A stretch of 64,000 nucleotides of DNA from assembly GCA_028287505.1 (NCBI GenBank), contig JAQBPN010000129.1:1-64000 (forward strand), in the 5' to 3' direction. This document shows positions 1-64,000 of the stretch, one piece after another (positions within the stretch are counted from its first letter, which is position 1; the number at the start of each line of letters is the position of its first letter). Below the pieces are notes generated by a model. The model ran no database searches. It was not told the origin of the DNA and saw only the letters and a program-made list of their open reading frames with translations. The stretch comes from Fibrobacterota bacterium. Lineage in GTDB: Bacteria > Fibrobacterota > Fibrobacteria > UBA11236. The translations under genes and the position numbers were made by a program.

Positions 1-120
1 ATCCGACGTGGTGAGCACGTGGGTGTAGAAGGGGACCAGCAGGAAATTGAGGAAACGGCTGGCGATGGAGGAAACGCCGTACACCAGCGATTCCTTGGCC
101 AGGGCGCGGATGCGGCTCAT
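1..120 (-). CDS. Flippase-like membrane protein, N-terminal fragment
   Basis: The first 40 codons of a minus-strand gene are present and the rest lies beyond the window edge. Translation from the ATG at 120 gives a short basic start followed by a hydrophobic stretch containing SLVYGVSSIASRFLNFLLVP and then FYTHVLTTSD. This is the characteristic first helix of Wzx/RfbX-type oligosaccharide flippases and MATE-like polysaccharide biosynthesis proteins. Such proteins move lipid-linked sugars across the inner membrane. The assignment rests on 40 residues only, so the exact subfamily is open. A sugar-phosphate transferase for exopolysaccharide synthesis lies nearby at 4.6-6.2 kb, which agrees with a glycan-export role but is not in the same operon. 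Confidence 0.6.
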   Translation of the reverse strand, partial: MSRIRALAKESLVYGVSSIASRFLNFLLVPFYTHVLTTSD

Positions 121-153
121 GGGAATACGGGGAAGATTCTTCGGGGCGAAGCT

Positions 154-287
154 GACGCCGACGGGCGTCGGGCGTCGGGCGTCGGGCGTGAAGAAAAGAG
201 TTGTGAGGCCCTAAGGTGGAGTGGCGTATAAAACCGTGCTTCGGTTTTTACGCCCGACGCCCGACGCCCGACGCCCGACGATCTTCC
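154..287. repeat. CGTCGGG-heptad inverted repeat element, copy 1
   Basis: Left arm (about 161-189) has about four GGGCGTC heptads. The right arm (251-280) carries the reverse complement, four CGCCCGA heptads. The core is about 60 bases, with GTGAAGAAAA on one side and TTTTTACG on the other. The whole element can fold into a long hairpin. It lies between two minus-strand genes. Related copies are at 13477-13676 and 28022-28136; copy 1 lacks their CGTTTCGTCGGGCG end and finishes in CGACGATC. Confidence 0.85.
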
Positions 288-310
288 TTTCAGACCAAGC
301 CCGGTGATGT

Positions 311-1042
311 CTATCGCCCTTCAGACAATCTATTGATCAAAAACTCCGCGAAGCCGCTCTTCTTCATGGCCGCCTGGGTTTTGCTGATGTCGTACGCGAC
401 GCGGATGATTTCCACGGTCAGCTTCTCCGTGTCGCACAGGCACCAGCTGGCCAGGGGATTGCGGTCCCGGGGCTGGCCTACGCTGCCGTCGTTCACCAGG
501 ATGCGCTGGTTGGGCTCAAGGGTGTAGAGCAAGGTTTCGGAAACCTTGAAGGACTGCTCGCCTTCCATGATGACGATGATGGGCCAATGGGTATGCCCGA
601 TGAAGCAGATCTTCTCGGTGAAGAAGGAGAAGGCGTCCACGGCGTCGTCCAGGCTGGAAACGTATTTCCAATCCGCCGGCGACCAGGGACTGGCATGCAC
701 GAAGAGCAGCGGCGGCTCGGAAACCATGTAGGGCAGCTTGGAGAAGAAATCGATCGAGGCCGGCGTCAGGACCTTGCTGGTCCATTCGATGGCCTTCTGG
801 GCGTTGTAATTGTTCCAGCCTTCGGAGGATTCGCGGCCGATGGCCACGCTGTCGTGGTTGCCCAGGATGGTGATATCGCTGTTCTCGGCGACCAGCTCCA
901 CGCACTCATTGGGAAATGGACCGTACCCGACGATATCCCCAAGGCAGACCTTTTTGTCGACTCCCAAGCGCTTCATCGACTCGAGCACTCGCTGGAGGGC
1001 TTCCAGATTGCCATGGATGTCGGAATAAATTCCGTACTTCAT
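311..1042 (-). CDS. Calcineurin-like metallophosphoesterase (YfcE/MJ0936-like)
   Basis: A 243-residue cytoplasmic phosphoesterase. The five metal-ligand blocks of the calcineurin-like fold are visible in order: YSDIHGNLEAL (residues 5-15), GDIVGYGPFPNECVE (about 35-49), GNHDS (about 61-65), FVHASPWSP near the middle and FIGHTHWP (about 148-155). The GDxVGYGPxPNEC form is typical of the family-2 single-domain phosphodiesterases found in many phyla. It probably hydrolyses a phosphodiester with two bound metal ions; the natural substrate is not known. The start ATG opens directly into the first beta strand (MKYGIYSDIHGN), as is usual. It follows the end of the exported-protein operon at 1060-4223 on the same strand with a gap of 17 bases, so it may be its last gene. 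Confidence 0.88.
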   Translation of the reverse strand: MKYGIYSDIHGNLEALQRVLESMKRLGVDKKVCLGDIVGYGPFPNECVELVAENSDITILGNHDSVAIGRESSEGWNNYNAQKAIEWTSKVLTPASIDFFSKLPYMVSEPPLLFVHASPWSPADWKYVSSLDDAVDAFSFFTEKICFIGHTHWPIIVIMEGEQSFKVSETLLYTLEPNQRILVNDGSVGQPRDRNPLASWCLCDTEKLTVEIIRVAYDISKTQAAMKKSGFAEFLINRLSEGR

Positions 1043-1059
1043 GAAGACCTAAATTAGCA

Positions 1060-3732
1060 TTATTTGGCGGGAGAAACGTCGGGGCGGGCGGCAAGCTCGG
1101 TGGATTTGCCGGCCAGGGTGGACGCGGGCTCCGTGAAAGCCGTGTGCTCGGGATCCTTGGCGCAACGGAAGCCGACCTTGAAGTTGCGGAACCCGGGCCG
1201 GTTGTTGTAGCGGGCGGTCAGGCTCAAGGAGCCGGATTCGCTGTACCAGCTGGCGCCGCGGATGACCTTGGCGGTGCCGGCGGCCGGTCCCTTGGGATGG
1301 TCCAGATCGGCCGGGCTGTAGTCCCCGTACCAATCCTGGACCCATTCGAACACGTTGCCGGCCATATCGTGCAGGCCCCAGGCGTTCGGCTTTTTCAATC
1401 CCACCTTCTGGGTGCGGTTGTCCGAATTGTCCCGATACCAGGCGTAATCACCGGGGTTCTCGGTTCCCCAATAGAAGGAAGCGCTGTTGCCGGCGCGCGC
1501 GGCATATTCCCATTCGGCCTCGGAGGGCAGGCGTCCGCCGGTTTCGCGGCAGTAGGATTCCGCCTCTTCCCATGTGATCCGGTCCACGGGCAGGGAATCC
1601 TGGAGGCGGTAGGAAGGGTTGCGTCCGGTGACTTTTTCATATTCGGTCTGGGTCACTTCGTACTTGCCGAGGAAGAGGGGCCCCACCTGGATCAGGCGGC
1701 CGTCTTCGCGACGGAAACTGCCCTTGGGCAGATAGACCACCGGGTAGAGGGAGGCGAATGCCTTGGGTACCTGCGGCACGGCGGGCTCCAGGGACTTGGT
1801 GGTGAAGGTGCGGACCAGGCCTTCGCTCCGATCGAGGCCGTCGGAGGATACGACCTTCCAGAAATACGTGGTGCCGGGCTTGAGGTCCGGAAGGCTCAGG
1901 GCGGAATCGGTCAGACCGCTGACGCGGATGGAAAGGGGCGGAAACTTCGTATCCAGATAGACCGCGTACTGGACCTTGGCGCCGGCATCCGGATCGCCGC
2001 CTTTCCAGGACAACACCACCGGCAGGCTGTCGGACACCACGGCTCCCGAATCCGGAAACCGCGCCAGGGGTTGGAAAGGCGGGCGGTTGAGCGCGGGCGA
2101 CACGAAGACGATGCCCTCGGGAGGAAAGGCCTGGCCGATACCCAGGGCGTTGACGCCCAAGGCGCGGAACCGGTACTGGCTGTTGGGCTTGAGGAGGTTG
2201 GTGCGGATTTTAGGGGTGATGGCCTTGTCCAGGACGGTTTCCCAAGGCCCGGCCCCGAGCTTCTGCTGGATGATGTAGTAGTCGGACCTGGGGTAGGTCT
2301 GGCATTGCAGGGAGATGCGATTGCTGTCCGCTTCCTTCAGGGACAGGGTGCCTTCCCGAGGCGGCGATAACACGGTCTGCTCCCGGCTGAAGAGCAGGAA
2401 GTTGCGGATTTCGGACGGTCCGGTGAAGTTCGTCCGGGTTTCCATGAAGATGTTCGCGCCCAGGCTCAGTTCTTTGTTGCCCGCCCCATAGACATTGGCC
2501 TCCGCGCCGGCGGCGTTCGTGCGGTTCAATCCCGCCTGCCACGTTGCGCCCGCCACCTGGGAGCTGCCCGCCGCGGGGTAGGACCCGGAAGCCCATCCCA
2601 CCGCCGGCAGCTTGCTGGGGGTGGAAGTGAACCGGGCGAAAGGCTCGAAGGTGAAGACGGGGCCCTGAACGCCGTCCAGAAGCATTTCCACCCGCGGTTT
2701 GATGGCCATCTTGATATCGCCGTCGCCGGAAAGCTCCTGCAGGGTCTTGTTGGCCCAGGTCATCTTGTTCTCGGCCAAGGGACGCCACTGCCCGTCCGAG
2801 AACCCCAGTTCTCCCTTGATGGAATTGCGGATGCGGAACTCCCCTCGGGCGGAGAAGGATTCGCCGCGCGAGCGGGCTTCCAGATGGAGGAAAGGGCGGT
2901 TCTGCATGCGCAGGAAAAGCCCGGACCCCAGGGGAACCAGTACGGGCGCCTTGCCCGCCAGCTCCTGTTCGTAGTCGAAATCCCCGCTGCCCGTGATGGC
3001 GGTCTTGAGCCCGGCCATCACTTCGCAATCGCCGTTCACCTGGAACCGGAACAGTTCCACGTTTCCGTTGCGGACACGTATCCTGCCGGTTACCTGGGGC
3101 TGGAACAGGATCTGGGCGCTCTTGAGGCCTATCGCCATCTGCCCGTAGGCGGGAGCGCCGTCCGGCATGGAGCCCATCACCTCCTGGGACTGATCCATAT
3201 CGCCCAGGGCCTGGTTCATGTCCATGCGGGTCTTGAAGGCGATGTCGCAATCCTGCACGGCCTCGGGAAAGTCCGCCTCGACGGTTTTCAGGATCCAGCG
3301 CCGGCCGATCATTCCAGGCTGGGGCTGACCATCGATGTCCACGATCCTGCGCAGGATTCCGCCGAAGGCGGTATCGGCGACGATGGATCCCATCAGGGGC
3401 ACCGCGCCTTCGGGAAGCTCCAGAATCATGGTCCCCGGAGTGGGCGCGTATTCGATCACCTTGCCGCTGCCGGGCAGGGTCATGTCGAAGTAGTTGGGCG
3501 CGAAGCGGGTGGGTTCCGGGCCCATCTCTTCGATGAACACGGCGTTTTCGATCTCGTATCCCTCGACCCGGATTTTCGCGAGGTCCGGGGCCTGGATGGA
3601 ATCGTCCACCGTGATGATGAGCGTGCGCTGGCCGACGACCGCGTTTTCCACCTGCAATTGTCCCAATGCCAGGGCGCCGGAGCTGACCCCCACCACAGCG
3701 AAACAAGCATGTCGAAGGCGGCGCAACATCAT
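1060..3732 (-). CDS. Exported protein with fibronectin-III region and Sumf1/FGE-like domain
   Basis: 890 residues. Residues 1-23 form a signal peptide. The first half (about 25-450) is beta-rich and unrecognised. One or two fibronectin type III-like units follow (about 455-650, with WKVVSSDGLDRSEG). The C-terminal part (about 665-865) is a formylglycine-generating-enzyme/Sumf1 fold: GKYEVTQTEYEKVTG, LPVDRITWEEAESYCRETGG, RLPSEAEWEYAARAG, GLHDMAGNVFEWVQDW, then RGASWYSES and VGFRC. The paired active-site cysteines of true FGE are absent from the RGASW segment, so sulfatase activation is unlikely; a ligand-binding or EgtB/PvdO-like role is more plausible. Its start overlaps the stop of the upstream gene by four bases (ATGA), so the two are translationally coupled. 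Confidence 0.85.
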   Translation of the reverse strand: MMLRRLRHACFAVVGVSSGALALGQLQVENAVVGQRTLIITVDDSIQAPDLAKIRVEGYEIENAVFIEEMGPEPTRFAPNYFDMTLPGSGKVIEYAPTPGTMILELPEGAVPLMGSIVADTAFGGILRRIVDIDGQPQPGMIGRRWILKTVEADFPEAVQDCDIAFKTRMDMNQALGDMDQSQEVMGSMPDGAPAYGQMAIGLKSAQILFQPQVTGRIRVRNGNVELFRFQVNGDCEVMAGLKTAITGSGDFDYEQELAGKAPVLVPLGSGLFLRMQNRPFLHLEARSRGESFSARGEFRIRNSIKGELGFSDGQWRPLAENKMTWANKTLQELSGDGDIKMAIKPRVEMLLDGVQGPVFTFEPFARFTSTPSKLPAVGWASGSYPAAGSSQVAGATWQAGLNRTNAAGAEANVYGAGNKELSLGANIFMETRTNFTGPSEIRNFLLFSREQTVLSPPREGTLSLKEADSNRISLQCQTYPRSDYYIIQQKLGAGPWETVLDKAITPKIRTNLLKPNSQYRFRALGVNALGIGQAFPPEGIVFVSPALNRPPFQPLARFPDSGAVVSDSLPVVLSWKGGDPDAGAKVQYAVYLDTKFPPLSIRVSGLTDSALSLPDLKPGTTYFWKVVSSDGLDRSEGLVRTFTTKSLEPAVPQVPKAFASLYPVVYLPKGSFRREDGRLIQVGPLFLGKYEVTQTEYEKVTGRNPSYRLQDSLPVDRITWEEAESYCRETGGRLPSEAEWEYAARAGNSASFYWGTENPGDYAWYRDNSDNRTQKVGLKKPNAWGLHDMAGNVFEWVQDWYGDYSPADLDHPKGPAAGTAKVIRGASWYSESGSLSLTARYNNRPGFRNFKVGFRCAKDPEHTAFTEPASTLAGKSTELAARPDVSPAK

Positions 3733-4223
3733 CTGACCTTGGTCATCACCCTTTTCAACGCGACCTTGCCGTTGATGCGCAGGGTCATGAACTTGATTCC
3801 GTTATTGTCTCCATCCTTGATGGTGAAGGGACGCAGCGGAAGCACTCCGGCCGGAACGGAGCCCTCGAAGACGGTGGCGAGATTCTTTCCGTAGAAATCC
3901 ATCATGACGACTTCAACGTAACCCGGCGTCGGCAAAGTCAAGGTGACCTGCACCCCGTTTTTCCCGATGTTGCGGACCAGCATGTTCAGTTTGAGGGTGG
4001 CCTCGCGGCTTTGGGGGGCTTCCGTCTTGGCTTGGGTGCCCAATTCGACCTTGGTTTCCAAATCCCGGGTCTCACCACGTCCATTGGTCAGTTCGGGAAC
4101 CTGGATTCTGACGGTTTCCGCGCGGAGCGGTTCACGCAAACGAAGAATGATTTTCTGCTTTCCGGCCCAGGACAATGACGCCATGATCACGCAGACCAAA
4201 CCCGCTGTTAGTGTAAATTTCAT
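3729..4223 (-). CDS. Exported protein of unknown function
   Basis: 164 residues starting with a clear signal peptide (residues 1-20, MKFTLTAGLVCVIMASLSWA). The mature part is beta-rich and basic, with a patch TPGYVEVVMMDFYGKNLATV and an ending DGDNNGIKFMTLRINGKVALKRVM. The end resembles the C-terminal beta-strand regions of carbohydrate-associated or sorting domains, but I do not recognise a family. It is the first gene of a pair: its stop overlaps the start of the 890-residue Sumf1/FN3 protein by four bases, so the two are probably made together and may act as partners in the periplasm or at the surface. Confidence 0.7.
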   Translation of the reverse strand: MKFTLTAGLVCVIMASLSWAGKQKIILRLREPLRAETVRIQVPELTNGRGETRDLETKVELGTQAKTEAPQSREATLKLNMLVRNIGKNGVQVTLTLPTPGYVEVVMMDFYGKNLATVFEGSVPAGVLPLRPFTIKDGDNNGIKFMTLRINGKVALKRVMTKVR

Positions 4224-4562
4224 TGTTATTCCTGTTTCGCCAGAAGCTGTCGACTGTAAAAAAATCCGGCAGCCCTTTTTCCCCGCGTGGCTCTCCCCTT
4301 AGGGATTGTCCCGAGCACGATTCTAACTATAGCGTTTTTTGCCCTCAGCCGCCCGATAAAAGTCAATATTCATCGGATCGAAAGCCCGATTTTACCCTGC
4401 TTTACTCACTTCCTTTTCCTCCCTGGAAAAACAGGGAAGAAAACCGAAAATCTTACTTGACTTGCCCATTGTCAGTGGAACAAATTTACCCGGAAAAAAT
4501 AAGGACAAATCGGAATGGCGTGTCGTATACTGGCGAGGGTTTGGTTAAGGAGAGACGTCCAA
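4224..4562. other. Divergent intergenic region
   Basis: 339 bases between the exported-protein pair (minus) and the exopolysaccharide gene (plus). It is markedly more AT-rich than the flanking genes. It should hold promoters in both directions; a plus-strand candidate is at 4503-4531. I see no RNA gene and no clear hairpin. Confidence 0.6.
4503..4531 (+). promoter_or_regulatory. Candidate sigma70-type promoter of the sugar transferase
   Basis: GGACAA at 4503-4508 and TATACT at 4526-4531 are separated by 17 bases. The -35 box is weak and the -10 box is good. It points towards the small ORF at 4563 and the sugar transferase at 4642. Another possible -35 (TTGACT, near 4456) lies upstream. Confidence 0.4.
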
Positions 4563-4631
4563 GTGGCGGTACTAGAAAAAATAAACGTATCTTTTGGCTG
4601 GAAACTTTTTCCGGCTAATCGCAATTTTTGA
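4563..4631 (+). CDS. Possible 22-codon leader peptide
   Basis: AAGGAGAG (from 4547) is a strong ribosome-binding site that does not serve the sugar transferase start directly. It lies 8-10 bases before GTG at 4563, which opens a reading frame of 22 codons (MAVLEKINVSFGWKLFPANR then NF) ending in TGA at 4629-4631. The stop lies 10 bases before the likely ATG of the sugar transferase at 4642, which has no good ribosome-binding site of its own. A coupled leader peptide would explain both facts. It could also be chance. Confidence 0.35.
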   Translation: MAVLEKINVSFGWKLFPANRNF

Positions 4632-4641
4632 TCAAAGCGCT

Positions 4642-6189
4642 ATGAACAAAACTTCCTGGAGTCCTCCGAATCCCCAGAGCGATCGAAAAATCGCCCGACT
4701 GCCGGATGATGTGGAGTCAAAAGCGGTACGCGTCGTCCATGTCGCCACCCCCGTTGATTTCACCCGCGTTGCCCAGCCTTCTTCGCGTCTGATCGCGCTC
4801 TCCCACTACAAGCAGATCCTCACCGTTTTCCAGGTGGTTGCCGATGCGGTGACCATCGTCGCCAGCTTCCTGGCCGGGTACTATCTCTGGAGCCTGGTGG
4901 GGCCCATGGTCGCCATCGATATCTACGAACCGGAATCCCTGTACCGGTACTATTCCTTTCTGGGAGTAACCTTGATCACCTGCCTGGTGGGCATGGAAGT
5001 CCACGGCCTTTACCAGGCCCAGCGCAGCCTGATGAACGTGCGCGAGTTCGAACTCATCCTGATGACCTGGGGAAAAGCCTGCCTTTTCACCTTGGGCATC
5101 ATGTTCCTGGCCCACCAGTTGTACTTCAGCCGCGGGATATTCGTCCTGACCTGGGTTTGCCTGCTGTTCTTCATGCTCATCCAGCGCTACGCCTTCTTCA
5201 AATTCAACAATTTCCTGCGTCGCAAGGGCATCGTGGAAACCACCGCCCTAATATATGGAGCCGGCGTGGTGGGCCGTAAGCTCATGGAAAAGTTCAAGCA
5301 GTCGCCCAAGCTCGGCTATCACGTGGCCGGCTTTATCGACGACAATAGCGGTCTCTCCGGCAAAGCCATCCTGGGCGCTCCCGTCCTGGGCGATTTCACG
5401 AATTTGCGCGAGACCATCCGCGCCACCGGCGCCACCAAGCTTTTCATCGCCTTGCCCCAAGTGCCTTCCAAGGTGGTCGTGGACATCCTGAACGTTTGCC
5501 GGGAAACCGAGTGCGAGTTCCAGATCGTCCCTTCTTTGTACGACATCGTCATCCAGCGCGTGAAGATCACGGAAGTGGAAGGCATTCCCCTCATCGGCTT
5601 GACGGAGCCCAAGTACTCCTTCAAGACCCGCGTGGCCAAGCGCGCCTTCGACATCGTCGCGTCCCTGATTCTGCTGGCCTTGTTGTCGCCCATCCTCCTG
5701 GGACTCGCCCTCTTCGTCAAGCTTTCCAGCAAGGGCCCCATCTTCTTCGTGCAGAAGCGCGTCGGCTATAAAGGCCGCCGGTTCCGCTTCTTCAAATTCC
5801 GCTCCATGTATACCAATACCCCCGTCTACGCCGTCACGCCCCAGTCCGGCAACGACCCGCGCATCACGCCCATCGGCCGCTTTCTCCGCCGCAGCTCCCT
5901 GGACGAACTGCCCCAGCTTTTCAACGTCATCAGCGGCGACATGAGCCTGGTCGGACCCCGTCCGGAAATGCCTTTCATCGTGGAACAGTACAACGAGTTG
6001 CACAAGCAGCGCCTGAACGTGAAGCCCGGCATCACCGGCCTCTGGCAGATCAGCGCGGACCGCAAAATCGCCATCCATGAAAACATGGATTACGATATGT
6101 ACTACATCAACAACCAGAGCTTCCTGCTGGACGTGGTCATCCTCCTCCGCACCGTCTTCAGCTGCCTGAAGGGCGTCGGAGCTTACTAA
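4642..6189 (+). CDS. Exopolysaccharide polyprenyl-phosphate sugar-phosphate transferase
   Basis: 515 residues from the ATG at 4642; a TTG at 4594 would add 16 residues. The N-terminal half has four or five membrane helices and a CoA-binding-like cytoplasmic domain (IYGAGVVGRKLMEKF, GYHVAGFIDDN). The C-terminal 190 residues are a bacterial sugar transferase domain: KRAFDIVASLILLALLSP (membrane re-entrant helix), FFKFRSMYTN, FLRRSSLDELPQLFNVISGD, MSLVGPRPEMP and KPGITGLWQI. Enzymes of the WbaP/WcaJ/CpsE type transfer a hexose-1-phosphate from a UDP-sugar to undecaprenyl phosphate, the first step of exopolysaccharide or capsule repeat synthesis at the inner membrane. The sugar (glucose or galactose) cannot be told from sequence. 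It is transcribed alone and is followed by a strong terminator. Confidence 0.93.
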   Translation: MNKTSWSPPNPQSDRKIARLPDDVESKAVRVVHVATPVDFTRVAQPSSRLIALSHYKQILTVFQVVADAVTIVASFLAGYYLWSLVGPMVAIDIYEPESLYRYYSFLGVTLITCLVGMEVHGLYQAQRSLMNVREFELILMTWGKACLFTLGIMFLAHQLYFSRGIFVLTWVCLLFFMLIQRYAFFKFNNFLRRKGIVETTALIYGAGVVGRKLMEKFKQSPKLGYHVAGFIDDNSGLSGKAILGAPVLGDFTNLRETIRATGATKLFIALPQVPSKVVVDILNVCRETECEFQIVPSLYDIVIQRVKITEVEGIPLIGLTEPKYSFKTRVAKRAFDIVASLILLALLSPILLGLALFVKLSSKGPIFFVQKRVGYKGRRFRFFKFRSMYTNTPVYAVTPQSGNDPRITPIGRFLRRSSLDELPQLFNVISGDMSLVGPRPEMPFIVEQYNELHKQRLNVKPGITGLWQISADRKIAIHENMDYDMYYINNQSFLLDVVILLRTVFSCLKGVGAY

Positions 6190-6257
6190 ATACTTCCGAC
6201 CCTCAGACGCCCCGGCGCGGGCGCTTACTGAGCGGAACACTCCCCGGCTTAACATGC

Positions 6258-6286
6258 AAAAGGCCCGCTTTCAAAGCGGGCCTTTT
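6258..6286. terminator. Bidirectional rho-independent terminator
   Basis: A perfect inverted repeat with 14-base arms (AAAAGGCCCGCTTT / AAAGCGGGCCTTTT) around a single central base. The stem ends in A4 on one side and T4 on the other, so it can end transcription of both the sugar transferase (plus) and purM (minus). Confidence 0.9.
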
Positions 6287-6296
6287 CATTTCCATG

Positions 6297-6324
6297 GCAA
6301 TCAGGGGGCAAGCCCCTTGATTGC
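6297..6324 (-). terminator. Stem-loop directly after purM
   Basis: GCAATCAGGGGGC and GCCCCTTGATTGC pair over 12 of 13 positions, immediately behind the purM stop. There is no T-run directly after it, so it may protect the 3' end of the mRNA or work together with the terminator at 6258-6286. Confidence 0.6.
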
Positions 6325-7500
6325 TTAGAGTTCGTAGGTGTATTCGGCGGCGCCGTCGTTCAGGATCAGGCGATTGGCGCCCGCGGAGGGCTCCGTGCGG
6401 CCCACGATGCGGGCATCGACGTTGAACGATTTGGAGATGTGGATGAGCGCCTCGGCCACGGAGGGTTCGCAAACGATCTCCATGCGGTGGCCCATGTTGA
6501 GGGTGCGGTAGAGCTCGCGGGGGGCCATGGCCGGATTGTCGCGCAGGGCGCGGAATGCCGGAGGCGGGTCGAAGAGATTGTCCTTGATGTAGGTGAGGCC
6601 GCTTCCGAAGCGGAGGCATTTGGTCTGGCCCCCGCCGGTGTTGTGGAAGATGGCGGCGATGGCGTCCCCGGCCTGGGCGAATGCGGCCTTGAGGATGGGG
6701 GCATAGGTGCGCGTGGGCGAAAGCAAGGTCTGGCCGACGGTCACGTTGGCGCCCGGGAACGTATCGGACATGCGGTACTTGCCCGTGTACGCCAAGCCGG
6801 CTATTTCCGGAGCGTAGGCTTCCGGATAGGCGGTCTTGTAATGGGGCGACAGGAATTCATGGCGCAGCATGGTATAGCCGTTGCTGCCGAGTCCGGAATT
6901 CTCCGCGGTCTCATAAGAGGCGCGGCCGCCGGAATACAGGCCCACGATGGCGAGGCCGGGCTTGAGCCGATCCCCGGAAACGATTTGCTTGCGCGTGGCG
7001 CGCGCCACCAGGGTGGAATCGACCACCAGGGTGCGGACGGTATCTCCCAGGTCCGCTGTTTCCCCGCCGCCGCTTTCGATGACTATGCCCTGCTCGGCGA
7101 ACATGGCAATGCAGTCCCGATAGCCCCCGATGATTTCCGCGATGGCGTCTCCGGGAATGATCTTGGCGTTGCGGCCGATGGTATTGGACAAAAGGAACGG
7201 ACCGAAGACGCCCACGCAGGCCAGATCGTCGATGTTCATGACCAGGGAATCCTGGGCCAGACCGCGGAAGGCGGAGAGATCCCCGGTTTCCTTCCAGTGC
7301 AGATACGCCAGGATCGATTTGGTGCCGGCTCCATCCGCATGGATGAGAAGACAATGGTCCGGGCTGCCCGTCAGGGTGTCCGGAAGCACCTTGCAGAACG
7401 CTCCGGGGAACAATCCCGGGTGCTCGCCTGCGATGGCTTTATGGACTTCGGCCTTGTCGGCGGAGGCGCCTCTGTCTTCGTAACGGATCGGTTTGCTCAC
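6325..7500 (-). CDS. purM: Phosphoribosylformylglycinamidine cyclo-ligase (AIR synthase)
   Basis: 391 residues from the GTG at 7500; an ATG at 7533 would add 11 residues that do not look like protein start sequence. The N-terminus (KPIRYEDRGASADKAEVHKA) and the following LFPGAFCKVLPDT match the long PurM form known from Bacteroidota and related phyla. Core motifs are HADGAGTKS, the metal/nucleotide site NIDDLACVG, GGETADLGD, and the C-terminal HNTGGGQTK with NMGHRME. It closes the imidazole ring of FGAM with ATP to give AIR, step five of purine synthesis, in the cytoplasm. It is monocistronic, convergent with the sugar transferase and divergent from the chromate transporter. Confidence 0.93.
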   Translation of the reverse strand: MSKPIRYEDRGASADKAEVHKAIAGEHPGLFPGAFCKVLPDTLTGSPDHCLLIHADGAGTKSILAYLHWKETGDLSAFRGLAQDSLVMNIDDLACVGVFGPFLLSNTIGRNAKIIPGDAIAEIIGGYRDCIAMFAEQGIVIESGGGETADLGDTVRTLVVDSTLVARATRKQIVSGDRLKPGLAIVGLYSGGRASYETAENSGLGSNGYTMLRHEFLSPHYKTAYPEAYAPEIAGLAYTGKYRMSDTFPGANVTVGQTLLSPTRTYAPILKAAFAQAGDAIAAIFHNTGGGQTKCLRFGSGLTYIKDNLFDPPPAFRALRDNPAMAPRELYRTLNMGHRMEIVCEPSVAEALIHISKSFNVDARIVGRTEPSAGANRLILNDGAAEYTYEL

Positions 7501-7574
7501 GCCCGGAAATATAACATTCCGGAAACACCCCATTCCCTTGGAAATGCCCGTTTCAGAACCTAGCGTTCGAGCCC

Positions 7575-8789
7575 ATGCGGAGTCGCGGCGAAGCCTGGAA
7601 AGTTGCCGGATTATTCCTGAAACTCGGTTTTACCGCCTTCGGCGGGCCTGCCGCCCATATCGCCATGATGCGCCGGGAAGCGGTGGAACGCCGCAAGTGG
7701 ATGAGCGAGGAAGCCTTCCTGGACCTGGTCGGCGCCACCAACCTGATCCCGGGACCCAACTCCACCGAGATGGCCATCCATATCGGTTATTTGCGCGCGG
7801 GATGGCCCGGCCTTTTCGCCGCCGGCCTGGCGTTCATCGTACCGGCCATGCTGATGGTTTCCGGCCTGGCCTGGCTCTATGTCCGGTCCGGATTGGTGCC
7901 GCAGGTGGCGTGGCTGCTGTACGGAGTCAAGCCGGTGGTGATCGCCCTCATCCTCCACGCCCTTTGGAACCTGGGCCGCACGGCCATCAAGGGCCTGCCG
8001 GAGAAGATCGGCTTCACGGCCGTTCTCACCCTGTATTTCCTGGGCGCGAATGAGATCGCCTTGTTGTTGGGGAGCGGCGCGCTGATGCTTTTCCGGGCGC
8101 GCGGCCAAGCGGCGGAGCGTGAAAAAGGCGAAAGGGACGGAGAGGGCCGGGAAGGCGGAGAAGGCGGCGGAAACCCGGGTCCGGGAGCGCCCGGGCGCGC
8201 GTGGTTGCCGGCCGCGGGAATGGGAATGGCCGCAGCCGGGCTGGCGGGAACTCCGGCCCTGCCTTTCACCCTGACTTTGCTGTTCCTGAAATTCCTGAAA
8301 ATAGGATCGGTGATGTACGGCAGCGGTTACGTGCTGCTTCCCTTTTTGCGGACGGAATTCACCCGGCATGCGGGATGGTTGAGCGAGTCGCAGATCATGG
8401 ATGCCGTATCCGTGGGTCAGGTGACGCCCGGCCCATTCTTCACTACCGCCACGTTTATCGGGTATGTCCTGGGCGGCATGCCGGGCGGGCTGTTGGCGAC
8501 CTTGGGGATTTTTCTTCCCGCCTTCGTTTTCGTGGCCGTTTCCAATCCCTACATACCCCGCATCCGGAATTCGTTCAGGGTGGGACGGTTCCTGGACGGG
8601 GTGAACGTGGCGTCCCTGGCCTTGATGGCCGGGGCCGCGTGGCAGACGGGAAAGGCTTCGGTGGTGGATGGGACGACCGCTGGGCTGGCCGTCCTGGCGC
8701 TTTATTTCCTGTTCCGGAGAAACGCCCCGTCCACGCTGTTGTTGGCCGGGGGAGGGCTTATCGGGATAGCGGTGAAGTCACTAGCATGA
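7575..8789 (+). CDS. chrA: Chromate transporter, two-domain (ChrA) type
   Basis: 404 residues, inner membrane. Two homologous CHR halves are seen. The first has LKLGFTAFGGPAAHIAMM (about 15-32) and NLIPGPNSTEMAIHIGY. The second begins at about residue 230 with FLKFLKIGSVMYGSGYVLLP and VSVGQVTPGPFFTTATFIGY. The halves are joined by a charged loop rich in Arg, Glu and Gly (about 175-215). Proteins of this family export chromate, and some members have been linked to sulfate; ChrA of this length is the bidomain long form. The start ATG is the first in frame and leads straight into the first helix. Its 3' end overlaps the convergent SMP-30-like gene by 32 bases. Confidence 0.92.
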   Translation: MRSRGEAWKVAGLFLKLGFTAFGGPAAHIAMMRREAVERRKWMSEEAFLDLVGATNLIPGPNSTEMAIHIGYLRAGWPGLFAAGLAFIVPAMLMVSGLAWLYVRSGLVPQVAWLLYGVKPVVIALILHALWNLGRTAIKGLPEKIGFTAVLTLYFLGANEIALLLGSGALMLFRARGQAAEREKGERDGEGREGGEGGGNPGPGAPGRAWLPAAGMGMAAAGLAGTPALPFTLTLLFLKFLKIGSVMYGSGYVLLPFLRTEFTRHAGWLSESQIMDAVSVGQVTPGPFFTTATFIGYVLGGMPGGLLATLGIFLPAFVFVAVSNPYIPRIRNSFRVGRFLDGVNVASLALMAGAAWQTGKASVVDGTTAGLAVLALYFLFRRNAPSTLLLAGGGLIGIAVKSLA

Positions 8790-9849
8790 TGGAAGCCGGC
8801 GCGCGCAGGTCCACCTTGCGGCCTTCCAGCGTGTAGCCGCGGGAGAAACCATCGGCGCGGGATGGCGTAACAAGGGTGTTACGGAGGCCCGGGGACCGGA
8901 TGGAGACGGTTCCCGGACGCTTGCGTCCGCCCACCTTCATCTGGAGCTTGTAGGCGCCGCCGTTGCCGGTCATGAACAGGGTCTTGCCGTCGGCGCCGCC
9001 GAAGATGCAATTGACCACGTTGCCCGATTTGCCTCCGACCGTAATCTTGCCGATGGCGGCCCCGCCCGCGGGAGCGTAGACGTAGATGATCCCGTCGTTG
9101 TAGCTGCACAGATAGATGTTCCCCTTCTCGTCCAGGGTCAGGCCGTCCGGCTCGGCGATGGTGGCGAAAGTGGTCTTGTTGGAAATGGTCCCGTCGTCGG
9201 CCACGTCGAAGCGATAGGCTTTCTTGTCCCCGTCGGACAGCACGAGGAGCATCTTCTTCTCTTCGATGTATTCGATGCCGTTGGGGATCGTCATGCCCAG
9301 GGGATTCGAGCTCTCGTAGGTGGTGACCTTTCCAGCCGGGCTGCGGTAGAAGAATTGATTGCCCTGGGCGTGGTTGGTGAACCACATGGCGCCGTTGGAA
9401 GCGAGGCTCAGATCGTTGACGCGGTATCCGGCGTTCAGGGTCGGGTTCATCGGCAGCATGGTGCGGGAGGCGGCGCCGGATTTTTCGTAGACGGCGATGC
9501 CGCCCTTCTCCGCCGAATACAGCTTCCCACTGCTGTCGAAATCAAGGCCGTTCGGAAGGCCGGAGCCGTTGTAGAAGTTGGAGGTCTGGCCCGCGGTGGT
9601 CAGCTTCCAGATGTTGCCGCTGCCCGCGTTGTCCTCGGTGAAATACAGGTTGCCTTCGGCATCGCAGGCGGGGCCTTCCGAGTAACCCAGGTTGCGGCCG
9701 TTGTTGGGGGCCTTGTTCATGGCCCCGAGCACCTTGGCGGCGGGATCCGCGAGGTCGGCGGGCAGGGTATGCGAGCCGAAGTCCTGCGCCGCGACGGCGG
9801 CCGCGCCCAGCAGCAGGCAGGAAACGGCCTTGCGGAGGGAGAGGGTCAT
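8758..9849 (-). CDS. Exported SMP-30/gluconolactonase-like beta-propeller protein
   Basis: 363 residues from the ATG at 9849, which starts a standard signal peptide (MTLSLRKAVSCLLLGAAAVA then AQ). Upstream in-frame ATGs would place extra residues in front of it. The mature protein has the six-bladed propeller signature of the SMP-30/LRE family: YSEGPACDAEGNLYFTEDN, GLPNGLDFDSSGKLY, NDLSLASNGAMWFTNH, IPNGIEYIEE, EPDGLTLDEKGNIYLCSYN and NCIFGGADGKTLFMT. The conserved Glu, Asn and Asp residues that bind the catalytic divalent metal are in place. Related enzymes hydrolyse sugar lactones; here the substrate is unknown and the location is periplasmic. It stands alone on its strand and overlaps the 3' end of chrA by 32 bases. 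Confidence 0.87.
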   Translation of the reverse strand: MTLSLRKAVSCLLLGAAAVAAQDFGSHTLPADLADPAAKVLGAMNKAPNNGRNLGYSEGPACDAEGNLYFTEDNAGSGNIWKLTTAGQTSNFYNGSGLPNGLDFDSSGKLYSAEKGGIAVYEKSGAASRTMLPMNPTLNAGYRVNDLSLASNGAMWFTNHAQGNQFFYRSPAGKVTTYESSNPLGMTIPNGIEYIEEKKMLLVLSDGDKKAYRFDVADDGTISNKTTFATIAEPDGLTLDEKGNIYLCSYNDGIIYVYAPAGGAAIGKITVGGKSGNVVNCIFGGADGKTLFMTGNGGAYKLQMKVGGRKRPGTVSIRSPGLRNTLVTPSRADGFSRGYTLEGRKVDLRAPASIMLVTSPLSR

Positions 9850-10138
9850 GTGCATGTTACGGGGGCGGGTCGGGAGGTTCGAAAGCATTGGCAATCCTTT
9901 ATGGTTCGGCCGGCGCCAGGGGGCCGGGAACGATGCTGTAACCGGATGAGTTGTTCGCCTTCCCCCAAGACCCCCCTAATATACCGCTTAGGGTCCGTCC
10001 CCACAGGCCGAAAACCCCGGAATGGCAGAATGGTCTTCCCTGTTTCGGGACCGTGCGCGCGGCGCCGGCGGTTTCCGGAACCCCGCTTCCCGTCCGGACA
10101 TGCGTTTCCCGGCAGCGAACGGACGGAGACGGCGGAAC

Positions 10139-10789
10139 TTATCCGGCGGCGGAGGCCCGGCGGCGGGCGCGGATGAAGCCGAGGATGCCGGGCAGGATGG
10201 AAAGCACGATGATGGCCAGCACCACCAAGGTGAAATTCTTCTTCACGATGGGGATATTGCCGAAGAGGTATCCGGCCCCCACGCAAACGCCCACCCACAG
10301 CAAGGCCCCCGCCACGCAGAAGAAAATGTAATGGCGGAAGCGCATGGTGCCCATGCCGGCCACGAAAGGGGCGAAGGTGCGCACGATGGGGACGAAGCGG
10401 GCCATGATGATGGTCTTGGCCCCGTGGGTCCGGTAGAAATCGCGGGTGCGTTCCAGATAGGCGCGCTTGAAGATCCGCGAGTCCGGATTCCGGAACAGGC
10501 CCGCCCCCAGGAACTTGCCCACGGCATAGTTGACCAGGTCTCCCGTAAGGCATGCGGCGAAGAACAAGGGAAACAGCCAGGTTACCTGCAGGGATCCCAG
10601 GGCGGCCAGGGAACCGGCGGCGAACAACAGGGAATCCCCCGGCAGGAAGGGGGTGACCACCAGGCCCGTCTCGGCGAAGACGATCAGGAACAGGATGGCG
10701 TAGGTCCAGATTCCGTATTGGCCGATCACCTGGGCGAGATGCGCGTCCAGGTGCAGGAACAGGTCCAGGATATGCTTGAGGATTTCCAT
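10139..10789 (-). CDS. DedA-family membrane protein
   Basis: 216 residues, inner membrane, with the SNARE-associated (VTT) domain: ETGLVVTPFLPGDSLLFAAG, the core GDLVNYAVGKFLG, the amphipathic stretch FYRTHGAKTIIMARFVPIVR and FAPFVAGMGTM, followed by two terminal helices and a basic tail. DedA proteins are needed for envelope homeostasis; some are undecaprenyl-phosphate or phospholipid translocases. The Arg residues of the FVPxxRTFAPxxAG segment are intact. It follows murG on the same strand by 9 bases, so the two probably form an operon. That makes a role in the lipid-carrier cycle attractive, as an inference. The 289 bases between this gene and 9849 hold no gene I can support. Confidence 0.92.
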   Translation of the reverse strand: MEILKHILDLFLHLDAHLAQVIGQYGIWTYAILFLIVFAETGLVVTPFLPGDSLLFAAGSLAALGSLQVTWLFPLFFAACLTGDLVNYAVGKFLGAGLFRNPDSRIFKRAYLERTRDFYRTHGAKTIIMARFVPIVRTFAPFVAGMGTMRFRHYIFFCVAGALLWVGVCVGAGYLFGNIPIVKKNFTLVVLAIIVLSILPGILGFIRARRRASAAG

Positions 10790-10798
10790 GGGTAAAGC

Positions 10799-11890
10799 TT
10801 AGGCAAAACGCGCGATGACGTCCATCACCTTTTGCGCGCCGTCGCGGAAGGGGCTGCCGCGCATGGCCTGGCGGTGCATTTCCGCCTGGGCGGCCAGCAT
10901 CTCCAGCTCATGCAGCAAGCGGCCTCCGCCCATTTCCTCCTCGGGGAGCACGCGGCTGTACCCTTCCGCGGCGAAGGCCTGGGCGTTGAGGATCTGATCG
11001 CCGCGCGAAGCCGTCAGCGGGAGCGGCACCAGCAGGTGCGGCTTCTGCAGGGCCAGGAATTCGAAGATGGCATTGGAACCGGCCCGCGACAGGATCATAT
11101 CGGCCGCGGCCAGCACGTCCGGCATTTCCGCGGACACGAATTCCAATTGCCGGTAACCGGGCTTGCCGTCCAAGGCCGGATCCAGGCCGTCCTTGCCGCA
11201 CAGGTGCGCCACCCGGTAACGCTGCAGGAGATCGGCGAGCACCGCGCGCACGGCCTTGTTGAGATTGCGCGATCCCATGCTGCCGCCCACGATCAACAGC
11301 AGCGCCTTCCCCTCGCCTTCCGCTCCGGCCGAACCCGGCAGGCCCAGAAAAGCCTCACCCCTGGCGGGATCCCCTTTGAACAACTCCGCGCGGATGGGCG
11401 CGCCGGTCAGGACCGCCTTGGAGGGAGGCAGATGGATCATGGTCTCGGGAAAACTCGCGCATACGGCTTTGGCGAATGGGATGGCCAAGCGGTTGGCCAG
11501 CCCCGGGGTCAAATCGGATTCATGCACGATGACGGGAATGCCGCGCGCGCGCGCCGCGAACACCACCGGCACGGCCACGAAGCCGCCCTTGGAGAAGACC
11601 ACCCTGGGGCGCAAGCGCCCCAAAATGCTCCAGGCCTTGAAGACGCCGCTGACAACGCGGAAAGGATCGCTGAAATTCTTCCAATCGAAATAGCGGCGCA
11701 ATTTTCCGGAAGGAATGCCGTGGAAAGGGATGCCCTGCGCCTCCACCAGACGCTTTTCGATGCCGGTTTCGGAGCCGATGTATTCGGCCCGCCAGCCTTC
11801 CCGGGCAAGCAGGGGCAGCAAGGCGAGGTTGGGAATGACATGGCCGGCGGTCCCGCCGCCGGTAAGAACGATTGTGCGCTGGGAGTGCAT
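10799..11890 (-). CDS. murG: UDP-GlcNAc transferase of peptidoglycan synthesis (lipid II formation)
   Basis: 363 residues from the ATG at 11890, which leads directly into TIVLTGGGTAGHVIPNLAL, the donor-domain glycine loop of MurG. Other family motifs follow: EYIGSETGIEKRLV, GIPFHGIPSGKLRRYF, VVFSKGGFVAVPVV, VIVHESDLTPGLANR, the nucleotide loop LLIVGGSMGSRNLN and the C-terminal DMILSRAGSNAIFEFLAL with LVPLPLTASRGDQ (usually ATxxHQ; here SRGDQ). It adds GlcNAc to lipid I at the inner face of the membrane. In most bacteria murG sits in the dcw cluster; here it stands outside it, followed by a DedA gene. Confidence 0.96.
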   Translation of the reverse strand: MHSQRTIVLTGGGTAGHVIPNLALLPLLAREGWRAEYIGSETGIEKRLVEAQGIPFHGIPSGKLRRYFDWKNFSDPFRVVSGVFKAWSILGRLRPRVVFSKGGFVAVPVVFAARARGIPVIVHESDLTPGLANRLAIPFAKAVCASFPETMIHLPPSKAVLTGAPIRAELFKGDPARGEAFLGLPGSAGAEGEGKALLLIVGGSMGSRNLNKAVRAVLADLLQRYRVAHLCGKDGLDPALDGKPGYRQLEFVSAEMPDVLAAADMILSRAGSNAIFEFLALQKPHLLVPLPLTASRGDQILNAQAFAAEGYSRVLPEEEMGGGRLLHELEMLAAQAEMHRQAMRGSPFRDGAQKVMDVIARFA

Positions 11891-12009
11891 GCGGGGGAAG
11901 GTAGCAACTGGGGAAGGAAGAGAGATTGCGAAATTCAAAGCGCAATTCCGCATTTTGAGTGCTATCGGACCGGCTCCAAAGACGCCCCCGTTTATGGTAG
12001 AATCGAATC

Positions 12010-13419
12010 ATGCCTCTCGCCGCGCCCTGGAACCATATCGAAGACAGCCTGGTCAGCCTCCAGGATTTCGATCTGGGCGCCCAGCGGCTTTCCGATTTCT
12101 TCAAGGGCAAGGAAGAGAAGTTCTCGCCCGACGAACTGATGGAGATTTTCTTCCAGGGCAATCCCTCGTACAAGGTGATCGAGCGCCTCCTGTTCTTCCT
12201 CTTCGACATCGGAGTGCCGGACCGGCAGACCGGCAGCCGCGCCTTGCAATTGCGGCGCCTGCACCGCCTCTGGAAGCGCATCGCCGCCGGGTGCGATCTC
12301 ACGGACAGCGAACATGAATTGGCCGACAAGACCGAATGGCTGTTCGGACGGGACGCCGACGGCGTGGAAGCCGGTATCGCGGAGGCGCGCGCATCCTTTC
12401 AGCGCGTGCTGGACGGCGGGACCCTGCCGGAAGGGGAACGCACCTCCCTGGTCTGCCTGATCCGCTCGGAGGCGGAAGCCCTGCGGGATCGGGTGAACTG
12501 GTTGTCCGAGAACACCGATCCCTACAACCTCAAGACCATGGCGCGCATCCTGCCCCGCCTGCGCATCTACGACGAAGCCGTGCACGAAGGCCTGGACCTG
12601 GCCAAGCGCCAGGAGAACGGCGAGCCGGTGGGCCTCAAGATCGTGAGCTTCGAGGCCCACATGAAAGAGGGCCTGTTCAAGAAGTGGTTGAGCAAGGTGG
12701 CCAAGAAGGAAAGCCTGGCCAGGCTGGCTAAGATGATGGACGTCCAACGGGTGAAGAAGATCCCGACCATGGATTTGATCGCCTTATCCACCCTTTGCCG
12801 CTGGACGTGGGAAGCCGCCAACGGAAAAGCCGACCCGCTGGATTGGCTGGAAAAAGCCATGGAAAGCTACCAGGACGGCATGTTCTCCGTGGAGGCCGGG
12901 GATTCGGCGCGCGTGCTCTTGCCTGCGCTCACCGGCAGCGGAGCCAAGATGATGGGTTCCAAAATCACCGGCAACTTCGGGGTGAAATCCTTTCCCGCTT
13001 GGGTGGGCCGGGACCTGCTTACGAAATCCTTCCTCAAGGGCGTGGACGAAGGATCTCTCGACATCAAGGCCGTCATCATGCAGAACATCACCCGCGATTC
13101 CATCCTGGAAGCCCTGCTGGGGAACCCCAAGGTGTTCCAGAAACCGGGACTGGTGGCCTATATCGCCGCCACCAGCCGCTCCATCGGCCTGCTCAGCAGG
13201 ATAGCCAAGACGCGCGCCCTCCATTCCGGATTCGCCAACCGCGACGTGCCCCTGACCTTGCTGCAAAGCCCCTGTAACATTCCCGTTTCCCTGCTGAAGC
13301 CCTTCATCAACGTGCGCAACGTGGCCCTCATCGATCTGAAGCACCTTGCCCGCGCCAAGGCAGGGATCAGGCGGCAGGTGAGGGATGAAGCGGAGATGTA
13401 TTTGAAGAGCAGGAATTGA
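12010..13419 (+). CDS. Unrecognised cytoplasmic helical-repeat protein
   Basis: 469 residues without signal peptide or membrane helix, almost entirely predicted helical by eye. The C-terminal 150 residues (about 315-469) show a repeated pattern of the form LLxNPxVFxxxxLVxxIA then RxVPLTLLQSPCNIPVSLLKPF and LKHLARAKAGIRRQVRDEAE. It resembles HEAT-like repeats seen in proteins of Myxococcota and related phyla. The centre is rich in Lys and Arg (KKWLSKVAKKESLARLAK). I do not recognise a named family or a catalytic motif. It is transcribed alone, divergent from murG, and the next gene downstream lies 370 bases away beyond a repeat element. Confidence 0.8.
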   Translation: MPLAAPWNHIEDSLVSLQDFDLGAQRLSDFFKGKEEKFSPDELMEIFFQGNPSYKVIERLLFFLFDIGVPDRQTGSRALQLRRLHRLWKRIAAGCDLTDSEHELADKTEWLFGRDADGVEAGIAEARASFQRVLDGGTLPEGERTSLVCLIRSEAEALRDRVNWLSENTDPYNLKTMARILPRLRIYDEAVHEGLDLAKRQENGEPVGLKIVSFEAHMKEGLFKKWLSKVAKKESLARLAKMMDVQRVKKIPTMDLIALSTLCRWTWEAANGKADPLDWLEKAMESYQDGMFSVEAGDSARVLLPALTGSGAKMMGSKITGNFGVKSFPAWVGRDLLTKSFLKGVDEGSLDIKAVIMQNITRDSILEALLGNPKVFQKPGLVAYIAATSRSIGLLSRIAKTRALHSGFANRDVPLTLLQSPCNIPVSLLKPFINVRNVALIDLKHLARAKAGIRRQVRDEAEMYLKSRN

Positions 13420-13476
13420 AGCGAAGTGTCCCGCAGAGATTACGCCTAGATTTGATGCGAGAGAACTCCGCCCTTA

Positions 13477-13676
13477 CGTTTCGTCGGGCGACCGGGCTAT
13501 CTCGCTGGATCCTTCGCTGCGCCCCTTGGCGTCGGGCGTCGGGCGTTAAGAAAAAAGCCGGGTCACAAGATTGAGACTTCAGGGAAGCGGCGGCGAATGC
13601 ACTGCCGCGAGCCCCGGCCGCCCAGCTTCATTTTTTCTTAACGCCCGACGCCCGTCGCCCGACGCCCGACGAAACG
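13477..13676. repeat. CGTCGGG-heptad inverted repeat element, copy 2
   Basis: A 200-base intergenic element bounded by CGTTTCGTCGGGCG on the left and its exact reverse complement CGCCCGACGAAACG on the right. Inside lie the heptad tracts GCGTCGGGCGTCGGGCGTTAAG and, on the right, CTTAACGCCCGACGCC, then a variable GC-rich core. It occupies most of the 370-base gap between the helical protein and the Rrf2 regulator. The rest of that gap (13420-13476, 13677-13737) shows nothing else. Confidence 0.88.
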
Positions 13677-13737
13677 CTGCCACAACCTCCAAAGCATCAA
13701 ATCTCGCACATGCTATTCAGAAATCTCTTTTTTCCCC

Positions 13738-13766
13738 TTGACGAATCCGCCCCTCCGATATATTAT
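13738..13766 (+). promoter_or_regulatory. Sigma70-type promoter of the Rrf2/sulfur gene group
   Basis: TTGACG (13738-13743) and TATTAT (13761-13766) are spaced by 17 bases, 24 bases ahead of the regulator's ATG at 13790. The AT-rich run AACATATAGGACTAATAGGTT just after the -10 box is an imperfect dyad (7 of 10 positions) and could be an operator through which the regulator acts on its own gene. Confidence 0.7.
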
Positions 13767-13789
13767 TAAACATATAGGACTAATAGGTT

Positions 13790-14245
13790 ATGCTCTCGAT
13801 GCGCGCTAAATATGCCCTCAAAGCCCTGGTCTACCTGGCCAAGGCCAAGTCACAGGGTCCCGTACTGATCGGCGATATCGCCGAGTCGCAGAAGCTGCCG
13901 CGCAAGTTCCTGGAGCAGATCCTTTTGGAGTTGAAGAACCTGCGGATCCTGAAGAGCCGGCAGGGCAAGGGCGGCGGATATTTTCTGGCCAAGGATCCGG
14001 CGCAGATTGAAATGGGCCACATCGTGCGTGTGTTCAACGGCCCGCTGGCATTGGTCCCTTGCGTGAGCGTGACCGCCTTCGAGAAGTGCGAGGAATGCAT
14101 CGACTTCGCCCATTGCGGGATCCGGCGCGTGATGAAAAAGGTGCGTGACGTGACGGCGGAGATCCTGGATGGGACGACGCTGGAGGCGTTGGTTGCCATA
14201 GAGGCTTCCGAGACCGACGAAGCCGCCCTGATGTACTCGATTTAA
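13790..14245 (+). CDS. Rrf2-family transcriptional regulator with cysteine cluster
   Basis: 151 residues. The N-terminal winged helix-turn-helix is typical of Rrf2 (MLSMRAKYALKALVYLA; KLPRKFLEQILLELKNLRIL; SRQGKGGGYFLAKDP). The effector region carries four cysteines, C91, C100, C103 and C109, in PCVSVTAFEKCEECIDFAHC. Such cysteines bind an Fe-S cluster in IscR/NsrR; the spacing here differs from IscR and fits a subgroup often found beside sulfur genes. CymR, another Rrf2 protein, controls cysteine supply in Firmicutes. The gene is followed by a porin, sulfate-binding protein, sulfate permeases and a cysteine synthase, so it very likely regulates sulfur or cysteine supply. That role is inferred from position. 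Confidence 0.9.
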   Translation: MLSMRAKYALKALVYLAKAKSQGPVLIGDIAESQKLPRKFLEQILLELKNLRILKSRQGKGGGYFLAKDPAQIEMGHIVRVFNGPLALVPCVSVTAFEKCEECIDFAHCGIRRVMKKVRDVTAEILDGTTLEALVAIEASETDEAALMYSI

Positions 14246-14261
14246 TTTTTTACTCAATAAC

Positions 14262-14280
14262 ATACTTAATCTATAGGTAT
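14262..14280. promoter_or_regulatory. Candidate operator before the porin/sulfate genes
   Basis: ATACTTA-ATCTA-TAGGTAT: seven-base arms matching at six of seven positions around a five-base spacer. A similar TAATAGGTTAT lies directly before the ATG of the Rrf2 regulator. A shared TAGGT(T)AT half-site at both places suggests one regulator binds both. Confidence 0.4.
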
Positions 14281-14334
14281 ACAATGAACGCTGCGAAAAG
14301 AACCGACCCAAAACCACTGAATCAGGAGTCCAGA

Positions 14335-15843
14335 ATGTTTCCGTCCCTGCCCAACATTATCCGCGCCGCCGCCTTGCCGGCCGCAGCCACGGCCTTCATC
14401 GCCGGATTGCTTCTTCCCATGGCAGCCCGGGCGCAAGCCGCGTCCGGCTCCGGAGCGGAAGCCAAGACGGATTCGTCCCAAGCCTCCGAAGCCGCGCCCA
14501 CAGTGGAGAGCCTCGACGAAAAGATCCGGATCCTGGAGCGCAAGCTGGAACTGAAGGACGAGGACGACGATAAGAAGAAATCCGAGAACGCCACCGTGAC
14601 CGCGGGCAAGGACGGCTTCAGCATCGTTTCCGCGGACAAGGAGTCCGCGCTCAAGTTCAAATTCTTCCAGCATATAGACGGTCGCGCGTTCTTTGAAGAT
14701 GCGGGCAACAAGCTCCCGAACACTTTGCTGATCCGCCGCGTGCGTCCCGTCTGGGAAGGCACCCTGGCGAAATATTACAACTTCCGTATCATGCCCGAGT
14801 TCTCGGGAACCTTCCAGATTCTGGATGCCTATTCGGAAATCGCATTCCTGCCGGAAGCCCGTCTGCGCGTGGGCAAATCCAAGACCCCCATCGGCCTGGA
14901 GCGCCTGAAGTCCAGCCAGGATATGGACATCATCGAGTTCGCCCATCCCACTTCGCTGACTCCCAACTATGATCTGGGCGTCTCCCTGCTCGGCGATCTC
15001 TTGGATGAGTCCCTGAGCTATTACATAGGCGTTTTCAACGGAGCCGTGGACGGCACGTCCCGGGACGTGGATCTGAACGATCACAAGGACATCGACGGCC
15101 GCATCTTCGCCCTGCCTTTCAAGAGCGGCAACCTCGATCTCTTGCGCAACCTCGGCATCGGCTTCGCCGCCAGCTGGGGACATAAGGAAGGCGATCCCGC
15201 CAACCTGGAACTCCCGGCCTATCGCACCGAAGGCCAGCAGAGCTTTTTCTCCTACCGCACCCTGGCCGACAAAGCCGCCGTCGCCGCCAACGCGGCCACG
15301 GGCGTGAAAGCGGCGGCCGCCGTGATCGGCGATACCGGAACCGTGCGCGCCTTCGGCGACGGCTATCGCCTGAACCCGCAGGGGTACTGGTATTACGGGC
15401 CCTTCGGCTTGTCCGGCGAGTACATCGTCTCCTCCCAGGAAGTGGTCAAGGGCGGCGCATTGGCCGAAGGCCCCAAAGCGCTTGCCACTTCCGCTTGGCA
15501 AGCCACGGTGAACTACGTGGTCACGGGAGAATCCCCTTCCTTCAAGGGTCTGAAGCCCAGGCATTCCCTGAGTTTCACCGAACCCGGCAGCTACGGCGCG
15601 CTGGAACTGGTCGGACGCGTTTCCGGAATCAGCATCGATGAGGCAGCCTTCCCCGACTACGCCGATGTCAACAAATCGGCCAAGTCGGCCACGAGCTATA
15701 CCGCCGGGTTCAACTGGTACCTGTCCCGATACCTGAAACTGTCCGCGGATTACGAATGGACGAAATTCGACGGAGGGGCTCCCCTGGCCCAGGATCGACC
15801 CGAAGAAAAGGTGTTCTTCAGCCGTATCCAGACCTCTTTTTGA
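14335..15843 (+). CDS. Outer-membrane porin of the OprO/OprP (Porin_O_P) type
   Basis: 502 residues from the ATG at 14335, chosen because AGGAG lies 8 bases before it and because it opens a clean signal peptide (MFPSLPNIIRAAALPAAATA, cleavage near ARAQA). An upstream in-frame ATG at 14284 would put 17 hydrophilic residues ahead. A short coiled coil (about residues 45-75, VESLDEKIRILERKLELKDE) precedes the barrel, as in many Porin_O_P proteins. The barrel has RRVRPVWEGTLAKYYNFRIMP, LRVGKSKTPIGLERLKS and alternating strands to the end, with terminal residue Phe. OprP/OprO take up phosphate or polyphosphate; placed before the sulfate ABC genes, this one probably passes sulfate or another oxyanion through the outer membrane. 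Confidence 0.85.
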   Translation: MFPSLPNIIRAAALPAAATAFIAGLLLPMAARAQAASGSGAEAKTDSSQASEAAPTVESLDEKIRILERKLELKDEDDDKKKSENATVTAGKDGFSIVSADKESALKFKFFQHIDGRAFFEDAGNKLPNTLLIRRVRPVWEGTLAKYYNFRIMPEFSGTFQILDAYSEIAFLPEARLRVGKSKTPIGLERLKSSQDMDIIEFAHPTSLTPNYDLGVSLLGDLLDESLSYYIGVFNGAVDGTSRDVDLNDHKDIDGRIFALPFKSGNLDLLRNLGIGFAASWGHKEGDPANLELPAYRTEGQQSFFSYRTLADKAAVAANAATGVKAAAAVIGDTGTVRAFGDGYRLNPQGYWYYGPFGLSGEYIVSSQEVVKGGALAEGPKALATSAWQATVNYVVTGESPSFKGLKPRHSLSFTEPGSYGALELVGRVSGISIDEAAFPDYADVNKSAKSATSYTAGFNWYLSRYLKLSADYEWTKFDGGAPLAQDRPEEKVFFSRIQTSF

Positions 15844-15882
15844 ACAATCGCGCAAGACAACTTATATCTAAAAGGAATGATG

Positions 15883-16929
15883 ATGAATAACCTATCCGGT
15901 ACGAAAAAACTCAAAGCCCTGGGCCTCGGCCTGGCCGCCGCCGTGACCCTGTCGGTCCTGACTCTGTCGGTCCTGCCCGCCGCGGCCGGTCCGGCCAAGC
16001 TGCTCAATGTCTCCTATGATCCCACCCGCGAACTGTACGAGGATTACAACAAGGTCTTCGCGGCCTTCTGGAAGTCCACGGCGGGACAGGACGTCTCCGT
16101 TTCCCAATCGCATGGAGGCTCCGGCAAGCAGGCCCGCTCCGTGATCGACGGCCTGGACGCGGACGTGGTGACGCTGGCCTTGGCCTACGACATCGACGCC
16201 ATCGCGGAAAAGGCGCAATTGCTTCCCCAGAACTGGCAGACCCTGTTTCCCAACAACAGCACGCCCTACACCTCCACGATCGTTTTCCTGGTGCGCAAGG
16301 GCAACCCCAAGCAGATCAAGGACTGGGACGATCTGGTGAAGCCGGGCATCTCCGTCATCACTCCCAATCCCAAGACCTCCGGCGGCGCGCGCTGGAATTA
16401 CCTGGGAGCCTGGGGCTATGCCCTGGCCCACAACAACAACGACTCCGCCAAGGCCCACGAGTTCGTGGCCAAGCTGTACAAGAACGTGCCCGTGCTGGAC
16501 GCGGGAGCCCGCGGCGCCACCACCACCTTCGTGCAGCGCCGCATCGGCGACGTGGCCATCTCGTGGGAAAACGAAGCCCTGCTGGCCGTGAAGCAATTGG
16601 GCAAGGACAAGGTGGAGATAGTGGTCCCGTCCCTGACCATCCTGGCGGAGCCGCCCGTGGCCGTGGTGGAACGCGTGGCGAACAAGCATGGCAATGGCAA
16701 GGTGGCCAAGGCCTACCTGGAACACCTGTATTCCGAAGAGGGTCAGGAAGTGGTGGCGCGGAACTTCTACCGTCCGCGTTCGGAAGCCGTGGCCGCGAAA
16801 TATGCCGGCCAATTCCCCAAGGTCAAGACCTTCACCATCGACGATACCTTCGGCGGCTGGAAGAAGGCCCAGAAGATCCATTTCGCCGATGGCGGCGTAT
16901 ATGATCAAATCGTGAAGGCCGGCAAATAG
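15883..16929 (+). CDS. sbp: Periplasmic sulfate-binding protein of ABC transporter
   Basis: 348 residues from the third of three consecutive ATGs (15877, 15880, 15883); AAAAGGA ends 6 bases before this one. A signal peptide (to about residue 36) is followed by the Sbp/CysP body: [34 protein letters not shown] (the anion-binding loop), [30 protein letters not shown] and [15 protein letters not shown]. The family binds sulfate or thiosulfate and delivers it to CysT/CysW. The stop codon is followed immediately by the ATG of the first permease, so the genes are cotranscribed. Confidence 0.94.
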
Positions 16930-17814
16930 ATGAGCGAGGTCCTGACGACGGCGCGACCGGAAGCCAAAGCGCGGCCGGCCGGAAAAAAGAAAAAGCATCC
17001 TTCCGTCATTCCCGGTTTCGGGCTGACGATGGGATTCACCGTGCTCTATCTGAGCCTGGTGGTGCTGATTCCCCTGTCCGCCATCTTCGTCAAGGCTTCG
17101 CATCTGACCTGGCCGGAACTGGTCAACATCCTCACCGACAAGCAGGTGCTGTTGGCCTTCCGCCTCAGCTTCCTGACCGCGGCGGCGGCGGCCCTGGTCA
17201 ACGGCGTCTTCGGCCTGCTGGTGGCCTGGGTGCTGGTGCGCTATAAGTTCCCGGGCCGCGGCTTTCTGGATTCCATGGTGGACCTGCCCTTCGCCCTGCC
17301 CACGGCAGTGGCCGGTATCGCCCTGTGCGCGGTCTATGCGGAGACGGGTTGGATAGGCGCCATCCTGGAACCGCTCGGCATCAAGGTGGCCTACACGTCC
17401 CTGGGCGTGACCCTGGCCCTCATCTTCATCGGCCTGCCCTTTGTGGTGCGTACCGTGCAACCGGTGCTGGAGGATCTGGACAAGGAAGTGGAAGAGGCCG
17501 CCACCTCCCTGGGCGCCAGCCGTCTGCAGATTTTCACCAAATTGATCCTGCCCGCCGTGGCGCCCTCCCTGTTCACCGGGGTTTCGCTGGCCTTCGCCCG
17601 CGCCCTGGGCGAATACGGTTCCGTGATTTTCATCTCCGGCAACCTGCCCATGAAAACGGAAATCGTCCCCCTCATCATCGTCAGCAAGCTGGAGCAATAC
17701 GATTACGCGGGCGCCACCGCGGTGGCGTGCATCATGCTCGTGCTCTCCTTCTCCCTGCTCCTGGGCATCAACCTTTTGCAGAAATGGGCCGGCGGCGCCT
17801 CACGGGCGCGCTGA
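16930..17814 (+). CDS. cysT: Sulfate ABC transporter permease CysT (CysU)
   Basis: 294 residues with six membrane helices and a basic N-terminal tail ([11 protein letters not shown]). The start abuts the stop of the binding protein. Family motifs are [35 protein letters not shown] and the cytoplasmic EAA loop [20 protein letters not shown], which docks the ATPase. It forms a heterodimer with CysW for sulfate or thiosulfate import. The matching ATPase CysA is not encoded in this operon or elsewhere nearby; the only related ATPase in the window is ModC at 48.6 kb. Confidence 0.94.
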
Positions 17815-17836
17815 GGGCGACCCGTCCGGAAACTTT

Positions 17837-18772
17837 ATGAGCGCACCTACGCCTACCAACATCCCCCCCGCCCCGCAAGCGCCCCGGCCGTCGGACGATC
17901 CGTCCCGGCCCAAGCTGCGCCGCCTGGACACCAAGCAGGCCGCCACCAGCGAGCCCAGGTGGTTCCAGCGCGTCCTCATCGGCGTGGCCTTGTTGTACCT
18001 GTTCCTGCTGCTCTTCGTCCCGCTCATCACCGTGTTCGCGAGCGCCCTGGAAAAAGGCGTGGCGGCTTATCTGCATTCCTTTTCCGATCCGGACACGCTG
18101 TTCTCCATCAGGCTCACCCTCCTGATCGCCGCGATCGCCGTGCCGCTCAATCTCACCTTCGGAGTGGCGGCCTCCTGGGCCATCGCCAAGTTCGAGTTCT
18201 GGGGCAAGAACCTGCTGACCACCTTGATCGATCTGCCCTTTGCGGTCTCCCCCGTGGTCTCCGGCCTCATCTACGTGCTGCTCTTCGGCAAGCAGGGATG
18301 GATGGGACCGCTCCTGGATCGGCATGACATCAAGATCATCTTCGCGGTTCCCGGCATCGTGCTCGCGACGATTTTCATCACCTTCCCCATGGTGGCCCGC
18401 GAGCTCATCCCCCTGATGGAAGAGCAGGGCAAGGAAGAAGAGGAGGCCGCCCGCACCCTTGGGGCCAGCGGCTGGCAGACCTTCTGGCATGTGACCCTGC
18501 CCAACATCAAATGGGGCCTGCTCTACGGGGTGATCCTCACCAACGCGCGCGCCATGGGCGAGTTCGGCGCGGTGTCCGTGGTCTCCGGGCATATCCGCGG
18601 CATGACCACCACCCTGCCCTTGCAAGTGGAGATCCTCTACAACGAATACAACTACGTGCAGGCGTTTTCCGCCGCCTCCCTGCTCTGCTTCCTGGCCCTG
18701 CTGACCTTGGCCGCCAAGGCGGTGGTGGAAAAACGCGTGGAGCGCAGCGCAAACGCCACGGTCCTGAAATGA
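17837..18772 (+). CDS. cysW: Sulfate ABC transporter permease CysW
   Basis: 311 residues, 22 bases after CysT. A Pro-rich hydrophilic N-terminus (about 40 residues) is followed by six membrane helices. Diagnostic segments are IDLPFAVSPVVSGLIYVLLF, FVTFPMVARELIPLMEE-like FITFPMVARELIPLMEEQ and the EAA loop EEAARTLGASGWQTFWHVTL, then NARAMGEFGAVSVVSGHIRG. It pairs with CysT in the inner membrane. Downstream, the cysteine synthase gene begins 8 bases after the stop, so imported sulfur and its assimilation into cysteine share one transcript. Confidence 0.94.
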   Translation: MSAPTPTNIPPAPQAPRPSDDPSRPKLRRLDTKQAATSEPRWFQRVLIGVALLYLFLLLFVPLITVFASALEKGVAAYLHSFSDPDTLFSIRLTLLIAAIAVPLNLTFGVAASWAIAKFEFWGKNLLTTLIDLPFAVSPVVSGLIYVLLFGKQGWMGPLLDRHDIKIIFAVPGIVLATIFITFPMVARELIPLMEEQGKEEEEAARTLGASGWQTFWHVTLPNIKWGLLYGVILTNARAMGEFGAVSVVSGHIRGMTTTLPLQVEILYNEYNYVQAFSAASLLCFLALLTLAAKAVVEKRVERSANATVLK

Positions 18773-18779
18773 GGCTTCC

Positions 18780-20180
18780 ATGTCATACCAGGGGATTCAG
18801 GACAGCGTCCTCGACCTGATCGGCAACACGCCCATGGTGCGCTTGAGCCGCATCAAAGGGGGCAAACGCGCGCGGCTCCTGGCCAAGCTCGAATGGTTCA
18901 ATCCCGGCGGCAGCGTCAAGGACCGCACCGGTCTGGCCATGATCGAAGCCGCGGAAGCCCAGGGGCAATTGCGGCCCGGCGCCACCGTGGTGGAGCCCAC
19001 TTTCGGAAACACCGGCATTGGGCTTGCGATAGCCGCCAGGCTCAAGGGTTACCGCCTGGTCTGCACCGTGCCCGATCGCATGTCCCCGGAAAAGATCAAC
19101 CTGCTCAAGGCGTATGGCGCGAAGGTGATCCTGACGCCCTCCGATCTCCCGCCCGATCATCCCGGTCATTACCGCAACGTGGCTCTGCGCATCGCCGAGG
19201 AAACTCCGGGCGCGTTCATGCCCAACCAGTATTTCAACGAGGCCAATCCGCTGATCCACTTTCAAACCACCGGTCCCGAGATCTGGCGGCAGACCGAAGG
19301 CAGGGTGGACGTGCTGGTGGCGGGCATGGGCACGGGCGGCACCATCAGCGGGGCGGGACGCTATCTCAAGAAAAAGAATCCGGACATCAAGCTTGTGGGC
19401 GTGGATCCGAAAGGGTCCAGGTACCAGGGCGACTTCTCGGGAACCCCCACCCAGCCCAAACCGTACCATCTGGAAGGCGTAGGTCAGGATTTCCTACCCG
19501 GAACCCTGGCCCTGGATTTGTTGGACGAAGTGGTGGTGGTGGAAGACGGCGAGGCCTTCGCGACCGCGCGGCGGCTGGCCCTGGAGGAGGGCTTGCTGGC
19601 GGGCGGATCGGCCGGGGCGGCGGTTGCGGCGGCGCTGCGCATCGCGGACGATTGGGCGGCGGGAAAGACCATCGTGATCATCCTTCCCGACGACGGCCGC
19701 AATTACCTCTCCCGCATCTACTCGGACGAATGGATGCGCGATCAGGGTTTTCTGGAAAGCGCGCGCAAGGACGTGCCGGTGGCGGAACTGTTGGCCAAGA
19801 AGCCGGTGCGCTTCGGCAGCCTGCATACGCTGCATCCGGAGGACAAGGCCCGCAAAGCCATCACCACCCTGATGACCAACGACATCTCCCAATTGCCGGT
19901 GCTCGTCGACGGCCTCCAGGTGGGCGGGGTGACCCAGAAGGGCATCGCGGAAAAACTGGCGGAGTTCGAAGCGGGCGGACAGGGGGACGCGGGCGCCTTC
20001 GGAGAATTGCGCGTGGCCCAGGTGATGGGCCTGCCCCTGCCGGTGGTGCAGCTGGCCGCGAGCCTGGCGGCGCCTTTCGGATTCTTCCGCGAGCACCAGG
20101 CCGCCCTGATCATGGACGGGGCCCGGGCCGTGGGCATTCTAACCTTGTCCGACGTGGTCCATTACTTCCTGAAAACCTGA
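18780..20180 (+). CDS. Cysteine synthase / cystathionine beta-synthase with C-terminal CBS pair
   Basis: 466 residues. Residues 1-325 form a PLP fold-II enzyme: GNTPMVRL, the PLP lysine K47 in FNPGGSVKDRTG, substrate loop EPTFGNTGIG, NQYFNEANP and phosphate loop AGMGTGGTISG. GGSAGAAVAAAL closes the PLP site. Residues about 345-466 carry two CBS motifs. The protein condenses an activated serine (or serine itself) with sulfide or homocysteine; the length and CBS tail fit cystathionine beta-synthase-type proteins, whereas the operon with sulfate uptake favours cysteine formation. Odd point: the usual TSGNTG loop reads TFGNTG, with Phe instead of the Ser that lies against the substrate. The CBS pair probably senses an adenosyl ligand. 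Confidence 0.9.
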   Translation: MSYQGIQDSVLDLIGNTPMVRLSRIKGGKRARLLAKLEWFNPGGSVKDRTGLAMIEAAEAQGQLRPGATVVEPTFGNTGIGLAIAARLKGYRLVCTVPDRMSPEKINLLKAYGAKVILTPSDLPPDHPGHYRNVALRIAEETPGAFMPNQYFNEANPLIHFQTTGPEIWRQTEGRVDVLVAGMGTGGTISGAGRYLKKKNPDIKLVGVDPKGSRYQGDFSGTPTQPKPYHLEGVGQDFLPGTLALDLLDEVVVVEDGEAFATARRLALEEGLLAGGSAGAAVAAALRIADDWAAGKTIVIILPDDGRNYLSRIYSDEWMRDQGFLESARKDVPVAELLAKKPVRFGSLHTLHPEDKARKAITTLMTNDISQLPVLVDGLQVGGVTQKGIAEKLAEFEAGGQGDAGAFGELRVAQVMGLPLPVVQLAASLAAPFGFFREHQAALIMDGARAVGILTLSDVVHYFLKT

Positions 20181-20194
20181 AGCATCCGCGATTA

Positions 20195-21097
20195 TCAGGA
20201 GCGCAACTGCTTGTTGAAAAAGGCGAGGGTGCGTTGCCAGGCCAGGTTGGCGGCCGCTTCATCGTAACGCGGCGTGGTATCGTTGTTGAAACCATGTTGC
20301 GTGCCGGGATAGGTGAAGGCTTCGTACCGCACCTTGGCTTCTTTCAGGGCCTTCTCGTAGGCCGGCCATGCCTGGTTGATCCGTTCGTCGGTTCCGGCGA
20401 AATGGAGTTGCAGGGCCGCCTTGATCTTCGCCACGTCCGCTATCGGCGGAGCCATGCCGTAAAAGGGAACGCCCGCTTGCAGATCCGGCAGGCGGGCGGC
20501 GAGGAAATTGACGATGCCGCCGCCGTAGCAGAAACCCACCGCGCCCAACTTGCCGTTGCCTTCCGGATCGGCCTTGGCATGGCGCGCCGCCGCCAGAAAA
20601 TCCTCCTTGGTCTTTTCCTGGTCCAGCTTTTGGAACAATTCCCGCGCGGCATCCTCGTCGCCGGGATATCCGCCCAAGGGGTGCAGCGCATCCGGGGCGA
20701 TGGCGATGAAATTCTCCAGGGCCAGGCGCCGGGCGATGTCCTCGATATGGGGATTGAGGCCGCGGTTTTCGTGCACCACCAGCACGACCGGCAATTTGCC
20801 GGACGCCTTGGCGGGCTTGGCCCGGTAGGCGAGCACCTTGCCGTAGCCTTTCGGCGAGTCGATTTCCACGCGCGCGACCGCGATGCGTTTATCGCCGGGA
20901 GCGATCTTCTGCGCCTGCGCGAATTTGGGGCTGAGCGCGTCCAGCAATCCCGCCGCGGTCATGGAGCCTACCGCGAATCGGGCCGCGTCCCGCAAGAACG
21001 CGCGACGATCGATGATGCCATGGACGTACTTGTCGAACAGGGAAAGCACGCCCGGATGGAAATCTTCCGCTTTGGTGAAGGGTTTGTCATCGGACAT
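20195..21097 (-). CDS. Dienelactone hydrolase-family protein with Tat-like signal
   Basis: 300 residues from the ATG at 21097, which has AGGAG 8 bases ahead (an earlier ATG at 21115 does not). Near the N-terminus, DRRAFLRDA followed by a hydrophobic run and AQAQ resembles a twin-arginine signal, though it starts about 30 residues in. The hydrolase domain shows PVVLVVHENRGLNPHIEDIA, nucleophile Cys in GAVGFCYGGG, Asp in FAGTDERIN and His in YPGTQHGFNND, the Cys-Asp-His triad of dienelactone hydrolases. Substrate unknown, probably an ester or lactone in the periplasm. It converges on the cysteine synthase gene, with only 14 bases between the stops. Confidence 0.9.
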   Translation of the reverse strand: MSDDKPFTKAEDFHPGVLSLFDKYVHGIIDRRAFLRDAARFAVGSMTAAGLLDALSPKFAQAQKIAPGDKRIAVARVEIDSPKGYGKVLAYRAKPAKASGKLPVVLVVHENRGLNPHIEDIARRLALENFIAIAPDALHPLGGYPGDEDAARELFQKLDQEKTKEDFLAAARHAKADPEGNGKLGAVGFCYGGGIVNFLAARLPDLQAGVPFYGMAPPIADVAKIKAALQLHFAGTDERINQAWPAYEKALKEAKVRYEAFTYPGTQHGFNNDTTPRYDEAAANLAWQRTLAFFNKQLRS

Positions 21098-21200
21098 ACC
21101 GGCATCTCCTTGCATCGACCGGACGGAAATCCGCCCGGGATAAAATAAACTGTCGGCGCCCCGGTTGCACAGGCTTATCGCGCGGACCGTCTCCGATCGT

Positions 21201-21995
21201 TCAAGTCCGGTGGAAAAGCGACCAGGCCAGGCGGGCGATGAGCGCGAGTACCACGGCCAGGAAAACTCCGCGGATCCAGCGGTTACCCGCCTTCAGCGCC
21301 ATCCGGCTTCCGAGCACGCCGCCCAGGAGGTTGCAGCAGGCCATGGGCAGGGCCAACCGCCACATCACCGCCCCCGCCGGCGCGAACCAAAGCAAGGCGC
21401 CCAGGTTGGAAGCCAGATTGAGGTACTTGGCCGCCCCCGAGGCCCGCAGGAAATCGCGGCCGAAAACCGCGATGAGCACCAGCACCAGCATGCTGCCGGT
21501 TCCGGGGCCCAGGAAGCCGTCGTAGAATCCGAGCACCGCTCCGGTCAACGCCCCGGCATAGGGTTGCCAGGCCGGCGGGATGCCGCCGCTTTTTCCGAAG
21601 CCGAAGCCCGACTCCGGCCGCCACCAAGTGTACAAGGCCATGGCGATGAGCACGGCCAGGATGGCCGGACGCAACAAGGAAGGATCCAGATGGGATACGG
21701 TCCGCGCGCCCAGCCACGCGGCGGGCAACGCGGCCGCCATGCCGGGAAGGAGAAGGCGCCAGGGCATGGCCATCTTGCGCGTGTAGGAAACCGCCGCCCC
21801 CGCGGTCCCGGCCAGGGAAGAGCATTTGGTGGTGGCCAGCACCCCGGCCAAAGGCGCGCCGGGCAGCGCCAGCAACAGGATGGGCGTGGAGATGAGTCCG
21901 CCCCCGCCCGCCACCGCATCTACAAAGCCGGCGGCCAGCGCGCCGGCAAGGATGAAAGAAAAGGTGAGCGGATCGACGACGGGAATCTCGATCAT
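21201..21995 (-). CDS. TauE/SafE (TSUP)-family membrane transporter
   Basis: 264 residues with about eight membrane helices. Both TSUP signature repeats are visible: AGFVDAVAGGGGLISTPILL with LATTKCSSLAGTAGA in the first half, and GFYDGFLGPGTGSMLVLVLI with AAKYLNLASNLGALL in the second. Family members export sulfite, sulfoacetate or related organosulfur anions. The gene sits 6 bases downstream of the bcp gene on the same strand and within a sulfur-related region, which supports a role in sulfite or sulfur-anion balance; the actual substrate is not shown by sequence. Confidence 0.9.
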   Translation of the reverse strand: MIEIPVVDPLTFSFILAGALAAGFVDAVAGGGGLISTPILLLALPGAPLAGVLATTKCSSLAGTAGAAVSYTRKMAMPWRLLLPGMAAALPAAWLGARTVSHLDPSLLRPAILAVLIAMALYTWWRPESGFGFGKSGGIPPAWQPYAGALTGAVLGFYDGFLGPGTGSMLVLVLIAVFGRDFLRASGAAKYLNLASNLGALLWFAPAGAVMWRLALPMACCNLLGGVLGSRMALKAGNRWIRGVFLAVVLALIARLAWSLFHRT

Positions 21996-22001
21996 CAGTC
22001 T

Positions 22002-22445
22002 CTACAACGCGGCCAGCACTTCCGCCGCGTGGCCTTCCGGCTTCACCGCTTCGAAAACCTTTTCCACCTTGCCGTCCCTGAGGATGAAGGTGGTCCGGAA
22101 GATGCCCGGGTTGCCGCTGGGCTTGATGCCCCACACGCCGTATTCGTCCGCGGCCTTGTGCCCCGGATCGGAGAGGAGCGGAAAGTTCAACGCGTACTTG
22201 TCGCGGAAGGCCTGATGACTGGCCATATCGTCCGGGCTGATGCCGAAGACATGGGCTTTATCCAGGAACAGGGCGCGCGCGTCGCGGAACTCCTTGCACT
22301 CCACCGTGCAACCGGGGGTATCGTCCTTGGGGTAGAAGAAAAGCACGATGGGCTTGTCGCGCAAGGTTGCGAGCGATACGTTTTTCCCTTCATCGGTTGC
22401 GAGCGTGAGTTGCGGGGCGGGATCGCCGGGTTTGGGAATGGGCAT
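22002..22445 (-). CDS. bcp: Thiol peroxidase of the Bcp/PrxQ family
   Basis: 147 residues from the ATG at 22445, preceded by AAGGAG at a spacing of about 9; a longer upstream reading frame has no homologous sequence. The core reads FFYPKDDTPGCTVECKEFRD: peroxidatic C46 with the TPGC signature and a second cysteine C50 four residues on, the position that can resolve the sulfenic acid in this family. The rest (VFGISPDDMASHQAFRDKY, FPLLSDPGHKAADEYGVW, RTTFILRDGKVEKVF) is typical. It reduces peroxides with thioredoxin in the cytoplasm. It is divergent from the YtxJ-like gene, with 54 bases between starts. Confidence 0.94.
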   Translation of the reverse strand: MPIPKPGDPAPQLTLATDEGKNVSLATLRDKPIVLFFYPKDDTPGCTVECKEFRDARALFLDKAHVFGISPDDMASHQAFRDKYALNFPLLSDPGHKAADEYGVWGIKPSGNPGIFRTTFILRDGKVEKVFEAVKPEGHAAEVLAAL

Positions 22446-22499
22446 GGGCGGCTCCTTGGGTTCGTCGTCCGTTGATCCTGAATTTAATACTTTATCCCC

Positions 22500-22862
22500 A
22501 TGAACACGCTTCTGCATTTGGCCACGGTGGGGAGCACGCACGAAGCGGTGGCCGCTTCCGAAAAGGTTCCCGTCTTCATTTTCAAACACAGCACCCAGTG
22601 CGGCGTCAGCTCCCGGGCCATCCGGGAGTTCGAGGCCTTCCTGGGAAGCGAAGCCCCGGGATTCGGGTATTATCAAGTCAACGTGATCGAGTCCCGCGCC
22701 GCTTCCGATGAACTGGAGAACCTGGCGCTGGTGCGCCACGAGTCGCCGCAGGTGCTTCTGATGTGGGGTTCCGAATGCGTGTGGCATGCCAGCCATGGGC
22801 GCATCAAGAGCGAAGAGCTGCGACTCCAGGCGACGGCCATCCGCAAAAAACAGACCTCCTGA
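22500..22862 (+). CDS. ytxJ: YtxJ-like monothiol thioredoxin-fold protein
   Basis: 120 residues with a thioredoxin-like fold. The active segment is VPVFIFKHSTQCGVSSRAIREFE, with a single cysteine C34; the family consensus is FKHSTxCPIS. Later VRHESPQVLLMW and WHASHGRI match the cis-Pro region and last strand. YtxJ proteins (DUF2847) go with bacillithiol in Firmicutes and Bacteroidota and are thought to act on bacillithiolated proteins. Here the gene is divergent from bcp and shares its promoter region, which suggests joint control by oxidative stress. No bsh biosynthesis gene is in the window, so bacillithiol use is inferred. Confidence 0.85.
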   Translation: MNTLLHLATVGSTHEAVAASEKVPVFIFKHSTQCGVSSRAIREFEAFLGSEAPGFGYYQVNVIESRAASDELENLALVRHESPQVLLMWGSECVWHASHGRIKSEELRLQATAIRKKQTS

Positions 22863-23008
22863 AACCCGACCGCCAACGGTCGCCTAAACTCCCAAATTCC
22901 CCCTGGAAGCGCGGGAAACACTGATCTCCATCAAGGCAAAGCTTCTGCTCCGGCGCAAATCCGTCCTTGGTTGTACTTTATCCTCTCAGGCTTGGGAAAG
23001 GCGATACT

Positions 23009-23854
23009 ATGAAGTTTTCCATGAACATGCTCCTGTGGACAGACAGCGTCCTGGACGATAAATACCTGCCCGTGATGGAACGGCTCAAGAAAATGGGCTA
23101 CGACGGGGTCGAAGTCCCCATCTTCGATCCCCAGCCGGACAAATACGCCGCGTTGGGAAAGAAGCTGGACTCCCTGGGCCTGGAACGCACGGCGGTAACG
23201 GTTTCCGGAAAGGACAACAATCCCATCAGCCCGGACGCCCGGAACCGCAAGCGCAGCGTGGAGAACCTGAAGCGGGCCATTGAGTGCTGCCAAGCCGGCG
23301 GTATGGAACTGCTGGTGGGACCTTATTACGCCGCCTTGGGCGAATTCACCGGGCAAGGCCCCACCAAGGATGAATGGAACTGGGGCGTGGACAGCTTGCG
23401 TCCGGTGGCGGAATACGGCCGTAAGCTGGGCGTGGGCCTGGCCCTGGAGCCGCTCAACCGTTTCGAAATATATTTCCTGAACACGGCGGAGGACGGCGAT
23501 CGCTTCGCGCGCGAGATAGGCATCCCCGGGTGCGGTACCTTGTATGATACCTTCCACGCGAACATCGAGGAGAAAAGCATCGCCAAGGCGGTGCAGGCCA
23601 TAGCGGGCAGCGTCAAGCACGTGCACATATCGGAGAACGATCGCAGCACGCCCGGATCCGGCAGCGTGGACTGGACGGAGACCTTCCGGGCCCTCAAAGC
23701 CATCGGCTACGACGGGTGGCTGACCATCGAGGCCTTCGGCACCTCCATGCCCACCCTGGTGGCGGCCACCAAGATCTGGCGGCGCATGTATCAGGACGAG
23801 GAACAGCTGGCCCGGGACGGGCTGGCATTCATGAAGAAGATGGCCGCGCCCTGA
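23009..23854 (+). CDS. Sugar phosphate isomerase/epimerase-like TIM barrel protein
   Basis: 281 residues from the ATG at 23009 (an earlier in-frame codon at 22967 would add 14 residues). The xylose-isomerase-like TIM barrel is clear: MGYDGVEVPIFDP, ELLVGPYYAALGEF, LGVGLALEPLNRFEIYFLNT with the first metal Glu, LYDTFHANIEEKS with Asp/His ligands, HVHISENDRSTPGSG, and GYDGWLTIEAFG with the last Glu. This arrangement resembles D-tagatose 3-epimerase/D-psicose 3-epimerase enzymes, which move the C3 hydroxyl of ketoses with a bound Mn or Mg. The substrate is not fixed by sequence. It is monocistronic and convergent with the following zinc-ribbon gene. Confidence 0.87.
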   Translation: MKFSMNMLLWTDSVLDDKYLPVMERLKKMGYDGVEVPIFDPQPDKYAALGKKLDSLGLERTAVTVSGKDNNPISPDARNRKRSVENLKRAIECCQAGGMELLVGPYYAALGEFTGQGPTKDEWNWGVDSLRPVAEYGRKLGVGLALEPLNRFEIYFLNTAEDGDRFAREIGIPGCGTLYDTFHANIEEKSIAKAVQAIAGSVKHVHISENDRSTPGSGSVDWTETFRALKAIGYDGWLTIEAFGTSMPTLVAATKIWRRMYQDEEQLARDGLAFMKKMAAP

Positions 23855-23863
23855 AGCCCGGAC

Positions 23864-24244
23864 CTATTTCTTTTTCCTGAGATGCATCGCCAGGCTCCTG
23901 ACGAAGTCGCTGAGCGTCTCTTCCTTGAAATCCTTGAACTCGCCCGCGTCGAAGAATGATCCGTGGCCGTGAATGCAGATTTCAAAGTGGATGTGCGGCT
24001 GGAACAAGTCGGGAACGCGGTCCATAACGGTATCGCAGACGGGGCAATGGATGTCTTCCAGCAGGTCGTATTCTTTTCCCAGTTCCGGCGAACCGATATC
24101 GATGATCTCCGAGCCCTTGATCTCCTTCAATTGCTTATGCTCAATCCCCGGGAACCAGATGCCTTTGCAATGGGTGCAGCGCTCGACCGTCAGGCCGTGA
24201 TAGGTGACATCTTCCATGATCGAATCGCACTTGGGACACTCCAT
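23864..24244 (-). CDS. Small double zinc-ribbon (zf-TFIIB-like) protein
   Basis: 126 residues from the second in-frame ATG (24244), which is placed after a GGAG-like stretch; an ATG at 24256 is also possible. First ribbon: CPKCDSIMEDVTYHGLTVER then CTHCKGIWF, the usual zf-TFIIB form with a trailing Gly-x-Trp-Phe. Second ribbon: CPVCDTVMDRV with FEICIHGHGSFFDAGEFKDF, where one position of the second knuckle is changed from Cys to His. Such proteins are common, small and cytoplasmic, probably metal-stabilised; no function is established. The C-terminus is a basic helix (RSLAMHLRKKK). Confidence 0.85.
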   Translation of the reverse strand: MECPKCDSIMEDVTYHGLTVERCTHCKGIWFPGIEHKQLKEIKGSEIIDIGSPELGKEYDLLEDIHCPVCDTVMDRVPDLFQPHIHFEICIHGHGSFFDAGEFKDFKEETLSDFVRSLAMHLRKKK

Positions 24245-24327
24245 CCATATCTCCATCGGGTTGCGGGCCGCGCCGATGCAGGCGGGCCGGATTCAAGATT
24301 ATATCGCTGGGAAAAATAGATTCTGGA

Positions 24328-25248
24328 TCAGACCCCGCGGGGCCGTTTGAACACGAGCAACAGGGGACGCTTGTCGGCCAGGTCGCCCTGGCGGCCGACG
24401 CCCTTGTTGTCCAGCACCACGTAAATGGCCTGTCCATCCATGGCCAATCCCCTGGCCAGACCCATCTTCAGGCCCGCATAGCGGTATTTCGGGTCGTTGC
24501 TGACATGCCCGAAGGTCCAATATTCCCCTTCGGCGTATTCCTTGCCGTTCCATTTGAGCTGGCACAGGGCGTCCGCGTTGGCGGACAGCGCCCACAACTG
24601 GCCTTTGTCTTCGGCGAGGTCGGAAAAGTCCGGCTTGCGCCTGCCGGCCGGCAACGGCACCTTGGACTTGTCCATGATCAGGGCGGTGACCACGGGCTTG
24701 GCGCCCGTCAAATCCGCTTGCAGGAGCCCGCGGGGTTCCCGGGACGCGGCCACCACGAATTTCCGCTTGCCGGCGAAGGCGATGCCCTCGATGCCGGCAT
24801 TCTCCCCGGAGAAGAGGCCCTTTTCCGCGCCCGTCTCCAACATGCCCGGACCTTCCCATTCGGCGTCCCCGTCCGACTCCACTTTCATGATGCGGCAGTT
24901 CCCGTCGCTGGCCAGATAGAGGTTGCCGTTTCCGTCCGAGGCCAGCCCGCGCCAGGACATTTTCAATCCCGCCGTTTCCTTGCCGCGATGGATTTTCACC
25001 TGTTCCTTGAAGACGGCCTTGTCCGCCTGCAATTCGATTTTGAAGATCTCGTCGTCGTGGAAGCTCGAGACCATCAGCAGGTTCTTGCCGTCCCAGGCGA
25101 GACCGGACGGCTGCACCAGAACCGGTCCGTCCAAGGGAAGCGCCTGTTGCAAATCCAGTTTATGTTGCGCCGCGGAAGGCGCGACGGCCAGCAGCGCGAG
25201 CGCTCCCGCCAGGGCGAAATCCGATTTCCATTCCATCCGAATCCTCAT
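24328..25248 (-). CDS. Exported phytase-like (esterase-like) beta-propeller protein
   Basis: 306 residues from the ATG at 25248, chosen for the GGAGGG site 6 bases upstream. A signal peptide (MRIRMEWKSDFALAGALALL, then AVAPSAAQ) is followed by a propeller-like body: QPSGLAWDGKNLLMVSSFHD, RGLASDGNGNLYLASDGNCR, AGIEGIAFAGKRKFVVAASR, DFSDLAEDKGQLWALSANAD, ARGLAMDGQAIYVVLDN. The GIEGIAF segment and strand spacing fit the phytase-like/SdiA-regulated families of secreted hydrolases. A catalytic assignment cannot be made. It is on its own on the minus strand, with the TPR gene ending 147 bases upstream. Confidence 0.75.
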   Translation of the reverse strand: MRIRMEWKSDFALAGALALLAVAPSAAQHKLDLQQALPLDGPVLVQPSGLAWDGKNLLMVSSFHDDEIFKIELQADKAVFKEQVKIHRGKETAGLKMSWRGLASDGNGNLYLASDGNCRIMKVESDGDAEWEGPGMLETGAEKGLFSGENAGIEGIAFAGKRKFVVAASREPRGLLQADLTGAKPVVTALIMDKSKVPLPAGRRKPDFSDLAEDKGQLWALSANADALCQLKWNGKEYAEGEYWTFGHVSNDPKYRYAGLKMGLARGLAMDGQAIYVVLDNKGVGRQGDLADKRPLLLVFKRPRGV

Positions 25249-25395
25249 GTGGCACCCTCCGCCGAATCCCGGCTCCCCATCGCCGCCAATCGTGAATCTA
25301 ATCCTGCCCGCCTGGAAAGAGCATGGGTTTCCCGGGAATGCGGGCGGCCGCCCGGCGATCCGGAACAAAATATTCCGGGAATGGGTCCGGGGATC

Positions 25396-26667
25396 TCAGG
25401 CGGGGGAGTGCTGCGACAGCCACTCCAAAGCCCCCAAAGTCCCATGCCAGGGATCCATCGCCCCGCTCGCATAGGCCTCCGCTTCCTCTTCGCTGCCTTC
25501 GAGGGCGGACGCGGGAATGCGCTTGGACAGCTTTTTCCTCTTGAGCAGGAATCCGGGCACGTGGGGATTGGCCCGGAGGGCCGCCGACAAGGCGGCGTCG
25601 GCCTGGGCTCCCGGTCCCTTGCGTCGGAACATCCACAAGGCATGGGTGAACTTGATCTCCGGTGAGGTATCATCCCCGTAACGGTCCAGCAGCGCGCCCA
25701 GCTCCTCGTCCGCGCCCGATTCCAGCAGACATTGCAGAAGGATATAGCGCACGCCCTGATCGTCCGAGGGGTTGAGCCGCATCAGCTCGCGCAGGTGTTC
25801 CAGGGCTTCGTCCTTTTTGCCGATGTCCCACAGGCATTCCGCCAATCCCAGGCGGGCGCGCATGTAGGGCCGCGTTTCCATGATGTCCCAGAACTTCCCC
25901 GCCGACTTGGAGAAGTGGCCCGGGTCCAAGGCCCGTTTGCCCGCCTCCACGCCCTTGCGGTACAGGGCCAGGGCGGCATCCTTGGACTTGGCATCCTCTT
26001 CCGCCAGGATGACGTAGGCATCCGCGCAATCCGCGCACATATCCAGGGCGCGGTGCGCCAACTCCACTTTGACCACGCCCTCGGAGTTCCAGGCCTCATA
26101 GATGAGGCTCTGGGCTTCGTCCAGGGGATCCAGCGCGGCGGAGGGCGGGATTTCCCCGCTGGCGATCTTGCTGTCCAGGAAAGCATCCAATTCCGCGTCG
26201 GACATGAAATCCTTCCCGCCGAAAATCTGGGTTAGGCTGGCCATGACCTTTTCCAGGCCCACCTTTTCATCCTTTGAAGCGGGCACGTCCTCCAGGGGCT
26301 CTGCGCTTGCGCCGGCATCGGCCAGATCGCCCAGGCCCGCCAAGTCCGCAATCAGGGACGCCGGCGTGAAATCGTCTTCGTCCCGTTCCACCGGGGTCGG
26401 CTTGGGTTTGGGCCGGATCGGCTTGACGGGAATGCTTTTGGCGGATTTCACGGCTTTGCCGGCCTTGGCCGGCTTTGCGGACTTGGAGGCCTTCGCGGCT
26501 TTGCCCGGCTTGGATGCTTTGGAGGGAGAGGAAGACTTGCCCGGCTTGGAAGGAGCGGTCCTTCCGCCTTTGGCGGACTTGCCTGCTGCGGACTTGGCCG
26601 CGCCGGCTTTGGCGGAACCGCCCTTGGCGGCCGCACCCTTCTTCTTGCTGGGTTCCTTTTTCTTCAT
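25396..26667 (-). CDS. TPR-like protein with histone-H1-like Lys/Ala/Pro N-terminal tail
   Basis: 423 residues. Residues 1-90 are almost only Lys, Ala, Ser, Gly and Pro, with repeated KPGK/AKAGK units, and resemble the tails of histone-H1-like bacterial proteins. An acidic linker (about 92-135) follows, then a helical domain with TPR-like pairs: LIYEAWNSEGVVKVELAHRA, DAYVILAEEDAKSKDAALAL, RARLGLAECLWDIGKKDEAL and FTHALWMFRRKGPGAQADAA. The C-terminal half resembles the ST7/SEC-C-associated TPR proteins found in several phyla. The tail could bind nucleic acid or acidic surfaces; this is inference. It is monocistronic. Confidence 0.8.
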   Translation of the reverse strand: MKKKEPSKKKGAAAKGGSAKAGAAKSAAGKSAKGGRTAPSKPGKSSSPSKASKPGKAAKASKSAKPAKAGKAVKSAKSIPVKPIRPKPKPTPVERDEDDFTPASLIADLAGLGDLADAGASAEPLEDVPASKDEKVGLEKVMASLTQIFGGKDFMSDAELDAFLDSKIASGEIPPSAALDPLDEAQSLIYEAWNSEGVVKVELAHRALDMCADCADAYVILAEEDAKSKDAALALYRKGVEAGKRALDPGHFSKSAGKFWDIMETRPYMRARLGLAECLWDIGKKDEALEHLRELMRLNPSDDQGVRYILLQCLLESGADEELGALLDRYGDDTSPEIKFTHALWMFRRKGPGAQADAALSAALRANPHVPGFLLKRKKLSKRIPASALEGSEEEAEAYASGAMDPWHGTLGALEWLSQHSPA

Positions 26668-26799
26668 GGTCTCCCGTGGACGATCCGATTGGGAAATGGC
26701 CGGGACTCCTGCGGAGCCTGTGACGAAAATATTAGTAATCCGGGTGGACGCAAGCGATGGATGCGCCCGGGATTCCTCCGGAAAACCGTTGCCGGAATT

Positions 26800-27957
26800 T
26801 CAGACCGGCTTGGGAGCCTTTCCAGGGCCGGGAGGGGGCGAATCCGGAGCCGCTTCCGCCGCCCCTTCCCCATCGGGATTTCCGTCCCGGCGGAGCCGGA
26901 CCACGCGGGTGGGCATGGCGAAGCGGATTCCGGCCTTGGCGAACTCCTCCTGAAGACCCAGGTTGGTCTCGTGTTGGATATCCATATATCTCCCGAAATC
27001 CGGGGTCTCGACAACATAGGACGTTTCGAACCGGAGCCCCACGTCCGCGAACTGCTTGAAGTGGCAGCGCTCGAAGGTCACGTCCGAAAAACGCGCGAAC
27101 TGGCCCTTGATCAGTTCCGGGATCGCGCGCAGGGTTTCCGGCGGCGTGGCATATTCCACATCCAGGCCGAAAACCACCCGGCGGCGATGCATGCGCTTGA
27201 AATTCTGCACCCGCGAATCCGTCAGGAACTTGTTGGAGACGATGATTTGCTCCCCGTCCCCGCTGCGCAGGCGCGTGGTCTTGAGGCCGATGTGCTCCAC
27301 TTCTCCCTGGTAATTGTCCACCTTGATCACGTGTCCCACTTCGAAAGGCTGATCGAAGAAGATGACGAAATAGGCGAACAGATCGCCCAGGATGGTCTGG
27401 GCGGCCAAGGCGATGGCTATGCCGGTGATGCCCAGCCCGGCCACGAAGGCGGAAACCTTGATGCCCAGGTTGTCCAGCAGGAGGATGAAGCCCAGCACCC
27501 ACACCACGATCTTGACCATGGTGATGATGCCGTTGAGATTCTTCTCCCTGGCCGCCGTCTGATCGGAGCCTTGACGTTGGAGGTAGGCCCGGATGGAGTG
27601 GTTCACCACGGCCATCGCCACGCGGATCATCAGCAAAGTCAGGATCACCGTCACCAGGCTGCGCAGGCCGTCCTGGACGGAGGCCTTCATGCTGAAGTCC
27701 CGTACGCCCAGATAGACGATGAGCACGTATAGGGCGGGGATCACGTCCCGCTCCAGCACGGAAACGAGCAGGTCGTCCCAGGTGGTGGCCGTGGCCGCGA
27801 AAATCCTGCGCAGGCGGCGGATGATGAAAACCTGGAACAGCCGCACCAGCATCAGGCCGATCAGGATACCCGCCAGGGTCGTTAGGATTTCGCGCGCGGT
27901 ATTGCCCAGGATGCGGTAATCCAGGAAGGCGGAGGTTGTTTCTGCTATTTCGTGCAT
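26800..27957 (-). CDS. MscS-family small-conductance mechanosensitive channel
   Basis: 385 residues. Four membrane helices in the first 200 residues (ILTTLAGILIGLMLVRLFQV; IPALYVLIVYLG; SLVTVILTLLMIRVAMAVVN; IITMVKIVVWVLGFILLLDN) precede the pore helix LGIKVSAFVAGLGITGIAIA LA and the family-typical QTILGDLFAYFVIFFDQPFE. The beta domain follows (IKVDNYQGEVEHIGLKTTRL, IIVSNKFLTDSRVQNF), then the alpha/beta cap. The C-terminal tail is Pro-rich. It protects against osmotic downshock by opening under tension. It has a longer N-terminus than E. coli MscS. Its upstream gap contains repeat element copy 3. Confidence 0.92.
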   Translation of the reverse strand: MHEIAETTSAFLDYRILGNTAREILTTLAGILIGLMLVRLFQVFIIRRLRRIFAATATTWDDLLVSVLERDVIPALYVLIVYLGVRDFSMKASVQDGLRSLVTVILTLLMIRVAMAVVNHSIRAYLQRQGSDQTAAREKNLNGIITMVKIVVWVLGFILLLDNLGIKVSAFVAGLGITGIAIALAAQTILGDLFAYFVIFFDQPFEVGHVIKVDNYQGEVEHIGLKTTRLRSGDGEQIIVSNKFLTDSRVQNFKRMHRRRVVFGLDVEYATPPETLRAIPELIKGQFARFSDVTFERCHFKQFADVGLRFETSYVVETPDFGRYMDIQHETNLGLQEEFAKAGIRFAMPTRVVRLRRDGNPDGEGAAEAAPDSPPPGPGKAPKPV

Positions 27958-28021
27958 GACTAATGCGAAGAGTGTTCTTTCTGGCTTGGGAGGAAATTTA
28001 GTAATGCAGTGGTGATAGCGG

Positions 28022-28136
28022 CGTTTCGTCGGGCGACCCGGCGCTACGCGCCTGGGCGTCGGGCGTCGGGCGTAAAGAAAAACCGGGAGACTGTTCGAGT
28101 CTTTTTCCCGGTTTTTTCTTCACGCCCGACGAAACG
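28022..28136. repeat. CGTCGGG-heptad inverted repeat element, copy 3
   Basis: 115 bases bounded by CGTTTCGTCGGGCG and CGCCCGACGAAACG, the same ends as copy 2. The left arm has GCGTCGGGCGTCGGGCGTAAAG. The core is a second hairpin, AAAAACCGGGAGACTGTTCG paired with GAGTCTTTTTCCCGGTTTTT, so this copy looks like a terminator stem nested in the outer repeat. It lies between the start of the mscS gene and the end of the phosphoesterase fusion, both on the minus strand. Confidence 0.88.
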
Positions 28137-28157
28137 ATCCGGACAGACTCTGCCGAT

Positions 28158-30605
28158 TCAGGTCGCGGTTCGCCGCCCGGACAGTTCTTCGCTTTTCCCG
28201 AGCGCCGGAACCTCTTGGGACGTCAGCGGCTCTTTCGTGGGCAGGCTGATTTCGGCCACGATGGGCAAGTGGTCCGACGCCAGGCGGGTCAGATGGGTGC
28301 GCGGCACTTCCACTTTCAGTGTCTTGAATTCGCCGCTGCAGAAAATATGGTCGATGCGGCTGACCGGATACCGGCCGGGAAAGGTGTTGCGCAGCTTATG
28401 GCCTTCCGCGTTTTCCTGGGCTTCGTGGAGGCGCGCGGTCAGGGTCCGGTATACGGTGGAGGACGGGAAGGCGTTGAAATCCCCGCACAGGATCACGGGG
28501 CCGCCGCAGGATTCGCTTTGCAGCCAATCCGGACCGATCAGGGATTCCGCCTGGCGTTGGCGCTCCAGGGAGAACAGGCCCAGATGCGTGTTGAGGAAAT
28601 GCAGTTCGGTGCCGTGGAAATCCAGCTTCACCCAGATGGCCCCGCGGGTTTCGACGGCGCGGCCGGGCAGGGTGGGCAGGCGACCCGCCTTGGTGAGCTT
28701 CATGGGATGCACGCTCAGGATGGCGTTTCCATACTCGTCCTGGAGCACGTTGAGTTCGGCGGGAAAGTGGAAATCCTCCCTGAGCTGGGCGGCTATGGCG
28801 CGCACCTGGTCCCCGCGCTTGGTTCCGTAACATTCCTGCAAGGCGATGATGTCCGGTTCGTACTGGGCGATCACGCGCGCAATGCGGGACGTGGAGGTCT
28901 TGCCGTCCATGCCGCCGCAGCCGTGGATATTGTAGGTCATCACGCGCAGGGTCCGCTCCTCGACGCGTTTCCGCCGCGGATAGGTCCGCACGGTGGAAGG
29001 CGTTCCGCGCAGGTGCAGGGCGGCATCGCGGATATGGCTGTAACGCAGGTAGCTTCCGTGCCGCGGCAGAGGCGCGTTGACCGGGAACAGGCCGAAAGCA
29101 TGGGTCTCCTCGTAGCCGGGGCCCCCGTGGGCGCCGTTCTCCCAGACGAAGCTGACGGGCCTCCCGTGCGGGCGCCAGCCCGCTATCACGAAGTCGCCCG
29201 AATGGGGATGGTGGCAGGAGAGCATCAGGTCGCGGCCGCATTCCTCGGGAAAAGGATGCATGGGCCCCAGCACGCGCGCGGCGTCGCGGGGCAATTCGAA
29301 ATGGCCTTCCGGGGTCACCACCCGGGCCTTGCCCGGACCGTCCGCGAACATGACCATGGGTATGTTGGCCTTGTCCACCAGGCGGCGCGCAATGCCGTCG
29401 CGGCTGCCCGGCTCCGGGGCTTCCGGGAGATAGATGTGTCCGTACGGGCCCACGGCGATGACCACGGGCGATCCGGGCTGCACCGGGACCTCCGCGGTCA
29501 CCTTGGTTCCCGCCCGCCGCATCAGGTAGCCTTCCAGGCGGTTTACGTTATGATGTTCGCTGCGCACCATGCGCGGCGCGCGGCGCATGGCCGTGGGAGA
29601 GGCCACCGGCGCGCCCAGCACTTCGGAGATGGCGTCCTCCAGGGGACGGTGGTTCTCCTTGGCGTAGGGGATGACGGATTCCTGGCCGTGATCGGAGTAG
29701 ATCCACACATCGTAATCGCGCCGGAAGGATCGATGGGCCGCCTTCCAGATGCGTTCGATGCAATTGTCGATGCCGAGCAGGGAAAAGTGGGCGAACTTGG
29801 ACGAAGGGCCGCGCCGGTGCGACTGCTCGTCATAGCCTACGAAATTGACGTGCACCATGGGCAGCCCGCGGGCCACGTCCATGGAAGCCTGCACCGCGTT
29901 CAGCTCGCGCAGGCCCACCACCACGAACACCCGCGAAAAGACGAAAAGCAGTTCCTGGCGCACTTCTCCGCGGGAGATGGCGCCGCGGATGGAATCGTAG
30001 ATGGCCACGAGCATTTCCAGGACCAGGAGGGCGCCCAGCCGCACCACGCTGTAGAAATTCCACAACAGCACGGCCAATATCCCCAAAGGGTTGGCGTTCT
30101 TGAGGAGATCCGCCGCGCCCAGGCCGGACGCGCACCAGTGGGGCTCATCCGCCCCGCCGGAATACATATTGCCGTGGGAGCTGCCGCCTTCCAACAACCC
30201 TTCCCCCAGGCCGCTGAGGCTCGTCTCCATGCGCGAGGCGCATTCCGGAAGGATCAATTTCATGTACCTGCCGCTGTCCCGCTCCTTGTAGGCGAACGCG
30301 GGAATGGCTCCCTTGACCCCGTAGAATAGCTCGGCCTGCGCGGCCGCCGTAGTGGAGGGGATGCCGGAATACACATCGTGGAGATGGTAGGCTTCCCGTT
30401 TCATGAGCTTGCGGAGGAACGGCATGCGTCCCCGCTTGATGGCTTTCTCCAGCTGGGATTTGGCGAGCCCGTCGACCTGGATCAAGACCAGACCGCGCTT
30501 GTGGTCGGCTTGGACCTTGGGCAGACGCAACAGCCGGAGCGACCATTCGCTGCGGCTGAGCCAGCGCCGGATCTGCCTGACCCTGGATTCCAGGACATGT
30601 ATCAA
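28158..30605 (-). CDS. Fusion of an alkaline-phosphatase-superfamily domain and an EEP (DNase I-like) domain
   Basis: 815 residues from the TTG at 30605, chosen because GGAGGG lies about 11 bases ahead and the TTG overlaps the stop of the upstream glycosyltransferase by four bases (TTGA). Residues about 30-560 belong to the alkaline phosphatase/nucleotide pyrophosphatase superfamily: VLIQVDGLAKSQ (first metal Asp), GIPSTTAAAQAELFYG (nucleophile Thr/Ser), VNFVGYDEQSHRRG, YDVWIYSDHGQES and ENGAHGG. Two hydrophobic segments lie near 200-260. Residues about 575-800 are an endonuclease/exonuclease/phosphatase domain: RVMTYNIHGC, IIALQECYG, FLNTHLGLFS, ILCGDFNAF, RIDHIFCS and LASDHLPIV, all key residues present. 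Both domains cleave phosphoesters. Coupling to a GT4 glycosyltransferase points to a lipid or glycan substrate. Confidence 0.88.
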   Translation of the reverse strand: MIHVLESRVRQIRRWLSRSEWSLRLLRLPKVQADHKRGLVLIQVDGLAKSQLEKAIKRGRMPFLRKLMKREAYHLHDVYSGIPSTTAAAQAELFYGVKGAIPAFAYKERDSGRYMKLILPECASRMETSLSGLGEGLLEGGSSHGNMYSGGADEPHWCASGLGAADLLKNANPLGILAVLLWNFYSVVRLGALLVLEMLVAIYDSIRGAISRGEVRQELLFVFSRVFVVVGLRELNAVQASMDVARGLPMVHVNFVGYDEQSHRRGPSSKFAHFSLLGIDNCIERIWKAAHRSFRRDYDVWIYSDHGQESVIPYAKENHRPLEDAISEVLGAPVASPTAMRRAPRMVRSEHHNVNRLEGYLMRRAGTKVTAEVPVQPGSPVVIAVGPYGHIYLPEAPEPGSRDGIARRLVDKANIPMVMFADGPGKARVVTPEGHFELPRDAARVLGPMHPFPEECGRDLMLSCHHPHSGDFVIAGWRPHGRPVSFVWENGAHGGPGYEETHAFGLFPVNAPLPRHGSYLRYSHIRDAALHLRGTPSTVRTYPRRKRVEERTLRVMTYNIHGCGGMDGKTSTSRIARVIAQYEPDIIALQECYGTKRGDQVRAIAAQLREDFHFPAELNVLQDEYGNAILSVHPMKLTKAGRLPTLPGRAVETRGAIWVKLDFHGTELHFLNTHLGLFSLERQRQAESLIGPDWLQSESCGGPVILCGDFNAFPSSTVYRTLTARLHEAQENAEGHKLRNTFPGRYPVSRIDHIFCSGEFKTLKVEVPRTHLTRLASDHLPIVAEISLPTKEPLTSQEVPALGKSEELSGRRTAT

Positions 30606-31891
30606 GCGGGCCTGCCCTCCATCGCTTCCGCGCCCACCAAAGCGGTGCCGGCGGCGTGGGCGATGGTGCCCAGGAGTTTCCACTCCATGGCGATGCGGCG
30701 CATGGCGGACTGCCAGGAAGTCTCTTCGGGTACGTCCCAGGCGGCCTTTTTCTTGATCACGGAACCGTAGACGGAGAGCAGTTTATCCGCGGAGATGCCG
30801 ATGGACATGCCCCGCGCGGTCTTGCGGGCGTTCTTGGAGAGGGTCTTGCGGCCGGATTCCGGCATGTCCGCGATCCAGGCTAGAGCGGCGCAGAACAGAT
30901 CCCGGTCCTCCACCGCCAGCTTGCGGCCGTTGGAGCCGTCCTGCACCACTTCGCGCACGCCGCTGGCGTCCACGGCCACCACGGGAGCGCCCGCGGCCAT
31001 GGCCTCCACCATCACCATGCCCTGCGTCTCGCTTTGGGACGCGAATGCGAACACGTCCATGGAGGCATAGGCATTCACCAGGTCCCGGCCCTTGAGAACA
31101 CCCGCGAAGGCCACCCGATCGAGCACGCCCTCCGCGCCGAAATGCGCTTTCATCTCTTCTTCCAGCGGCCCCGTCCCCGCCACCAGGAACCAGGCCTCCG
31201 GCCGTACGCGCAGGAATGCCGCCACCGAGCGCGTCAGGAACATCAGGTTCTTTTCCGGGGCCAGGCGGCCGATATGGCCCACCACGAAGGCGCCGTCCGG
31301 GATGCCGCGCGTCTGCCGGAACCGTTTGCCCGATCGGCGGCCGAAACGCTCGATGTCCACTCCCGTGGGGATGACGGTGATGGGCGTCGTGACTCCGCGC
31401 TGCTGAAGCAGCGCCGCCACCGATTGGCTCGGGGCGATCACGTGGTCGCACAGGTTGGCGTAGCCGGTGGACAGATCGATCACGAAGCGCTTGAGCGTGT
31501 CCGATTCGTTGGAAACGTAATGGGTGTATTCCTCGTACAGGGTATGATGGGTGAAGACCAGGGGCAGGCCGCGCCCGGAGGCCACCCGCAAGGCGGTATC
31601 GCCCAGGAGAAAGGGATGATGGGCGTGGATGATGTCCGGCTGGAAACGATCCAAGGGCTCGGTGAGCAGTCCGGGAACCGGAAGCCGCACGGAAAAATCG
31701 CTTCCGTTGAAGCGCTGGATGGCGGGCACACGTACCACATCGGTTTCCGTAGCGGGCATACCCGGAAACTCCGGAGCCACTACCATCACGTTGTGGTCCA
31801 AGCCGCGCAAAACGGCGCTGAAGCTTTCCACGGAACGTGCCACCCCTCCCACGTGGGGAAGGTAGGTGTTCGTCATCATTACTATGCGCAT
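30602..31891 (-). CDS. Glycosyltransferase family 4
   Basis: 429 residues, GT-B fold, no signal peptide. N-terminal acceptor domain MRIVMMTNTYLPHVGGVARS and HAHHPFLLGDTALR with LVFTHHTLYEEYTHYV; C-terminal donor domain PTGVDIERFGRR, GHIGRLAPEKNLMFLTRSVA, FLVAGTGPLEEEMK, and nucleotide-sugar loop FASQSETQGMVMVEAMAAGA. It resembles glucosyl/mannosyl transferases that build glycolipids such as diacylglycerol glycosides, using a nucleotide sugar. The following phosphoesterase fusion is translationally coupled to it (TTGA overlap), so the two probably act on the same lipid-sugar pathway. The last 80 residues are an extra tail with AMRRIAMEWKLLGTI. Confidence 0.9.
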   Translation of the reverse strand: MRIVMMTNTYLPHVGGVARSVESFSAVLRGLDHNVMVVAPEFPGMPATETDVVRVPAIQRFNGSDFSVRLPVPGLLTEPLDRFQPDIIHAHHPFLLGDTALRVASGRGLPLVFTHHTLYEEYTHYVSNESDTLKRFVIDLSTGYANLCDHVIAPSQSVAALLQQRGVTTPITVIPTGVDIERFGRRSGKRFRQTRGIPDGAFVVGHIGRLAPEKNLMFLTRSVAAFLRVRPEAWFLVAGTGPLEEEMKAHFGAEGVLDRVAFAGVLKGRDLVNAYASMDVFAFASQSETQGMVMVEAMAAGAPVVAVDASGVREVVQDGSNGRKLAVEDRDLFCAALAWIADMPESGRKTLSKNARKTARGMSIGISADKLLSVYGSVIKKKAAWDVPEETSWQSAMRRIAMEWKLLGTIAHAAGTALVGAEAMEGRPA

Positions 31892-32021
31892 CGTTTCGGG
31901 GACCCCTGGGAACGCGGAAACCGCAGGGCCAGGAAGGCCCGCTTCCTACCAAAATAAACGCTTTTCGTTCCGGACCAAGATATACTGTAATTCCTTTCGT
32001 CGATCCCCCGGGACTGGACTG

Positions 32022-32056
32022 AAAAGACCCCATGTTGGGTTCTTTTCTATATTTTT
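32022..32056. promoter_or_regulatory. Stem-loop with T-run upstream of terC
   Basis: AAAAGACCCC and GGGTTCTTTT pair at 9 of 10 positions around ATGTT, followed by CTATATTTTT. In the plus direction it is terminator-like yet lies about 110 bases before terC with no plus-strand gene ahead. It may be an attenuator of terC, or a terminator of an unseen small RNA. Confidence 0.45.
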
Positions 32057-32162
32057 GAGGCTATTCCGGAGGATATTCCGCCGGATATGGGCGCCGCGGG
32101 GCCAGGCCACGGGGCGTGGGCCGCCGTAAATCGGCAGCGCCCGGTCTTTTAAGGGAGCGGAT

Positions 32163-32876
32163 TTGGACAGCCTCAGCACCGGTTCCATCAGCGGCGGCGG
32201 ATTTCTCCTCAGCTCGCTCAGCATCATCCTCATCAACATCGTGCTTTCCGGCGACAACTCCGTGGTCATCGCCATGGCCGTGCATTCGCTTCCCAAGGAC
32301 AAACGCTTCAAAGGCATCTTCATCGGCACCCTGGGCGCCGTCCTGATGCGCATCGGTTTCACCTGGTTCGCCTCCCATCTGCTGGAAACGCCCTTTCTCA
32401 AATTGGTGGGAGGCCTTCTCATCCTCTGGATCGCGGTGAAGCTGCTGCTGGAAGATACGGGAGTGAGCGCCCAGGAAAAGAAGGCGGTCACCGTCTGGCA
32501 CGCCGTGTGGATGATCCTGGTGGCGGATCTCACCATGTCCCTGGACAATGTGCTGGCCGTGGCCGGCGTCTCCCATGGCAATATGACTCAGCTCTGGCTG
32601 TCCCTGGGGCTCAGCATCCCCCTGGTCATTTTCGCCAGCACCCTGTTGTCGAAGCTGATGGACAAATATCCCATCATCCTCATCCTGGGAGCGGCCCTGC
32701 TGGGCAAGGTGGGCGGGGAAATGATCATCACCGATCCCGGCATCGTCGCCTGGTTCAGCTTGAGCTCCGTGCCCCTGAAATACGCCGTCGAAACGCTCTG
32801 TACCGCCGGCGTGCTTCTGATCGCCTTCTGGCTCAAGCGGCGCGCCGCCAGAGCGGAAGAGCCCTCCGGCGCATGA
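32163..32876 (+). CDS. TerC/Alx-family integral membrane protein
   Basis: 237 residues from the TTG at 32163, which has GGGAG 8 bases ahead. Seven membrane helices with the family signatures IVLSGDNSVVIAMAVHSLP (the paired Asp/Asn motif) in helix 2 and LVADLTMSLDNVLAVAGVSHG in the second half. TerC, Alx and YkoY proteins handle Mn2+ export or metal loading of exported proteins, with tellurite resistance as the historic name. The short form here is closest to YjbE/YkoY types. The gene runs into the DNA glycosylase gene with an ATGA overlap. The 271 bases before it contain a stem-loop but no recognisable yybP-ykoY riboswitch. Confidence 0.9.
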   Translation: MDSLSTGSISGGGFLLSSLSIILINIVLSGDNSVVIAMAVHSLPKDKRFKGIFIGTLGAVLMRIGFTWFASHLLETPFLKLVGGLLILWIAVKLLLEDTGVSAQEKKAVTVWHAVWMILVADLTMSLDNVLAVAGVSHGNMTQLWLSLGLSIPLVIFASTLLSKLMDKYPIILILGAALLGKVGGEMIITDPGIVAWFSLSSVPLKYAVETLCTAGVLLIAFWLKRRAARAEEPSGA

Positions 32877-33496
32877 CCCCCGCGGGCGGACGCAAAAACC
32901 GGCCCCTCCCGATTTCCTTCTACGCCCGCTCCACCGTGGAAGTCGCCCGGGACCTGCTCGGCACCGTACTGGTCCATGACTCTCCCCAGGGCCGCGCGGC
33001 CGGCCGCATCGTGGAAACCGAGGCCTATCTCCGCGACGATCCCGCCTGCCACGCCTCCCGCGGCCCCACTTCCCGCAACCGGCCCATGTTCGGACCGCCG
33101 GGCCATGCCTATCTCTACCTCATCTACGGCATGTACCATTGTTTCAACGTGGTCACGGCCCCGCGCGGCACGGGCGAGGCCGTGTTGATCCGCGCCCTGG
33201 AACCCGTCGAGGGCATGGCCCTGATGGCGCGGCGGCGCGGCACCGACAAGCCGAAGGCGCTCTGCAGCGGGCCGGGCAAGCTGGTGATCGCACTGGGGAT
33301 GGGAATGTCCCTGAACGGCGCGGACCTGAGGCGGGGCCCCTTGGCCATACTTCCGTCCGCCAGTTATCCGTTTCCGGCCGGAGAGGACCCGTCCTTAGGT
33401 AACATAAAGGTTACTACAAGGATCGGGATCACCCAGGCGGCGCATCTGCCGCTCAGGTTCTATCTGGAAGGGAATCCGTTCATCTCGAAGAAATGA
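32873..33496 (+). CDS. mpg: 3-methyladenine DNA glycosylase (AAG/MPG family)
   Basis: 207 residues from an ATG that overlaps the terC stop by four bases (ATGA). The AAG fold is clear: FYARSTVEVARDLLGTVLVH, the catalytic Glu in RIVETEAYLRDDPACHASRG, the DNA-intercalating YLYLIYGMYHCFNVVT and GEAVLIRALEPVEGM, ALCSGPGKLVIALGM. It removes alkylated purines (3-methyladenine, hypoxanthine and others) as the first step of base excision repair, in the cytoplasm. Cotranslation with a TerC-like membrane protein has no evident functional reason. Confidence 0.94.
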   Translation: MTPAGGRKNRPLPISFYARSTVEVARDLLGTVLVHDSPQGRAAGRIVETEAYLRDDPACHASRGPTSRNRPMFGPPGHAYLYLIYGMYHCFNVVTAPRGTGEAVLIRALEPVEGMALMARRRGTDKPKALCSGPGKLVIALGMGMSLNGADLRRGPLAILPSASYPFPAGEDPSLGNIKVTTRIGITQAAHLPLRFYLEGNPFISKK

Positions 33497-33509
33497 ACGG
33501 AGACGAAGG

Positions 33510-36119
33510 TCACTCGTGCTGGGGTTCGCCGGGGCACAGGACTTCGAGCATCCACGGGAGGATGGTGAACATGATCACGAGGCCCGTGCCGATGCCCAGA
33601 GTGGCCATGAAGCCGATGGTCTGCATGCCCTTGTGGCTTACGAAGCAGAGCCCCAGGAATCCGAAGGCGTTGTTGAGGGTGCCGGTCAGCACCGCAGAAC
33701 CGGTGGTATGGTAGAGTTCCCCGATTTTGCCCGCGCCCAATTCCATGCGGCGGTGGTAGAGATGGATCACCGAATCCACGGAGACTGAGAGGATGGTGGG
33801 CAGCACCACCAGGTTGAACATGCCCAGTTTCAGGCCCAGGATGCCCATGATCTTGTAGGTCCAATAGGATGACAGGGCCACGAAACCGCAACTGATGGCG
33901 ACCCCGCGCCACGAGCGCATGTCCAGCCAGGTGATGAGGATCAGGAACAGGAAGGTGATGATCGCCAGCTGCACGCCATCGCTCTTGACCATGCGCACCA
34001 CGTCCGCATAGATGAATCCGCTGGAGGCCACCAGCACCGGGCCCTCGGCGGAGGGGACCGTTCCGAACCGTTCCTGGAACTTTCCGCTTTCCAGGGCGTC
34101 GCTTTCCCGTAGTTCCCCATAGAGGTAGCCGAACTCGCCCTTGCGGCCATCCGCCTCGGTGAGGAAACGCTGGGCCCAGGTAGGCAGGGAATCGAACCCG
34201 AAGAGGCCCGGATCCAGATAACGGCGGAGCAACTCCAGGTCCGCCCGCGTGGAACTGTCCACGCGGTCCAGGGCGCGGGCGTCCAGCATCTGCCGGATTT
34301 CATCCATCACCTTCATGCGCTTCACCTGTTCTTCGCCCTTGGGCACGAAGGATTGGATGGTGGCGAAGCTCTTCATCATGCTGTCGGCGGGATTGCCGTA
34401 ACGGGAGGCCAGGGAATCGTGGACGGAGCGCATCTGCGCCTCGCTATGGCCCAGGATCACGGAAGGCGATGTGTTGCGCCCCGCGCCCACGGCGCGGCCG
34501 TAGCTGATGCCGGCGCTGGTGCTCTTGCCGCGCAGGTTGCGGAAATCGTTTTCGAAATGGGTGGCGGGACCGAAGGAGATGGCCACGGTGAAAATGGCGG
34601 CGGCCAGGGCCACGCGCTTGAGCAAGGTGTGGCTCAGGTTCATTTCCGGCAGCAACAGGCCGCCTTGCACGGAGGAGGTTCCGGGCAGCAGGATGGAAAC
34701 GCCCTTCAAAAGCAGCGGGGACCGGACCCGTTTCTGGACGGCTTCCGCCAGGCGCGTGAAGAGGAAGAAAAGGGGAGGGATGACCAGCCAGGTGGTGATG
34801 AGCGCGAAGGTGATGCCGATGCTGACCACCACGCCGAACTCCTTGAAGCCCTTGAAGTGGCCCAGTTGGAGGCTGAGCATGGCGAAGATGTTGGTGGCGG
34901 CTCCGGAGAGCAGGGAGCGGCCGGTGGAAAAGACCGCCTCTATCATGGCGTCCAGCGGGTTCAGGCCCTTGCGGTTCTCCTCCGCCCAGCGCGAGTAGAG
35001 GTGCACGGTGTATTCGATGCCCAACCCCAGGATGAGCGCCAGGATGAAGGCGGTGAGGATGGTGAGCCGCTGGTAGATCACGAAGGTGAGGCCTGTGGTC
35101 CAGGCCATGGCTACGAACAGGGGCACGTTGATGATGACCAGATTGACGACCCTGCGGACGAAGAACCACAGGAGCACCACCATGAGGGTGAAGGAAATGA
35201 TGCCCGCGGTGATGATATCGCCGTTGACCTGGTTGATTTCGCTGAAGTTGCGGTAGGCTCCCGCCACCTTGGCGTTGAAACCCTGTTGATAGGTGTCCGG
35301 CTTCATCGAATCGATCAGCGCGGTGCCGCGTTCATAGATGCCCTTGGCGAAGATGGCGTCCGTGGAGGGCCGGTTCAATTGGGCCAGGACCACGCCCACC
35401 CATACCTTTTTGTCCTCGTGCCAGCCCATCAGGCGGTTCTTGAGACTGTCGGGGCGGGGCGGGGCCGGCGCTTCCTCCGCCGGTTTTTTCGCGCTGGCGG
35501 CGGTGGGGATCGAGGCGCTGTCGGCGGCGTTCTTCTGCTGGAGCTTGGAAAGCAGGGCGTCCACCAGATCCTGGGGCAGGCCCTGGCGCCGCAGGGCTTC
35601 CGGGTCCGGCCAACCCTTCAGGCTCGGTTTGGGGGCGTCTTCATCGAGGCTTTCGATGAGCGGGTTCGCTTTGGCGAAATCGGCCCCGATCATGCCGGAG
35701 ATGCGGTCATGCAGATCCCGCAGCTGATCCGTGGGCAGGTAAAGCAGGGCGTGTTTCTCGAAAAAGCTGCGATCCTGATCGTACTGGACCCAGACGACTT
35801 CCTTCCAATGGCCCAGGGAGTCGGCTATGGCCTTCTGGAAGGCGCCCACGGCCTCCGCGGAAGGGGCTTCGAAGGCGATGGTGAACAGATCGGTGCTGCC
35901 CATGCGCTTTTCCGCCTGCTGGAGCGCGACCACGGACGGCGTGCCCTTGGGAAGCAGGACGCGCAAATCGGTATCGATGCGCAGCTTTCCGGCAAGGAGG
36001 GTGGCGCCCCAGGTTATGAGTCCCAGCACCAGCAACGGGAGCCAGGGGCGGTTGTGGGAGAGTCCTACATAGGACTTGACCAGTCTATACCAAAGTCCGG
36101 TGTGTTCAGTGGGTTTCAA
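33510..36119 (-). CDS. RND-superfamily (MMPL/HAE3-like) exporter
   Basis: 869 residues, inner membrane. Typical two-fold layout: helix 1 (about 20-42), a large periplasmic loop (45-300) with a Pro/Ala-rich insert near 205-225, helices 2-6 (about 305-480, with IVRPLF-like LILGLGIEYTVHLYSRWAEE and FSTGRSLLSGAATNIFAM), helix 7 (about 495), a second loop (515-690) and helices 8-12 (700-865, with SVDSVIHLYHRR and TGSAVLTGTLNNAFGFLGL). The paired GxG-x-E-Y/SVD-S positions carry the proton-relay acids seen in HAE3/hopanoid-type exporters. Members move hydrophobic molecules such as lipids or hopanoids. It is monocistronic and divergent from corA. Confidence 0.88.
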   Translation of the reverse strand: MKPTEHTGLWYRLVKSYVGLSHNRPWLPLLVLGLITWGATLLAGKLRIDTDLRVLLPKGTPSVVALQQAEKRMGSTDLFTIAFEAPSAEAVGAFQKAIADSLGHWKEVVWVQYDQDRSFFEKHALLYLPTDQLRDLHDRISGMIGADFAKANPLIESLDEDAPKPSLKGWPDPEALRRQGLPQDLVDALLSKLQQKNAADSASIPTAASAKKPAEEAPAPPRPDSLKNRLMGWHEDKKVWVGVVLAQLNRPSTDAIFAKGIYERGTALIDSMKPDTYQQGFNAKVAGAYRNFSEINQVNGDIITAGIISFTLMVVLLWFFVRRVVNLVIINVPLFVAMAWTTGLTFVIYQRLTILTAFILALILGLGIEYTVHLYSRWAEENRKGLNPLDAMIEAVFSTGRSLLSGAATNIFAMLSLQLGHFKGFKEFGVVVSIGITFALITTWLVIPPLFFLFTRLAEAVQKRVRSPLLLKGVSILLPGTSSVQGGLLLPEMNLSHTLLKRVALAAAIFTVAISFGPATHFENDFRNLRGKSTSAGISYGRAVGAGRNTSPSVILGHSEAQMRSVHDSLASRYGNPADSMMKSFATIQSFVPKGEEQVKRMKVMDEIRQMLDARALDRVDSSTRADLELLRRYLDPGLFGFDSLPTWAQRFLTEADGRKGEFGYLYGELRESDALESGKFQERFGTVPSAEGPVLVASSGFIYADVVRMVKSDGVQLAIITFLFLILITWLDMRSWRGVAISCGFVALSSYWTYKIMGILGLKLGMFNLVVLPTILSVSVDSVIHLYHRRMELGAGKIGELYHTTGSAVLTGTLNNAFGFLGLCFVSHKGMQTIGFMATLGIGTGLVIMFTILPWMLEVLCPGEPQHE

Positions 36120-36225
36120 TCGGTTTTCCGGGTCGCAAGGTCAGGTGATTATACAATAGGGTCCAATATAGCAAGCAAGCATGGCCAGGGGGATCCCGCG
36201 CCGTTTTTTTATACTTTCCGCGGGT

Positions 36226-37197
36226 ATGGATGGCTTGCGCGGATACCTGATAAAGTCGGACAAATCATGCTCCCACGTGGAGACGCTCTCGGTCTTGGAA
36301 TCCGCTACCGCCCCGGACACGAAGCTGCTCTGGCTGGACATCCAGGGGGAACTTTCGGAAGAAGTCGAAGCCGAACTGTCCCGGGTGCTCGGCTGGCACC
36401 CCATCGTCCTGGAGAATTTCCACCTCGCCAGTTCCCGGCCCAAACTCATCAATTTCGACCGTTACAGCCAAGTGACCCTGCATGCGCTCAACCTGGATCG
36501 CCCCCACGAGGAGCGGCTCACCATCGAAATCGACATCGTCATCGCGAAAACCTATCTCATCACTTACCACAAGCACCCTGTCCGGAGCATCGAGGAAACC
36601 CTCGAGGATCTGCGCGAAGGCAGGCTGGTCTCCCTGGGCGCGGATGAATTGCTGTACCATATCGTTTCCCACGGGATCGACAAATACACTCCCGCCATCG
36701 AGGGGAAGAAGGACTTGATCGCGGCCCTGGAACAGGAAGCCCTTTACTCTCCGGGCCAGGACCTGCTTGAGCGCATCGTGCTGCTGCGCGACGAAGTCAT
36801 CGAACTGGGCGTGGTCATGACCCCGCAGCAGCTCATCCTGTCGCAAATGGCCACGGGGGTCTGCCGGCACGTGCGCCCGTTCATCCGCCCCTATTTCAAG
36901 GATGCGGAAAGCCGCATGCGCAACCTCATCGACGAACTGAACTCCTACAAGGAAATGCTGGCCAATTCCCTGGAGCTCTACCGCTCGGCCATGTCCTCCC
37001 GCACCAACGGAACGATGACGGTGCTGACCGCCATGTCCGCGCTCTTCCTCCCCCTCACCTTCCTGACCGGCCTGTTCGGCATGAACGTGAATCTGCCGCT
37101 GGCCCACCAGAACCATGCCTTCATTTTCATCGTGGTGCTGTGCCTGACCAGCTTCGTGGGGATGATGGCCTACTTCAAGATCAAATCCTGGTTCTGA
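36226..37197 (+). CDS. corA: CorA-family magnesium/divalent cation transporter
   Basis: 323 residues from the ATG at 36226; an ATG at 36181 would add 15 residues. An N-terminal cytoplasmic alpha/beta domain and a long helical stalk (LGADELLYHIVSHGIDKYTP, RDEVIELGVVMTPQQL, LIDELNSYKEMLANSLELYR) lead to two membrane helices. The selectivity signature reads FGMNVNLPL, a version of the YGMNF/GMN loop with Gly-Met-Asn intact. CorA pentamers take up Mg2+ by channel-like flow and close on Mg2+ binding. The gene is divergent from the MMPL exporter and convergent with the amidoligase operon. Confidence 0.93.
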   Translation: MDGLRGYLIKSDKSCSHVETLSVLESATAPDTKLLWLDIQGELSEEVEAELSRVLGWHPIVLENFHLASSRPKLINFDRYSQVTLHALNLDRPHEERLTIEIDIVIAKTYLITYHKHPVRSIEETLEDLREGRLVSLGADELLYHIVSHGIDKYTPAIEGKKDLIAALEQEALYSPGQDLLERIVLLRDEVIELGVVMTPQQLILSQMATGVCRHVRPFIRPYFKDAESRMRNLIDELNSYKEMLANSLELYRSAMSSRTNGTMTVLTAMSALFLPLTFLTGLFGMNVNLPLAHQNHAFIFIVVLCLTSFVGMMAYFKIKSWF

Positions 37198-37321
37198 TTC
37201 CGACGATTCCGTCCTCGCGGGCAAGGGCTTGCAGCCCGTCGATTCCCCAATCGAACCGGACCCGGTAGTCGTTTTGCTTCAGGTATTCCAGGTTTGCGGT
37301 CCCCTCTGCGGCCCGGCTCAT
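37181..37321 (-). CDS. Possible 46-residue ORF downstream of the amidoligase genes
   Basis: A short reading frame with ordinary GC-rich codon choice (MSRAAEGTANLEYLKQNDYR then VRFDWGIDGLQALARED, ending GIRTRI). It starts 10 bases after the GCS2 ligase stop on the same strand and overlaps the convergent corA end by 17 bases. No ribosome-binding site is visible. It may be a small cotranscribed protein, a leftover C-terminal fragment of a lost gene, or chance. I do not recognise it. Confidence 0.25.
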   Translation of the reverse strand: MSRAAEGTANLEYLKQNDYRVRFDWGIDGLQALAREDGIVGIRTRI

Positions 37322-37331
37322 TGCGGCCGGA

Positions 37332-38609
37332 TCAGGCCGCAGAGAAGGGCTTGTCCTCTTCCAGACAATCGCACAAACGGGCATATACCGCCGGGTAACC
37401 CGCAGGTTGCGGCGCCGCCCGCAGGATCCGTTCCGCCAGATTGCCTTCCGACAGGATCAGCCCGATGGAGGGCATGAAAGCCTGGTCCGCGGCCGCCGTG
37501 CGCGAAGCCGCCAGGCTCTTGGCGCTCAGGGCCTTGATGAAGGCCCCGGTGGTGGACTGCCGGTCCACGCCGAATGCGGCGAAAGGGAATTCCGGAGGCA
37601 CGGACGCCATCATCCCGCGTTTGGCGGTGTCGAGGAAGAGGGCCCGCAGCAGGCCCGCCGGGACCTTCCGGTGCGCGGCCAGCATGTCTTCTCCCGTGCC
37701 CATGGCATATCGCAGCATGGAAGTTATCCAATGGCAGAGGGCCAGATCGGCGGTGGGACGCTCCTGCGTGTCCAGGCAGCGGATCTCGATGGTGTCCCGA
37801 TCGAAGCGGGCGATGGCGGCGCGGGAGTTGAGCCATTCCTCCTGCAAAATGCCCTGGGAATCGAAGGGGGCGATTTCGCGGAACATGGGCGCGAGGATCT
37901 TTTCCCGGTATTCTTCTTCGCTTCCCACCGCTTCCGGAACGATGTCCCCGATGATGGAAGGGAGACGGCGCTGGTTGCCGATGTAATGGGACAGGCGGCC
38001 GTCGAGCCAGCCGTGATGCGCGCCGTCATGGACGGGGCTGGAGGCCGCCAGGGCGGGCAGCATGGGCAAGAGCAGGCTGATGGCGTTGTGCAGCCGGGAG
38101 AATTCCGCGTCCCCGGCAAAAGGCAGATTGAGATGGACGCTCTGGATGTTGAACCATCCGTGGCCGCGCACGCCGAAGACGCGATGGTAGCTTTCGTAGA
38201 TGCCGCTGTCTTCATGCGGCCAGATGCGGGACTCCCGCGTGGGGTCCATGAATGGATGCATGCCGCCGGGCATGAGACGGCAGTTCCATTGCGACAAGGC
38301 CTGGTTCGCCAGCTTCACGTAAGCGGCGAAGTCCCGCGCCTGGGCGGCCAGATCCCTGGCCGGGACCTTGCACTTGAGCTCCAGGACATGGGCGGCCAGT
38401 TCATTGTCCGCTTCCACGTTTCCGGCGGCGGGATGCGAATCCGGGCTTCCGCCCAAGGCCGCGAGCAGCCGATCCGCGGAAGGATCGACCGCCAAGGTGT
38501 CCTTACGGACCACGGCGTATTCGATTTCCACTCCGAAGACCTCGAAAAGGGAATAGGACGCCGGCGCGGAAACCGGCACTGAAGCGGCGCTTCCGGAATC
38601 CACTTGCAC
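37332..38609 (-). CDS. Glutamate-cysteine ligase-like carboxylate-amine ligase (GCS2 family)
   Basis: 425 residues from GTG at 38609. The glutamine-synthetase-like fold of GCS2 is seen: FEVFGVEIEYAVVRKDTL, NVEADNELAAHVLELKCKVP, NCRLMPGGMHPFMDPTRESR, FNIQSVHLNLPFAGDAEFSR, SPVHDGAHHGWLDGRLSHYI and TIEIRCLDTQERPTADLAL. Glu and His residues for the metal-ATP site are present. Known members join glutamate to cysteine or other amines. In this operon, with an ATP-grasp ligase and a C39-like peptidase, it more probably serves a specialised peptide-bond-forming pathway than glutathione synthesis. The start lacks a good ribosome-binding site, so the true N-terminus is uncertain. Confidence 0.85.
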   Translation of the reverse strand: MQVDSGSAASVPVSAPASYSLFEVFGVEIEYAVVRKDTLAVDPSADRLLAALGGSPDSHPAAGNVEADNELAAHVLELKCKVPARDLAAQARDFAAYVKLANQALSQWNCRLMPGGMHPFMDPTRESRIWPHEDSGIYESYHRVFGVRGHGWFNIQSVHLNLPFAGDAEFSRLHNAISLLLPMLPALAASSPVHDGAHHGWLDGRLSHYIGNQRRLPSIIGDIVPEAVGSEEEYREKILAPMFREIAPFDSQGILQEEWLNSRAAIARFDRDTIEIRCLDTQERPTADLALCHWITSMLRYAMGTGEDMLAAHRKVPAGLLRALFLDTAKRGMMASVPPEFPFAAFGVDRQSTTGAFIKALSAKSLAASRTAAADQAFMPSIGLILSEGNLAERILRAAPQPAGYPAVYARLCDCLEEDKPFSAA

Positions 38610-38650
38610 GGATTCCGAGGGACTGGATCCCGACGTGGGAATCTCGGAGT

Positions 38651-40174
38651 TTATCGGACGACCTGCAGGTTGAGGAGCTTCACGATCTCGGCGGGCATGG
38701 CCGGTTCCCGGTCCTTGCGCTGCTTCAGCTTGTCGATGCGGTTGACGAACTCCTCCATGATGGTGTTGTAGAGGGTGTCCTTAAGGACCTGATCCTCCAC
38801 GCCCACGTCGATGTTGGGATTGTCGTTCACTTCCACCACGTAGGGCTTCTTGCCCACCACCTTGATGTCCACGCCGTACAGCCCGTCGCCGATGAGCTTG
38901 GCGGCTTTGAGGGCCGTATTGATGATGAAGGGCTCCACCTGGGACACGTGGTAGGTCATGTGCGCGCCCTCGCCGGTCTTCCCGTCCTGGTGATGGTTGA
39001 TGATCTGCCAATGGTTCCGGGACATGAAGTATTTGCAGGCGAACAGGGGTTTGCCGTTGAAGATGCCGATCCGCCAATCGAACTCGGTGGGCATGAATTC
39101 CTGGGCGATGATGTAATCGGAGCGCTTGAAGTACTCCTTGCACACCGAGGCCAGCTCGCCCGGATCCTCCACCTTGACCACGCCGCGCGAAAAGGATCCG
39201 TCCGGGATCTTGATGATGATCGGGAAGGAAAACTGCTCGTAGATGTCGACGACGTTGTCTTCGCTCAGGATGAAGGTCTTGGGCCGCGGAATGCCTTCCC
39301 GCTTGAACAGCTCGTTCAGGAAGATCTTGTTCGTGCAATACAGGATGGACTTCGGATCGTCGATGACGACGATCTTCTCCTTCTCCGCCTTCTTGGCGAA
39401 GCGGAAGGTGTGGTGATCGATGGAGGTGGTCTCGCGGATGAAAAGGCCGTCGAATTCCGGCAGGTGCGCGAAGTCCTTCTTTTCGATCACTTCCACGGAC
39501 AAACCGTTGTTCTTGCCGGCTTTGATGAATTTCTGGATGGCGGCATCGTCCGAAGGCGAGAACCGTTCGGTGGGATTGTGCAGGATGGCCAGATCGTAGC
39601 GCGCGGAATTGTTCTGGCGCTTGATGCCCCAGCGGTGGATGGTGAACTCCACCAAGGCTTCCAAGAACACGCCGATGTGCGACTCCGGGATGCTGTTGAT
39701 GGACATGGAACGGATGGACGTCAGGATCCACTGTTTTTCCCGGCGAAAGTAGACCTTGAAGAACGGGCAAGGGAAGAGGTTGAAGAACATCCGGGAAATC
39801 TTCTCGTACTTCTTGGAGACGTTCTTGCCGAAGTACACGGACAGCTCGTACTTGTTGTCCGTGATGTTGGCGAGATCCTTCTGTATCTGCGCGTTCAGGT
39901 CGTCCGTCTCGATGAGATAGAATTCCTTCTTCGAAAGGGCCTGCATGGTGGAGATGTTGGGCAGCACCTTGTGGCCCCGCGCCTCGGCGACGAGCGATAC
40001 GTAATAGCCCGAGCCCAGATAGCCGTAATTGTTGGCCAGGTTGATGATCTTCAGCTGGCGCAGATCCTGCCATTCCTTGCCGAAGAGATAGTCGTTCACG
40101 GAGACGAACTCTATCTGGGGGACCCGTTTTTTCCAGTGGCGGGCATTCTCCACCACGCATATGTTCCGTATCAT
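38651..40174 (-). CDS. RimK-like ATP-grasp ligase with N-terminal RLAN domain
   Basis: 507 residues. Residues 1-170 match the RimK-associated N-terminal (RLAN) domain (FVSVNDYLFGKEWQDLRQLK, NLANNYGYLGSGYYVSLVAE, ARGHKVLPNISTMQAL). The ATP-grasp part (about 190-490) has FDGLFIRETTSIDHHTFRFA, DDPKSILYCTNKIFLNELFK, SFPIIIKIPDGSFSRGVVKV (nucleotide Lys), IAQEFMPTEFDWRIGIFNGK and the metal site LYGVDIKVVGKKPYVVEVND, NPNID. Such enzymes use ATP to join an amino acid to a carboxylate, as RimK adds glutamate to ribosomal protein S6. The stop of the upstream C39-like gene overlaps its start by four bases. Function in this cassette is unknown. Confidence 0.9.
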   Translation of the reverse strand: MIRNICVVENARHWKKRVPQIEFVSVNDYLFGKEWQDLRQLKIINLANNYGYLGSGYYVSLVAEARGHKVLPNISTMQALSKKEFYLIETDDLNAQIQKDLANITDNKYELSVYFGKNVSKKYEKISRMFFNLFPCPFFKVYFRREKQWILTSIRSMSINSIPESHIGVFLEALVEFTIHRWGIKRQNNSARYDLAILHNPTERFSPSDDAAIQKFIKAGKNNGLSVEVIEKKDFAHLPEFDGLFIRETTSIDHHTFRFAKKAEKEKIVVIDDPKSILYCTNKIFLNELFKREGIPRPKTFILSEDNVVDIYEQFSFPIIIKIPDGSFSRGVVKVEDPGELASVCKEYFKRSDYIIAQEFMPTEFDWRIGIFNGKPLFACKYFMSRNHWQIINHHQDGKTGEGAHMTYHVSQVEPFIINTALKAAKLIGDGLYGVDIKVVGKKPYVVEVNDNPNIDVGVEDQVLKDTLYNTIMEEFVNRIDKLKQRKDREPAMPAEIVKLLNLQVVR

Positions 40175-40863
40175 TTTTTCGCTATCACCAAAAGGTTTTC
40201 GTCATAAGTGAGGATCCCCAGCATCACCGCGTTGGCGAACTTGGTGAAGGGAAGTTTGTAGGTTCCGGTGTCCGAGAGCGGATTCTTCCGCAAAGGGTCC
40301 TGGATGGTCACGCTGCGGGTGTGGGGATCCCATTCGGACACCACCACGAAATGCCCCACCGGCTGGCCGATGATATCATTCTCCTCGTTGTCCGAGGTTT
40401 CACGCATATGTTGATATAAGTATGTGGCGGACAGACCGCAAATGATGGGTTTGTGGTTCTTGAAAAGCCGGCTCAGCAGATCCTCGTTCAAATCGTCGAA
40501 CTTGAGGATCCCGCCTTTTTTCAGGAAGTCCTGGTAGAAGCCGATCACCTTCTTCTGTTTCTTGCTGCGGATCTTGCGCTGGCGCTGCTTCAGCTTGCTC
40601 GACAGCTCCTTGGGTCCGAGCTCTTTCCAGGTGGGATCGAAAATCTTGATGTTGTAGGTGTAGATTTCCGCGCGGAATCCGTGGGCCAGGGCGTTGCGGG
40701 CCAGGTTCACGGCCACCGTGCCGCCGGTCTGCCAGTGTTCGATTTCCTGCTTCAGCTTGTCGAGGGACGTGGGGTAATCGTGATAGTCGTAAATGGATTG
40801 GAGACAGGTTATCCCGCAACTTTCGTCGTCGGGCTGCTTGGAAACATGCAGGTCGAGCTTCAT
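40171..40863 (-). CDS. C39-like cysteine peptidase family protein
   Basis: 230 residues, no signal peptide. Papain-like C39 features: an N-terminal SKQPDDESCGITCLQSIYDY with the candidate nucleophile C16, then IICGLSATYLYQHM, the His in VGHFVVVSEWDPHTRSVTIQ and the Asp in DPLRKNP. The middle is unusually basic (ELSSKLKQRQRKIRSKKQKK). C39 domains cut double-glycine leaders, but here there is no transporter; stand-alone members beside RimK-like ligases are known as a conserved neighbourhood. It is the first gene of the cassette; its stop overlaps the ATP-grasp start. It could cleave or transfer the peptide product. Confidence 0.8.
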   Translation of the reverse strand: MKLDLHVSKQPDDESCGITCLQSIYDYHDYPTSLDKLKQEIEHWQTGGTVAVNLARNALAHGFRAEIYTYNIKIFDPTWKELGPKELSSKLKQRQRKIRSKKQKKVIGFYQDFLKKGGILKFDDLNEDLLSRLFKNHKPIICGLSATYLYQHMRETSDNEENDIIGQPVGHFVVVSEWDPHTRSVTIQDPLRKNPLSDTGTYKLPFTKFANAVMLGILTYDENLLVIAKK

Positions 40864-40888
40864 CGATGTTCACTGAAGCGACCTGCGT

Positions 40889-40909
40889 GGAGTTTGCGAA
40901 GCAAACTCC
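40889..40909. promoter_or_regulatory. Stem-loop before the amidoligase operon
   Basis: GGAGTTTGC-GAA-GCAAACTCC, a perfect nine-base stem with a three-base loop, 26 bases before the ATG of the C39-like gene. There is no T-run. It sits where an untranslated leader would be, so it may affect translation of the operon, or mark the end of the upstream 40976-41767 gene's mRNA. Confidence 0.55.
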
Positions 40910-40975
40910 GGAGCAGGGAGCCTGATAATAGGGGATCAAGCATGGTGCGCTTACGCAAAATCCCCAGCCTTCCGC

Positions 40976-41767
40976 TTATTTGCCCTCAAGGGCGCCTTGG
41001 ATGATCTTCTTCATTTCCTCGACCTGTTCGGGAGTGGGCTGCAGGCCTTGCGTGGCCGTGAGGTCCGACTTCTTATACTCCCTCGGGACCGTGAAAAGCG
41101 CGGCCGGCAGGGCCTTGCGCTCGATTCTGCGCACTTCCGTGGTCACGCGCTCCCCGTCCCGGACCACGATGCAGCGCATGGGGAGACCGGCTTTGCCCGC
41201 ATCCTCCAGGGCGCGGAAAGCCGCGGCTTGGCCGAATTGGGGATTGGCCTCCTGCAACTTCTTCAATACGGCGTATACATCCGGGAAGTCCTGCGAGATC
41301 CACGCATCCACCAGTTCGCGGTGCCGGGTCAGGGTCAGGTGCGTGCACTCATATCCCAGGAGCTTTTCCTTGCCCAGCACCTTGAGGGTATATTTGCCCG
41401 CGAAGGCGGTATCCGACACCGGAGCGGTGGCGGCAACGGCGATGGAACTGTAGGTGCGCAGGTTGTCGTTCACCAGGAACAGAAAATCCGGTTGCTTCGG
41501 ATCCAGCAAAACGCCCAATTGGATGGGAGCGGGAAGCGGATTGACGAGCAGTTTCATGTCCAGCTTGGCGCGATCCCCCGACTTGAACAACTGCAAGTCC
41601 CCGGATCCCGCCTCCATGGATATGTTGAGGTCGATGACGCCGTCGAATCCGGGTGTAGCCTTGGCGGGAACCGCGGCCCCGTGGGTGATCGTTTCAGCGC
41701 GGGCATTGCCCGCGACGGCGAAGGAAAGGAGGAGGAAGAGGGAGGCCGAAAAGAGTCCGCGCATCAA
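40976..41767 (-). CDS. Exported DUF4412-like protein
   Basis: 263 residues with a signal peptide (about 1-24, MMRGLFSASLFLLLSFAVAG then NARAE). The body resembles DUF4412: SGDRAKLDMKLLVNPL, DFLFLVNDNLRTYSSI and KVLGKEKLLGYECTHLTLTR, i.e. a mature protein that reads strings of the form reset-lipoprotein-like beta strands. Residues about 145-200 are helical (VDAWISQDFPDVYAVLKKLQ). The function of the family is unknown; exported beta-sheet proteins of this kind are common in FCB bacteria. It is upstream of, and in the same direction as, the amidoligase operon, 112 bases away, so a shared transcript is possible. Confidence 0.75.
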   Translation of the reverse strand: MMRGLFSASLFLLLSFAVAGNARAETITHGAAVPAKATPGFDGVIDLNISMEAGSGDLQLFKSGDRAKLDMKLLVNPLPAPIQLGVLLDPKQPDFLFLVNDNLRTYSSIAVAATAPVSDTAFAGKYTLKVLGKEKLLGYECTHLTLTRHRELVDAWISQDFPDVYAVLKKLQEANPQFGQAAAFRALEDAGKAGLPMRCIVVRDGERVTTEVRRIERKALPAALFTVPREYKKSDLTATQGLQPTPEQVEEMKKIIQGALEGK

Positions 41768-41914
41768 GTGTCTGGTCTGGGTTCCTTCTTGGGTTCTGCA
41801 AAATAAAAGTAACTTATCATACGATACGATGCAGAACCTTTCCTGTCAAAAAATCGGAAGGGTGGAAAGCCCCTGAACCGCCCCCGGTCTGGCCCCGATG
41901 GCAGAGGGCGGTGC

Positions 41915-43423
41915 TTGGTCGGCATCGATCGCCCGTGCGCCATCCTTATAGTCCTGACCGCGCTGCTCGCCTCGACGTTTTCGTATTCCCGCGCGGCCGC
42001 GACCGGCGCCGCCCCGGAACGCCCGGCCCGGGCGGACGGGGCCATGTCCCGGGTAATCTCCTCGAAGTCCCCGGCCGCAACCGTAGACACGGCGGGGCCT
42101 TCCACCGTTTTGAAAAGTTTCGACTCCCTGATGGAGGCCGGTCGCTATCCCCAGGCCCGCCGCCTCTGCGCCGGTCAGATGTTGCGCATGTTCGACTTTA
42201 TCGTCCTCACGCAATCCAAAATCGCCGGCTACCTGGATAGCGCCCGCTCCCGGGAAGAGACCCTGGAGGAGAAGGCGGCCGGGGACTGGGCCTACGCCAA
42301 GATTTACGGCCGGATGGTTTTCAAACGGCCCTTCATGGGACAGGATTCCCTTACCTCCTTCCAGGCCGCCCACTTGTATCGCTCTCCGCGAGGCTGGCTC
42401 ATCACGGAAATGGAAGAATTGGAAGGGGCGGATTCCCCCGTGCATCTCCGGAGCGGGATTCCGGAAGGAGTGGACGGGACCCTGGAAGGGGCCGCCGGCT
42501 CCGCCGGTAGCGGGCCCAGGATGAACTTGTTTCCGGTTTCCTCCCGCGCCCCTGAGCGGCCGGGCGTGGCGGACCGGATCCAGTATCGTCTGCGTTTGAA
42601 AAACGGGAGCGCCCTGGCCGGGTCCTGCCCGTTGGACGGCACCCAGCGCCTCGTGCGCGCCGTTTCCCCGTCGGAGTGGATCGTGGAAAACCGGAAGCGT
42701 TCCACCCAGGGCCGCGCAACACCGGGCAAAACCGGTACGGCGCCGGGAAAGGGGAAAGCCCTGCCCGCGGATTCCGCGCGGGTGTATCTGGCCTCCAATC
42801 CCTACCTTAACCTGGAAGACACCCTGCTGACGCGGCGGGCCGGCTCCATCGCCCCGGGGGAAAGCGATCCGGCCCGCATCGCGGGAGCCATCTACGATTG
42901 GGTGGCCGGGCGATTCCGCTTCCAGATGGGTTCGGTATTGTTCGGCACCAGCAGCGAAACCATCCGCGATCTGAGGGGTGATTGTTCCGAGGCCGCCATC
43001 CTCACGGCCGCCCTGTTGCGCGCCCGCGGCGTTCCGGCCCGGGTGGCCTTGGGGTTCGCCAGCCTGGGCAAAGGGGTTTTCATCGGCCATGCCTGGTGCG
43101 AAGCCTGGCTGGACGACGGCTGGGTGGGCGTGGACGCGGCCTTGCGCGAATTTCCCGCCGGAGTGGATCGGGTGAAGCTCGCCGTACTGGACGGACGCGG
43201 GGAGCGAGCGCCCGATAAACGGGAGCGAGCCGGAGGTGAGGGCCACGGAGATATGCGCATCGCCGCCACCAATCTCATGATGCGGACCATATCCAACCTG
43301 GACATCGAAATCGTGGGCGCATGGCAAAAGGGACGCAGCCTGCCGCTTAAGGCCTATCCGGACAATTCCGCGGAAGCGGGAAAGTTCTTCCAGGAAATCC
43401 TGGACGGGATCGGGAAAAAGTAG
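41915..43423 (+). CDS. Exported transglutaminase-like protein
   Basis: 502 residues from the TTG at 41915, supported by AGAGGG 6 bases ahead and by the signal peptide it opens (GIDRPCAILIVLTALLASTF then SYSRA). The C-terminal third is a transglutaminase-like domain: IYDWVAGRFRFQMG, the nucleophile in LRGDCSEAAILTAALLRARG, the His in IGHAWCEAWLDDGWVG and the Asp in GVDAALREF. These form the Cys-His-Asp triad. The N-terminal part is unrecognised. The family includes peptidases and amide-forming enzymes that act on envelope proteins or peptidoglycan peptides. It is monocistronic and convergent with the EamA gene, with only 4 bases between stops. Confidence 0.88.
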   Translation: MVGIDRPCAILIVLTALLASTFSYSRAAATGAAPERPARADGAMSRVISSKSPAATVDTAGPSTVLKSFDSLMEAGRYPQARRLCAGQMLRMFDFIVLTQSKIAGYLDSARSREETLEEKAAGDWAYAKIYGRMVFKRPFMGQDSLTSFQAAHLYRSPRGWLITEMEELEGADSPVHLRSGIPEGVDGTLEGAAGSAGSGPRMNLFPVSSRAPERPGVADRIQYRLRLKNGSALAGSCPLDGTQRLVRAVSPSEWIVENRKRSTQGRATPGKTGTAPGKGKALPADSARVYLASNPYLNLEDTLLTRRAGSIAPGESDPARIAGAIYDWVAGRFRFQMGSVLFGTSSETIRDLRGDCSEAAILTAALLRARGVPARVALGFASLGKGVFIGHAWCEAWLDDGWVGVDAALREFPAGVDRVKLAVLDGRGERAPDKRERAGGEGHGDMRIAATNLMMRTISNLDIEIVGAWQKGRSLPLKAYPDNSAEAGKFFQEILDGIGKK

Positions 43424-43427
43424 GCCG

Positions 43428-44306
43428 CTACCGCCGTAGCGAGACCAGCACGATCGCCGCGAACATCAGGCCCGCCCCTATCAATCGGGAAGCCATGACC
43501 CTGGGCCCCGCCTCCCGCTCCCGGTTGGCGAACCAATGGCCCGCGAACCAGATCAACAGGAAATTCCACAGACCCCGGGAACTGAACACGATGTTCACCA
43601 AAGTGACCTGGCCCAGCAGTCCGATCACGGCGGTGAGCAGCAGGGATTGGACTCCCTGGATCAGCGATCCGGTGAACAGCCACTTCCAGGCGCCCGCATC
43701 GAAGGCCAGCAAGGGTTTCCTCATGAACGGCAGCAGCACCGTGGAACAGGCCGCGGTCGCCAGCGCCATGGCCGGAAGGAAATGGAACGCTCCCCAGCGC
43801 GGCGCCCATTTCTGGATGAGCACGTCGCCGAGGGCGAAGCAGGCGGCCGCGAGCAGGGAAAAGGCAAGCGTCAGGAAGGTCTTGCGCCGGGAGGCGCGCG
43901 TGCCGGCCTGCAGGAAGAAAACCGCGGCGAAGCTGAATGAGGCGGCCACCCACCAGGCCAACGGCACGCTTTGCCGCAACAGGGTTTCCGTGAGCAAGGC
44001 CACCAGCAGCACCTTGGAGCCCAAGGCGGGCGTGGCGATGGTGAGGTCCCCGGCGGAAATCGCCTTCAAGGCGCAGCTTTGCCCCGCAAAGGACAATACG
44101 CCCATCACCGCCGGCTGATACCAGAGGGCCCAGGGAATGGATCGGACCTCGAACGGGATGACGACCAGGAAAACCAGGCCCATGACCCAGAAGTTCACCG
44201 CCATCACGGACCAGAGGTCCACGCCCTTTACCAGGGCGCGCTTTGTCATCAGCGTTCCAATGGGATAAAGCAGGGCGCAGATCAGGGGAACCAGAAAGGA
44301 GGCCAT
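43428..44306 (-). CDS. EamA/DMT-superfamily transporter
   Basis: 292 residues from the ATG at 44306 (an ATG at 44363 would add 19 residues without a helix). Ten membrane helices in two halves, as in EamA proteins: ASFLVPLICALLYPIGTLMT, NFWVMGLVFLVVIPF, ATPALGSKVLLVALLTETLL; then TFLTLAFSLLAAACFALGDV, FHFLPAMALATAACSTVLLP, GSLIQGVQSLLLTAVIGLLG and NIVFSSRGLWNFLLIWFAGH. Substrates of such transporters range from amino acids to nucleotide sugars; no substrate is indicated. The gene ends head-on against the transglutaminase gene. Confidence 0.85.
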   Translation of the reverse strand: MASFLVPLICALLYPIGTLMTKRALVKGVDLWSVMAVNFWVMGLVFLVVIPFEVRSIPWALWYQPAVMGVLSFAGQSCALKAISAGDLTIATPALGSKVLLVALLTETLLRQSVPLAWWVAASFSFAAVFFLQAGTRASRRKTFLTLAFSLLAAACFALGDVLIQKWAPRWGAFHFLPAMALATAACSTVLLPFMRKPLLAFDAGAWKWLFTGSLIQGVQSLLLTAVIGLLGQVTLVNIVFSSRGLWNFLLIWFAGHWFANREREAGPRVMASRLIGAGLMFAAIVLVSLRR

Positions 44307-44385
44307 GGAGTCCTGCAAGATAGCACCGCGAAAGGACCGGGGACAGGGCCGCGCAGGGGCCATTCCGGGCGGGGCCGCGCGGAGT

Positions 44386-45861
44386 TCAGATCTTCAAGGT
44401 GCTGGAAAGGAAGACACCGAAGTTGTACGCGCTGAAGTTCTGGCGGATGCGGGCGACCACCAGCTTCCCGTCCTTGACTTCGGATTTCAGGGCCGGCTGG
44501 CCGCCGCTCGTCTTGGTCCATTGGAAATGGGTCATGGAAGCGTCGCCATAGGCCATGCTGAAGCCGAAACGGGATTCCGTGAGATCCTTGTCCATGCCCA
44601 CGGAAAAGCTGCCGCCGAAATAATCGATGTTCCGATCCCAACTCGCGGGACGGTCATCATCGGGTCCCTGGCTGTAGTCCGTGAATCCGCCCACCGCCAC
44701 CGAATACCCTTTCATGATTTTCCAGTCCAGGCCGCCGGAAAAGTTGACCACGGATTTCTTTTCGATCGTGTACTTCTGTTCCAGCGGTTCGAAGACTTCG
44801 AAACCCGATCGCCCTTTGCTGATGGAGTCGTTGGGGCTGAACCCGGTGTAGGAATAGATGCTTCCCAGATAATAATCGGTCTGGGCGGTCAGGGTCAAAG
44901 GAACCACCGGCTTCCAGGAGACGGCCAGGGACAGGCTGGGCGCCGAGGTTTCCGTATGCTTCTCCTTGCGCGTCTGGTTGTAGATCTGGGCGCTGGAGTT
45001 GATGTAGGTGCTTTGGCCCGGCTGGACGGTGGTGTCGCTGCGGATATCCTCCACGCGCTGTTCTTCCGTCCTGTTGATCCACACCAGGCTTCCCGGAGAC
45101 GCGTTCACGCCGAAGGAAAAACTCTGATCCATCCGGACCAGGATGCCGAAGGATCCCGTTCCGCCCAGCCCGACCTGGTTCACGGTCCGGGTCACGTTGC
45201 TCTCATGGAACCGCGAGAGGTCGTCCGGATCGCCGCCCACGAAGTTCCCATCCCAACCGCCGTAGGCGGTCTTTTCCAGTTCCGTGTAGTAGATGCCGTA
45301 CAGGGTGAACCCCAGGGAAATATTGTCGCTGAACTTCATGGCCCCGCTGGGACCTATCAAGGTCAGCTTGGACACGTCGTAGTAGGAGAGGTTCAGTTTG
45401 GTGAAGCATGGCTGCGGGTTTTCCGGGGTCTCATGGCAGAAGGTTCCCTCATCGGGTTCCCCGTAGGCCGCTTCGATTTTCTGCTCGCCCGTGAAGAGAT
45501 CGTTCTGCGGCGTCACGATGCTGAACCCATAGGCCCATTTGCCCATGCGCTGGGAGAAGGCGGTGATGGTGGGGCTGAAATTGAAGGAGTTGTAGGGAAT
45601 GTCCGTGCCTTCGGCGATGCGGATCTTCTGCTTCTGGTATTGCACCACCTGGGCCGATACGTTGAGCTTGATGTTCTTGATCTGGGTGAGGCCGGCCGGG
45701 TTGTAGTACGTGGCGGTGGCATCGTCCGCCAGCCCCGCGAAGGCTCCGCCCAAGGCGGCGCCCTTGTCCCCCACCAGGACTATCTTATGGTTGAACAAAT
45801 CCGCGGAGACGGGCAGGCACAGGACGGCCAGCGCAAGCCAGGCCTTGATGATTGGACGCAT
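44386..45861 (-). CDS. FadL/OmpP1-type outer-membrane protein
   Basis: 491 residues from the ATG at 45861, which opens a signal peptide (MRPIIKAWLALAVLCLPVSA). The mature N-terminus is the family signature GDKGAALGGAFAGLADDATA then TYYNPAGL, the plug/hatch segment of FadL-like barrels. A long series of amphipathic strands follows with typical phrases (GTGSFGILVRMDQSFSFGVN; FSGGLDWKIMKGYSVAVGGF). FadL-like proteins let hydrophobic compounds cross the outer membrane. It is convergent with no gene directly; the EamA gene is 79 bases downstream on the same strand, so they may form a unit. The reading frame is longer upstream but without homology. Confidence 0.88.
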   Translation of the reverse strand: MRPIIKAWLALAVLCLPVSADLFNHKIVLVGDKGAALGGAFAGLADDATATYYNPAGLTQIKNIKLNVSAQVVQYQKQKIRIAEGTDIPYNSFNFSPTITAFSQRMGKWAYGFSIVTPQNDLFTGEQKIEAAYGEPDEGTFCHETPENPQPCFTKLNLSYYDVSKLTLIGPSGAMKFSDNISLGFTLYGIYYTELEKTAYGGWDGNFVGGDPDDLSRFHESNVTRTVNQVGLGGTGSFGILVRMDQSFSFGVNASPGSLVWINRTEEQRVEDIRSDTTVQPGQSTYINSSAQIYNQTRKEKHTETSAPSLSLAVSWKPVVPLTLTAQTDYYLGSIYSYTGFSPNDSISKGRSGFEVFEPLEQKYTIEKKSVVNFSGGLDWKIMKGYSVAVGGFTDYSQGPDDDRPASWDRNIDYFGGSFSVGMDKDLTESRFGFSMAYGDASMTHFQWTKTSGGQPALKSEVKDGKLVVARIRQNFSAYNFGVFLSSTLKI

Positions 45862-45994
45862 GGCATTATTTTTCCACCCTTCGCGGGCGCGCAGCCAGGG
45901 ATTTCTGCGGCCGGCCGGCGCCGCGCTTCCCGCCGTCGCGCCAATGATGGAGGAATCCGCGGGATGGCTATCTTTCGGATGGAGTTTCGAAAGG

Positions 45995-46528
45995 ATGCCC
46001 ATGTTCGCGCATACGCTCGACAAGGCGCTGGCCGAGGAAGTCCTGGGACGCGCGCGCGTTTCGCCCAGGCGGCGCGCCAACCACTGTTTCCACCATCCCG
46101 CCGATCGCCTACAGCGGATGGTGAACGCGGCCCTGGCCGGTTCCTATTTCGCGCCCCATAGGCACAAGGATCCGGACAAGCTCGAGATCTTCACCATCCT
46201 CACCGGTAGAGCAATCGTGATTACTTTCGACGACGCGGGGGAAATCCTGGACCGCGCAGTGCTTTCCAGGGAGGGGACGGGATCGAGCGGATCGGAATGC
46301 TGGCAGGTGGAGATTCCCCCGGGAACCTGGCACACCCTGGCGGTTCTTTCCCGGGAGGCGGTGCTCTATGAAGTCATCGACGGGCACTTCGACGCGAAAA
46401 CCCACAAGCGCTTCGCACCCTGGGCCCCGCCGGAGTCGGACCCGCAGGCCGCCCAGGCCTATTTGGCGGATTTGTTGTCGCGCGCGGGAGTCCGGGAGGA
46501 TCCGCCCGTAGGCGGCCGCCCGGCCTGA
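45995..46528 (+). CDS. WbuC-family cupin metalloprotein
   Basis: 177 residues from the ATG at 45995 (an ATG at 46001 is also possible, both behind AAAGG). The cupin core reads RRRANHCFHHPADRLQRMVN and ALAGSYFAPHRHKDPDKLEI, with the metal-binding His-x-His and Glu, and IPPGTWHTLAVLSREAVLYE with the later His. WbuC proteins were first seen in O-antigen clusters; their function is not established, though a role in sugar or lipid modification is thought likely. It is divergent from the FadL-like gene (starts 134 bases apart). Confidence 0.8.
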   Translation: MPMFAHTLDKALAEEVLGRARVSPRRRANHCFHHPADRLQRMVNAALAGSYFAPHRHKDPDKLEIFTILTGRAIVITFDDAGEILDRAVLSREGTGSSGSECWQVEIPPGTWHTLAVLSREAVLYEVIDGHFDAKTHKRFAPWAPPESDPQAAQAYLADLLSRAGVREDPPVGGRPA

Positions 46529-46566
46529 ACCGGATTTCCCCTATATATAGGCGCCCGTCGGCAGGC

Positions 46567-47448
46567 TCAGGGATTCCCGTTCCCGTCATCCGTAGCGGCC
46601 AGACATAGCCAGCCCCGCGCTACCCAATCCTGGAACCATCCGCTGATGCCGCGCATGAGTTCCGCCTGCTCTTCGGGGCTCAGTCTACCCTCCAGCTTCT
46701 CAAACGCCTCGGTGAGCGTGGCCGGCTCCAGGAACACCCCCAGCACGGCAAAGGCGACCGGTGACACCGGCTCCTTCATGATTTCCAGATCCGGATCGCG
46801 GAAGATGGCCAGGTGGGCGGTTTCCGGCCGCAACTCGAAGCTGCCTTCCAGGCTTTCATCGGGCAGGCATCGGGAACGGAAATCCGCGAAGTCCCAATCC
46901 ACGCGCACGGGAGTCAGATGGGGCGCCACCTTCAGCCGCGCGGCAAGCAGATCCGCCGGCGCGGAAATCCCCGCGCCCGCCAGGGACGCGCCCTCGGGGG
47001 CGTCGAAGGCCTTGGACAGGGCGCGTTCGTAGGCGACGGCCTGCAACACGGCCCCGCGCGATTCTCCCTGGTAACCTTTTTCCAGGAAAGCGGGAAAGGC
47101 CGCGTCCAGCTCCGCCAGGAATGGCGAAGACGGCGGATGCGCTTCCAGATAACGCACGGCCCAGTCGTTGAATACGTGCAGGCCCATCAGGTGGATGGCG
47201 CAGGTGTAGTCGGATTGCATGACGGAGATGAGCCTGAACCAATATTGCTGGTTATAAATCCCCACCCGCGCGAATCCCGCCAGTCCGCCCTTCCCGCGCA
47301 CCAGGTCGTCCGCTTCCGGTTCGAGTCCGGGCGCCGATTCCGCCAGGGGATTCCCGTCGTATTCATCCGGCAACGGGCGGCTGATTTGCCGTCCGAACCA
47401 GCTTTGCAATTCGCCCAAATTCAGAGAAGTCTTATCGGCTTGGGACAT
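46567..47448 (-). CDS. DUF2063-family protein (MbnC-like)
   Basis: 293 residues. The N-terminal segment LGELQSWFGRQISRPLPDEY and FARVGIYNQQYWFRLISVMQ, followed by LMGLHVFNDWAVRYLEAHPP, matches the DUF2063 putative DNA-binding/MbnC-like domain. Such proteins are normally encoded next to a DUF692 (MbnB-like) oxygenase partner, with which MbnB/MbnC modifies cysteine in peptide precursors. No DUF692 gene is adjacent. The C-terminal half (about 180-293) has the acidic PVAFAVLGVFLEPATLTEAF region of the family. Function alone is unknown; the product is cytoplasmic. Confidence 0.82.
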   Translation of the reverse strand: MSQADKTSLNLGELQSWFGRQISRPLPDEYDGNPLAESAPGLEPEADDLVRGKGGLAGFARVGIYNQQYWFRLISVMQSDYTCAIHLMGLHVFNDWAVRYLEAHPPSSPFLAELDAAFPAFLEKGYQGESRGAVLQAVAYERALSKAFDAPEGASLAGAGISAPADLLAARLKVAPHLTPVRVDWDFADFRSRCLPDESLEGSFELRPETAHLAIFRDPDLEIMKEPVSPVAFAVLGVFLEPATLTEAFEKLEGRLSPEEQAELMRGISGWFQDWVARGWLCLAATDDGNGNP

Positions 47449-47528
47449 CGTCTAAATCTACCAAGATGGCTATGGAAACCGGTAGCCGAATGCACCTGGG
47501 ATTTTGCTAGCTTAGCATCCACCCCCCC

Positions 47529-47936
47529 ATGAATAAACTGCAAGGCACCGTAACCGGCATGGAGACCGAAGGCGGGATTTCCCTGGTGGAAGCGGACGTG
47601 CAAGGCCATCGATTCTCTTCCCTGGTCCTGGAAGGGGATGAGACCCGCTCATACCTTACGGTGGGAAGCCGCATCATCGTGCTATTCAAGGAATCGGAAG
47701 TCTCCGTCGCCACCGAATCCTTTCCGGGCATCAGCATCCGCAATCGCATTCCCTGCGCCATCCGCTCCATCATCAAGGGGCGAATCCTTTCCCATCTCAT
47801 CCTCGATTTCCGGGGTAGGGACATACATTCCTTGATCAGCACCCACTCCCTGATTGACCTGGGGTTGCATCCGGGACAAGCTATCGAGGCGCTCATCAAA
47901 TCCACCGAGGTCAGCCTGGCGGCAGACCATGGTTAA
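47529..47936 (+). CDS. Di-mop molybdate-binding protein (molbindin)
   Basis: 135 residues made of two tandem TOBE/Mop domains and nothing else: residues 3-62 (KLQGTVTGMETEGGISLVEA ... GSRIIVLFKESEVSVA) and residues 68-131 (SIRNRIPCAIRSIIKGRILS ... GQAIEALIKSTEVSLA). Mop pairs bind molybdate or tungstate at the domain interface; ModG of Azotobacter is the known example. There is no DNA-binding domain, so it is not a full ModE. Its stop overlaps the start of modB by 8 bases, so it is cotranslated with the transporter. Confidence 0.9.
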   Translation: MNKLQGTVTGMETEGGISLVEADVQGHRFSSLVLEGDETRSYLTVGSRIIVLFKESEVSVATESFPGISIRNRIPCAIRSIIKGRILSHLILDFRGRDIHSLISTHSLIDLGLHPGQAIEALIKSTEVSLAADHG

Positions 47937-48603
47937 CCTTGATTGGGAGCCAATCTGGCTCACCCTCAAGCTCGCGGCCATCACCACCGCCATTCTGATC
48001 GTGCTCTCCGTGCCGATTTCCTGGTGGCTTGCCTACACGCCTTCCAGGCTGCGGTTACCCATGCGGGCCATGGTGAGCATGCCCTTGGTTCTCCCCCCAT
48101 CCGTCCTGGGTTTCTACCTGCTGCTGGCCTTCAGCCCGGTTTATGGTCCGGGGCGGTTCCTCAAGGAACATTTCGACGTCAGCCTCGCCTTCTCCTTTCC
48201 GGGGCTGGTGTTGGGCTCGCTTCTCTTCAGCCTGCCCTTTATGGTCAATCCCCTGGTGGCCGGTTTCGAAAGCCTGCCGGCCTCCTTTTCCGAGGCCTCT
48301 TACGTGCTCGGGAAATCCCGTCTGCAAACGCTGCGCCATGTATTGCTGCCCAATCTCAGGCCCGCCCTCCTGAGCGGCGCTATCCTGTCCTTCGCGCATA
48401 CCATGGGCGAGTTCGGCGTCGTGCTCATGGTCGGTGGGAAAATCCCGGGGGTAACCAAGGTGGCCTCCATCGCAATATTCGATGAAGTCGAATCCCTCCG
48501 CTTCGCATCCGCGCATGTCTATGCCTTGGTCCTCTTCTCGATCTCATTCGCCATCCTGCTCACGCTTTTTTACGTGAACAAAAAAATGTTGAAACCATTC
48601 TGA
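47929..48603 (+). CDS. modB: Molybdate ABC transporter permease
   Basis: 224 residues, start ATG inside the end of the molbindin gene. Five membrane helices with motifs VSMPLVLPPSVLGFYLLLAF, LLFSLPFMVNPLVAGFESLP and the EAA loop SEASYVLGKSRLQTLRHVLL that contacts the ATPase, then AILSFAHTMGEFGVVLMVGG. That is ModB of the molybdate importer, working as a homodimer in the inner membrane. The partner binding protein ModA is not found in this cluster. ModC begins 13 bases after the stop. Confidence 0.94.
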   Translation: MVNLDWEPIWLTLKLAAITTAILIVLSVPISWWLAYTPSRLRLPMRAMVSMPLVLPPSVLGFYLLLAFSPVYGPGRFLKEHFDVSLAFSFPGLVLGSLLFSLPFMVNPLVAGFESLPASFSEASYVLGKSRLQTLRHVLLPNLRPALLSGAILSFAHTMGEFGVVLMVGGKIPGVTKVASIAIFDEVESLRFASAHVYALVLFSISFAILLTLFYVNKKMLKPF

Positions 48604-48616
48604 CCGGGCCGCGGCC

Positions 48617-49510
48617 ATGATCAAACTTTCCCTGCAAAAACGCCTCCATTCCGCCCAGGGGATATTGAACCTGGAAGTGGATATGGATATCGCGGAAGGG
48701 GAATTCGTCACTCTCTTCGGCAAATCGGGAACCGGCAAAACCACTCTGTTGCGCATGCTGGCAGGATTGGCGGTTCCGGACGCGGGCCGTATCGAGGTTC
48801 ACGGGGAAACCTGGTACGACAGCGCCCTGGGCATCAACCTGCCTCCTCAGCGCAGAAGGGTGGGCCTGGTCTTCCAGGACTATGCGCTTTTTCCCAACAT
48901 GACCGTACGGCAGAACCTGGAATATGCCATGAAGGATCCCAAAGCCCGGGGGCGCGTGGAGGAAATCCTCGAGGTCGCCCATCTGGGGCAGCTCGCCTCC
49001 CGTCGGCCCGGGACGCTGTCCGGCGGCCAGAAACAAAGGGTGGCGCTGGCCCGCGCGCTGGTTTCCGATCCCGGTATCCTGCTCCTGGATGAGCCGCTTT
49101 CCGCGCTGGATCAGGAACTCCGCATGAAATTGCAGGGGGAAATCGCGGAAATCCAGAAACGCTACCGGCTCGCCACCATTCTGGTCAGCCACGATCTGGG
49201 TGAGATTTTCCGGCTATCCCAGCGCGTCATGTGCCTGGAGGACGGCCGGATCCACCGCACCGGAAAACCCGGCGACGTCTTCGGCGGGGGCGGGATGAGC
49301 AATAAAATCCAGCTCACCGGAGTGGTGCTGGAAATCAAGGCGGCGGACGTGGTGCTGGTGCTGACCATCCTGGTGGGAAACGAGGTGGTGCGCGTCACGT
49401 CACTGCCGCAGGATGCGGAGGGGATGCGCGTGGGGGACAAGGTGTTCATCGCGGCCAAGGCGTTCAACCCCATGGTCTTCAAGGCCGATACCGCGCCCAG
49501 AGCCGGTTGA
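48617..49510 (+). CDS. modC: Molybdate ABC transporter ATPase
   Basis: 297 residues. Walker A TLFGKSGTGKTTLLRMLAG, Q-loop VFQDYALFPNMTV, signature LSGGQKQRVALARAL, Walker B ILLLDEPLSALD, switch His VSHDLGE, then a C-terminal Mop/TOBE domain (about 230-293, MSNKIQLTGVVLEIKAADVV, VRVTSLPQDAEGMRVGDKVF) that senses molybdate. The layout of NBD plus one Mop domain is that of ModC. It follows modB by 13 bases. It is also the only CysA/ModC-type ATPase in the window, so it is a possible energiser of the orphan sulfate permease at 17 kb; this is speculation. Confidence 0.94.
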   Translation: MIKLSLQKRLHSAQGILNLEVDMDIAEGEFVTLFGKSGTGKTTLLRMLAGLAVPDAGRIEVHGETWYDSALGINLPPQRRRVGLVFQDYALFPNMTVRQNLEYAMKDPKARGRVEEILEVAHLGQLASRRPGTLSGGQKQRVALARALVSDPGILLLDEPLSALDQELRMKLQGEIAEIQKRYRLATILVSHDLGEIFRLSQRVMCLEDGRIHRTGKPGDVFGGGGMSNKIQLTGVVLEIKAADVVLVLTILVGNEVVRVTSLPQDAEGMRVGDKVFIAAKAFNPMVFKADTAPRAG

Positions 49511-49537
49511 GAGGCCGGCCCCGAACGGGCCTCCGCC

Positions 49538-51787
49538 TCAGGGAATCTCTTCGAACACCCAATGGGAGCTCACGGCCGTAGCGGCAATAACGCCGCACTG
49601 GGCATTGCCCGTGAGGTTCTCCACGTGCAGGAACTGTCCCGGCTTCCACTTGTTCTCCAAACGCTTATACGTCCCGTCCAAGTCCGTGACCGTCCAATGC
49701 GCGCTGGTAAAGGTCTCCGGCAGGGAAGTGGCCGAAACGTAAGATGCCTGGTTTTCGATGTTGATCCGATCGCCGGTGGATCGGTTCAGGAGGATGGTGC
49801 CGTTCCCGTTGGCGCTGAGTTTCCATTGGGTGCGGGTATCGGAGGCGCCGAGGTTGCCGTATTTGAGCGGAGTCCCGGAATCGTATAGATAAGCTCCGTT
49901 CCACCGGTTCTTGATGCGGAAATATTCGCCGCCCTTGAACCCGCTCAATCCGCTGAAGACGGAGGTATGGGGCGCGTTGGAAAGCCCCGATCCCACCAAG
50001 GCGGTGTAGTAAGTGGAAGGCCAAGTGGTTTCATTGTTGCTTTCCCCGATCTGGGTCCAGGAGGTTCCGTTCTGGGAGGCATATCCCCGCAGGACGTTCC
50101 CGGAACGGGTGATCCTCACCCAACAAGGCAGGCTCCAGCCAGAACTGTTGTTGTCCAGGGTGGCACCGCCATCCGCCGTGCGCCGCAGGAACTTGGCCAC
50201 ACCGTCCGGGGTCACCACCATGGCCACCTGCTTGCTGTTGGCCGCCAGGCTTCCCCGGATCATGACGCCTGCCTTGGCCAGACCGCTGGTCCTCTCCACC
50301 TGATTGACCACCGCGCTGATATCCGAGAGGGTGCCGGCCGTGGGCCGATAGACCATCCGGAGCTTTTCGGCGGTGCCCCAGATATCTCCGCTGACGTTCT
50401 GGATAACGTGGAGGCCATTGCGGGACCCATTGCAATTGGATGCGGGAACGCCGCCGGTATAACCGATATCGGAAGAAAGGAAGCCGGCCTTGGGATCGTC
50501 GCAATGGACGGCCATGTAGTCGAAGCGGGCGATGATGCGGGGATCCGGATTCTGCCCGCCGAACAGGGCCGGATCCAGGAGCATACTGGATTTATGGGTG
50601 ATGAAATGGACGAAGTCCTCATAGAATCCGTTGGCGGGCATGAGCTTGACGGTGGCGCCGGCATTGTAGCCCGAGCCTCCCCCTCCGTAATTCGAATTCG
50701 GCAGGAGGGTGCGGAAACCGGCGACGATGTTGGATCGGAAGAGAGCGGAAATGCCCATGGCGTCTCCACGGGCGAAGGGGAGAAAATGCGGCTTCTCAAC
50801 ACCGGTGGCTGTGCCGAAAGCCACGTTCGGGTAAGCGTATGCCTTGGGCAGAACGCCGAATGGCTGGCTGGTGGGGTTGTTGCTCACGTTGAGTCCGCTC
50901 CCGTCCGCCGCCTCCAGATAATTGATGCGCACCCAGCCCCGATTGACGTTCAAATCGACGTAACGGGCGGTCTGGAAATAATTCGCCTGGTGGGTGTCGT
51001 TCGGGGCCCCTGGATGCGCTGCGGCTCCGCCCCGCGTCAACACCAGCTCCCGGACATTGGGGTTGGACGCATTCGCCCGGATGAAGTTCCGGCCGCCCCG
51101 GCCTTGCCCCTTGTTACCGGGATCCCCCTCCCCGGGCTCTCCGGGAAAGACGGCGGAGTTGAATCGGCCCAACTGATCCACGGTGCACTCGAATCCGTTA
51201 TCGTCGAAAATCAACGTCGCGATGTCTATGATCTTGGCGGTTTCTGGAATTCCCAGCGAGGCCAGCGTATAGACGGCCTCGACTTTCGCGGTCATATCCC
51301 ATCCGCCTATCTTCACCCAATAGGTCGAATAGGGGGCCACATAGGCGCTTCCCAGGTAGGCCGCCCGGGTATCGATGCGGACATACCCCCGGAGCCCGGT
51401 GCCCGCATCGAAATTGGCGCTTCTGAAAAAGGAGGGATCATTGTGCCTCAATTCGATGGAATAGGAATTGGCGACGTTGACATTCTTCTTGATCCACATG
51501 TTTCCGCCGGCCGAAGAGCCTCCGAAATTCTCGCTCAAGCGCGCCAGTTCATGGACTTCCTTTTGATCATCGGAATAAATGAAGGCGGTGGCGCCGAGGA
51601 TCTGGTCATCCGCGACGTTCAGACTGACGGGAATCGATAGGGTGGACGTGGAAAGCATGTTCCAGTTCATGATGGGAATGACCCGGGACGCCATGCCGCT
51701 GGGACTGTATTCGGTTTGCTGTCCCCGGGCGATGCCGACTGTCAAGAACGTGGAAAACAAACCGGACAAGACGATCCATCGACGCAT
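49538..51787 (-). CDS. Large secreted multidomain protein with DUF1349-like and ricin-like C-terminal modules
   Basis: 749 residues from the ATG at 51787 (GGGGA ahead). Signal peptide 1-22 (MRRWIVLSGLFSTFLTVGIA then RGQQ). Residues about 30-450 contain repeats of a beta-rich module of the form WDMTAKVEAVYTLASLGIPE, D-rich strand pairs and RGWVRINYLE; the module recurs in the proteins at 56597 and 58546. Residues about 460-605 form a DUF1349-like beta sandwich (GDIWGTAEKLRMVYRP, SGLAKAGVMIRGSLAANSK, PCWVRITRSGN). Residues about 620-749 look like a ricin-B-type lectin (YFRIKNRWNGAYLYDSG ... FLHVENLTGN). It is probably a secreted or surface carbohydrate-binding protein. A palindromic site (51890-51906) lies 102 bases upstream. 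Confidence 0.8.
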   Translation of the reverse strand: MRRWIVLSGLFSTFLTVGIARGQQTEYSPSGMASRVIPIMNWNMLSTSTLSIPVSLNVADDQILGATAFIYSDDQKEVHELARLSENFGGSSAGGNMWIKKNVNVANSYSIELRHNDPSFFRSANFDAGTGLRGYVRIDTRAAYLGSAYVAPYSTYWVKIGGWDMTAKVEAVYTLASLGIPETAKIIDIATLIFDDNGFECTVDQLGRFNSAVFPGEPGEGDPGNKGQGRGGRNFIRANASNPNVRELVLTRGGAAAHPGAPNDTHQANYFQTARYVDLNVNRGWVRINYLEAADGSGLNVSNNPTSQPFGVLPKAYAYPNVAFGTATGVEKPHFLPFARGDAMGISALFRSNIVAGFRTLLPNSNYGGGGSGYNAGATVKLMPANGFYEDFVHFITHKSSMLLDPALFGGQNPDPRIIARFDYMAVHCDDPKAGFLSSDIGYTGGVPASNCNGSRNGLHVIQNVSGDIWGTAEKLRMVYRPTAGTLSDISAVVNQVERTSGLAKAGVMIRGSLAANSKQVAMVVTPDGVAKFLRRTADGGATLDNNSSGWSLPCWVRITRSGNVLRGYASQNGTSWTQIGESNNETTWPSTYYTALVGSGLSNAPHTSVFSGLSGFKGGEYFRIKNRWNGAYLYDSGTPLKYGNLGASDTRTQWKLSANGNGTILLNRSTGDRINIENQASYVSATSLPETFTSAHWTVTDLDGTYKRLENKWKPGQFLHVENLTGNAQCGVIAATAVSSHWVFEEIP

Positions 51788-51889
51788 TTTTTCCCCACGG
51801 AAAGCCCGATACGACCGGCGCGCCAATCCATATGGACCGCGCACATATCGGAATTGGCCAATCTAATGACCGGAAGGGTCTTTTGCAAT

Positions 51890-51906
51890 CACCATTCTAA
51901 ATGGTG
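51890..51906. promoter_or_regulatory. CACCATT palindrome, site 1
   Basis: CACCATT-CTA-AATGGTG, two perfect seven-base arms with a three-base spacer, preceded by AAT. It lies 102 bases before the start of the 749-residue secreted protein and behind the mosA stop. The same arms occur at 53781-53797. Confidence 0.75.
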
Positions 51907-51945
51907 CCCAGGCGCCCCGGTTCCCGCCGGAAGGCGGTTACGGGC

Positions 51946-52788
51946 TCAGGCATGCACGATGGTTCCCACGTGCTCCCCGTTGACGGCCGCTTCCACCAAC
52001 TCGGGTTTGAGACCGTTGACCAATTGGAATTGTTTCACCAAGCGCGTAGTCAACAGGATGTCCATCAGGACTTCGTCGAAAGGCAGGGTTTTCAGCTTCC
52101 TTTGTTTGAGTTCCGTGGCGGAAATCTCCTTGATGAAAGAAGCCGAAGGGTTCTCCCTGGGATCGGAAGTGTAAAGGCCATCCACGTCCTTCACCAAGGT
52201 GACCGATTTGCATCCGAAGCACTCCGCCAGGATGAAACATCCGGCGTCGGTCCGGTGCGGAGGAATGCGGCCGATGGCCGGAGGATGCTCCCAGATGGAG
52301 TACGGTGGCACGCCGTTGAAGATGACCCCGGGTGCGCTCTGGATGAAGAGAGGCAGCAGATGTCCGAAGATTTCCGGAGGGATGGCCACCACTCCGTAGG
52401 GAGCCAAAAGCGTGCCCAGGATATGCGCGTTGCCCAAAGCGTCCGCCATGGCCAACTGGGCCAGTACGCCCGTCGGGAGGCCCAGATCCAGGCCTATGGA
52501 GAACACATGCCGGCTACGGGTGCCGCCCCCCACCCCCAGGACCAGGCGCTCCTTCTTGAGGATCCGGCTCAGGGAATCCGCCACCGGGTACAGTGCCTTG
52601 CGGCCCGCGTCGATCAGGGATCGCCCTCCGATCTTTACCACGTGCACGTCCGGAAGCATGCGCACCACCGGGGTTTCCGTCGCCGCCATCACGTCCTTGT
52701 CGATGAGGCTTTCCCGCATGAGCTTGGAAAACACATGATGCCGTTTGTCCGGGCTGATTGAATTGACGTCTATCGATTGCTTGTCCAT
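51946..52788 (-). CDS. mosA: Molybdenum storage protein alpha subunit homologue
   Basis: 280 residues from the ATG at 52788 (GGGGA 9 bases ahead). An amino-acid-kinase-fold (UMP kinase-like) protein: VHVVKIGGRSLIDAGRKALY, RLVLGVGGGTRSRHVFSIGL, DLGLPTGVLAQLAMADALGN, GVPPYSIWEHPPAIGRIPPH, RTDAGCFILAECFGCKSVTL, VKDVDGLYTSDPRENPSA and NGEHVGTIVHA. The order and wording follow MosA of Azotobacter vinelandii rather than UMP kinase. MosA/MosB form an alpha3-beta3 cage that stores polyoxomolybdate using ATP. It follows mosB by 16 bases on the same strand. No nitrogenase gene is in the window. Confidence 0.88.
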   Translation of the reverse strand: MDKQSIDVNSISPDKRHHVFSKLMRESLIDKDVMAATETPVVRMLPDVHVVKIGGRSLIDAGRKALYPVADSLSRILKKERLVLGVGGGTRSRHVFSIGLDLGLPTGVLAQLAMADALGNAHILGTLLAPYGVVAIPPEIFGHLLPLFIQSAPGVIFNGVPPYSIWEHPPAIGRIPPHRTDAGCFILAECFGCKSVTLVKDVDGLYTSDPRENPSASFIKEISATELKQRKLKTLPFDEVLMDILLTTRLVKQFQLVNGLKPELVEAAVNGEHVGTIVHA

Positions 52789-52804
52789 TATCTTTTCCCC
52801 TGCC

Positions 52805-53620
52805 TCAATCGGCCGTAATCTCGGTGCCCACGTCTTCGCCATGCAAGGCCTTGGTAAGGTTGCCGCGTTCCAGGCCGTTTATGATGCGGATGGACCGGCG
52901 GTTCACGGCGTTCTGCATCATGTCCAGCACCGCCGGCTCCACCACCATGTCCCGGAAGTTGGAGGCCTTGAGCTCCGATACCGTAATGCGGGGGATGAAC
53001 TTGGCGCCCTTGTCCTTTTTCGGATCGGCCGTGTAAAGGCCCTTCTCATCCTTGATATAAATCATGGAACGCGCTCCGAATACCTCGCTGATCAGGTAGG
53101 CGCCCGTGTCCGTGCGATGGGGCGGGATGCGGCCTACGGGGGGATTCTGCTGCCAAAACGTATAGGGAGGCATGCCCATGAAAATCACGGCCCGGCGCTC
53201 GGCCAGGTAGAGGGGCAATTGCGGGAACTGGGCGGGCTCGATGAACGGGATGCCGTGCTTGGCGAGCAGATAGTGTATCATGCGGGCGTTCTGCATGCTC
53301 ACGAAGGTCCCCAGAACGCTGAGTACTCCAGTCGGCATTCCCAGGTCGATGCCGACGCTGTAGGCATGGCGTGCGCGCGTGCCGGCTCCGGTGCCGATGA
53401 TGAGCTGGTGCCGGGGAAGGTTCTCCACCAGTTCCTCCAGCAGCGGAAACACCGCCTCCCGGCCGCGATCGATGAAACTCTGGCCGCCGATCTTGATGAC
53501 ATTGGCCTCCGGCAGGATCCGGATGGCGGGCGGGACGGAAGTCCTCCGCAGCAAATCCACGTCCGTTAGATTGCCCTCGACCAGGGCTGCGCCCAATTGG
53601 GACAAAAGTTCCTTGCTCAT
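52805..53620 (-). CDS. mosB: Molybdenum storage protein beta subunit homologue
   Basis: 271 residues from the ATG at 53620, with GGAGG 6 bases ahead. Paralogous to the next gene but with MosB wording: VIKIGGQSFIDRGREAVFPL, QLIIGTGAGTRARHAYSVGI, GMPPYTFWQQNPPVGRIPPH, RTDTGAYLISEVFGARSMIY, DEKGLYTADPKKDKGAKFIP and LTKALHGEDVGTEITAD. It is the first gene of a two-gene operon with mosA. The length is close to that of A. vinelandii MosB. Upstream, 160 bases away, lies the perfect palindrome 53781-53797. Confidence 0.88.
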   Translation of the reverse strand: MSKELLSQLGAALVEGNLTDVDLLRRTSVPPAIRILPEANVIKIGGQSFIDRGREAVFPLLEELVENLPRHQLIIGTGAGTRARHAYSVGIDLGMPTGVLSVLGTFVSMQNARMIHYLLAKHGIPFIEPAQFPQLPLYLAERRAVIFMGMPPYTFWQQNPPVGRIPPHRTDTGAYLISEVFGARSMIYIKDEKGLYTADPKKDKGAKFIPRITVSELKASNFRDMVVEPAVLDMMQNAVNRRSIRIINGLERGNLTKALHGEDVGTEITAD

Positions 53621-53780
53621 CAAATCCTCCCCACGATTTTTTTCGACGTAGACTGGTTCGCGGACGGGCGGAATCCCGAAACGCGCGAGTGTAAAAGCGG
53701 ATTTTTCCGGCGCTTGAGAGTCGCCGGCAAACCCATGCACAAAATAAGCACGGAAGACCCGCCCGTGCAGTCCGAAAAAT

Positions 53781-53797
53781 CACCATTTTTAATGGTG
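53781..53797. promoter_or_regulatory. CACCATT palindrome, site 2
   Basis: CACCATT-TTT-AATGGTG, perfect arms, preceded by AAT as at site 1. It lies between the end of the ABC-2 permease gene and the mosB start, 160 bases ahead of mosB. Confidence 0.75.
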
Positions 53798-53816
53798 CAC
53801 CTGCGGTCGGGACGGA

Positions 53817-54590
53817 TCATAAGCGCCTCGCTTTCCCCAGTTCGGCCAGGCAGACGGCGAACAATGCAAATGCGCACGCGCCTCCCGCCGCCAGTTGGAT
53901 CCAGGGAACTCCCTCGCCAATCCGCAACAAGGCGAATCGCAGTCCGTCCGCCACGGCGGAGATGGGATTGGCGGCCGCGATGCCGGCCAACCAGACCGGC
54001 ATGTGGCGTTTGGGGACCAGGGCCGTGCTCGTAAAGAACAGCGGCATGTTCAGGGCCTGGATGAAGACGCCCATGGTTTCCTGGGAGCGGGTTTTCAACG
54101 CGATCCAGCACGACAAAGAGGCGTATCCGAGGGCGAAAAGCGCGGTCAGGACCAGGGCCGCGGCCAAGGCCGAGAACCGGGGATGCAGCCGCGCGCCCAG
54201 CGCCAGGCCCATCAGCGCCACGACCAACCCTTGCGCCAGCAGACGCACCACATCCGCGGAAACCTTTCCGGCCAACAATGCCGCCGGAGAAGCCGGCGTG
54301 AGAAGCATGCGCTTCAGAAAACCGGTCTGCAGGTCCCGGATCAGGCCGGTACCGGATTGGGAGGCGCCGAAGAGCACCGTCATCACGCAGACGCCCGGTA
54401 AAAGGAAATCCAGGTACGCCACAGCATCTTCTCCGGCCTGCACCGGATACCTGTGGAAAAGGAATCCGAAGAAGATCATCCACATCAGGGGCTGGACCAG
54501 GGAGAACACGAGGACGATAGGCCGGCGCGCGACCTTTTTCCAGGTGTGGACGCAAATCGTCCCGAAAATCCGCCATCCCGGATCAAACAT
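53817..54590 (-). CDS. ABC-2 type exporter permease
   Basis: 257 residues from the ATG at 54590, which overlaps the end of the ATPase gene by 8 bases; a longer upstream frame would read into that gene. Six membrane helices: IVLVFSLVQPLMWMIFFGFL, YLDFLLPGVCVMTVLFGASQ, LLTPASPAALLAGKVSADVV, FSALAAALVLTALFALGYAS, MPLFFTSTALVPKRHMPVWL and the last near 235-252. It resembles DrrB/YhhJ-type ABC-2 permeases, which export drugs, lipids or glycans. It is the third gene of a unit with the methyltransferase and the ATPase. Confidence 0.9.
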   Translation of the reverse strand: MFDPGWRIFGTICVHTWKKVARRPIVLVFSLVQPLMWMIFFGFLFHRYPVQAGEDAVAYLDFLLPGVCVMTVLFGASQSGTGLIRDLQTGFLKRMLLTPASPAALLAGKVSADVVRLLAQGLVVALMGLALGARLHPRFSALAAALVLTALFALGYASLSCWIALKTRSQETMGVFIQALNMPLFFTSTALVPKRHMPVWLAGIAAANPISAVADGLRFALLRIGEGVPWIQLAAGGACAFALFAVCLAELGKARRL

Positions 54591-55671
54591 TTCCGGAGTC
54601 CTTTTTACCGCTTCGTCGCCGAAGCCCTCCGCCGCCGCCGTTTCCCGCTCGGCGCCCCTTCCCAGCTTCCCCCGTTTCCCCACCGACCGAGGGAATGCCC
54701 AAGCCCTGGAAGACGCTGAGCAAATCGGGCCTGCGCCTCTCGTATACCTCCGCTTGGGCTCCCTGGCGTTCCAGAATCTTGTTCAGGACAGAGTCGTCCG
54801 GACCGGCCCCCGCCATCCGGAGGGTCAAAGCCGTGTGCCCCAGGGTCACGGCGCTTACTTCCGGAACCGCTTCCAACTCCCGCCTGAGCCCGGCGGCATC
54901 GGGAGCGGGGCGGAACAGAACCGCCTTCCACACCCAGGCTCCGTGCCGATCGATAAGCGCCTGCGGCGGTCCATCCGCCCTGACACGGCCGCGGGCCATC
55001 ATGAGAATGCGCCCGCATCTCTCCGCCGCTTCGTGCAAATCGTGCAAGGTAACCAGAGCCCCCGCACCCCGCTTGACGCGGGACTCCAGGAATTGCCAAA
55101 AGGCTTCCTTACCGGCCGGATCCAGGGCCTGGGTCGGCTCATCGCACAACAACAAGTCGGAATCCGGCAGAAACCCCAAAGCCACGTGCAGGCGTTGGCG
55201 CATCCCGCCCGAACACCGGGAGACCCGCCGGGAGACGACGGCTTCCAGATCGAAATGGGCGAGCAGCGAATGGATTCTTTTTCCCGCTTCGGCGGGGTCC
55301 ATTCCATGTAAGACCGCGAACAAACGCAAAGTTTCCCCCACGGTCATTTCCGGATCGAGGGAAGGCTCTTGTGGGATATACGCCGTACGGCGGCGCACGG
55401 CGTTACCCGGTACCCCGCCCAACACCTGCACCGTTCCTTCCGTGGGCACCAGCGCGCCCGCCAGGAGATTCAACAAGGTGGATTTCCCGGATCCGTTGGG
55501 CCCCACAATGCCTGCGAGCTCCCCGGGGCCCAAGCGCAGATCCATATGCTCCAGAGCTTCTATCCCTCCGGGAAAGGTTTTGGCCAGACCTTTGGCATCC
55601 ACGGCATAGGGCGGGGCCGACGGCGCAGCCAGGGATTCCGGCGCGCTCCCGGAGGACTTGTTTTGAAACAT
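54583..55671 (-). CDS. ABC-2 type exporter ATPase
   Basis: 362 residues. Walker A GIVGPNGSGKSTLLNLLAG, Q-loop YIPQEPSLDPEMTV, signature RCSGGMRQRLHVALGF (Cys in place of the usual Leu), Walker B LLLCDEPTQALDP and switch His VTLHDLHEA. The C-terminal part carries a DrrA/NatA-like regulatory extension (WVWKAVLFRPAPDAAGLRRE) and a Gly/Arg-rich tail. It pairs with the downstream permease. It begins 3 bases after the methyltransferase stop, so all three genes form one operon that reads towards the mos genes. Confidence 0.9.
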   Translation of the reverse strand: MFQNKSSGSAPESLAAPSAPPYAVDAKGLAKTFPGGIEALEHMDLRLGPGELAGIVGPNGSGKSTLLNLLAGALVPTEGTVQVLGGVPGNAVRRRTAYIPQEPSLDPEMTVGETLRLFAVLHGMDPAEAGKRIHSLLAHFDLEAVVSRRVSRCSGGMRQRLHVALGFLPDSDLLLCDEPTQALDPAGKEAFWQFLESRVKRGAGALVTLHDLHEAAERCGRILMMARGRVRADGPPQALIDRHGAWVWKAVLFRPAPDAAGLRRELEAVPEVSAVTLGHTALTLRMAGAGPDDSVLNKILERQGAQAEVYERRRPDLLSVFQGLGIPSVGGETGEAGKGRRAGNGGGGGLRRRSGKKDSGNV

Positions 55672-55674
55672 CGT

Positions 55675-56469
55675 TCAGGATCCCCGCGACATTCCCACCA
55701 GAACGTAACTCTCCGTAGCGGTCACGGGATCGGACAGATTCCCGAAACGTCCTTCCGCCCAGGCCCGGAGTTCTTCCAGAACGGACCGCTTCACTTCCAC
55801 AGGCATCTCCAAGCCGTTCAGGCCCGCTTTTCCCTGCCAGGACTCCAGCGAGTCCATGGGGGAAGACGCCCTTTGCCAAGAGGAAACGATCCGCGATCCG
55901 ATGGGACGCCATCCCCGGCTTTCCAGTTCCAGCGCCATCGCCTTCCGGACTCCGCCGCCGCCATGCCCCCGGAATCCCCGGTCCTGCAAAAGCCGCCGCA
56001 TACGATGACTCATCATTTCTTTCACCGATTCCTTTTCCCGTTGCAACCCTCCGGAAAACAGCACCGTGCCCGGTCCGGATGCGACCCGCTCAAGCTCGCC
56101 GGCCAAATGCGCCGGAGGCAAATGATGCAAGGAACGGGATCCGAAAACCACGTCCACGGATCCAGGGCGAAGCGGCCAGGTGGCGCATCCATCGGCTTGC
56201 AGCAAAAACGCGCGGGGAGTTTCCCGGGTCCGGAACGCGCGCAGCATGGGCAAGCTCAGGTCCAATCCCAGATACCGATGCGCCCGGCGCGCCAGGTGTA
56301 CGCCGATCTCGCCCGTGCCCGCGCCGATTTCCACCAGGTTTTTCCGTCCATCCTGCAATCCCGCGATTTCCGTAAGCGCAACCGCGACCCTTTCCGGCAC
56401 GTCCGGGGGCAGCCCGGCGCGCCGGTCGAAATTTCCGGCCTGGTCATCGAACAATGCTCTGTATTCCAT
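55675..56469 (-). CDS. Class I SAM-dependent methyltransferase
   Basis: 264 residues. The Rossmann-like core has motif I LVEIGAGTGEIGVHLARRAH, the acidic residue in YLGLDLSLPMLRAFRT, and VDVVFGSRSLHHLPPAHLAG (motif IV region). The N-terminal EYRALFDDQAGNFDRRAG and downstream LFSGGLQREKESVKEMMSHR are typical of UbiE/BioC-like small-molecule methyltransferases. The substrate is unknown. Its stop is 3 bases before the exporter ATPase start, so methylation and export may act on one product. Confidence 0.87.
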   Translation of the reverse strand: MEYRALFDDQAGNFDRRAGLPPDVPERVAVALTEIAGLQDGRKNLVEIGAGTGEIGVHLARRAHRYLGLDLSLPMLRAFRTRETPRAFLLQADGCATWPLRPGSVDVVFGSRSLHHLPPAHLAGELERVASGPGTVLFSGGLQREKESVKEMMSHRMRRLLQDRGFRGHGGGGVRKAMALELESRGWRPIGSRIVSSWQRASSPMDSLESWQGKAGLNGLEMPVEVKRSVLEELRAWAEGRFGNLSDPVTATESYVLVGMSRGS

Positions 56470-56596
56470 TCGGCTCCGGTTAGGCGCTTGTATGAAGCGT
56501 CACGGTCTGGTTTCCCCCGGCGCGGCCTTGAACCAAGGTATATGCGACCCTCTGCGCCGTCAACAGCCCGACGTCCGCACCCGCCATTCCAAGCTC

Positions 56597-58426
56597 CTAA
56601 AAGCCGCTGAAATTGCTCGCCACAGTGGTATTCATCTGAGGCTTGCCGAAACTTGTGCCCGCGATGCCGACGTAATAGGTGGCTCCCGTCGCGATGGTAA
56701 CCGCCGGAGACATGGCAATCCAGGTAACCCCGTTATCGGTCGAATACGAACCCGTGTACGTGGTCGCCGTCTTTATCAGGCGCAGATATACGGGCGCCTT
56801 CACGGTGGCGGCCGTCACCGTGGGATGCACGGTCGCCGCTCCATCGGTGGGCCTATTGGTCCATTGGACACCTTGGCCGGGCGTGGCCAGCATGGAGACG
56901 TGGCGGCTGTTCGCTCCCAGGCCCATGCGGATCATGATGCCCGTCTTGGCCCAAGGATCGATATTCCCCTGGCTCACGATTTTTGCGACGAAGGTATGAT
57001 TGGAGTTGTCGGTATAGGCTTTGTACACGTAAGTGAACTCATCATTGGTGCCCCAGATATCCGCGCCGGCTCCCTGGACGACCATATTTCCGCCCACTCC
57101 GGCGGCGCAGTTGTTCGAAGTGTTGGCGGGAACGGCCCTGATCTGGAAGCCCGAAGCCCCGTCCGCGCAGGAACCGGCAAGGTAATCGATCCGGAACCAG
57201 CCGCGGTTGAGGGTCGTACTCGCGTGGTTGGAGGCCCAATAACCGGGGCTGGAGGGATCATCGTACGCCACCAGATGGATTTGATTCGCGGCCTCATCAA
57301 TGGTATGCAGCCCGGCCTGATGCCGATGGGAAAATGTCCAATCATCGGCCTTCCTCAGATTGGTCACATTATGTTCATCGTTTGGATCGCCCGGGGTAAA
57401 TGGATCGGTATGGATGGTCGCCTCGGAATGGATGACCCGGCTTCCCGCGATTCCAAAATCGAAGGGAATGATTTTATCCACCTGGGTATGCGTGGCATCG
57501 GTATAAATGGGCCAGGCGCCGATCTGCTTGAATTTCGACTTCATGGCATAGGGAGCGCTGACTCCGGCGGCGGTTCCATAATATGTCACCTTGACCCAAC
57601 CCCGCAGGCCGCTTCCGCTGTAGCTGGCGTTTCCGAACACGCGCGGATTGGCTCCGCCTCCCGCTCCATTCCGGATTGCCAGAGTGACCTGTGAACCCGT
57701 TCCGTTCGGTGTTACCAGGAAGTTCCCGCCCCGGAGGAGATTGACGTCGGGAACGACCTTATGTCCTTTGCGATCGAAGTCGTCGATTTTCACCTTGCCG
57801 TTCACGGGATCGGACAATATCGTCACGGATATATCCGCTATTTTGCTGATGTCGATATTCGGTAAGGAGATGACCTTGGTGAATGGCGCGGTGTTGGCCG
57901 TGGTTTGCACGTTCCAGCTATTAATTGGAAAGCAATAGACGTTCACCGCCGGATTGGCGGCTGCGCCTGCAGGGAGGTAATAGTCGATCTTAGCGTACGC
58001 TCGGGGATTCGCAGTGCTGGAGTAATTGTTCTGCTTGAAGAACGCCGCCCCGGAATTCAGGTTCGCCGCGCATTGGGTCGGGTTGTTCGTGCATTGGAAA
58101 AAGAACTCGCCTCCCATCACCTGGTACCCTTGGGTGGCGTCATCGTTGAGACGATAAAGCGGGCTCGCGCTGGCGGGCTTGCCGTTCACGTAATCGTCGT
58201 CTATCAGGATATTGGTTTCGATGATGTTCCGGTTATTGAATCCGGATTGAAAGGAGTGGAACGTGTATCCCCAGTAGGCGGAATTGTCCCGCATGTCCCA
58301 TCCCTGCGTAATCGGGCTGACCATGGTGGCGATGTTCGCTTCGGTATAAACCTGCGCCCTCCCCTTGCCGGTTGCGACGGTCAGTACGGCCAGAAATATC
58401 GAAAGTGGTATCTGCTTTTTCATCAT
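56597..58426 (-). CDS. Large secreted modular protein (paralogue of the 58546-60474 protein)
   Basis: 609 residues from the ATG at 58426 (a second ATG follows at 58423). Signal peptide 1-24 (MKKQIPLSIFLAVLTVATGK then GRAQ). Three repeats of a beta-rich module follow: about 30-165 (GWDMRDNSAYWGYTFHSFQS), 175-310 (SWNVQTTANTAPFTKVISLP, GLRGWVKVTYYG) and 320-450 (SRVIHSEATIHTDPFTPGDP, LNRGWFRIDYLAGSC). The last 150 residues form a DUF1349-like sandwich (ADIWGTNDEFTYVYKA, DPWAKTGIMIRMGLGANSR). About as long as its neighbour at 58546 and clearly duplicated with it. No catalytic motif is seen; adhesion or binding is the likely role. Confidence 0.8.
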   Translation of the reverse strand: MMKKQIPLSIFLAVLTVATGKGRAQVYTEANIATMVSPITQGWDMRDNSAYWGYTFHSFQSGFNNRNIIETNILIDDDYVNGKPASASPLYRLNDDATQGYQVMGGEFFFQCTNNPTQCAANLNSGAAFFKQNNYSSTANPRAYAKIDYYLPAGAAANPAVNVYCFPINSWNVQTTANTAPFTKVISLPNIDISKIADISVTILSDPVNGKVKIDDFDRKGHKVVPDVNLLRGGNFLVTPNGTGSQVTLAIRNGAGGGANPRVFGNASYSGSGLRGWVKVTYYGTAAGVSAPYAMKSKFKQIGAWPIYTDATHTQVDKIIPFDFGIAGSRVIHSEATIHTDPFTPGDPNDEHNVTNLRKADDWTFSHRHQAGLHTIDEAANQIHLVAYDDPSSPGYWASNHASTTLNRGWFRIDYLAGSCADGASGFQIRAVPANTSNNCAAGVGGNMVVQGAGADIWGTNDEFTYVYKAYTDNSNHTFVAKIVSQGNIDPWAKTGIMIRMGLGANSRHVSMLATPGQGVQWTNRPTDGAATVHPTVTAATVKAPVYLRLIKTATTYTGSYSTDNGVTWIAMSPAVTIATGATYYVGIAGTSFGKPQMNTTVASNFSGF

Positions 58427-58508
58427 TCCCCAATTCCTGTTTCGAATTCGAGAAACCGACCAAGCGGTCCGCCCCGTTTTACTCGCCAAAAAAGCGTCGT
58501 TGCTTCCG

Positions 58509-58525
58509 CACCCATTGTAGTGGTT
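58509..58525. promoter_or_regulatory. CACCATT palindrome, degenerate site 4
   Basis: CACCCATTGTAGTGGTT, matching 12 of 17 positions of the perfect site 2 and keeping CACC and TGGT. It lies 82 bases before the 609-residue secreted protein. Its weaker match makes it the least certain of the four. Confidence 0.45.
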
Positions 58526-58545
58526 CATTCCATGTCGGTGAAAGG

Positions 58546-60474
58546 CTAGAAACTTGCGTTGCTGAACACCGTGGTATTGAGCTCAGAGGAGGAGCTTGTG
58601 CTGGCCAAGCCCACGTAATAAGACGAACCCGCCGGCAAGGTGACATTGTTAATGGGGGAACCCAATTGGGTCCAGGAACCGGCGAGGCCGGTCGGCGAGG
58701 TCGAGCCGGTGTAGCTGTTTCCGGTCTTGACCAGGCGGATATAAATGGGAGCCTTCAAGGCTGTGTTGACATAGGGATGGAACGTCTGGTTGTTGGGGCT
58801 TACGTCGGAGGCGCGATAGGTCATTTGCACCCCATTGACGGGCGTAACCAGGATGGAGACCTCGGCGCTCGTTGAGGTTATATATTGCCGCATCATCAAC
58901 CCGGCTTTGGCCCAATCGGAGGTCTTTTCCTGATTGTCCACCCGCGCGATCATGGTCAGATTGGGAGTCTGGTTGACGCCGTATTGCTTGTAGACGAAGG
59001 CGCATTGATCGGCGGTGGACCAAATATCATTGCCCTTGGTCTGGATGACATGGATTGCGCCGTTATTGCCGGCGCAATCGTCGCTTGAAGCGTTCGCGGC
59101 GAAGAAGACCTTGTAAAAGCCCGACCCTTCGTTGCATGCGGCCGCTAAGTAGTCCACTCGATACCAACCCCGGTTGACGGTGGTGCTGGAATGAAACGAG
59201 CTGTAGAAGGTGGGCACCGCCTTGTTGGTGCTGGCGGTTGCCACCAATCCGATGGCATTGGCGGAGTCATCAACCGTTGAAAGCTGTTGATCCCCTCCTA
59301 TTTGGTTCAAGTGGGTGTTCCTGTGCAGGTTGGTGACGAAAAGGGATCCGGTTTGGGAGTTCGGATCGGACAGTATGGTGGCTGAGGTATAGACCAGGCG
59401 ATTGGCCGGAACGCCCAGCGAATTGAACGGCAGCTTTATGCTGTCCTGATTCCCTGAAGCCCAATTAGGGGGGAAATTGTCGCCACAGCAATTGTTGAAA
59501 ATTCCCCAGGGACCTATAGGCCTGAATTTGGATTTGATTGCAAAAGGCTGAGGAACGCCGTTGGCGGTTCCCGCATAGGTGATTTTCACCCACCCTCGGG
59601 TTCCCGTGGCATTCCGGTAAAGACGGGTATGAGGCGCCCGGGTCGGATCCTGTAGAAACATGCTGGATTCCGTGCCGGTCCCTCCGCTGATCCAGGTCGC
59701 GAAGTTGAGCATCACCTGGGAACCGGTTGTCCCGAGGGGGACGATATCGATAGTGCCCCCTTTGAACAATGAAAATTGAGAGACGCCGCTGTTGTGAAAG
59801 TAACCCCTCCGATCAAAGTAGTCCACCTGGATTTTCCCCTGCGCATTCGGGTCGGACAGGATGGTCACGGACACGTTGGCAATCTTGCTTATGTCGATAT
59901 TGGGAAGATCGACGGTCTTCACATGACTTCCTCTTCCCGTCGTTTCCATATTCCAGTTGTTGATGGGATAATAATATTCGTTGACTCCCGAAGGCGCGGG
60001 CAAGGCGCCGGTTTTGTAATCGATCTGCACGTAACCTCGACGCGCCACGGGATCATCATAGGAACTATTCGTGAAAAAGGTGCTACTGGAGGTTCCGCGA
60101 GTCATGAAGAATTGGCAATTCCCCCCTATGTTCGGAGGAACGCATACCGTATAGAAAAACCCGCCATGCAAAGTCCCCGCGGTTTCGTACTTCATCCTGT
60201 ACAGGGGAACCACCTTGGCCGGCTTCCCGGATAAGGGATCGGCGTCGATTGTAACGGTGACGTCGATAATATCGGCCATGTTGAACCCGGACGGGAACGA
60301 GGATTGGGGAACAACGAAGCTTTCAAAATTCCCATTTGCATTCATGTTCCACCCTGAGAAGGGAACGACTATCGTACCCTTATTCTCTTCCGTGTAAACC
60401 TGAGCCGTTGCAAGGCTGGGAATGGTGCCGAGTATGGCCAAAAATATCGAAATCGGTAGAGACCTATTCATCAT
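58546..60474 (-). CDS. Large secreted modular protein (paralogue of the 56597-58426 protein)
   Basis: 642 residues from the ATG at 60474 (a second ATG at 60471 is possible; GGGGCGAG precedes). Signal peptide 1-23 (MNRSLPISIFLAILGTIPSL then ATAQ). The same three modules as the neighbour: SGWNMNANGNFESFVVPQSS, NNWNMETTGRGSHVKTVDLP with NIDISKIANVSVTILSDPNA (nearly identical in the paralogue), and VNRGWYRVDYLAAAC. The end is a DUF1349-like domain (NDIWSTADQCAFVYKQYG, TSDWAKAGLMMRQYITSTSA). Tandem duplication is recent enough for long matches. Secreted or surface-bound; function unknown. Confidence 0.8.
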   Translation of the reverse strand: MMNRSLPISIFLAILGTIPSLATAQVYTEENKGTIVVPFSGWNMNANGNFESFVVPQSSFPSGFNMADIIDVTVTIDADPLSGKPAKVVPLYRMKYETAGTLHGGFFYTVCVPPNIGGNCQFFMTRGTSSSTFFTNSSYDDPVARRGYVQIDYKTGALPAPSGVNEYYYPINNWNMETTGRGSHVKTVDLPNIDISKIANVSVTILSDPNAQGKIQVDYFDRRGYFHNSGVSQFSLFKGGTIDIVPLGTTGSQVMLNFATWISGGTGTESSMFLQDPTRAPHTRLYRNATGTRGWVKITYAGTANGVPQPFAIKSKFRPIGPWGIFNNCCGDNFPPNWASGNQDSIKLPFNSLGVPANRLVYTSATILSDPNSQTGSLFVTNLHRNTHLNQIGGDQQLSTVDDSANAIGLVATASTNKAVPTFYSSFHSSTTVNRGWYRVDYLAAACNEGSGFYKVFFAANASSDDCAGNNGAIHVIQTKGNDIWSTADQCAFVYKQYGVNQTPNLTMIARVDNQEKTSDWAKAGLMMRQYITSTSAEVSILVTPVNGVQMTYRASDVSPNNQTFHPYVNTALKAPIYIRLVKTGNSYTGSTSPTGLAGSWTQLGSPINNVTLPAGSSYYVGLASTSSSSELNTTVFSNASF

Positions 60475-60631
60475 CTCGCCCCTGTTCAATTCGGTTGTTA
60501 AAATTCTGCTGAAAGCGGTTTCCGGATAGCCAAATTAATCGTCAATTTCTCCGGAGGCTTGGTACTTTTTGCGCATATACCAGGATCAAAACCGCAACCA
60601 TGCCAGCGACTCATCGCTCTGGAAGAGAATG

Positions 60632-60648
60632 CACCACGTGTAATGGTG
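60632..60648. promoter_or_regulatory. CACCATT palindrome, site 3
   Basis: CACCACG-TGT-AATGGTG: the right arm is perfect and the left matches at five of seven positions. It lies 157 bases before the 642-residue secreted protein, just past the end of the DUF486 gene. Confidence 0.6.
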
Positions 60649-60658
60649 CTTGGGCACT

Positions 60659-60985
60659 TTACCGCTTCATGGCGAAACCCACGGCCCCGATCAGGAATGC
60701 GAATGCCACCATGTGGTTCCAGCGCAGCGATTCTTTCAAATACAAGATTGCGAATATCATGAACACGGCGAGGGTGATCACTTCCTGAATCACCTTCAAT
60801 TGGATGCCCGTGAAGTATTGCGATCCGATCCGGTTCGCGGGCACCTGGAAACAGTACTCCAGGAAAGCGATCGCCCAACTCACCAGGATGACCTTCCACA
60901 GAGGAACGTTTTTGTAATGGAGATGCCCGTACCAGGCGAAGGTCATGAAGACATTGGAGATGATCAGGAGGAGGATGGCTGCCAT
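60659..60985 (-). CDS. DUF486-family small membrane protein
   Basis: 108 residues from the ATG at 60985, with GGGGGAG 6 bases ahead; a longer upstream frame covers a terminator and is not real. Four membrane helices: AAILLLIISNVFMTFAWYGH, LWKVILVSWAIAFLEYCFQV, VIQEVITLAVFMIFAILYLK and MVAFAFLIGAVGFAMKR. The segment PANRIGSQYFTGIQLKVIQE is the family signature. DUF486 belongs to the DMT-like small multidrug-type fold; function unknown. It is encoded between the secreted-protein pair and the outer-membrane protein gene. Confidence 0.9.
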   Translation of the reverse strand: MAAILLLIISNVFMTFAWYGHLHYKNVPLWKVILVSWAIAFLEYCFQVPANRIGSQYFTGIQLKVIQEVITLAVFMIFAILYLKESLRWNHMVAFAFLIGAVGFAMKR

Positions 60986-60997
60986 GGCACTCCCCCC

Positions 60998-61030
60998 AAA
61001 AAATAAAAAAGCTTCCGGGGCTGCGGAAGC
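60998..61030 (-). terminator. Rho-independent terminator of the 61097-62287 gene
   Basis: GCTTCCG-GGGCTG-CGGAAGC forms a seven-base stem (61011-61030); read on the minus strand it is followed by CTTTTTTATTTTTTGG. This is a textbook terminator for the outer-membrane protein gene, 66 bases past its stop and just before the DUF486 start. Confidence 0.9.
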
Positions 61031-61096
61031 CCGTCCCCCGAATAGGGAGGGTTCCGCGCCGGAAGCCTGTTCGGTCAAATGTCCGTAAGGACTAAA

Positions 61097-62287
61097 TCAA
61101 ATGCCCAAGGCCAAGCCGATGTTCAAGAACAGACCCTGGCCGGCGTTGCCGCCAATCAGGTAGGGGCCGTTGCTGAGGACGCTTTCCTTGAGGAAGCCTT
61201 CGAATGCGAGGTTTTCCTTGACCCAACGCAAGCCTACGGTCACATCGGAGCCGCCGGTGAGCAAGTTGCTGGATTCATCGCCGTCGACGGGGGTGTCCGA
61301 AGTCGCTGCATAGCTGCCGGTAACCGAGAAGCCGGTGAAGCCCTCGAATCCCTTGCCCAGCTGCTTCTGGAAGGCGATGTTCGGGGTCAGCGCCACGCTG
61401 TAGGCGCTTCCCTGCTCGAATGCCGCGTACTGTTCGGTCGAATTCGCGCCGAGGAATACGGCGTAATCGCTTTTCGCCTTGAGAATGTATCCCCAAGCCG
61501 GCATGACCGTGATTACGCTGGTGGTGGCTTTCACATCGGGCGCCGGAGGCGTTTCGTCAGTGCTCATCTCCATCTGGTAGCTGGCCTCGACGTTGAAGGC
61601 ATGAGTGCCTTCGGTCGTGGCATCCTTCTTCCAGCCGCCCATCACGCTCAGGGTGTGGTTGGAGACGGTGAATTCCGAGACGCCCGTGGGCTTGGAGACC
61701 ACGGTGTTTTCCAGGCCGGGCACGATCGGGAGGCCAGTGTTGAAACTGACGGATCCGTACACGTCGCTCGAACCGAGGTTGAAATCGCCGAACGCGCCGA
61801 TGCCGCTCGGATCGAAGTAAGTGGTGTTTTCGCCCGCCGCGGATTTCGCGGAGACCCGGTTCACGGCCAACAGCAGGCCGCCTCCCCAAGAGGTGCCACT
61901 GCCGGCACCGATCCGGAGGGTGGCTGGCGCTGTGGCCCCTCCTGCAGCTGCCCCGCCGGCGGTTACGGCGCCGAACCAGTTCAGGCTACCGAGGCGGAAA
62001 CTGTAGGCTGCGCTCTGCATGTCGCCCCCGCCGAAACCCGCGAAGTACTGCTTGTCGCCGATCAAGGTGGGACGGCGGGAAAAGTCGTCCACGGTGTTAT
62101 CCGCGGCGGCATTGCTCTGGGTCACAGAGGTATATAACCCCGTGCGAGGAGCGGCTACCGCGCTGGAGGAGCTGGACGATGAAGAGGGCGTGGGAAACGC
62201 GCTCGTGGTGTTGTCCTGGGCCAAAGCCCATCCGGCCAGGCCGGAAACCGCCATGCACGTTATCGCTACTGTTTTGAGTTTCGTCAT
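61097..62287 (-). CDS. Exported outer-membrane beta-barrel-like protein
   Basis: 396 residues from the ATG at 62287. Signal peptide 1-23 (MTKLKTVAITCMAVSGLAGW then ALA), then a Ser-rich linker (TPSSSSSSSSAVAA) and a series of amphipathic strands with alternating glycine and aromatic residues (AAYSFRLGSLNWFGAVTAGG, GSVSFNTGLPIVPG, HTLSVMGGWKKDATT, VTVGLRWVKENLAFEGFLKE, GLFLNIGLALGI). The regular strand pattern fits a barrel or transporter-like outer-membrane protein; I do not recognise the family. It is monocistronic, ended by a strong terminator. Confidence 0.75.
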   Translation of the reverse strand: MTKLKTVAITCMAVSGLAGWALAQDNTTSAFPTPSSSSSSSSAVAAPRTGLYTSVTQSNAAADNTVDDFSRRPTLIGDKQYFAGFGGGDMQSAAYSFRLGSLNWFGAVTAGGAAAGGATAPATLRIGAGSGTSWGGGLLLAVNRVSAKSAAGENTTYFDPSGIGAFGDFNLGSSDVYGSVSFNTGLPIVPGLENTVVSKPTGVSEFTVSNHTLSVMGGWKKDATTEGTHAFNVEASYQMEMSTDETPPAPDVKATTSVITVMPAWGYILKAKSDYAVFLGANSTEQYAAFEQGSAYSVALTPNIAFQKQLGKGFEGFTGFSVTGSYAATSDTPVDGDESSNLLTGGSDVTVGLRWVKENLAFEGFLKESVLSNGPYLIGGNAGQGLFLNIGLALGI

Positions 62288-62610
62288 TGTGACCTGTTCT
62301 CCTTTGAGGTGATGGACCATTTGGAAGATTGTGATTTTCCAAAAGTCTTCCAGAAGTTAACAATTTTTGGCCATTTTACAGTTAAGTAAGGTAAGGGAAT
62401 GTTCAAGTTGCGGTAACCGGGGAATTTCCCTGTTAATAGCCGAATACTTGTTAACACTTGTGAATAGACTGTGAACAAGTAGCGAAATTGCGTTTCATGA
62501 CTAATATGGATTTTCCGGGGTCATTAGAAAAATTGGAGGTAGGGGTTTTTGGGAAATCAAAGGAAACCAGCTCGCGGACCCGGTGGCAAAAGGCTTGGGG
62601 ACGGGCGGGA
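62288..62610. other. Intergenic region with two inverted repeats
   Basis: 323 bases of AT-rich DNA ahead of the outer-membrane protein gene. GGAAGA/TCTTCC arms lie near 62320-62352, in the presumed untranslated leader of that gene. A second pair, ACTTGTT (62446-62452) and AACAAGT (62474-62480), surrounds GTTAACACTTGTG. These may be regulator sites; no promoter can be called with confidence. I see no gene here. Confidence 0.4.
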
Positions 62611-63594
62611 TTAAAAGGGGTTCACTTCCGTAATGATGATACTTTCAAAGCGGTTCAAATCCTTTTCGTGATACTGCAGGAAAATGGTTTCCGTGCGCAC
62701 GCCTTTCAGAATGTTCACGATGAAACGGCTATAGCGATAGACCATGGACATGCCGCGGCCGCTCTCGTCCCAGATCCCGGGAGGCATCTTCTCGCTTCCG
62801 ATCTTGGATTGGCGGCGCAGCTTCTGCAAAACCCGGAGCATACTGAGAGAGCCTGTCGAATCCATCACGCTCACGCCCACTTTTTCATGATCGGTCACCA
62901 GGCTTATCTTGATGGCCCGCCGTTCCGCGATATCCACCTCCGGCCTCGGCCGCAAAAGCTTGCTGTCCCGGTCCTCGGGGCTGATGCCTTCGATGGCGTA
63001 GGAAAAAGTGTTGACCAGCAATTCATGGATGAAGATCCGGAAACTGGAAAGCTCGTCGGGATTGACGTGAGGCTTGCACGCCTGGAAGCACTCCTCGATT
63101 ACCGTCTCGATGGACACGTGTCCGGAGAAGGTCCGGTACAAAGGACCCACCTTGAAACCGCCCGGGAAATACGGACCGAATCCGAAGATGTTTCCCGTGA
63201 GCAGGCGGATGGTCAGCGCATGCACGATGGCGGTATCGAAACGATTCTTCTTGATCACGTTTCCAATCCGGAAATCGGTCGCGATCTGGAAGTAGTCCAC
63301 GTCGTCGTCGGCCAGCAGCACTATCTGCAATCCGGAATTGTATTCCGCTATTTCACGGATGAGCCGGGACTCGCCTTCCGTGCCGGCATCCGTGATCTCC
63401 ACGAAGACCATTCCCGGGCCGGTTTCCGGAAGGATGGCTCGCCATTCTCTCGCGGGCCGGCAGTCGAAACGGGGTACCATCCGGTATTCTTCGCCCCAGG
63501 TAATCCCCGCGTAACAGTCCGCCAGACGCCCCGCCAGGACGGCGTCGGAGCCGAGGAAGATGACGGGAATGGGGAGCGGGGAGTCTATATTCAT
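62611..63594 (-). CDS. Receiver-like plus HATPase (anti-sigma-type) regulatory protein
   Basis: 327 residues from the ATG at 63594. The first 120 residues look like a degenerate receiver domain (VIFLGSDAVLAGRLADCYAG, GMVFVEITDAG, GLQIVLLADDDVDYFQ). The C-terminal part is a GHKL-type ATPase with N-box FIHELLVNTFSYAIEG and G-box DESGRGMSMVYRYSRF, without a DHp dimerisation/His domain. This is the layout of RsbW-like or PP2C-partner kinases that control sigma or anti-sigma factors. No partner is encoded next to it. The product is cytoplasmic. Confidence 0.8.
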   Translation of the reverse strand: MNIDSPLPIPVIFLGSDAVLAGRLADCYAGITWGEEYRMVPRFDCRPAREWRAILPETGPGMVFVEITDAGTEGESRLIREIAEYNSGLQIVLLADDDVDYFQIATDFRIGNVIKKNRFDTAIVHALTIRLLTGNIFGFGPYFPGGFKVGPLYRTFSGHVSIETVIEECFQACKPHVNPDELSSFRIFIHELLVNTFSYAIEGISPEDRDSKLLRPRPEVDIAERRAIKISLVTDHEKVGVSVMDSTGSLSMLRVLQKLRRQSKIGSEKMPPGIWDESGRGMSMVYRYSRFIVNILKGVRTETIFLQYHEKDLNRFESIIITEVNPF

Positions 63595-63753
63595 AACTAA
63601 GCCTGACACCGGAGATTATATCATCCGGGCGGCCATTAGTCGCGATTCCCCGTTTATGAAATTTTGGGTTTTTACCCTGGCCAGCAGCATCGCGGAAAGC
63701 CCATTAATACGCATAATCCCCAGCACAGGTAAGAGTCCAAAAAAAGAAATTCG

Positions 63754-63782
63754 TTGAAACTCCGCTAAACCTGGTGCATAAT
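63754..63782 (+). promoter_or_regulatory. Sigma70-type promoter of the terminal gene
   Basis: TTGAAA (63754-63759) and CATAAT (63777-63782) with a 17-base spacer, 61 bases before the ATG at 63844. The gene start has AGGAG at 7-8 bases. Confidence 0.6.
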
Positions 63783-63843
63783 AACTGACAGAAATGACTA
63801 CCCGCGCCGCATGTACGGGAGAGTGGAGTTTCAGGAGTTCAAA

Positions 63844-64000
63844 ATGTTAACTACAGGGGAAGTGGCGAAATTGTTCCATGTCTCTGCCCAGACGGTCATC
63901 AACTGGCTCGATCAGGGTCGGATGCCGTACGAGCGGATAGGACGTGGTCCCAGGCGCCTCACCGAAGAGGCCGTCATGCGCTACGTTGAAGAGATAGGAA
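63844..64000 (+). CDS. MerR/BldC-like helix-turn-helix protein, N-terminal fragment
   Basis: The first 52 codons are present and the gene runs off the window. The text MLTTGEVAKLFHVSAQTVIN, WLDQGRMPYERIGRGPRRLT, EEAVMRYVEEIG is a winged MerR-type or excisionase-like HTH (helix_turn_helix_17) in which the recognition helix VSAQTVINWLDQG is intact. BldC and phage excisionases share this single domain; what follows here (perhaps a receiver or a longer regulator) is unknown. AGGAG precedes the ATG and a good promoter lies 60 bases ahead. Confidence 0.85.
   Translation, partial: MLTTGEVAKLFHVSAQTVINWLDQGRMPYERIGRGPRRLTEEAVMRYVEEIG

Follow-up and report, generated by a model that had tools for sequence, protein, structure and literature searches.

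Two ligases, a C39-like peptidase and a candidate recycling hydrolase in a recurrent bacterial cassette

What might a cysteine peptidase and two amino acid ligases do together in one operon? The question is raised by a 64,000 nucleotide stretch of a Fibrobacterota genome (hereafter the window), in which an operon on the minus strand (40863-37332) encodes a C39-like cysteine peptidase, an RLAN-RimK ligase and a GCS2 ligase (Table 1). Iyer, Abhiman, Burroughs and Aravind reportedly predicted in 2009 (Mol Biosyst) that RLAN-RimK, GCS2, GNAT and C39-like peptidases form peptide-modifying systems. In the open-access literature, a scope outside which most subscription papers lie, we found no paper on the cassette.

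Three genes and their conserved residues

The arrangement read by the first-pass annotation, three overlapping or closely spaced genes, is confirmed. The C39 and RLAN genes overlap, a sign of translational coupling, and 41 bases separate RLAN from GCS2. The alignment of GCS2 homologues begins at approximately residue 20, so that the true start of this gene may be further in. Scans for promoters and terminators gave matches no commoner than in shuffled sequence.

Table 1. Features of the operon in the window
Feature	Coordinates	Strand	Basis or remark
C39-like cysteine peptidase, 230 amino acids, operon gene 1	40863-40171	-	profile and active-site residues
Overlap of C39 stop and RLAN start, 4 bases (ATGA)	40171..40174	-	
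RLAN-RimK ATP-grasp ligase, 507 amino acids	40174-38651	-	profile and predicted fold
GCS2 carboxylate-amine ligase, 425 amino acids, GTG start	38609-37332	-	YbdK/glutamate-cysteine ligase fold

The peptidase matches Peptidase_C39 (Pfam PF03412) with 42.2 bits against a curated cut-off of 22. The Cys, His and Asp that it had been said to keep are C16, H171 and D189, which together with Q10 are invariant in an alignment of 23 rows; in a wider set of distinct sequences Q10, C16 and H171 are present in 39/39 and D189 in 37/39, with Glu in 2/39. Fusion to an ABC transporter, a trait of C39 bacteriocin exporters, is absent from the protein, whose sole match is the peptidase.

By profile, predicted fold and conserved residues the second protein is a member of the RLAN-RimK family, with a predicted amino acid ligase activity. 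It matches both RLAN (Pfam PF14401; 151.5 bits, cut-off 25) and RimK (PF08443; 40.6 bits, cut-off 21), the RLAN domain spanning residues 27-172 and a pre-ATP-grasp plus ATP-grasp fold residues 193-482. In a structure comparison, the predicted model of the latter region has ArgX, LysX and RimK as its best matches (ArgX 3vpb: Z 27.9, rmsd 2.5, 266 aligned), and RimK in complex with a protein substrate (5zk6) is also among the closest. Six residues that we take to be the ATP/metal residues of ATP-grasp are conserved among 98 distinct sequences (K283 in 98, K322 in 97, R368 in 98, D436 in 97, E448 in 96, N450 in 96). The protein falls short of the NCBIfam equivalogs for RimK, the ribosomal protein S6-glutamate ligase (NF007764; 28.4 of 331 bits), and for glutathione synthase (NF003573; 33.5 of 272 bits), and lies far below the cut-offs of the MptN (57.3 of 350 bits) and CofF (22.8 of 300 bits) models.

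The third protein matches GCS2 (Pfam PF04107) with 90.2 bits against a cut-off of 21. Its predicted model has YbdK (1tt4; Z 38.6, rmsd 2.8, 353 aligned) and plant glutamate-cysteine ligase (2gwc; Z 34.2) as its best matches, and it shares with these enzymes conserved acidic, His and Arg residues; sequence identity is only approximately 15%, and the protein stands far below the curated cut-off of the YbdK subfamily (TIGR02050; 54.9 of 176.4 bits). Among 45 distinct sequences, E70, E77, H150, H159, N161, R263, E275 and R277 are found in 45/45, and E28 and E30 in 44/45 with one gap; from E. coli GshA we presume a catalytic role for these residues. The models thus bear out the earlier claim that the two ligases have unrelated peptide-bond-forming folds, one like YbdK and plant glutamate-cysteine ligase and the other like ArgX, LysX and RimK.

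Distribution of the cassette and a fourth member

We call loci with RLAN beside GCS2 type A, and those of a proteobacterial lineage with RLAN beside GNAT instead of GCS2 type B. The cassette occurs in approximately a dozen phyla, its gene order being shared with ten phyla other than that of the window, and a majority of the sampled Fibrobacter-like genomes have it; by record titles, its carriers run from rumen anaerobes to marine halophiles. Leaving out the locus of the window, 18 of 27 type-A loci show the genes in this order on a single strand; 8 are cut by contig ends and one (L023) has no nearby C39. Among 150 Fibrobacterota genomes, RLAN and GCS2 occur together in 82, less than 500 bases apart in 80 of these. 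The first-pass annotation had named a lack of association among relatives as the finding that would count against it; the comparison, once run, turned up association instead, and the recurring gene order and co-occurrence in the 150 genomes rule out a chance neighbourhood.

These counts have a nested pattern. In Fibrobacterota, GCS2 is found only with RLAN (82/82), and C39 only with both ligases (73/73). A fourth gene, encoding an FGase-family hydrolase, is a member of the system: it occurs only alongside C39 in all 80 full-length cases (66 Fibrobacterota and 14 other type-A genomes), leaving out G071 and G096, two genomes that lack the cassette and whose FGase matches extend over only a portion of the model. 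All four genes are present in 66 of the 150 genomes, all but FGase in 7, and RLAN and GCS2 only in 9; the rest have RLAN only (2), a partial FGase only (2) or none (64). Of 21 type-A genomes found by way of other loci, all 21 have GCS2, 20 have C39 and 14 have FGase, and 14/14 of these FGase genomes have C39. All of these are raw counts over related genomes, in which kinship is ignored and some absences may reflect incomplete assemblies; three genomes lacking both hydrolases (G047, G051, G064), however, are at least 97% complete. RLAN was counted down to an E-value of about 1E-30 (84 genomes among the matches listed), dropping weaker matches that cover only the generic ATP-grasp part (a limit of 0.001 would take in at least 124 genomes in all); the thresholds were 1E-20 for GCS2 and C39 and 1E-6 for FGase.

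The hydrolases are the part that can be dispensed with. Such a distribution is better explained by two makers, with breakers as optional additions, than by a peptidase whose role is to mature a precursor. FGase is found at 12/27 type-A loci versus 0/41 type-B loci, and so travels with GCS2 and not with GNAT; it is absent from the genus of the window (0/6 genomes). Where the Fibrobacter operon is interrupted, the two ligases usually stay together, and so do the two hydrolases. C39 lies away from RLAN in 19/73 genomes, of which 18 have FGase, and in 15 of these 18 C39 and FGase are neighbours, suggesting that makers and breakers form separate pairs.

Searches for further partners covered small and larger ORFs. 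A small conserved gene beside the cassette, which the first-pass annotation had proposed to look for, did not appear: among 1,780 ORFs of 20-110 amino acids within 1.5 kb of 75 type-A loci, none is conserved across lineages, and the clusters join close relatives only, a search in which a fast-evolving precursor could be missed. The 60 largest clusters of ORFs of at least 60 amino acids at 72 loci revealed no apparent further member and no recurrent transporter; apart from RLAN, GCS2, C39, FGase and GNAT, they consist of shadow ORFs, genes of close relatives and common families (e.g., ABC ATPases).

A possible make-and-break cycle and its rivals

Our best reading, which we hold tentatively, is an intracellular cycle that makes and breaks a small N-capped peptide or tail, probably of glutamate. 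It builds on the identity of the genes, the two ligase folds, the active sites, the co-occurrence and nesting, the split of the operon and the exchange of one partner. GCS2 would cap an amino acid by bonding its amino group to a side-chain carboxylate, for which the gamma-carboxyl of glutamate is the likeliest. RLAN-RimK might then extend the capped unit by at least one amino acid after activating its free alpha-carboxylate, much as RimK, LysX and ArgX add glutamate or a relative of it. In favour of such steps, RimK and MyfB can make glutamate chains unaided, as far as two available texts go (PMC8141765, PMC6920838), and in RimB (below) there is a peptidase that takes off glutamates added by a RimK. 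The C39-like cysteine peptidase would take these additions off again, and the FGase-family hydrolase would cleave the cap, whose N-acyl-amino-acid bond would resemble the one in N-formylglutamate, giving the matched pairs RLAN/C39 and GCS2/FGase. This last step cannot apply in the genus of the window, since FGase is absent there. In the proteobacterial version GNAT would take the place of GCS2 as the capping enzyme, with no FGase beside it. The location inside the cell is likewise a presumption. Glutamate is probably the building block by analogy with relatives, in families (YbdK-like, FGase-like) that are broad. The nested presence could also arise if C39 and FGase were accessory regulators and not degraders, and the first place of C39 in the type-A gene order, taken alone, gives no hint of a degrader.

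A close precedent leads to a rival explanation, that of reversible protein tagging, in which the ligases add amino acids to a protein C-terminus or side chain and C39 and FGase remove them. RimK and RimB of Pseudomonas, in the portions available of two reports, combine an ATP-grasp ligase of the RimK type, which adds glutamates to ribosomal protein S6, with a dedicated peptidase for their removal (PMC12239564, PMC11957791). The predicted fold of the ligase has RimK among its closest matches, including the complex with a protein substrate, and also ArgX and LysX, which according to structure titles act on the carrier protein LysW; the RLAN domain, which RimK lacks, could be the part that binds a target. 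In contrast to our cassette, RimB is an aspartic peptidase and not a C39 enzyme, and a tag of the RimK type, with S6 as target, involves neither FGase nor an additional, GCS2-like ligase. No target or carrier gene, such as LysW is for ArgX and LysX, recurs among the small ORFs of the 75 type-A loci or among the 60 largest clusters, and we consider tagging rather doubtful. The first-pass annotation had proposed synthesis of an unusual peptide or peptide tag, a reading that is partly supported: the dedicated association of a peptidase with two peptide-bond ligases holds, FGase was missing from it, and for the tag the neighbourhoods suggest no target protein.

If the ligases instead put a glutamate tail on a cofactor, as MptN, CofF and MyfA/MyfB do, the hydrolases might trim or recycle it. 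MyfA and MyfB act sequentially on the polyglutamate chain of methylofuran; both are ATP-grasp enzymes, and the accessible text of the report mentions no GCS2, C39 or FGase (PMC8141765). The MptN and CofF models do match the ligase, though far below cut-off, and no gene of cofactor biosynthesis recurs beside the cassette in the 60 largest clusters. The carriers span rumen anaerobes to marine halophiles, and we know of no cofactor common to them; a coenzyme side chain is unlikely. The logic of a GCS enzyme followed by an ATP-grasp ligase is also that of glutathione synthesis, so that GCS2, whose model matches plant glutamate-cysteine ligase, might make gamma-Glu-Cys or a similar unit, RLAN-RimK add a third residue and C39 resemble phytochelatin synthase. 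The ligase, however, scores far below glutathione synthase models, and the bacillithiol synthase BshC does not complement the cassette: 5/6 genomes of the genus of the window have both, 4 g2 genomes have BshC but no cassette, and among the genomes listed no cassette-bearing Fibrobacter has BshC. On this distribution we rejected bacillithiol as the missing counterpart, and a glutathione-like low-molecular-weight thiol seems to us improbable. Least in keeping with the loci is a RiPP pathway, with a ribosomal precursor that is modified by the ATP-grasp ligase and freed of its leader by C39. Cleavage of double-glycine leaders is the classical role of C39 peptidases, and graspetides are products of ATP-grasp ligases, in the part of the source at hand (PMC8939145). 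The lack of a small ORF conserved across lineages among the 1,780 at the 75 type-A loci and of any fused or recurrent transporter speaks against it, and C39 is dispensable in both lineages, unlike a maturation peptidase; already weakened, this explanation is highly improbable.

The cycle of capping, extension and removal would, if true, mean a novel peptide, as metabolite or tag, that is recycled by enzymes of its own; the joint occurrence of four unrelated folds (a peptidase, two ligases, an N-acyl hydrolase) would then be explained. Nesting and operon split make the cycle a concrete, ordered reaction scheme and single out the enzymes to take first. A bolder form of it, that this is a widespread, undescribed metabolite or tag system with RLAN-RimK/C39 paired at the peptide bond and GCS2/FGase at the N-cap, that a GNAT once replaced the capping enzyme, and that the leader RNA of the ligase operon in one Fibrobacter lineage may sense the product, is an uncertain proposition that we think rather less probable.

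Leader RNA, type-B loci and the ligase tree

In one Fibrobacter lineage the ligase operon carries a structured leader RNA. No known RNA family came up when the window and 12 cassette loci were searched; a PrrB/RsmZ match beside the Fibrobacter leader (18 of 44 bits, weak by E-value) was taken as chance.

The osmolyte pathway of N-acetylglutaminylglutamine amide (NAGGN) combines an AsnO-like amidotransferase with a GNAT/ATP-grasp fusion. A later paper, in its available part, refers to Iyer et al. (2009) when it speaks of GNAT domains fused to DUF3335 peptidases (PMC10318531). A fused C39 domain is present in 20/41 type-B loci; DUF3335 is found nowhere in 14/14 genomes with GNAT only and is present in 2/2 genomes with the fusion. 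The C39 domain is optional in type B too. In a quick tree of the ligase (74 rows chosen from the loci, with SH-aLRT support, some long branches and no outgroup), a single branch divides types A and B.

One operon, two ligase folds

The genes for the C39-like peptidase, the RLAN-RimK ATP-grasp ligase and the GCS2 ligase form a single minus-strand operon; all three products have Pfam matches above cut-off, and none receives an NCBIfam name, every score lying below cut-off. The RLAN gene occurs once in this 6.07 Mb genome. Genes for a DUF4412 protein and a transglutaminase-like protein lie on one flank of the operon and a convergent CorA-type transporter gene on the other, and these neighbours look unrelated to the cassette.

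Coordinates of the operon, its surroundings and two examples of the Fibrobacter leader (L, ligase loci of relatives)
Feature	Record	Position	Strand	Remark
C39-like peptidase	window	40863-40171	-	Pfam above cut-off
RLAN-RimK ligase	window	40174-38651	-	Pfam above cut-off
GCS2 ligase	window	38609-37332	-	Pfam above cut-off
41-amino-acid open stretch	window	37200-37322	-	directly behind GCS2
Transglutaminase-core protein	window	41915-43423	+	PF01841
BshC (bacillithiol synthase) homologue	window's genome (G000:C39)	100585-101589
Leader RNA	L095	2953-3022	-	conserved structure before RLAN
Leader RNA	L079	2950-3016	-	conserved structure before RLAN

The short stretch behind GCS2 has no Pfam match; it may resemble the start of a 2-phosphosulfolactate phosphatase and is perhaps a gene remnant. 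An open reading frame of similar length occupies the place of the PF01841 gene in genome G078 (locus L117), which suggests that this gene is kept within the window's genus. BshC is absent from the Fibrobacter genomes listed, in contrast to the window's genome.

The Cys, His and Asp that the first-pass annotation saw in the peptidase are retained, together with Gln, in the alignment of relatives. In sequence profile searches, the peptidase matches ComA-type peptidase domains weakly, the ligase matches RimK and LysX structures, and GCS2 weakly matches plant glutamate-cysteine ligase. The predicted GCS2 model (mean pLDDT 87.8) resembles YbdK (1tt4: Z 38.6, rmsd 2.8, 353 aligned; 1r8g: Z 38.5) and the plant enzyme (2gwc: Z 34.2, rmsd 3.2, 364 aligned). 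The RLAN-RimK model (pLDDT 83.9) matches ArgX (3vpb: Z 27.9, rmsd 2.5, 266 aligned), LysX and RimK (7qys: Z 26.5, rmsd 2.9, 272 aligned) over residues 193-482, the RLAN part lying upstream of that region.

Two architectures and a nested presence

Among 71 loci collected with the window's ligase as query, 27 pair it with GCS2 and/or C39 of the window kind (type A), 41 place it beside a GNAT (type B), and three do neither (L024, ligase alone; L062 and L071, which end at contig ends); in none do window-kind GCS2 or C39 occur together with GNAT. By record titles and the origins of tree rows, the full C39-RLAN-GCS2 order extends beyond Fibrobacterota to Bacteroidota, Balneolota, Rhodothermota, Spirochaetota, Omnitrophota, Planctomycetota, Nitrospinota, Sumerlaeota, Myxococcota and Thermodesulfobacteriota. 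Type B turned up in Pseudomonadota alone; two gammaproteobacterial MAGs (L023, L069) have RLAN with GCS2. A single branch of the ligase tree splits off type B (97% SH-aLRT), and the type labels need three changes in all (shuffled mean, 25.9). Neither window-kind GCS2 nor C39 was found in five type-B genomes tested. In 20 of the 41 type-B loci, a DUF3335 C39 domain is fused behind GNAT; profile comparison finds it homologous to the window-kind C39 (probability 97.2; Cys, His and Asp aligned). DUF3335 was present in both fusion genomes tested and nowhere in 14 GNAT-only genomes.

A fourth gene, for an FGase-family hydrolase (PF05013, 75.8 bits; cut-off 28.9), lies behind GCS2 in 12 of the 27 type-A loci, and its profile finds the Atu2144 structure 2odf (E 1.6e-36). 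It is missing from the window and from all six genomes of the window's genus at E 1e-6. Searching 150 Fibrobacterota genomes with each family, we found RLAN in 84, GCS2 in 82, C39 in 73 and FGase in 68 (two partial): all four in 66, all but FGase in seven, RLAN and GCS2 only in nine, RLAN only in two, partial FGase only in two and none in 64. GCS2 always accompanies RLAN, C39 always accompanies both, and full FGase always accompanies C39; across genomes of shared descent, these nested counts show association, not independent events. In two Fibrobacterota genomes (L103 in G008, L104 in G092) the ligase is alone, with GCS2, C39 and FGase not found genome-wide. Among 21 type-A genomes reached through other groups' loci, GCS2 is present in 21, C39 in 20 and FGase in 14, all 14 with C39. 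The one-operon claim of the first-pass annotation is borne out and strengthened by coordinates, Pfam matches, nested presence and recurrent order.

RLAN and GCS2 lie less than 500 bases apart in 80 of 82 Fibrobacterota genomes. C39 adjoins RLAN in 54 of 73 and is located elsewhere in 19, with contig ends probably the sole reason in G058. Of these 19 genomes, 18 carry FGase, and in 15 of them C39 and FGase are neighbours, with shared or abutting ends in G018, G038 and G046, for example. Where the operon is broken, it usually divides into a putative making pair (RLAN, GCS2) and a putative breaking pair (C39, FGase). Paraliomyxa (L024, genome G178) keeps all four genes, the ligase being separate from the other three.

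A proposed capped peptide or a possible protein tag

Both lineages have a core of makers and an optional set of breakers; FGase depends on C39 for its presence and not vice versa, and GCS2 (with FGase) occupies the place held by GNAT in the other lineage. Given these three features, a small N-capped peptide is the simplest scheme. The peptide would be capped by GCS2 (type A) or GNAT (type B), extended by RLAN-RimK, opened by C39 and uncapped by FGase. By analogy with the relatives RimK, LysX/ArgX, MyfB, GCS and FGase, its building block may be glutamate. The pairing of RLAN-RimK with C39 is like that of RimK with RimB, a published case in which a RimK-type ligase has a dedicated peptidase (PMC12239564, PMC11957791).

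Against making and breaking counts that the window's genus lacks FGase and that the role of C39 and FGase could be regulation or processing instead of degradation. Reversible protein tagging is also possible, and would leave much the same genomic picture as a peptide cycle. Of the two products first proposed, an unusual peptide is the likelier one and a peptide tag a plausible alternative. A 2009 study reportedly predicted systems of this kind; in the limited literature searched, which did not include that paper, we found no mention of the fourth gene, the nested order, the operon split, the partner swap or the leader RNA.

A leader RNA in Fibrobacter

In Fibrobacter loci without C39 preceding the ligase gene, about 65 bases 5' of the RLAN start codon are conserved. 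They fit a two-helix hairpin with 95.2% of cells paired and five of 11 pairs changed on both sides, in rows that are close relatives in roughly three groups, with few independent changes. The leader matches nothing in Rfam, and the covariance model finds no copy in the window's genome. This leader may regulate the ligase operon in Fibrobacter. The model finds exactly one copy in each of 20 of the 150 genomes, all of one genus (16 of the 20 loci were used to build it). C39 lies elsewhere in 17 of these genomes and was not found in three (G110, G124, G140), and each of the 20 copies ends at the RLAN start codon.

Follow-up and report, generated by a model that had tools for sequence, protein, structure and literature searches.

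A short palindrome, CACCATT-N3-AATGGTG, recurs in front of many genes throughout one genus of Fibrobacterota, and it is quite probably the operator of a single homodimeric, sequence-specific transcription regulator common to the whole genus, with a regulon biased toward exported proteins and lipoproteins. Two perfect copies lie in the window, the whole 64,000-nucleotide stretch of DNA analyzed here. One of them precedes mosBA, genes of molybdenum storage that most likely arrived by horizontal transfer and now sit behind what appears to be a site of the resident type.

Copies of the palindrome from the window to the phylum

The perfect copies at 51890-51906 and 53781-53797, each with a leading AAT, had been noticed in a preliminary description and are borne out by the sequence; they are not chance. 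With extended arms, site 1 (AATCACCATTCTAAATGGTGCCC) spans 51887-51909, 40 bp past the mosA stop codon and 102 bp 5' of the start codon of a gene for a 749-aa secreted protein (49538-51787, minus strand; no Pfam family). Site 2 (AATCACCATTTTTAATGGTGCAC) spans 53778-53800, about 20 bp past the stop codon of an ABC permease gene and 160 bp 5' of the mosB start codon. A probable degenerate site 3 (CACCACGTGTAATGGTG, 60632-60648; like the other two, not assigned to a strand) has two mismatches and lies 157 bp 5' of the start codon of a gene for a 642-aa secreted paralogue of the 749-aa protein (58546-60474, minus strand). Its left-arm variant, CACCACG, also occurs in the copy at C85:54633, which stands 93 bp before another secreted-protein gene. 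The weaker copy previously proposed at 58509-58525 reads CACCCATTGTAGTGGTT and had to be rejected, as it mismatches at 4 of 14 arm positions and falls outside the three-mismatch list. The third paralogue, of 609 aa (56597-58426, minus strand), is left with no credible upstream site, and the suggested pattern of a site before four minus-strand genes holds for the 749-aa protein and mosB and plausibly for the 642-aa protein. As previously described, the window contains no further good copy, the sole other match at up to three mismatches being at 3809. Taken alone, the window is unremarkable at this threshold, with four matches against 1.95 expected.

The complete genome gives a different picture. 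Against a background defined by an 864-kb sample of this genome together with pattern searches, the 6.07 Mb contain seven perfect and eight one-mismatch copies, where a simple estimate predicts 0.023 and about 1 (~0.95), respectively; the reversed control yields none. When every 7-3-7 palindrome of all classes was enumerated in the 864-kb sample, CACCATT was the joint most frequent arm. Two-mismatch matches number 18, near the naive expectation, and at least 10 of these 18 are intergenic compared with 13% non-coding sequence, which suggests that some are real and makes it plausible that the copy at 60632, despite its two mismatches, is a genuine site.

The same enrichment extends over the genus. 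Across six species, the own genome (G000) and five congeners (G001 to G005), there are 52 copies with at most one mismatch (15, 7, 9, 6, 9, and 6 per species), compared with about 5.5 expected and 2 in the control, which gives 0 or 1 per species. These copies are not scattered over random genome positions: 38 of the 52 are intergenic, again relative to 13% non-coding sequence. In congener G003, no copy is perfect or a strong match to the extended pattern. In 162 genomes from elsewhere in the phylum there are nine perfect copies, all of them single; four of those examined lie inside predicted reading frames, three of these in one and the same repeat. The excess in all six species, set beside only nine single copies across 162 other genomes, marks the palindrome by its sequence distribution as a genus-level element.

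Anatomy of the site and the genes behind it

The full site of the intergenic copies reads AA(T/G)CACCATT-N3-AATGGTG(A/C)TT. Each half is conserved outside the searched 17-mer, with A at -3, A/G at -2, and T/G at -1, in the intergenic copies alone; copies inside genes have no flank conservation outside the 17-mer. This flank conservation does not depend on the pattern searched for, and it is the strongest sign of function. A search with the extended 23-bp pattern recovers 24 sites and none in the control. The CACC-to-GGTG spacing is 9 bp in all copies, and the centers of the 7-mers are 10 bp apart, or one DNA helical turn. No promoter element occurs at a fixed distance downstream of the site, and site-to-start distances vary widely.

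Inverted arms could also form an RNA or DNA hairpin, acting as a weak terminator, an attenuator, or a 5'UTR stem and not as a protein operator, which we consider unlikely. The 17-mer does fold into a 7-bp stem of -5.8 kcal/mol (-9.7 kcal/mol with the extended AAT arms), flank complementarity somewhat exceeds that of shuffled sequence at offsets 1 and 3, and a few extended copies carry symmetric changes. The mosB copy, so close behind the permease stop codon, has ATTTTT after it and appears among the terminator-like sequences. However, a T4 run is found near only 7 of the 38 intergenic copies, and several copies lie between divergent genes (L149, L023, and L167), where a terminator is not expected. 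The arm sequence itself is conserved, and compensated pairs account for 1 of the 18 double changes in the two-mismatch list, which is no excess, indicating that sequence rather than base pairing has been kept. A hairpin or terminator may suit the mosB copy alone but does not account for the set as a whole; Rfam finds no RNA family in 46000-62500.

Most intergenic copies are located 17-290 bp before a start codon, and for 7 of the 38 the nearest gene start is more than 300 bp away. Scripts written for this analysis called the gene starts and signal peptides. Behind 22 of 31 intergenic targets stands a signal-peptide gene, whereas a matched background of random intergenic positions gives 48% (Mann-Whitney p = 0.0004; p = 0.04 under a stricter predictor). 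The bias of the targets toward secreted proteins and lipoproteins is real but moderate, and with so high a background the targets are not, as they first seemed, secreted almost without exception. Target products include subtilase/CBM, fn3, PKD/Ig, sialate-esterase-like, GDSL-lipase-like, and FG-GAP proteins, as well as lipoproteins. Among the few cytoplasmic exceptions are mosB and an alcohol-dehydrogenase-like gene. In congener G001 (C169, L143), an exbB-exbD-tonB-like operon is preceded at 202 bp by a palindrome with one mismatch, a target hinting at a link to nutrient uptake.

Retention across relatives was assessed by asking whether sites are lost where the genes are kept, and some targets do keep the site. 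Homologues of an Ig/PKD secreted protein carry the site in three species (250, 175, and 291 bp upstream in G000, G004, and G005, respectively), and their upstream regions cannot otherwise be aligned, the palindrome being the one block that is clearly conserved. The site before the fn3 protein is kept in G001 and G005, two of three orthologues, and is missing from the G002 orthologue. Full-length 609/642/749-aa paralogues occur in the own genome only. A decayed fourth copy of this family, interrupted by in-frame stops, lies at about 20.0-20.9 kb of contig C87 in the same genome (L258), with a two-mismatch palindrome in front.

The mosBA cassette and the molybdenum question

All five genes of the mos cassette in the window are on the minus strand. 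They encode a mosA-like molybdenum storage subunit (51946-52788; amino-acid-kinase fold family, PF00696), a mosB-like molybdenum storage subunit (52805-53620; 66-79% identical to relatives in many phyla), an ABC-2 type permease (53817-54590), an ABC ATPase (54583-55671), and a class I methyltransferase (55675-56469), the last three belonging to the traveling cassette. Across many phyla, the cassette is conserved and often has the order methyltransferase-mosB-mosA-ABC ATPase-ABC-2 permease (loci L174 to L227), and the methyltransferase is present in 40 of 54 mos loci. The order in the window (51946-56469) is altered to methyltransferase-ABC-ABC-mosB-mosA. The ABC pair now separates the methyltransferase from mosB, and site 2 lies in the gap of 197 bp newly formed between this pair and mosB. 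We found no match at all to mosB in the five congeners, and the palindrome is missing upstream of mosB in all 54 relatives from other phyla. The absence from congeners, the relatives in many phyla, and the lack of the palindrome in all 54 suggest that mosBA arrived from outside. The locus would illustrate how a foreign operon for metal storage, once transferred and rearranged, can come to lie behind an operator of the resident genome. The literature searched contains no description of a role for the methyltransferase and exporter with MoSto.

The presence of a perfect copy before mosB raises the question of whether a molybdenum-responsive regulator, be it ModE or a different sensor of Mo or W, uses the palindrome as its operator and so couples the storage of molybdenum to secreted proteins. 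We consider this very unlikely. A ModE box resembles the palindrome in that both stand in front of a molybdenum gene, and the own genome does encode a ModE-like protein (HTH plus molbindin; 92 bits, slightly short of the curated threshold) beside a modA-like gene (L325, about 52 kb on contig C111). In addition, moeA has a perfect copy at a distance of 677 bp, but that site fronts a lipoprotein gene on the opposite strand. In sequence the palindrome is unrelated to the ModE box, whose E. coli consensus is ATCGCTATATANNNNNNTATATAACGAT (PMC2700814), and the earlier statement that this is not a known ModE site is correct. No copy precedes the molbindin-modBC genes of the window (47529-49510), which are far from the ModE-like gene. 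On the modE-modA contig, the sole match at up to two mismatches is a two-mismatch copy inside coding sequence, with none intergenic. The motif, which stands mostly before secreted-protein genes, is present in all five congeners, and all of them lack mosB. Furthermore, MoSto accumulates in A. vinelandii to similar levels across all Mo concentrations tested (PMC6448029), which does not favor a molybdenum-controlled promoter here.

The preliminary idea that a common regulator couples molybdenum storage to secreted proteins is therefore retained in part. A shared site of regulatory type is present, whereas coupling specific to molybdenum is not supported, given the congeners that have the motif without mosB, the bare mod operon of the window, the separate ModE-like gene beside modA, and the 54 mosB relatives without a palindrome. 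Because the palindrome recurs genus-wide before many genes, mostly for secreted proteins, the putative regulator that binds it is probably not specific to molybdenum.

The predicted regulator

An operator bound by one dimeric protein remains the reading that best accommodates these observations. A dispersed repeat or an attachment or recombination site (REP-like, phase-variation, or integrase) is hardly credible, for although the copies are dispersed and some groups of them span just a few kb (C85 54633/58598; G001 C118; G004 C43), they share no sequence past about 23 bp, with information content near zero beyond position -3, and are not paired around a segment but stand singly before most genes.

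We infer that some protein binds the palindrome, that it is one protein rather than several at all copies, and that the predicted regulator controls mosBA. In the proposed mechanism, an HTH dimer would contact two successive major grooves through the 7-bp half-sites one turn apart, together with their AA(T/G) flanks. It would act at promoters in the 17-290 bp before start codons and adjust transcription of a mainly extracytoplasmic gene set. The regulon would be biased to lipoproteins and proteins exported by Sec, and many of these products would be large modular proteins or surface or polysaccharide enzymes. Both mosBA, in its rearranged acquired cassette, and two of the three adjacent secreted paralogues would probably have been brought under this same regulator.

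Like operators of dimeric HTH proteins in general, the site consists of two inverted half-sites of 7 bp, set about one helical turn from each other, and occurs in the promoters of many genes. NarL/FixJ-type operators consist of two 7-bp half-sites, in a 7-2-7 arrangement for NarL, and lambda-type repressors recognize the half-site TATCACC in a 17-bp arrangement. The (A)ATCACC of the palindrome resembles the lambda half-site, a resemblance only, and the 3-bp spacing between the 7-mers fits neither the NarL nor the lambda arrangement. Many copies of the palindrome share GCACC/GGTGC half-sites, and a position upstream of genes, with the NtrC enhancer site, TGCACC-N5-GGTGCA, but CACC and GGTG are 9 bp apart here and not 5, and inspection by eye established no sigma-54 promoter pattern near the sites. 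The literature searched held nothing relevant on the exact arms and nothing on Fibrobacter regulons.

No candidate regulator with consistent proximity to the sites or signs of autoregulation was found. A TetR gene behind a two-mismatch site (C113:40589) was considered as an autoregulated candidate and set aside, as no such gene lies behind the sites with at most one mismatch that were read in the six genomes. Regulator-like genes of TIGR02147 (Fsuc_second), a lineage-expanded family that the literature searched does not name, occur at 56 places in the own genome, some of them beside lipoprotein genes of one family; their number points to Fibrobacterota as the phylum. Two are close behind or near motif sites (C47 and C81), and a third (C67) has a two-mismatch site 133 bp in front of it. 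Their link to the palindrome is one of proximity, which is not evidence when the genome has 56 copies, and we rejected them as the binding proteins.

Beyond the operator itself, it is a tentative possibility that a global regulator of the genus, not described before and governing surface and secreted proteins through the extended site, has captured the acquired mosBA, tying intracellular molybdenum storage to extracellular nutrient acquisition. The sites define a specific regulon, as predicted, for the secretome of a poorly studied and apparently biomass-degrading lineage, and the exact 23-bp site offers a bait for its regulator. Another palindrome, (G)AGTTTGC-N3-GCAAACT(C), also recurs between genes, with four copies in the 864-kb sample of the own genome, at 40891-40907 of the window and at L113:19252, L114:18392, and L126:6106.

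Follow-up and report, generated by a model that had tools for sequence, protein, structure and literature searches.

A mosB-mosA gene pair of the molybdenum storage protein family, with replaced cluster ligands, beside molybdate transport genes in a Fibrobacterota genome lacking a nitrogenase component 1 match

Two adjacent minus-strand genes, mosB and mosA, lie in the 64,000-nucleotide stretch of Fibrobacterota DNA analysed here (the window) and encode relatives of the two subunits of the molybdenum storage protein, MoSto (KEGG orthology number K00947). Upstream of mosB, and in the same direction, the window carries genes for a methyltransferase and for the ATPase and permease of an ABC-2 type exporter. 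The features are as follows.

47529..47936, plus strand: Mop/TOBE-domain molybdate-binding protein (TIGR00638 over cut-off)
47929..48603, plus strand: modB, molybdate ABC permease (TIGR02141 over cut-off; presumed start an ATG that overlaps the Mop stop)
48617..49510, plus strand: modC, molybdate ABC ATPase (TIGR02142 is the best model but under cut-off, 235 of 285 bits; orthologues in congeners at this place)
49511..60658, no strand: segment of about 11 kb missing at this place in congeners (from the spacing of modC and the 60659 gene in G208 and G207)
51890..51906, no strand: palindrome CACCATTCTAAATGGTG, 40 bp beyond the mosA stop
51946..52788, minus strand: mosA, alpha-type MoSto subunit of 280 aa in which the cluster ligands of Azotobacter alpha are replaced (ORF, PDB matches, trees, predicted model)
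52805..53620, minus strand: mosB, MoSto beta-type subunit, 271 aa (ORF, PDB matches, trees, predicted model)
53781..53797, no strand: palindrome CACCATTTTTAATGGTG, between the permease stop and mosB
53817..54683, minus strand: ABC-2 type permease (PF01061, 7.6e-32; longest ORF, the true start may be further in)
54583..55671, minus strand: ABC-2 exporter ATPase, DrrA-like (profile matches)
55675..56469, minus strand: class I SAM-dependent methyltransferase (motif I G49-x-G51-T-G invariant in 19 rows)

Both genes of the pair start with ATG; GGGGAGG lies upstream of the mosB start, and 16 bp separate the mosB stop from mosA. An earlier note on this DNA had described them as neighbouring amino-acid-kinase-fold genes in the wording of Azotobacter MosA and MosB, a description that the coordinates, the comparison with solved structures and the trees all bear out. 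In that comparison, the top match of mosB is MoSto beta (E 1.2e-87), with MoSto alpha at 2e-58; mosA matches MoSto beta at about 2e-70 and MoSto alpha at 1e-61, and with neither gene do UMP kinases get beyond about 1e-6 to 1e-7. A tree of 109 rows sets mosB and beta apart from mosA and alpha (SH-aLRT 99), and a smaller, more careful tree recovers the same split at 96/95. Both trees took in Azotobacter alpha and beta plus the Azospirillum pairs; two rows of the smaller one, from genome G397, are wrong-strand translations, on which the split does not depend and which are absent from the 109-row tree. Each gene thus falls with its own MoSto subunit. Since the trees split beta-type from alpha-type sequences, the subunit duplication is older than the divergence of the Azotobacter type from the present branch.

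The AlphaFold models of MosB and MosA (mean pLDDT 80 each) are nearest to MoSto entries, with Z scores of 31-33 against up to about 25 for UMP kinases, so that structure modelling also agrees with the family named in the earlier note. Of the motifs listed there, GRIPPHRTDxG is found as IPPHRTDTG and IPPHRTDAG, and EHVGT/EDVGT is found in both its forms. PPYxxW is likewise present in both (PPYTFW and PPYSIW), but it is beta-type wording and not common to the two Azotobacter subunits, alpha of Azotobacter reading PPYHHH. Judged from their sequences, mosB and mosA are orthologues of the Azotobacter MoSto beta and alpha subunits, and the pair is MoSto by descent: the orthologous genes are adjacent, the predicted amino-acid-kinase fold is closest to MoSto, and the nucleotide-loop residues are kept.

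His156 and Glu129 are covalent ligands of the Mo8 cluster in Azotobacter MoSto (PMC4504029). Residue counting in the Azotobacter chains places both in alpha, which aligns with the present MosA without gaps from the Gly preceding Glu129 to the PPY motif; in the predicted structures, the loop after PPY has low model confidence. Across the MosA sequences of the branch, the Glu129 position is Pro in 51 of 51, and the His156 position is Ser in 45, Ala in 5 and Asp in 1. The position of alpha H140, which we take to be the three-fold-axis histidine of Azotobacter MoSto, is Phe in 50 and Val in the remaining one. The Azotobacter-type ligands (alpha E129, H156 and H140) are therefore missing from all 51 branch MosA sequences. 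Conserved in the branch are MosA His143 and Glu167 (51/51 each) and His168 (50/51), together with MosB E128, which occupies the Glu129 position and is Glu in 51 of 52; the lysine of the nucleotide (ATP) loop is invariant in both subunits (K43 in MosB, K52 in MosA). By alignment, the nucleotide site looks preserved, unlike the Mo8 and W3 sites of Azotobacter, and the changed set of residues may still hold clusters. Two Gammaproteobacteria (L067/L071 in G397; L068/L072 in G426) carry another, divergent form of MosAB, in which the cluster-ligand positions are occupied by different residues again.

Around the pair, mosA is directly downstream of mosB in 50 of 51 loci, and a class I methyltransferase gene is directly upstream of mosB in 39 of the 52 loci with enough sequence. 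Of 33 well-flanked loci, 20 have modB-like or modC-like genes near the pair, 12 have an ABC-2 ATPase with its permease, and 8 have a multicopper oxidase; the thresholds of these counts are loose, those for modC may include other ABC ATPases, and some ORF clusters in the survey are antisense artefacts of high GC. Seven of the eight oxidase loci (L008, L012, L014, L018, L021, L033 and L040) are gammaproteobacterial, with the oxidase beside mosBA and no methyltransferase. Cassette permeases from other phyla share 35-61% identity with that of the window (51-61% for most), and the cassette methyltransferases there share 33-45% with the window's. A search bearing on the methyltransferase substrate returned only generic class I methyltransferases and an uncharacterised Thermus protein. 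Our likeliest guess is that methyltransferase and exporter handle excess oxyanion or a metabolite tied to the oxyanion.

The exact palindrome CACCATT-N3-AATGGTG flanks mosBA at 51890 and 53781, and a two-mismatch copy lies at 60632-60648; at up to two mismatches, 0.16 matches are expected in the window. All three copies sit 11-40 bp past the stop codons of minus-strand genes, and that at 53781 is followed by a run of T. Because this copy is terminator-like, transcription of mosBA may be separate from that of the methyltransferase, ATPase and permease genes; alternatively, the palindromes could be a shared operator. The exact palindrome was found in none of the other 95 loci searched, and no Rfam RNA, such as a molybdenum-cofactor riboswitch, was found at 46000-62500.

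The operon had also been placed near molbindin-modB-modC by the earlier note, correctly: Mop, modB and modC occupy 47529-49510 on the plus strand. Congener G208 keeps the gene order of the window (the genes at 61097 and 60659, modC, modB, Mop, the gene at 46567, a cupin gene, the gene at 44386 and further genes). The distance from modC to the 60659 gene is 88 bp in G208 and 29 bp in G207, as against about 11 kb in the window, where the intervening segment contains the cassette and three long genes for probably secreted proteins; in congener G206 the mod genes are missing at the locus. None of five congeners has the MosBA pair, and a search of 167 genomes of the phylum found it nowhere else. 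The simplest reading of these comparisons is that the segment with the pair is a recent gain beside resident molybdate genes. The gain was probably horizontal; repeated loss of the pair in relatives is less likely. No repeats of at least 16 nt were found inside either junction stretch. We also considered a contaminating contig, which is unlikely, since the genes flanking the segment on both sides are syntenic with those of congeners.

Several other observations concern this region. The three long genes in the segment (49538-51844, 56597-58528 and 58546-60489) encode partly repeated, probably secreted proteins, and that of 49538-51844 has no Pfam or NCBIfam match. At 38651-40174, a 507-aa ATP-grasp-like protein adjoins a glutamate-cysteine-ligase-like gene (37332-38609); it is 91-99% identical in congeners, against 55-77% for its neighbours, an unusually strong conservation. 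Homologues of 44386-46080 carry one or two in-frame stops in three of the five congeners (L074, L075 and L077), and may be pseudogenes, joined pieces or assembly errors.

With mosB as the only query, which reaches no further than close relatives, 84,980 species genomes were scanned and yielded 54 loci in 54 genomes at 66-79% identity to mosB. By record titles, these belong to 11 phyla: Pseudomonadota, Acidobacteriota, Planctomycetota, Actinomycetota, Gemmatimonadota, Bacteroidota, Rhodothermota, Cyanobacteriota, Myxococcota, Verrucomicrobiota and Bacillota. PF00148, the family of nitrogenase component 1, was over cut-off in 4 of 50 genomes checked: two cyanobacteria and a methanotroph have several strong nif-like matches, and a further cyanobacterium has a single weaker one. 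The 46 genomes in which the searches found no PF00148 form a strong trend, although nearly all branch genomes are incomplete metagenome bins in which a single absence means little. A moaA match (PF06463) was present in 43 of the 50 pair-bearing genomes, that of the window included, and missing in 7, which are incomplete bins. Phyla are interleaved on the mosB tree (19 changes, the least possible being 10), a pattern that fits transfer and is not proof of it. Among 369 sampled gammaproteobacterial genomes, 5 have the pair, a number that includes the chosen centre. At a locus of Methylocucumis oryzae (L058, 4870-6532), the matches to mosB and to mosA are both split in two, so that the genes look broken or frameshifted in the assembly.

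Consistent with the absence of nif genes from the 64 kb, as the earlier note had it, no nitrogenase component 1 (PF00148) was found in the whole genome (6.07 Mb, 98.7% complete). For PF00142 there were two weak and partial matches that barely pass a low cut-off, and the same family matches in 13 of 14 control genomes. The genome-wide search that had been suggested for nif and molybdoenzyme genes did yield candidate clients. By PF00384 there is a single real molybdopterin oxidoreductase, on contig C72, which matches the formate dehydrogenase, NasA and NasC models, all below cut-offs, and has as neighbours a nirA-family gene and the ATPase gene of a nitrate ABC transporter, each of which scores over its cut-off; it is assimilatory-nitrate-reductase-like (NasA-like). 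Another PF00384 match, on C103, sits among nuo genes and was set aside as NADH dehydrogenase subunit G, not a molybdoenzyme. There are also two sulfite-oxidase-family genes, moaA, and modA adjoining a ModE-like gene on C111; the xanthine dehydrogenase family was not found in the genome. Nitrate assimilation is the best candidate for what lies behind the molybdenum demand. Given the NasA-like enzyme, the two sulfite-oxidase-family genes, moaA and modA, homology and neighbourhood make it plausible that the store serves a molybdoenzyme other than nitrogenase.

Our main reading, to which we assign a probability of roughly 0.72, is that MosBA is a MoSto-type reserve of molybdate or tungstate for molybdenum-cofactor enzymes and not for nitrogenase. 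The two genes would encode the subunits of a MoSto-type cage, presumably a hexameric (alpha-beta)3 assembly as in Azotobacter. Molybdate (or tungstate) from the cytoplasm would be loaded into it with ATP and kept as metal-oxide clusters, serving molybdenum-cofactor enzymes as reserve and buffer; filling would be ATP-driven and release ATP-independent, as they are in Azotobacter MoSto (PMC6448029). We infer that residues other than Azotobacter's would hold the clusters, since no MosA of the branch keeps alpha E129, H156 or H140. Orthology of both subunits, the fold, the loop lysine, the mod genes nearby, the molybdenum enzymes in the genome and the moaA match in 43 of 50 pair-bearing genomes speak for this reading; against it count the methyltransferase and exporter, which have no place in it, and the 7 genomes (incomplete bins) without a moaA match. 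Because the Mo8 ligands and the presumed three-fold-axis histidine are absent in 51 of 51 MosA sequences, the stored species could also differ, or storage could be lost.

The cage might deal with a different oxyanion or metal (above all tungstate, or else vanadate), or its purpose might be detoxification and not molybdenum supply, which we regard as unlikely. The branch-wide replacement of the alpha ligands, the newly conserved residues (H143, E167 and H168 of MosA, E128 of MosB), the ABC-2 exporter that travels with the pair and the capacity of Azotobacter MoSto to take up tungsten as well (PMC6448029) all point that way. Yet the neighbouring importers are of ModABC type (though such importers can also carry tungstate), molybdenum-cofactor enzymes are present in the same genome, and residue changes alone name no metal. 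A methyltransferase directly upstream in 39 of 52 loci and an ABC-2 pair in 12 of 33 could instead mark a biosynthetic or export module in which MosBA works as a sensor or kinase, with a secondary role in storing metal; we think this improbable, as several loci have, next to mosBA, either mod genes or a multicopper oxidase but no methyltransferase, and the partner genes vary more than the mosBA pair. Least credible, and hardly to be expected on present evidence, is that the genes encode UMP kinases or some other enzyme of the amino-acid-kinase fold, an identity suggested by the annotation of certain relatives (Azospirillum orthologues carry the names 'uridine monophosphate kinase' or 'uridine kinase'). 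The fold is common to UMP kinase (PyrH) and MosB/MosA, but identity is about 20%, the NCBIfam UMP kinase models stay far under their cut-offs (at best 60 of 158 bits and 31 of 244 bits), MoSto matches are better by about 50 or more orders of magnitude, and an authentic pyrH lies elsewhere in the genome (contig C9, 329 bits). Sub-cut-off models, weaker PDB matches and the separate pyrH refute assignment to the UMP kinase family, and a placement inside it, which the earlier note had named as fatal to its identification, is not what we find.

MoSto has been called rare (PMC3627308) and said to be without known homologues (PMC6448029), and mosAB have been listed among the nitrogen-fixation machinery (PMC12903952). 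New here are the multi-phylum branch, the conserved neighbours, the replaced ligands and the apparent recent gain; an earlier report is possible, the subscription literature being little covered. Tentatively, and with more doubt than confidence, we propose a transferable, nitrogenase-independent MoSto branch of about 11 phyla that keeps its metal in oxide clusters with different ligands and acts in one module with a dedicated methyltransferase, an ABC-2 exporter and ModABC import, and thus a system for handling molybdenum that has not yet been described. That the relatives turn up in many phyla, and mostly in nitrogenase-free genomes, suggests a broader use of cluster storage for molybdenum, of which nitrate assimilation where waters and soils are poor in the metal would be one example. 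With its naturally exchanged ligands, the branch lends itself to testing directly which residues form which polyoxometalate, and the conserved neighbours may take part in further steps of molybdenum handling.

With Azotobacter vinelandii MoSto (PDB 2ogx, 4f6t, 4ndo, 6rkd), the present pair has in common its orthologous subunits, the fold, the ATP-loop lysine and the motifs IPPxR(A/T)D and E(H/D)VGT, at about 53% (beta) and 41% (alpha) identity by structural alignment; it differs in the replacement of alpha E129, H156 and H140, in the lack of nitrogenase and in its gene neighbours. The mosBA genes on Azospirillum plasmids (L059, L061) belong to the same family and have the same mosB-mosA order, but keep the Azotobacter-type alpha ligands and, unlike the present pair, have no methyltransferase-ABC-2-mod neighbours. 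The Mop/Tub TOBE-domain proteins, one of which is encoded at 47529-47936, have likewise been proposed as a cytoplasmic reserve of molybdenum or tungsten (PMC11980592); unlike MoSto, they have an unrelated small fold and bind single oxyanions, not clusters.
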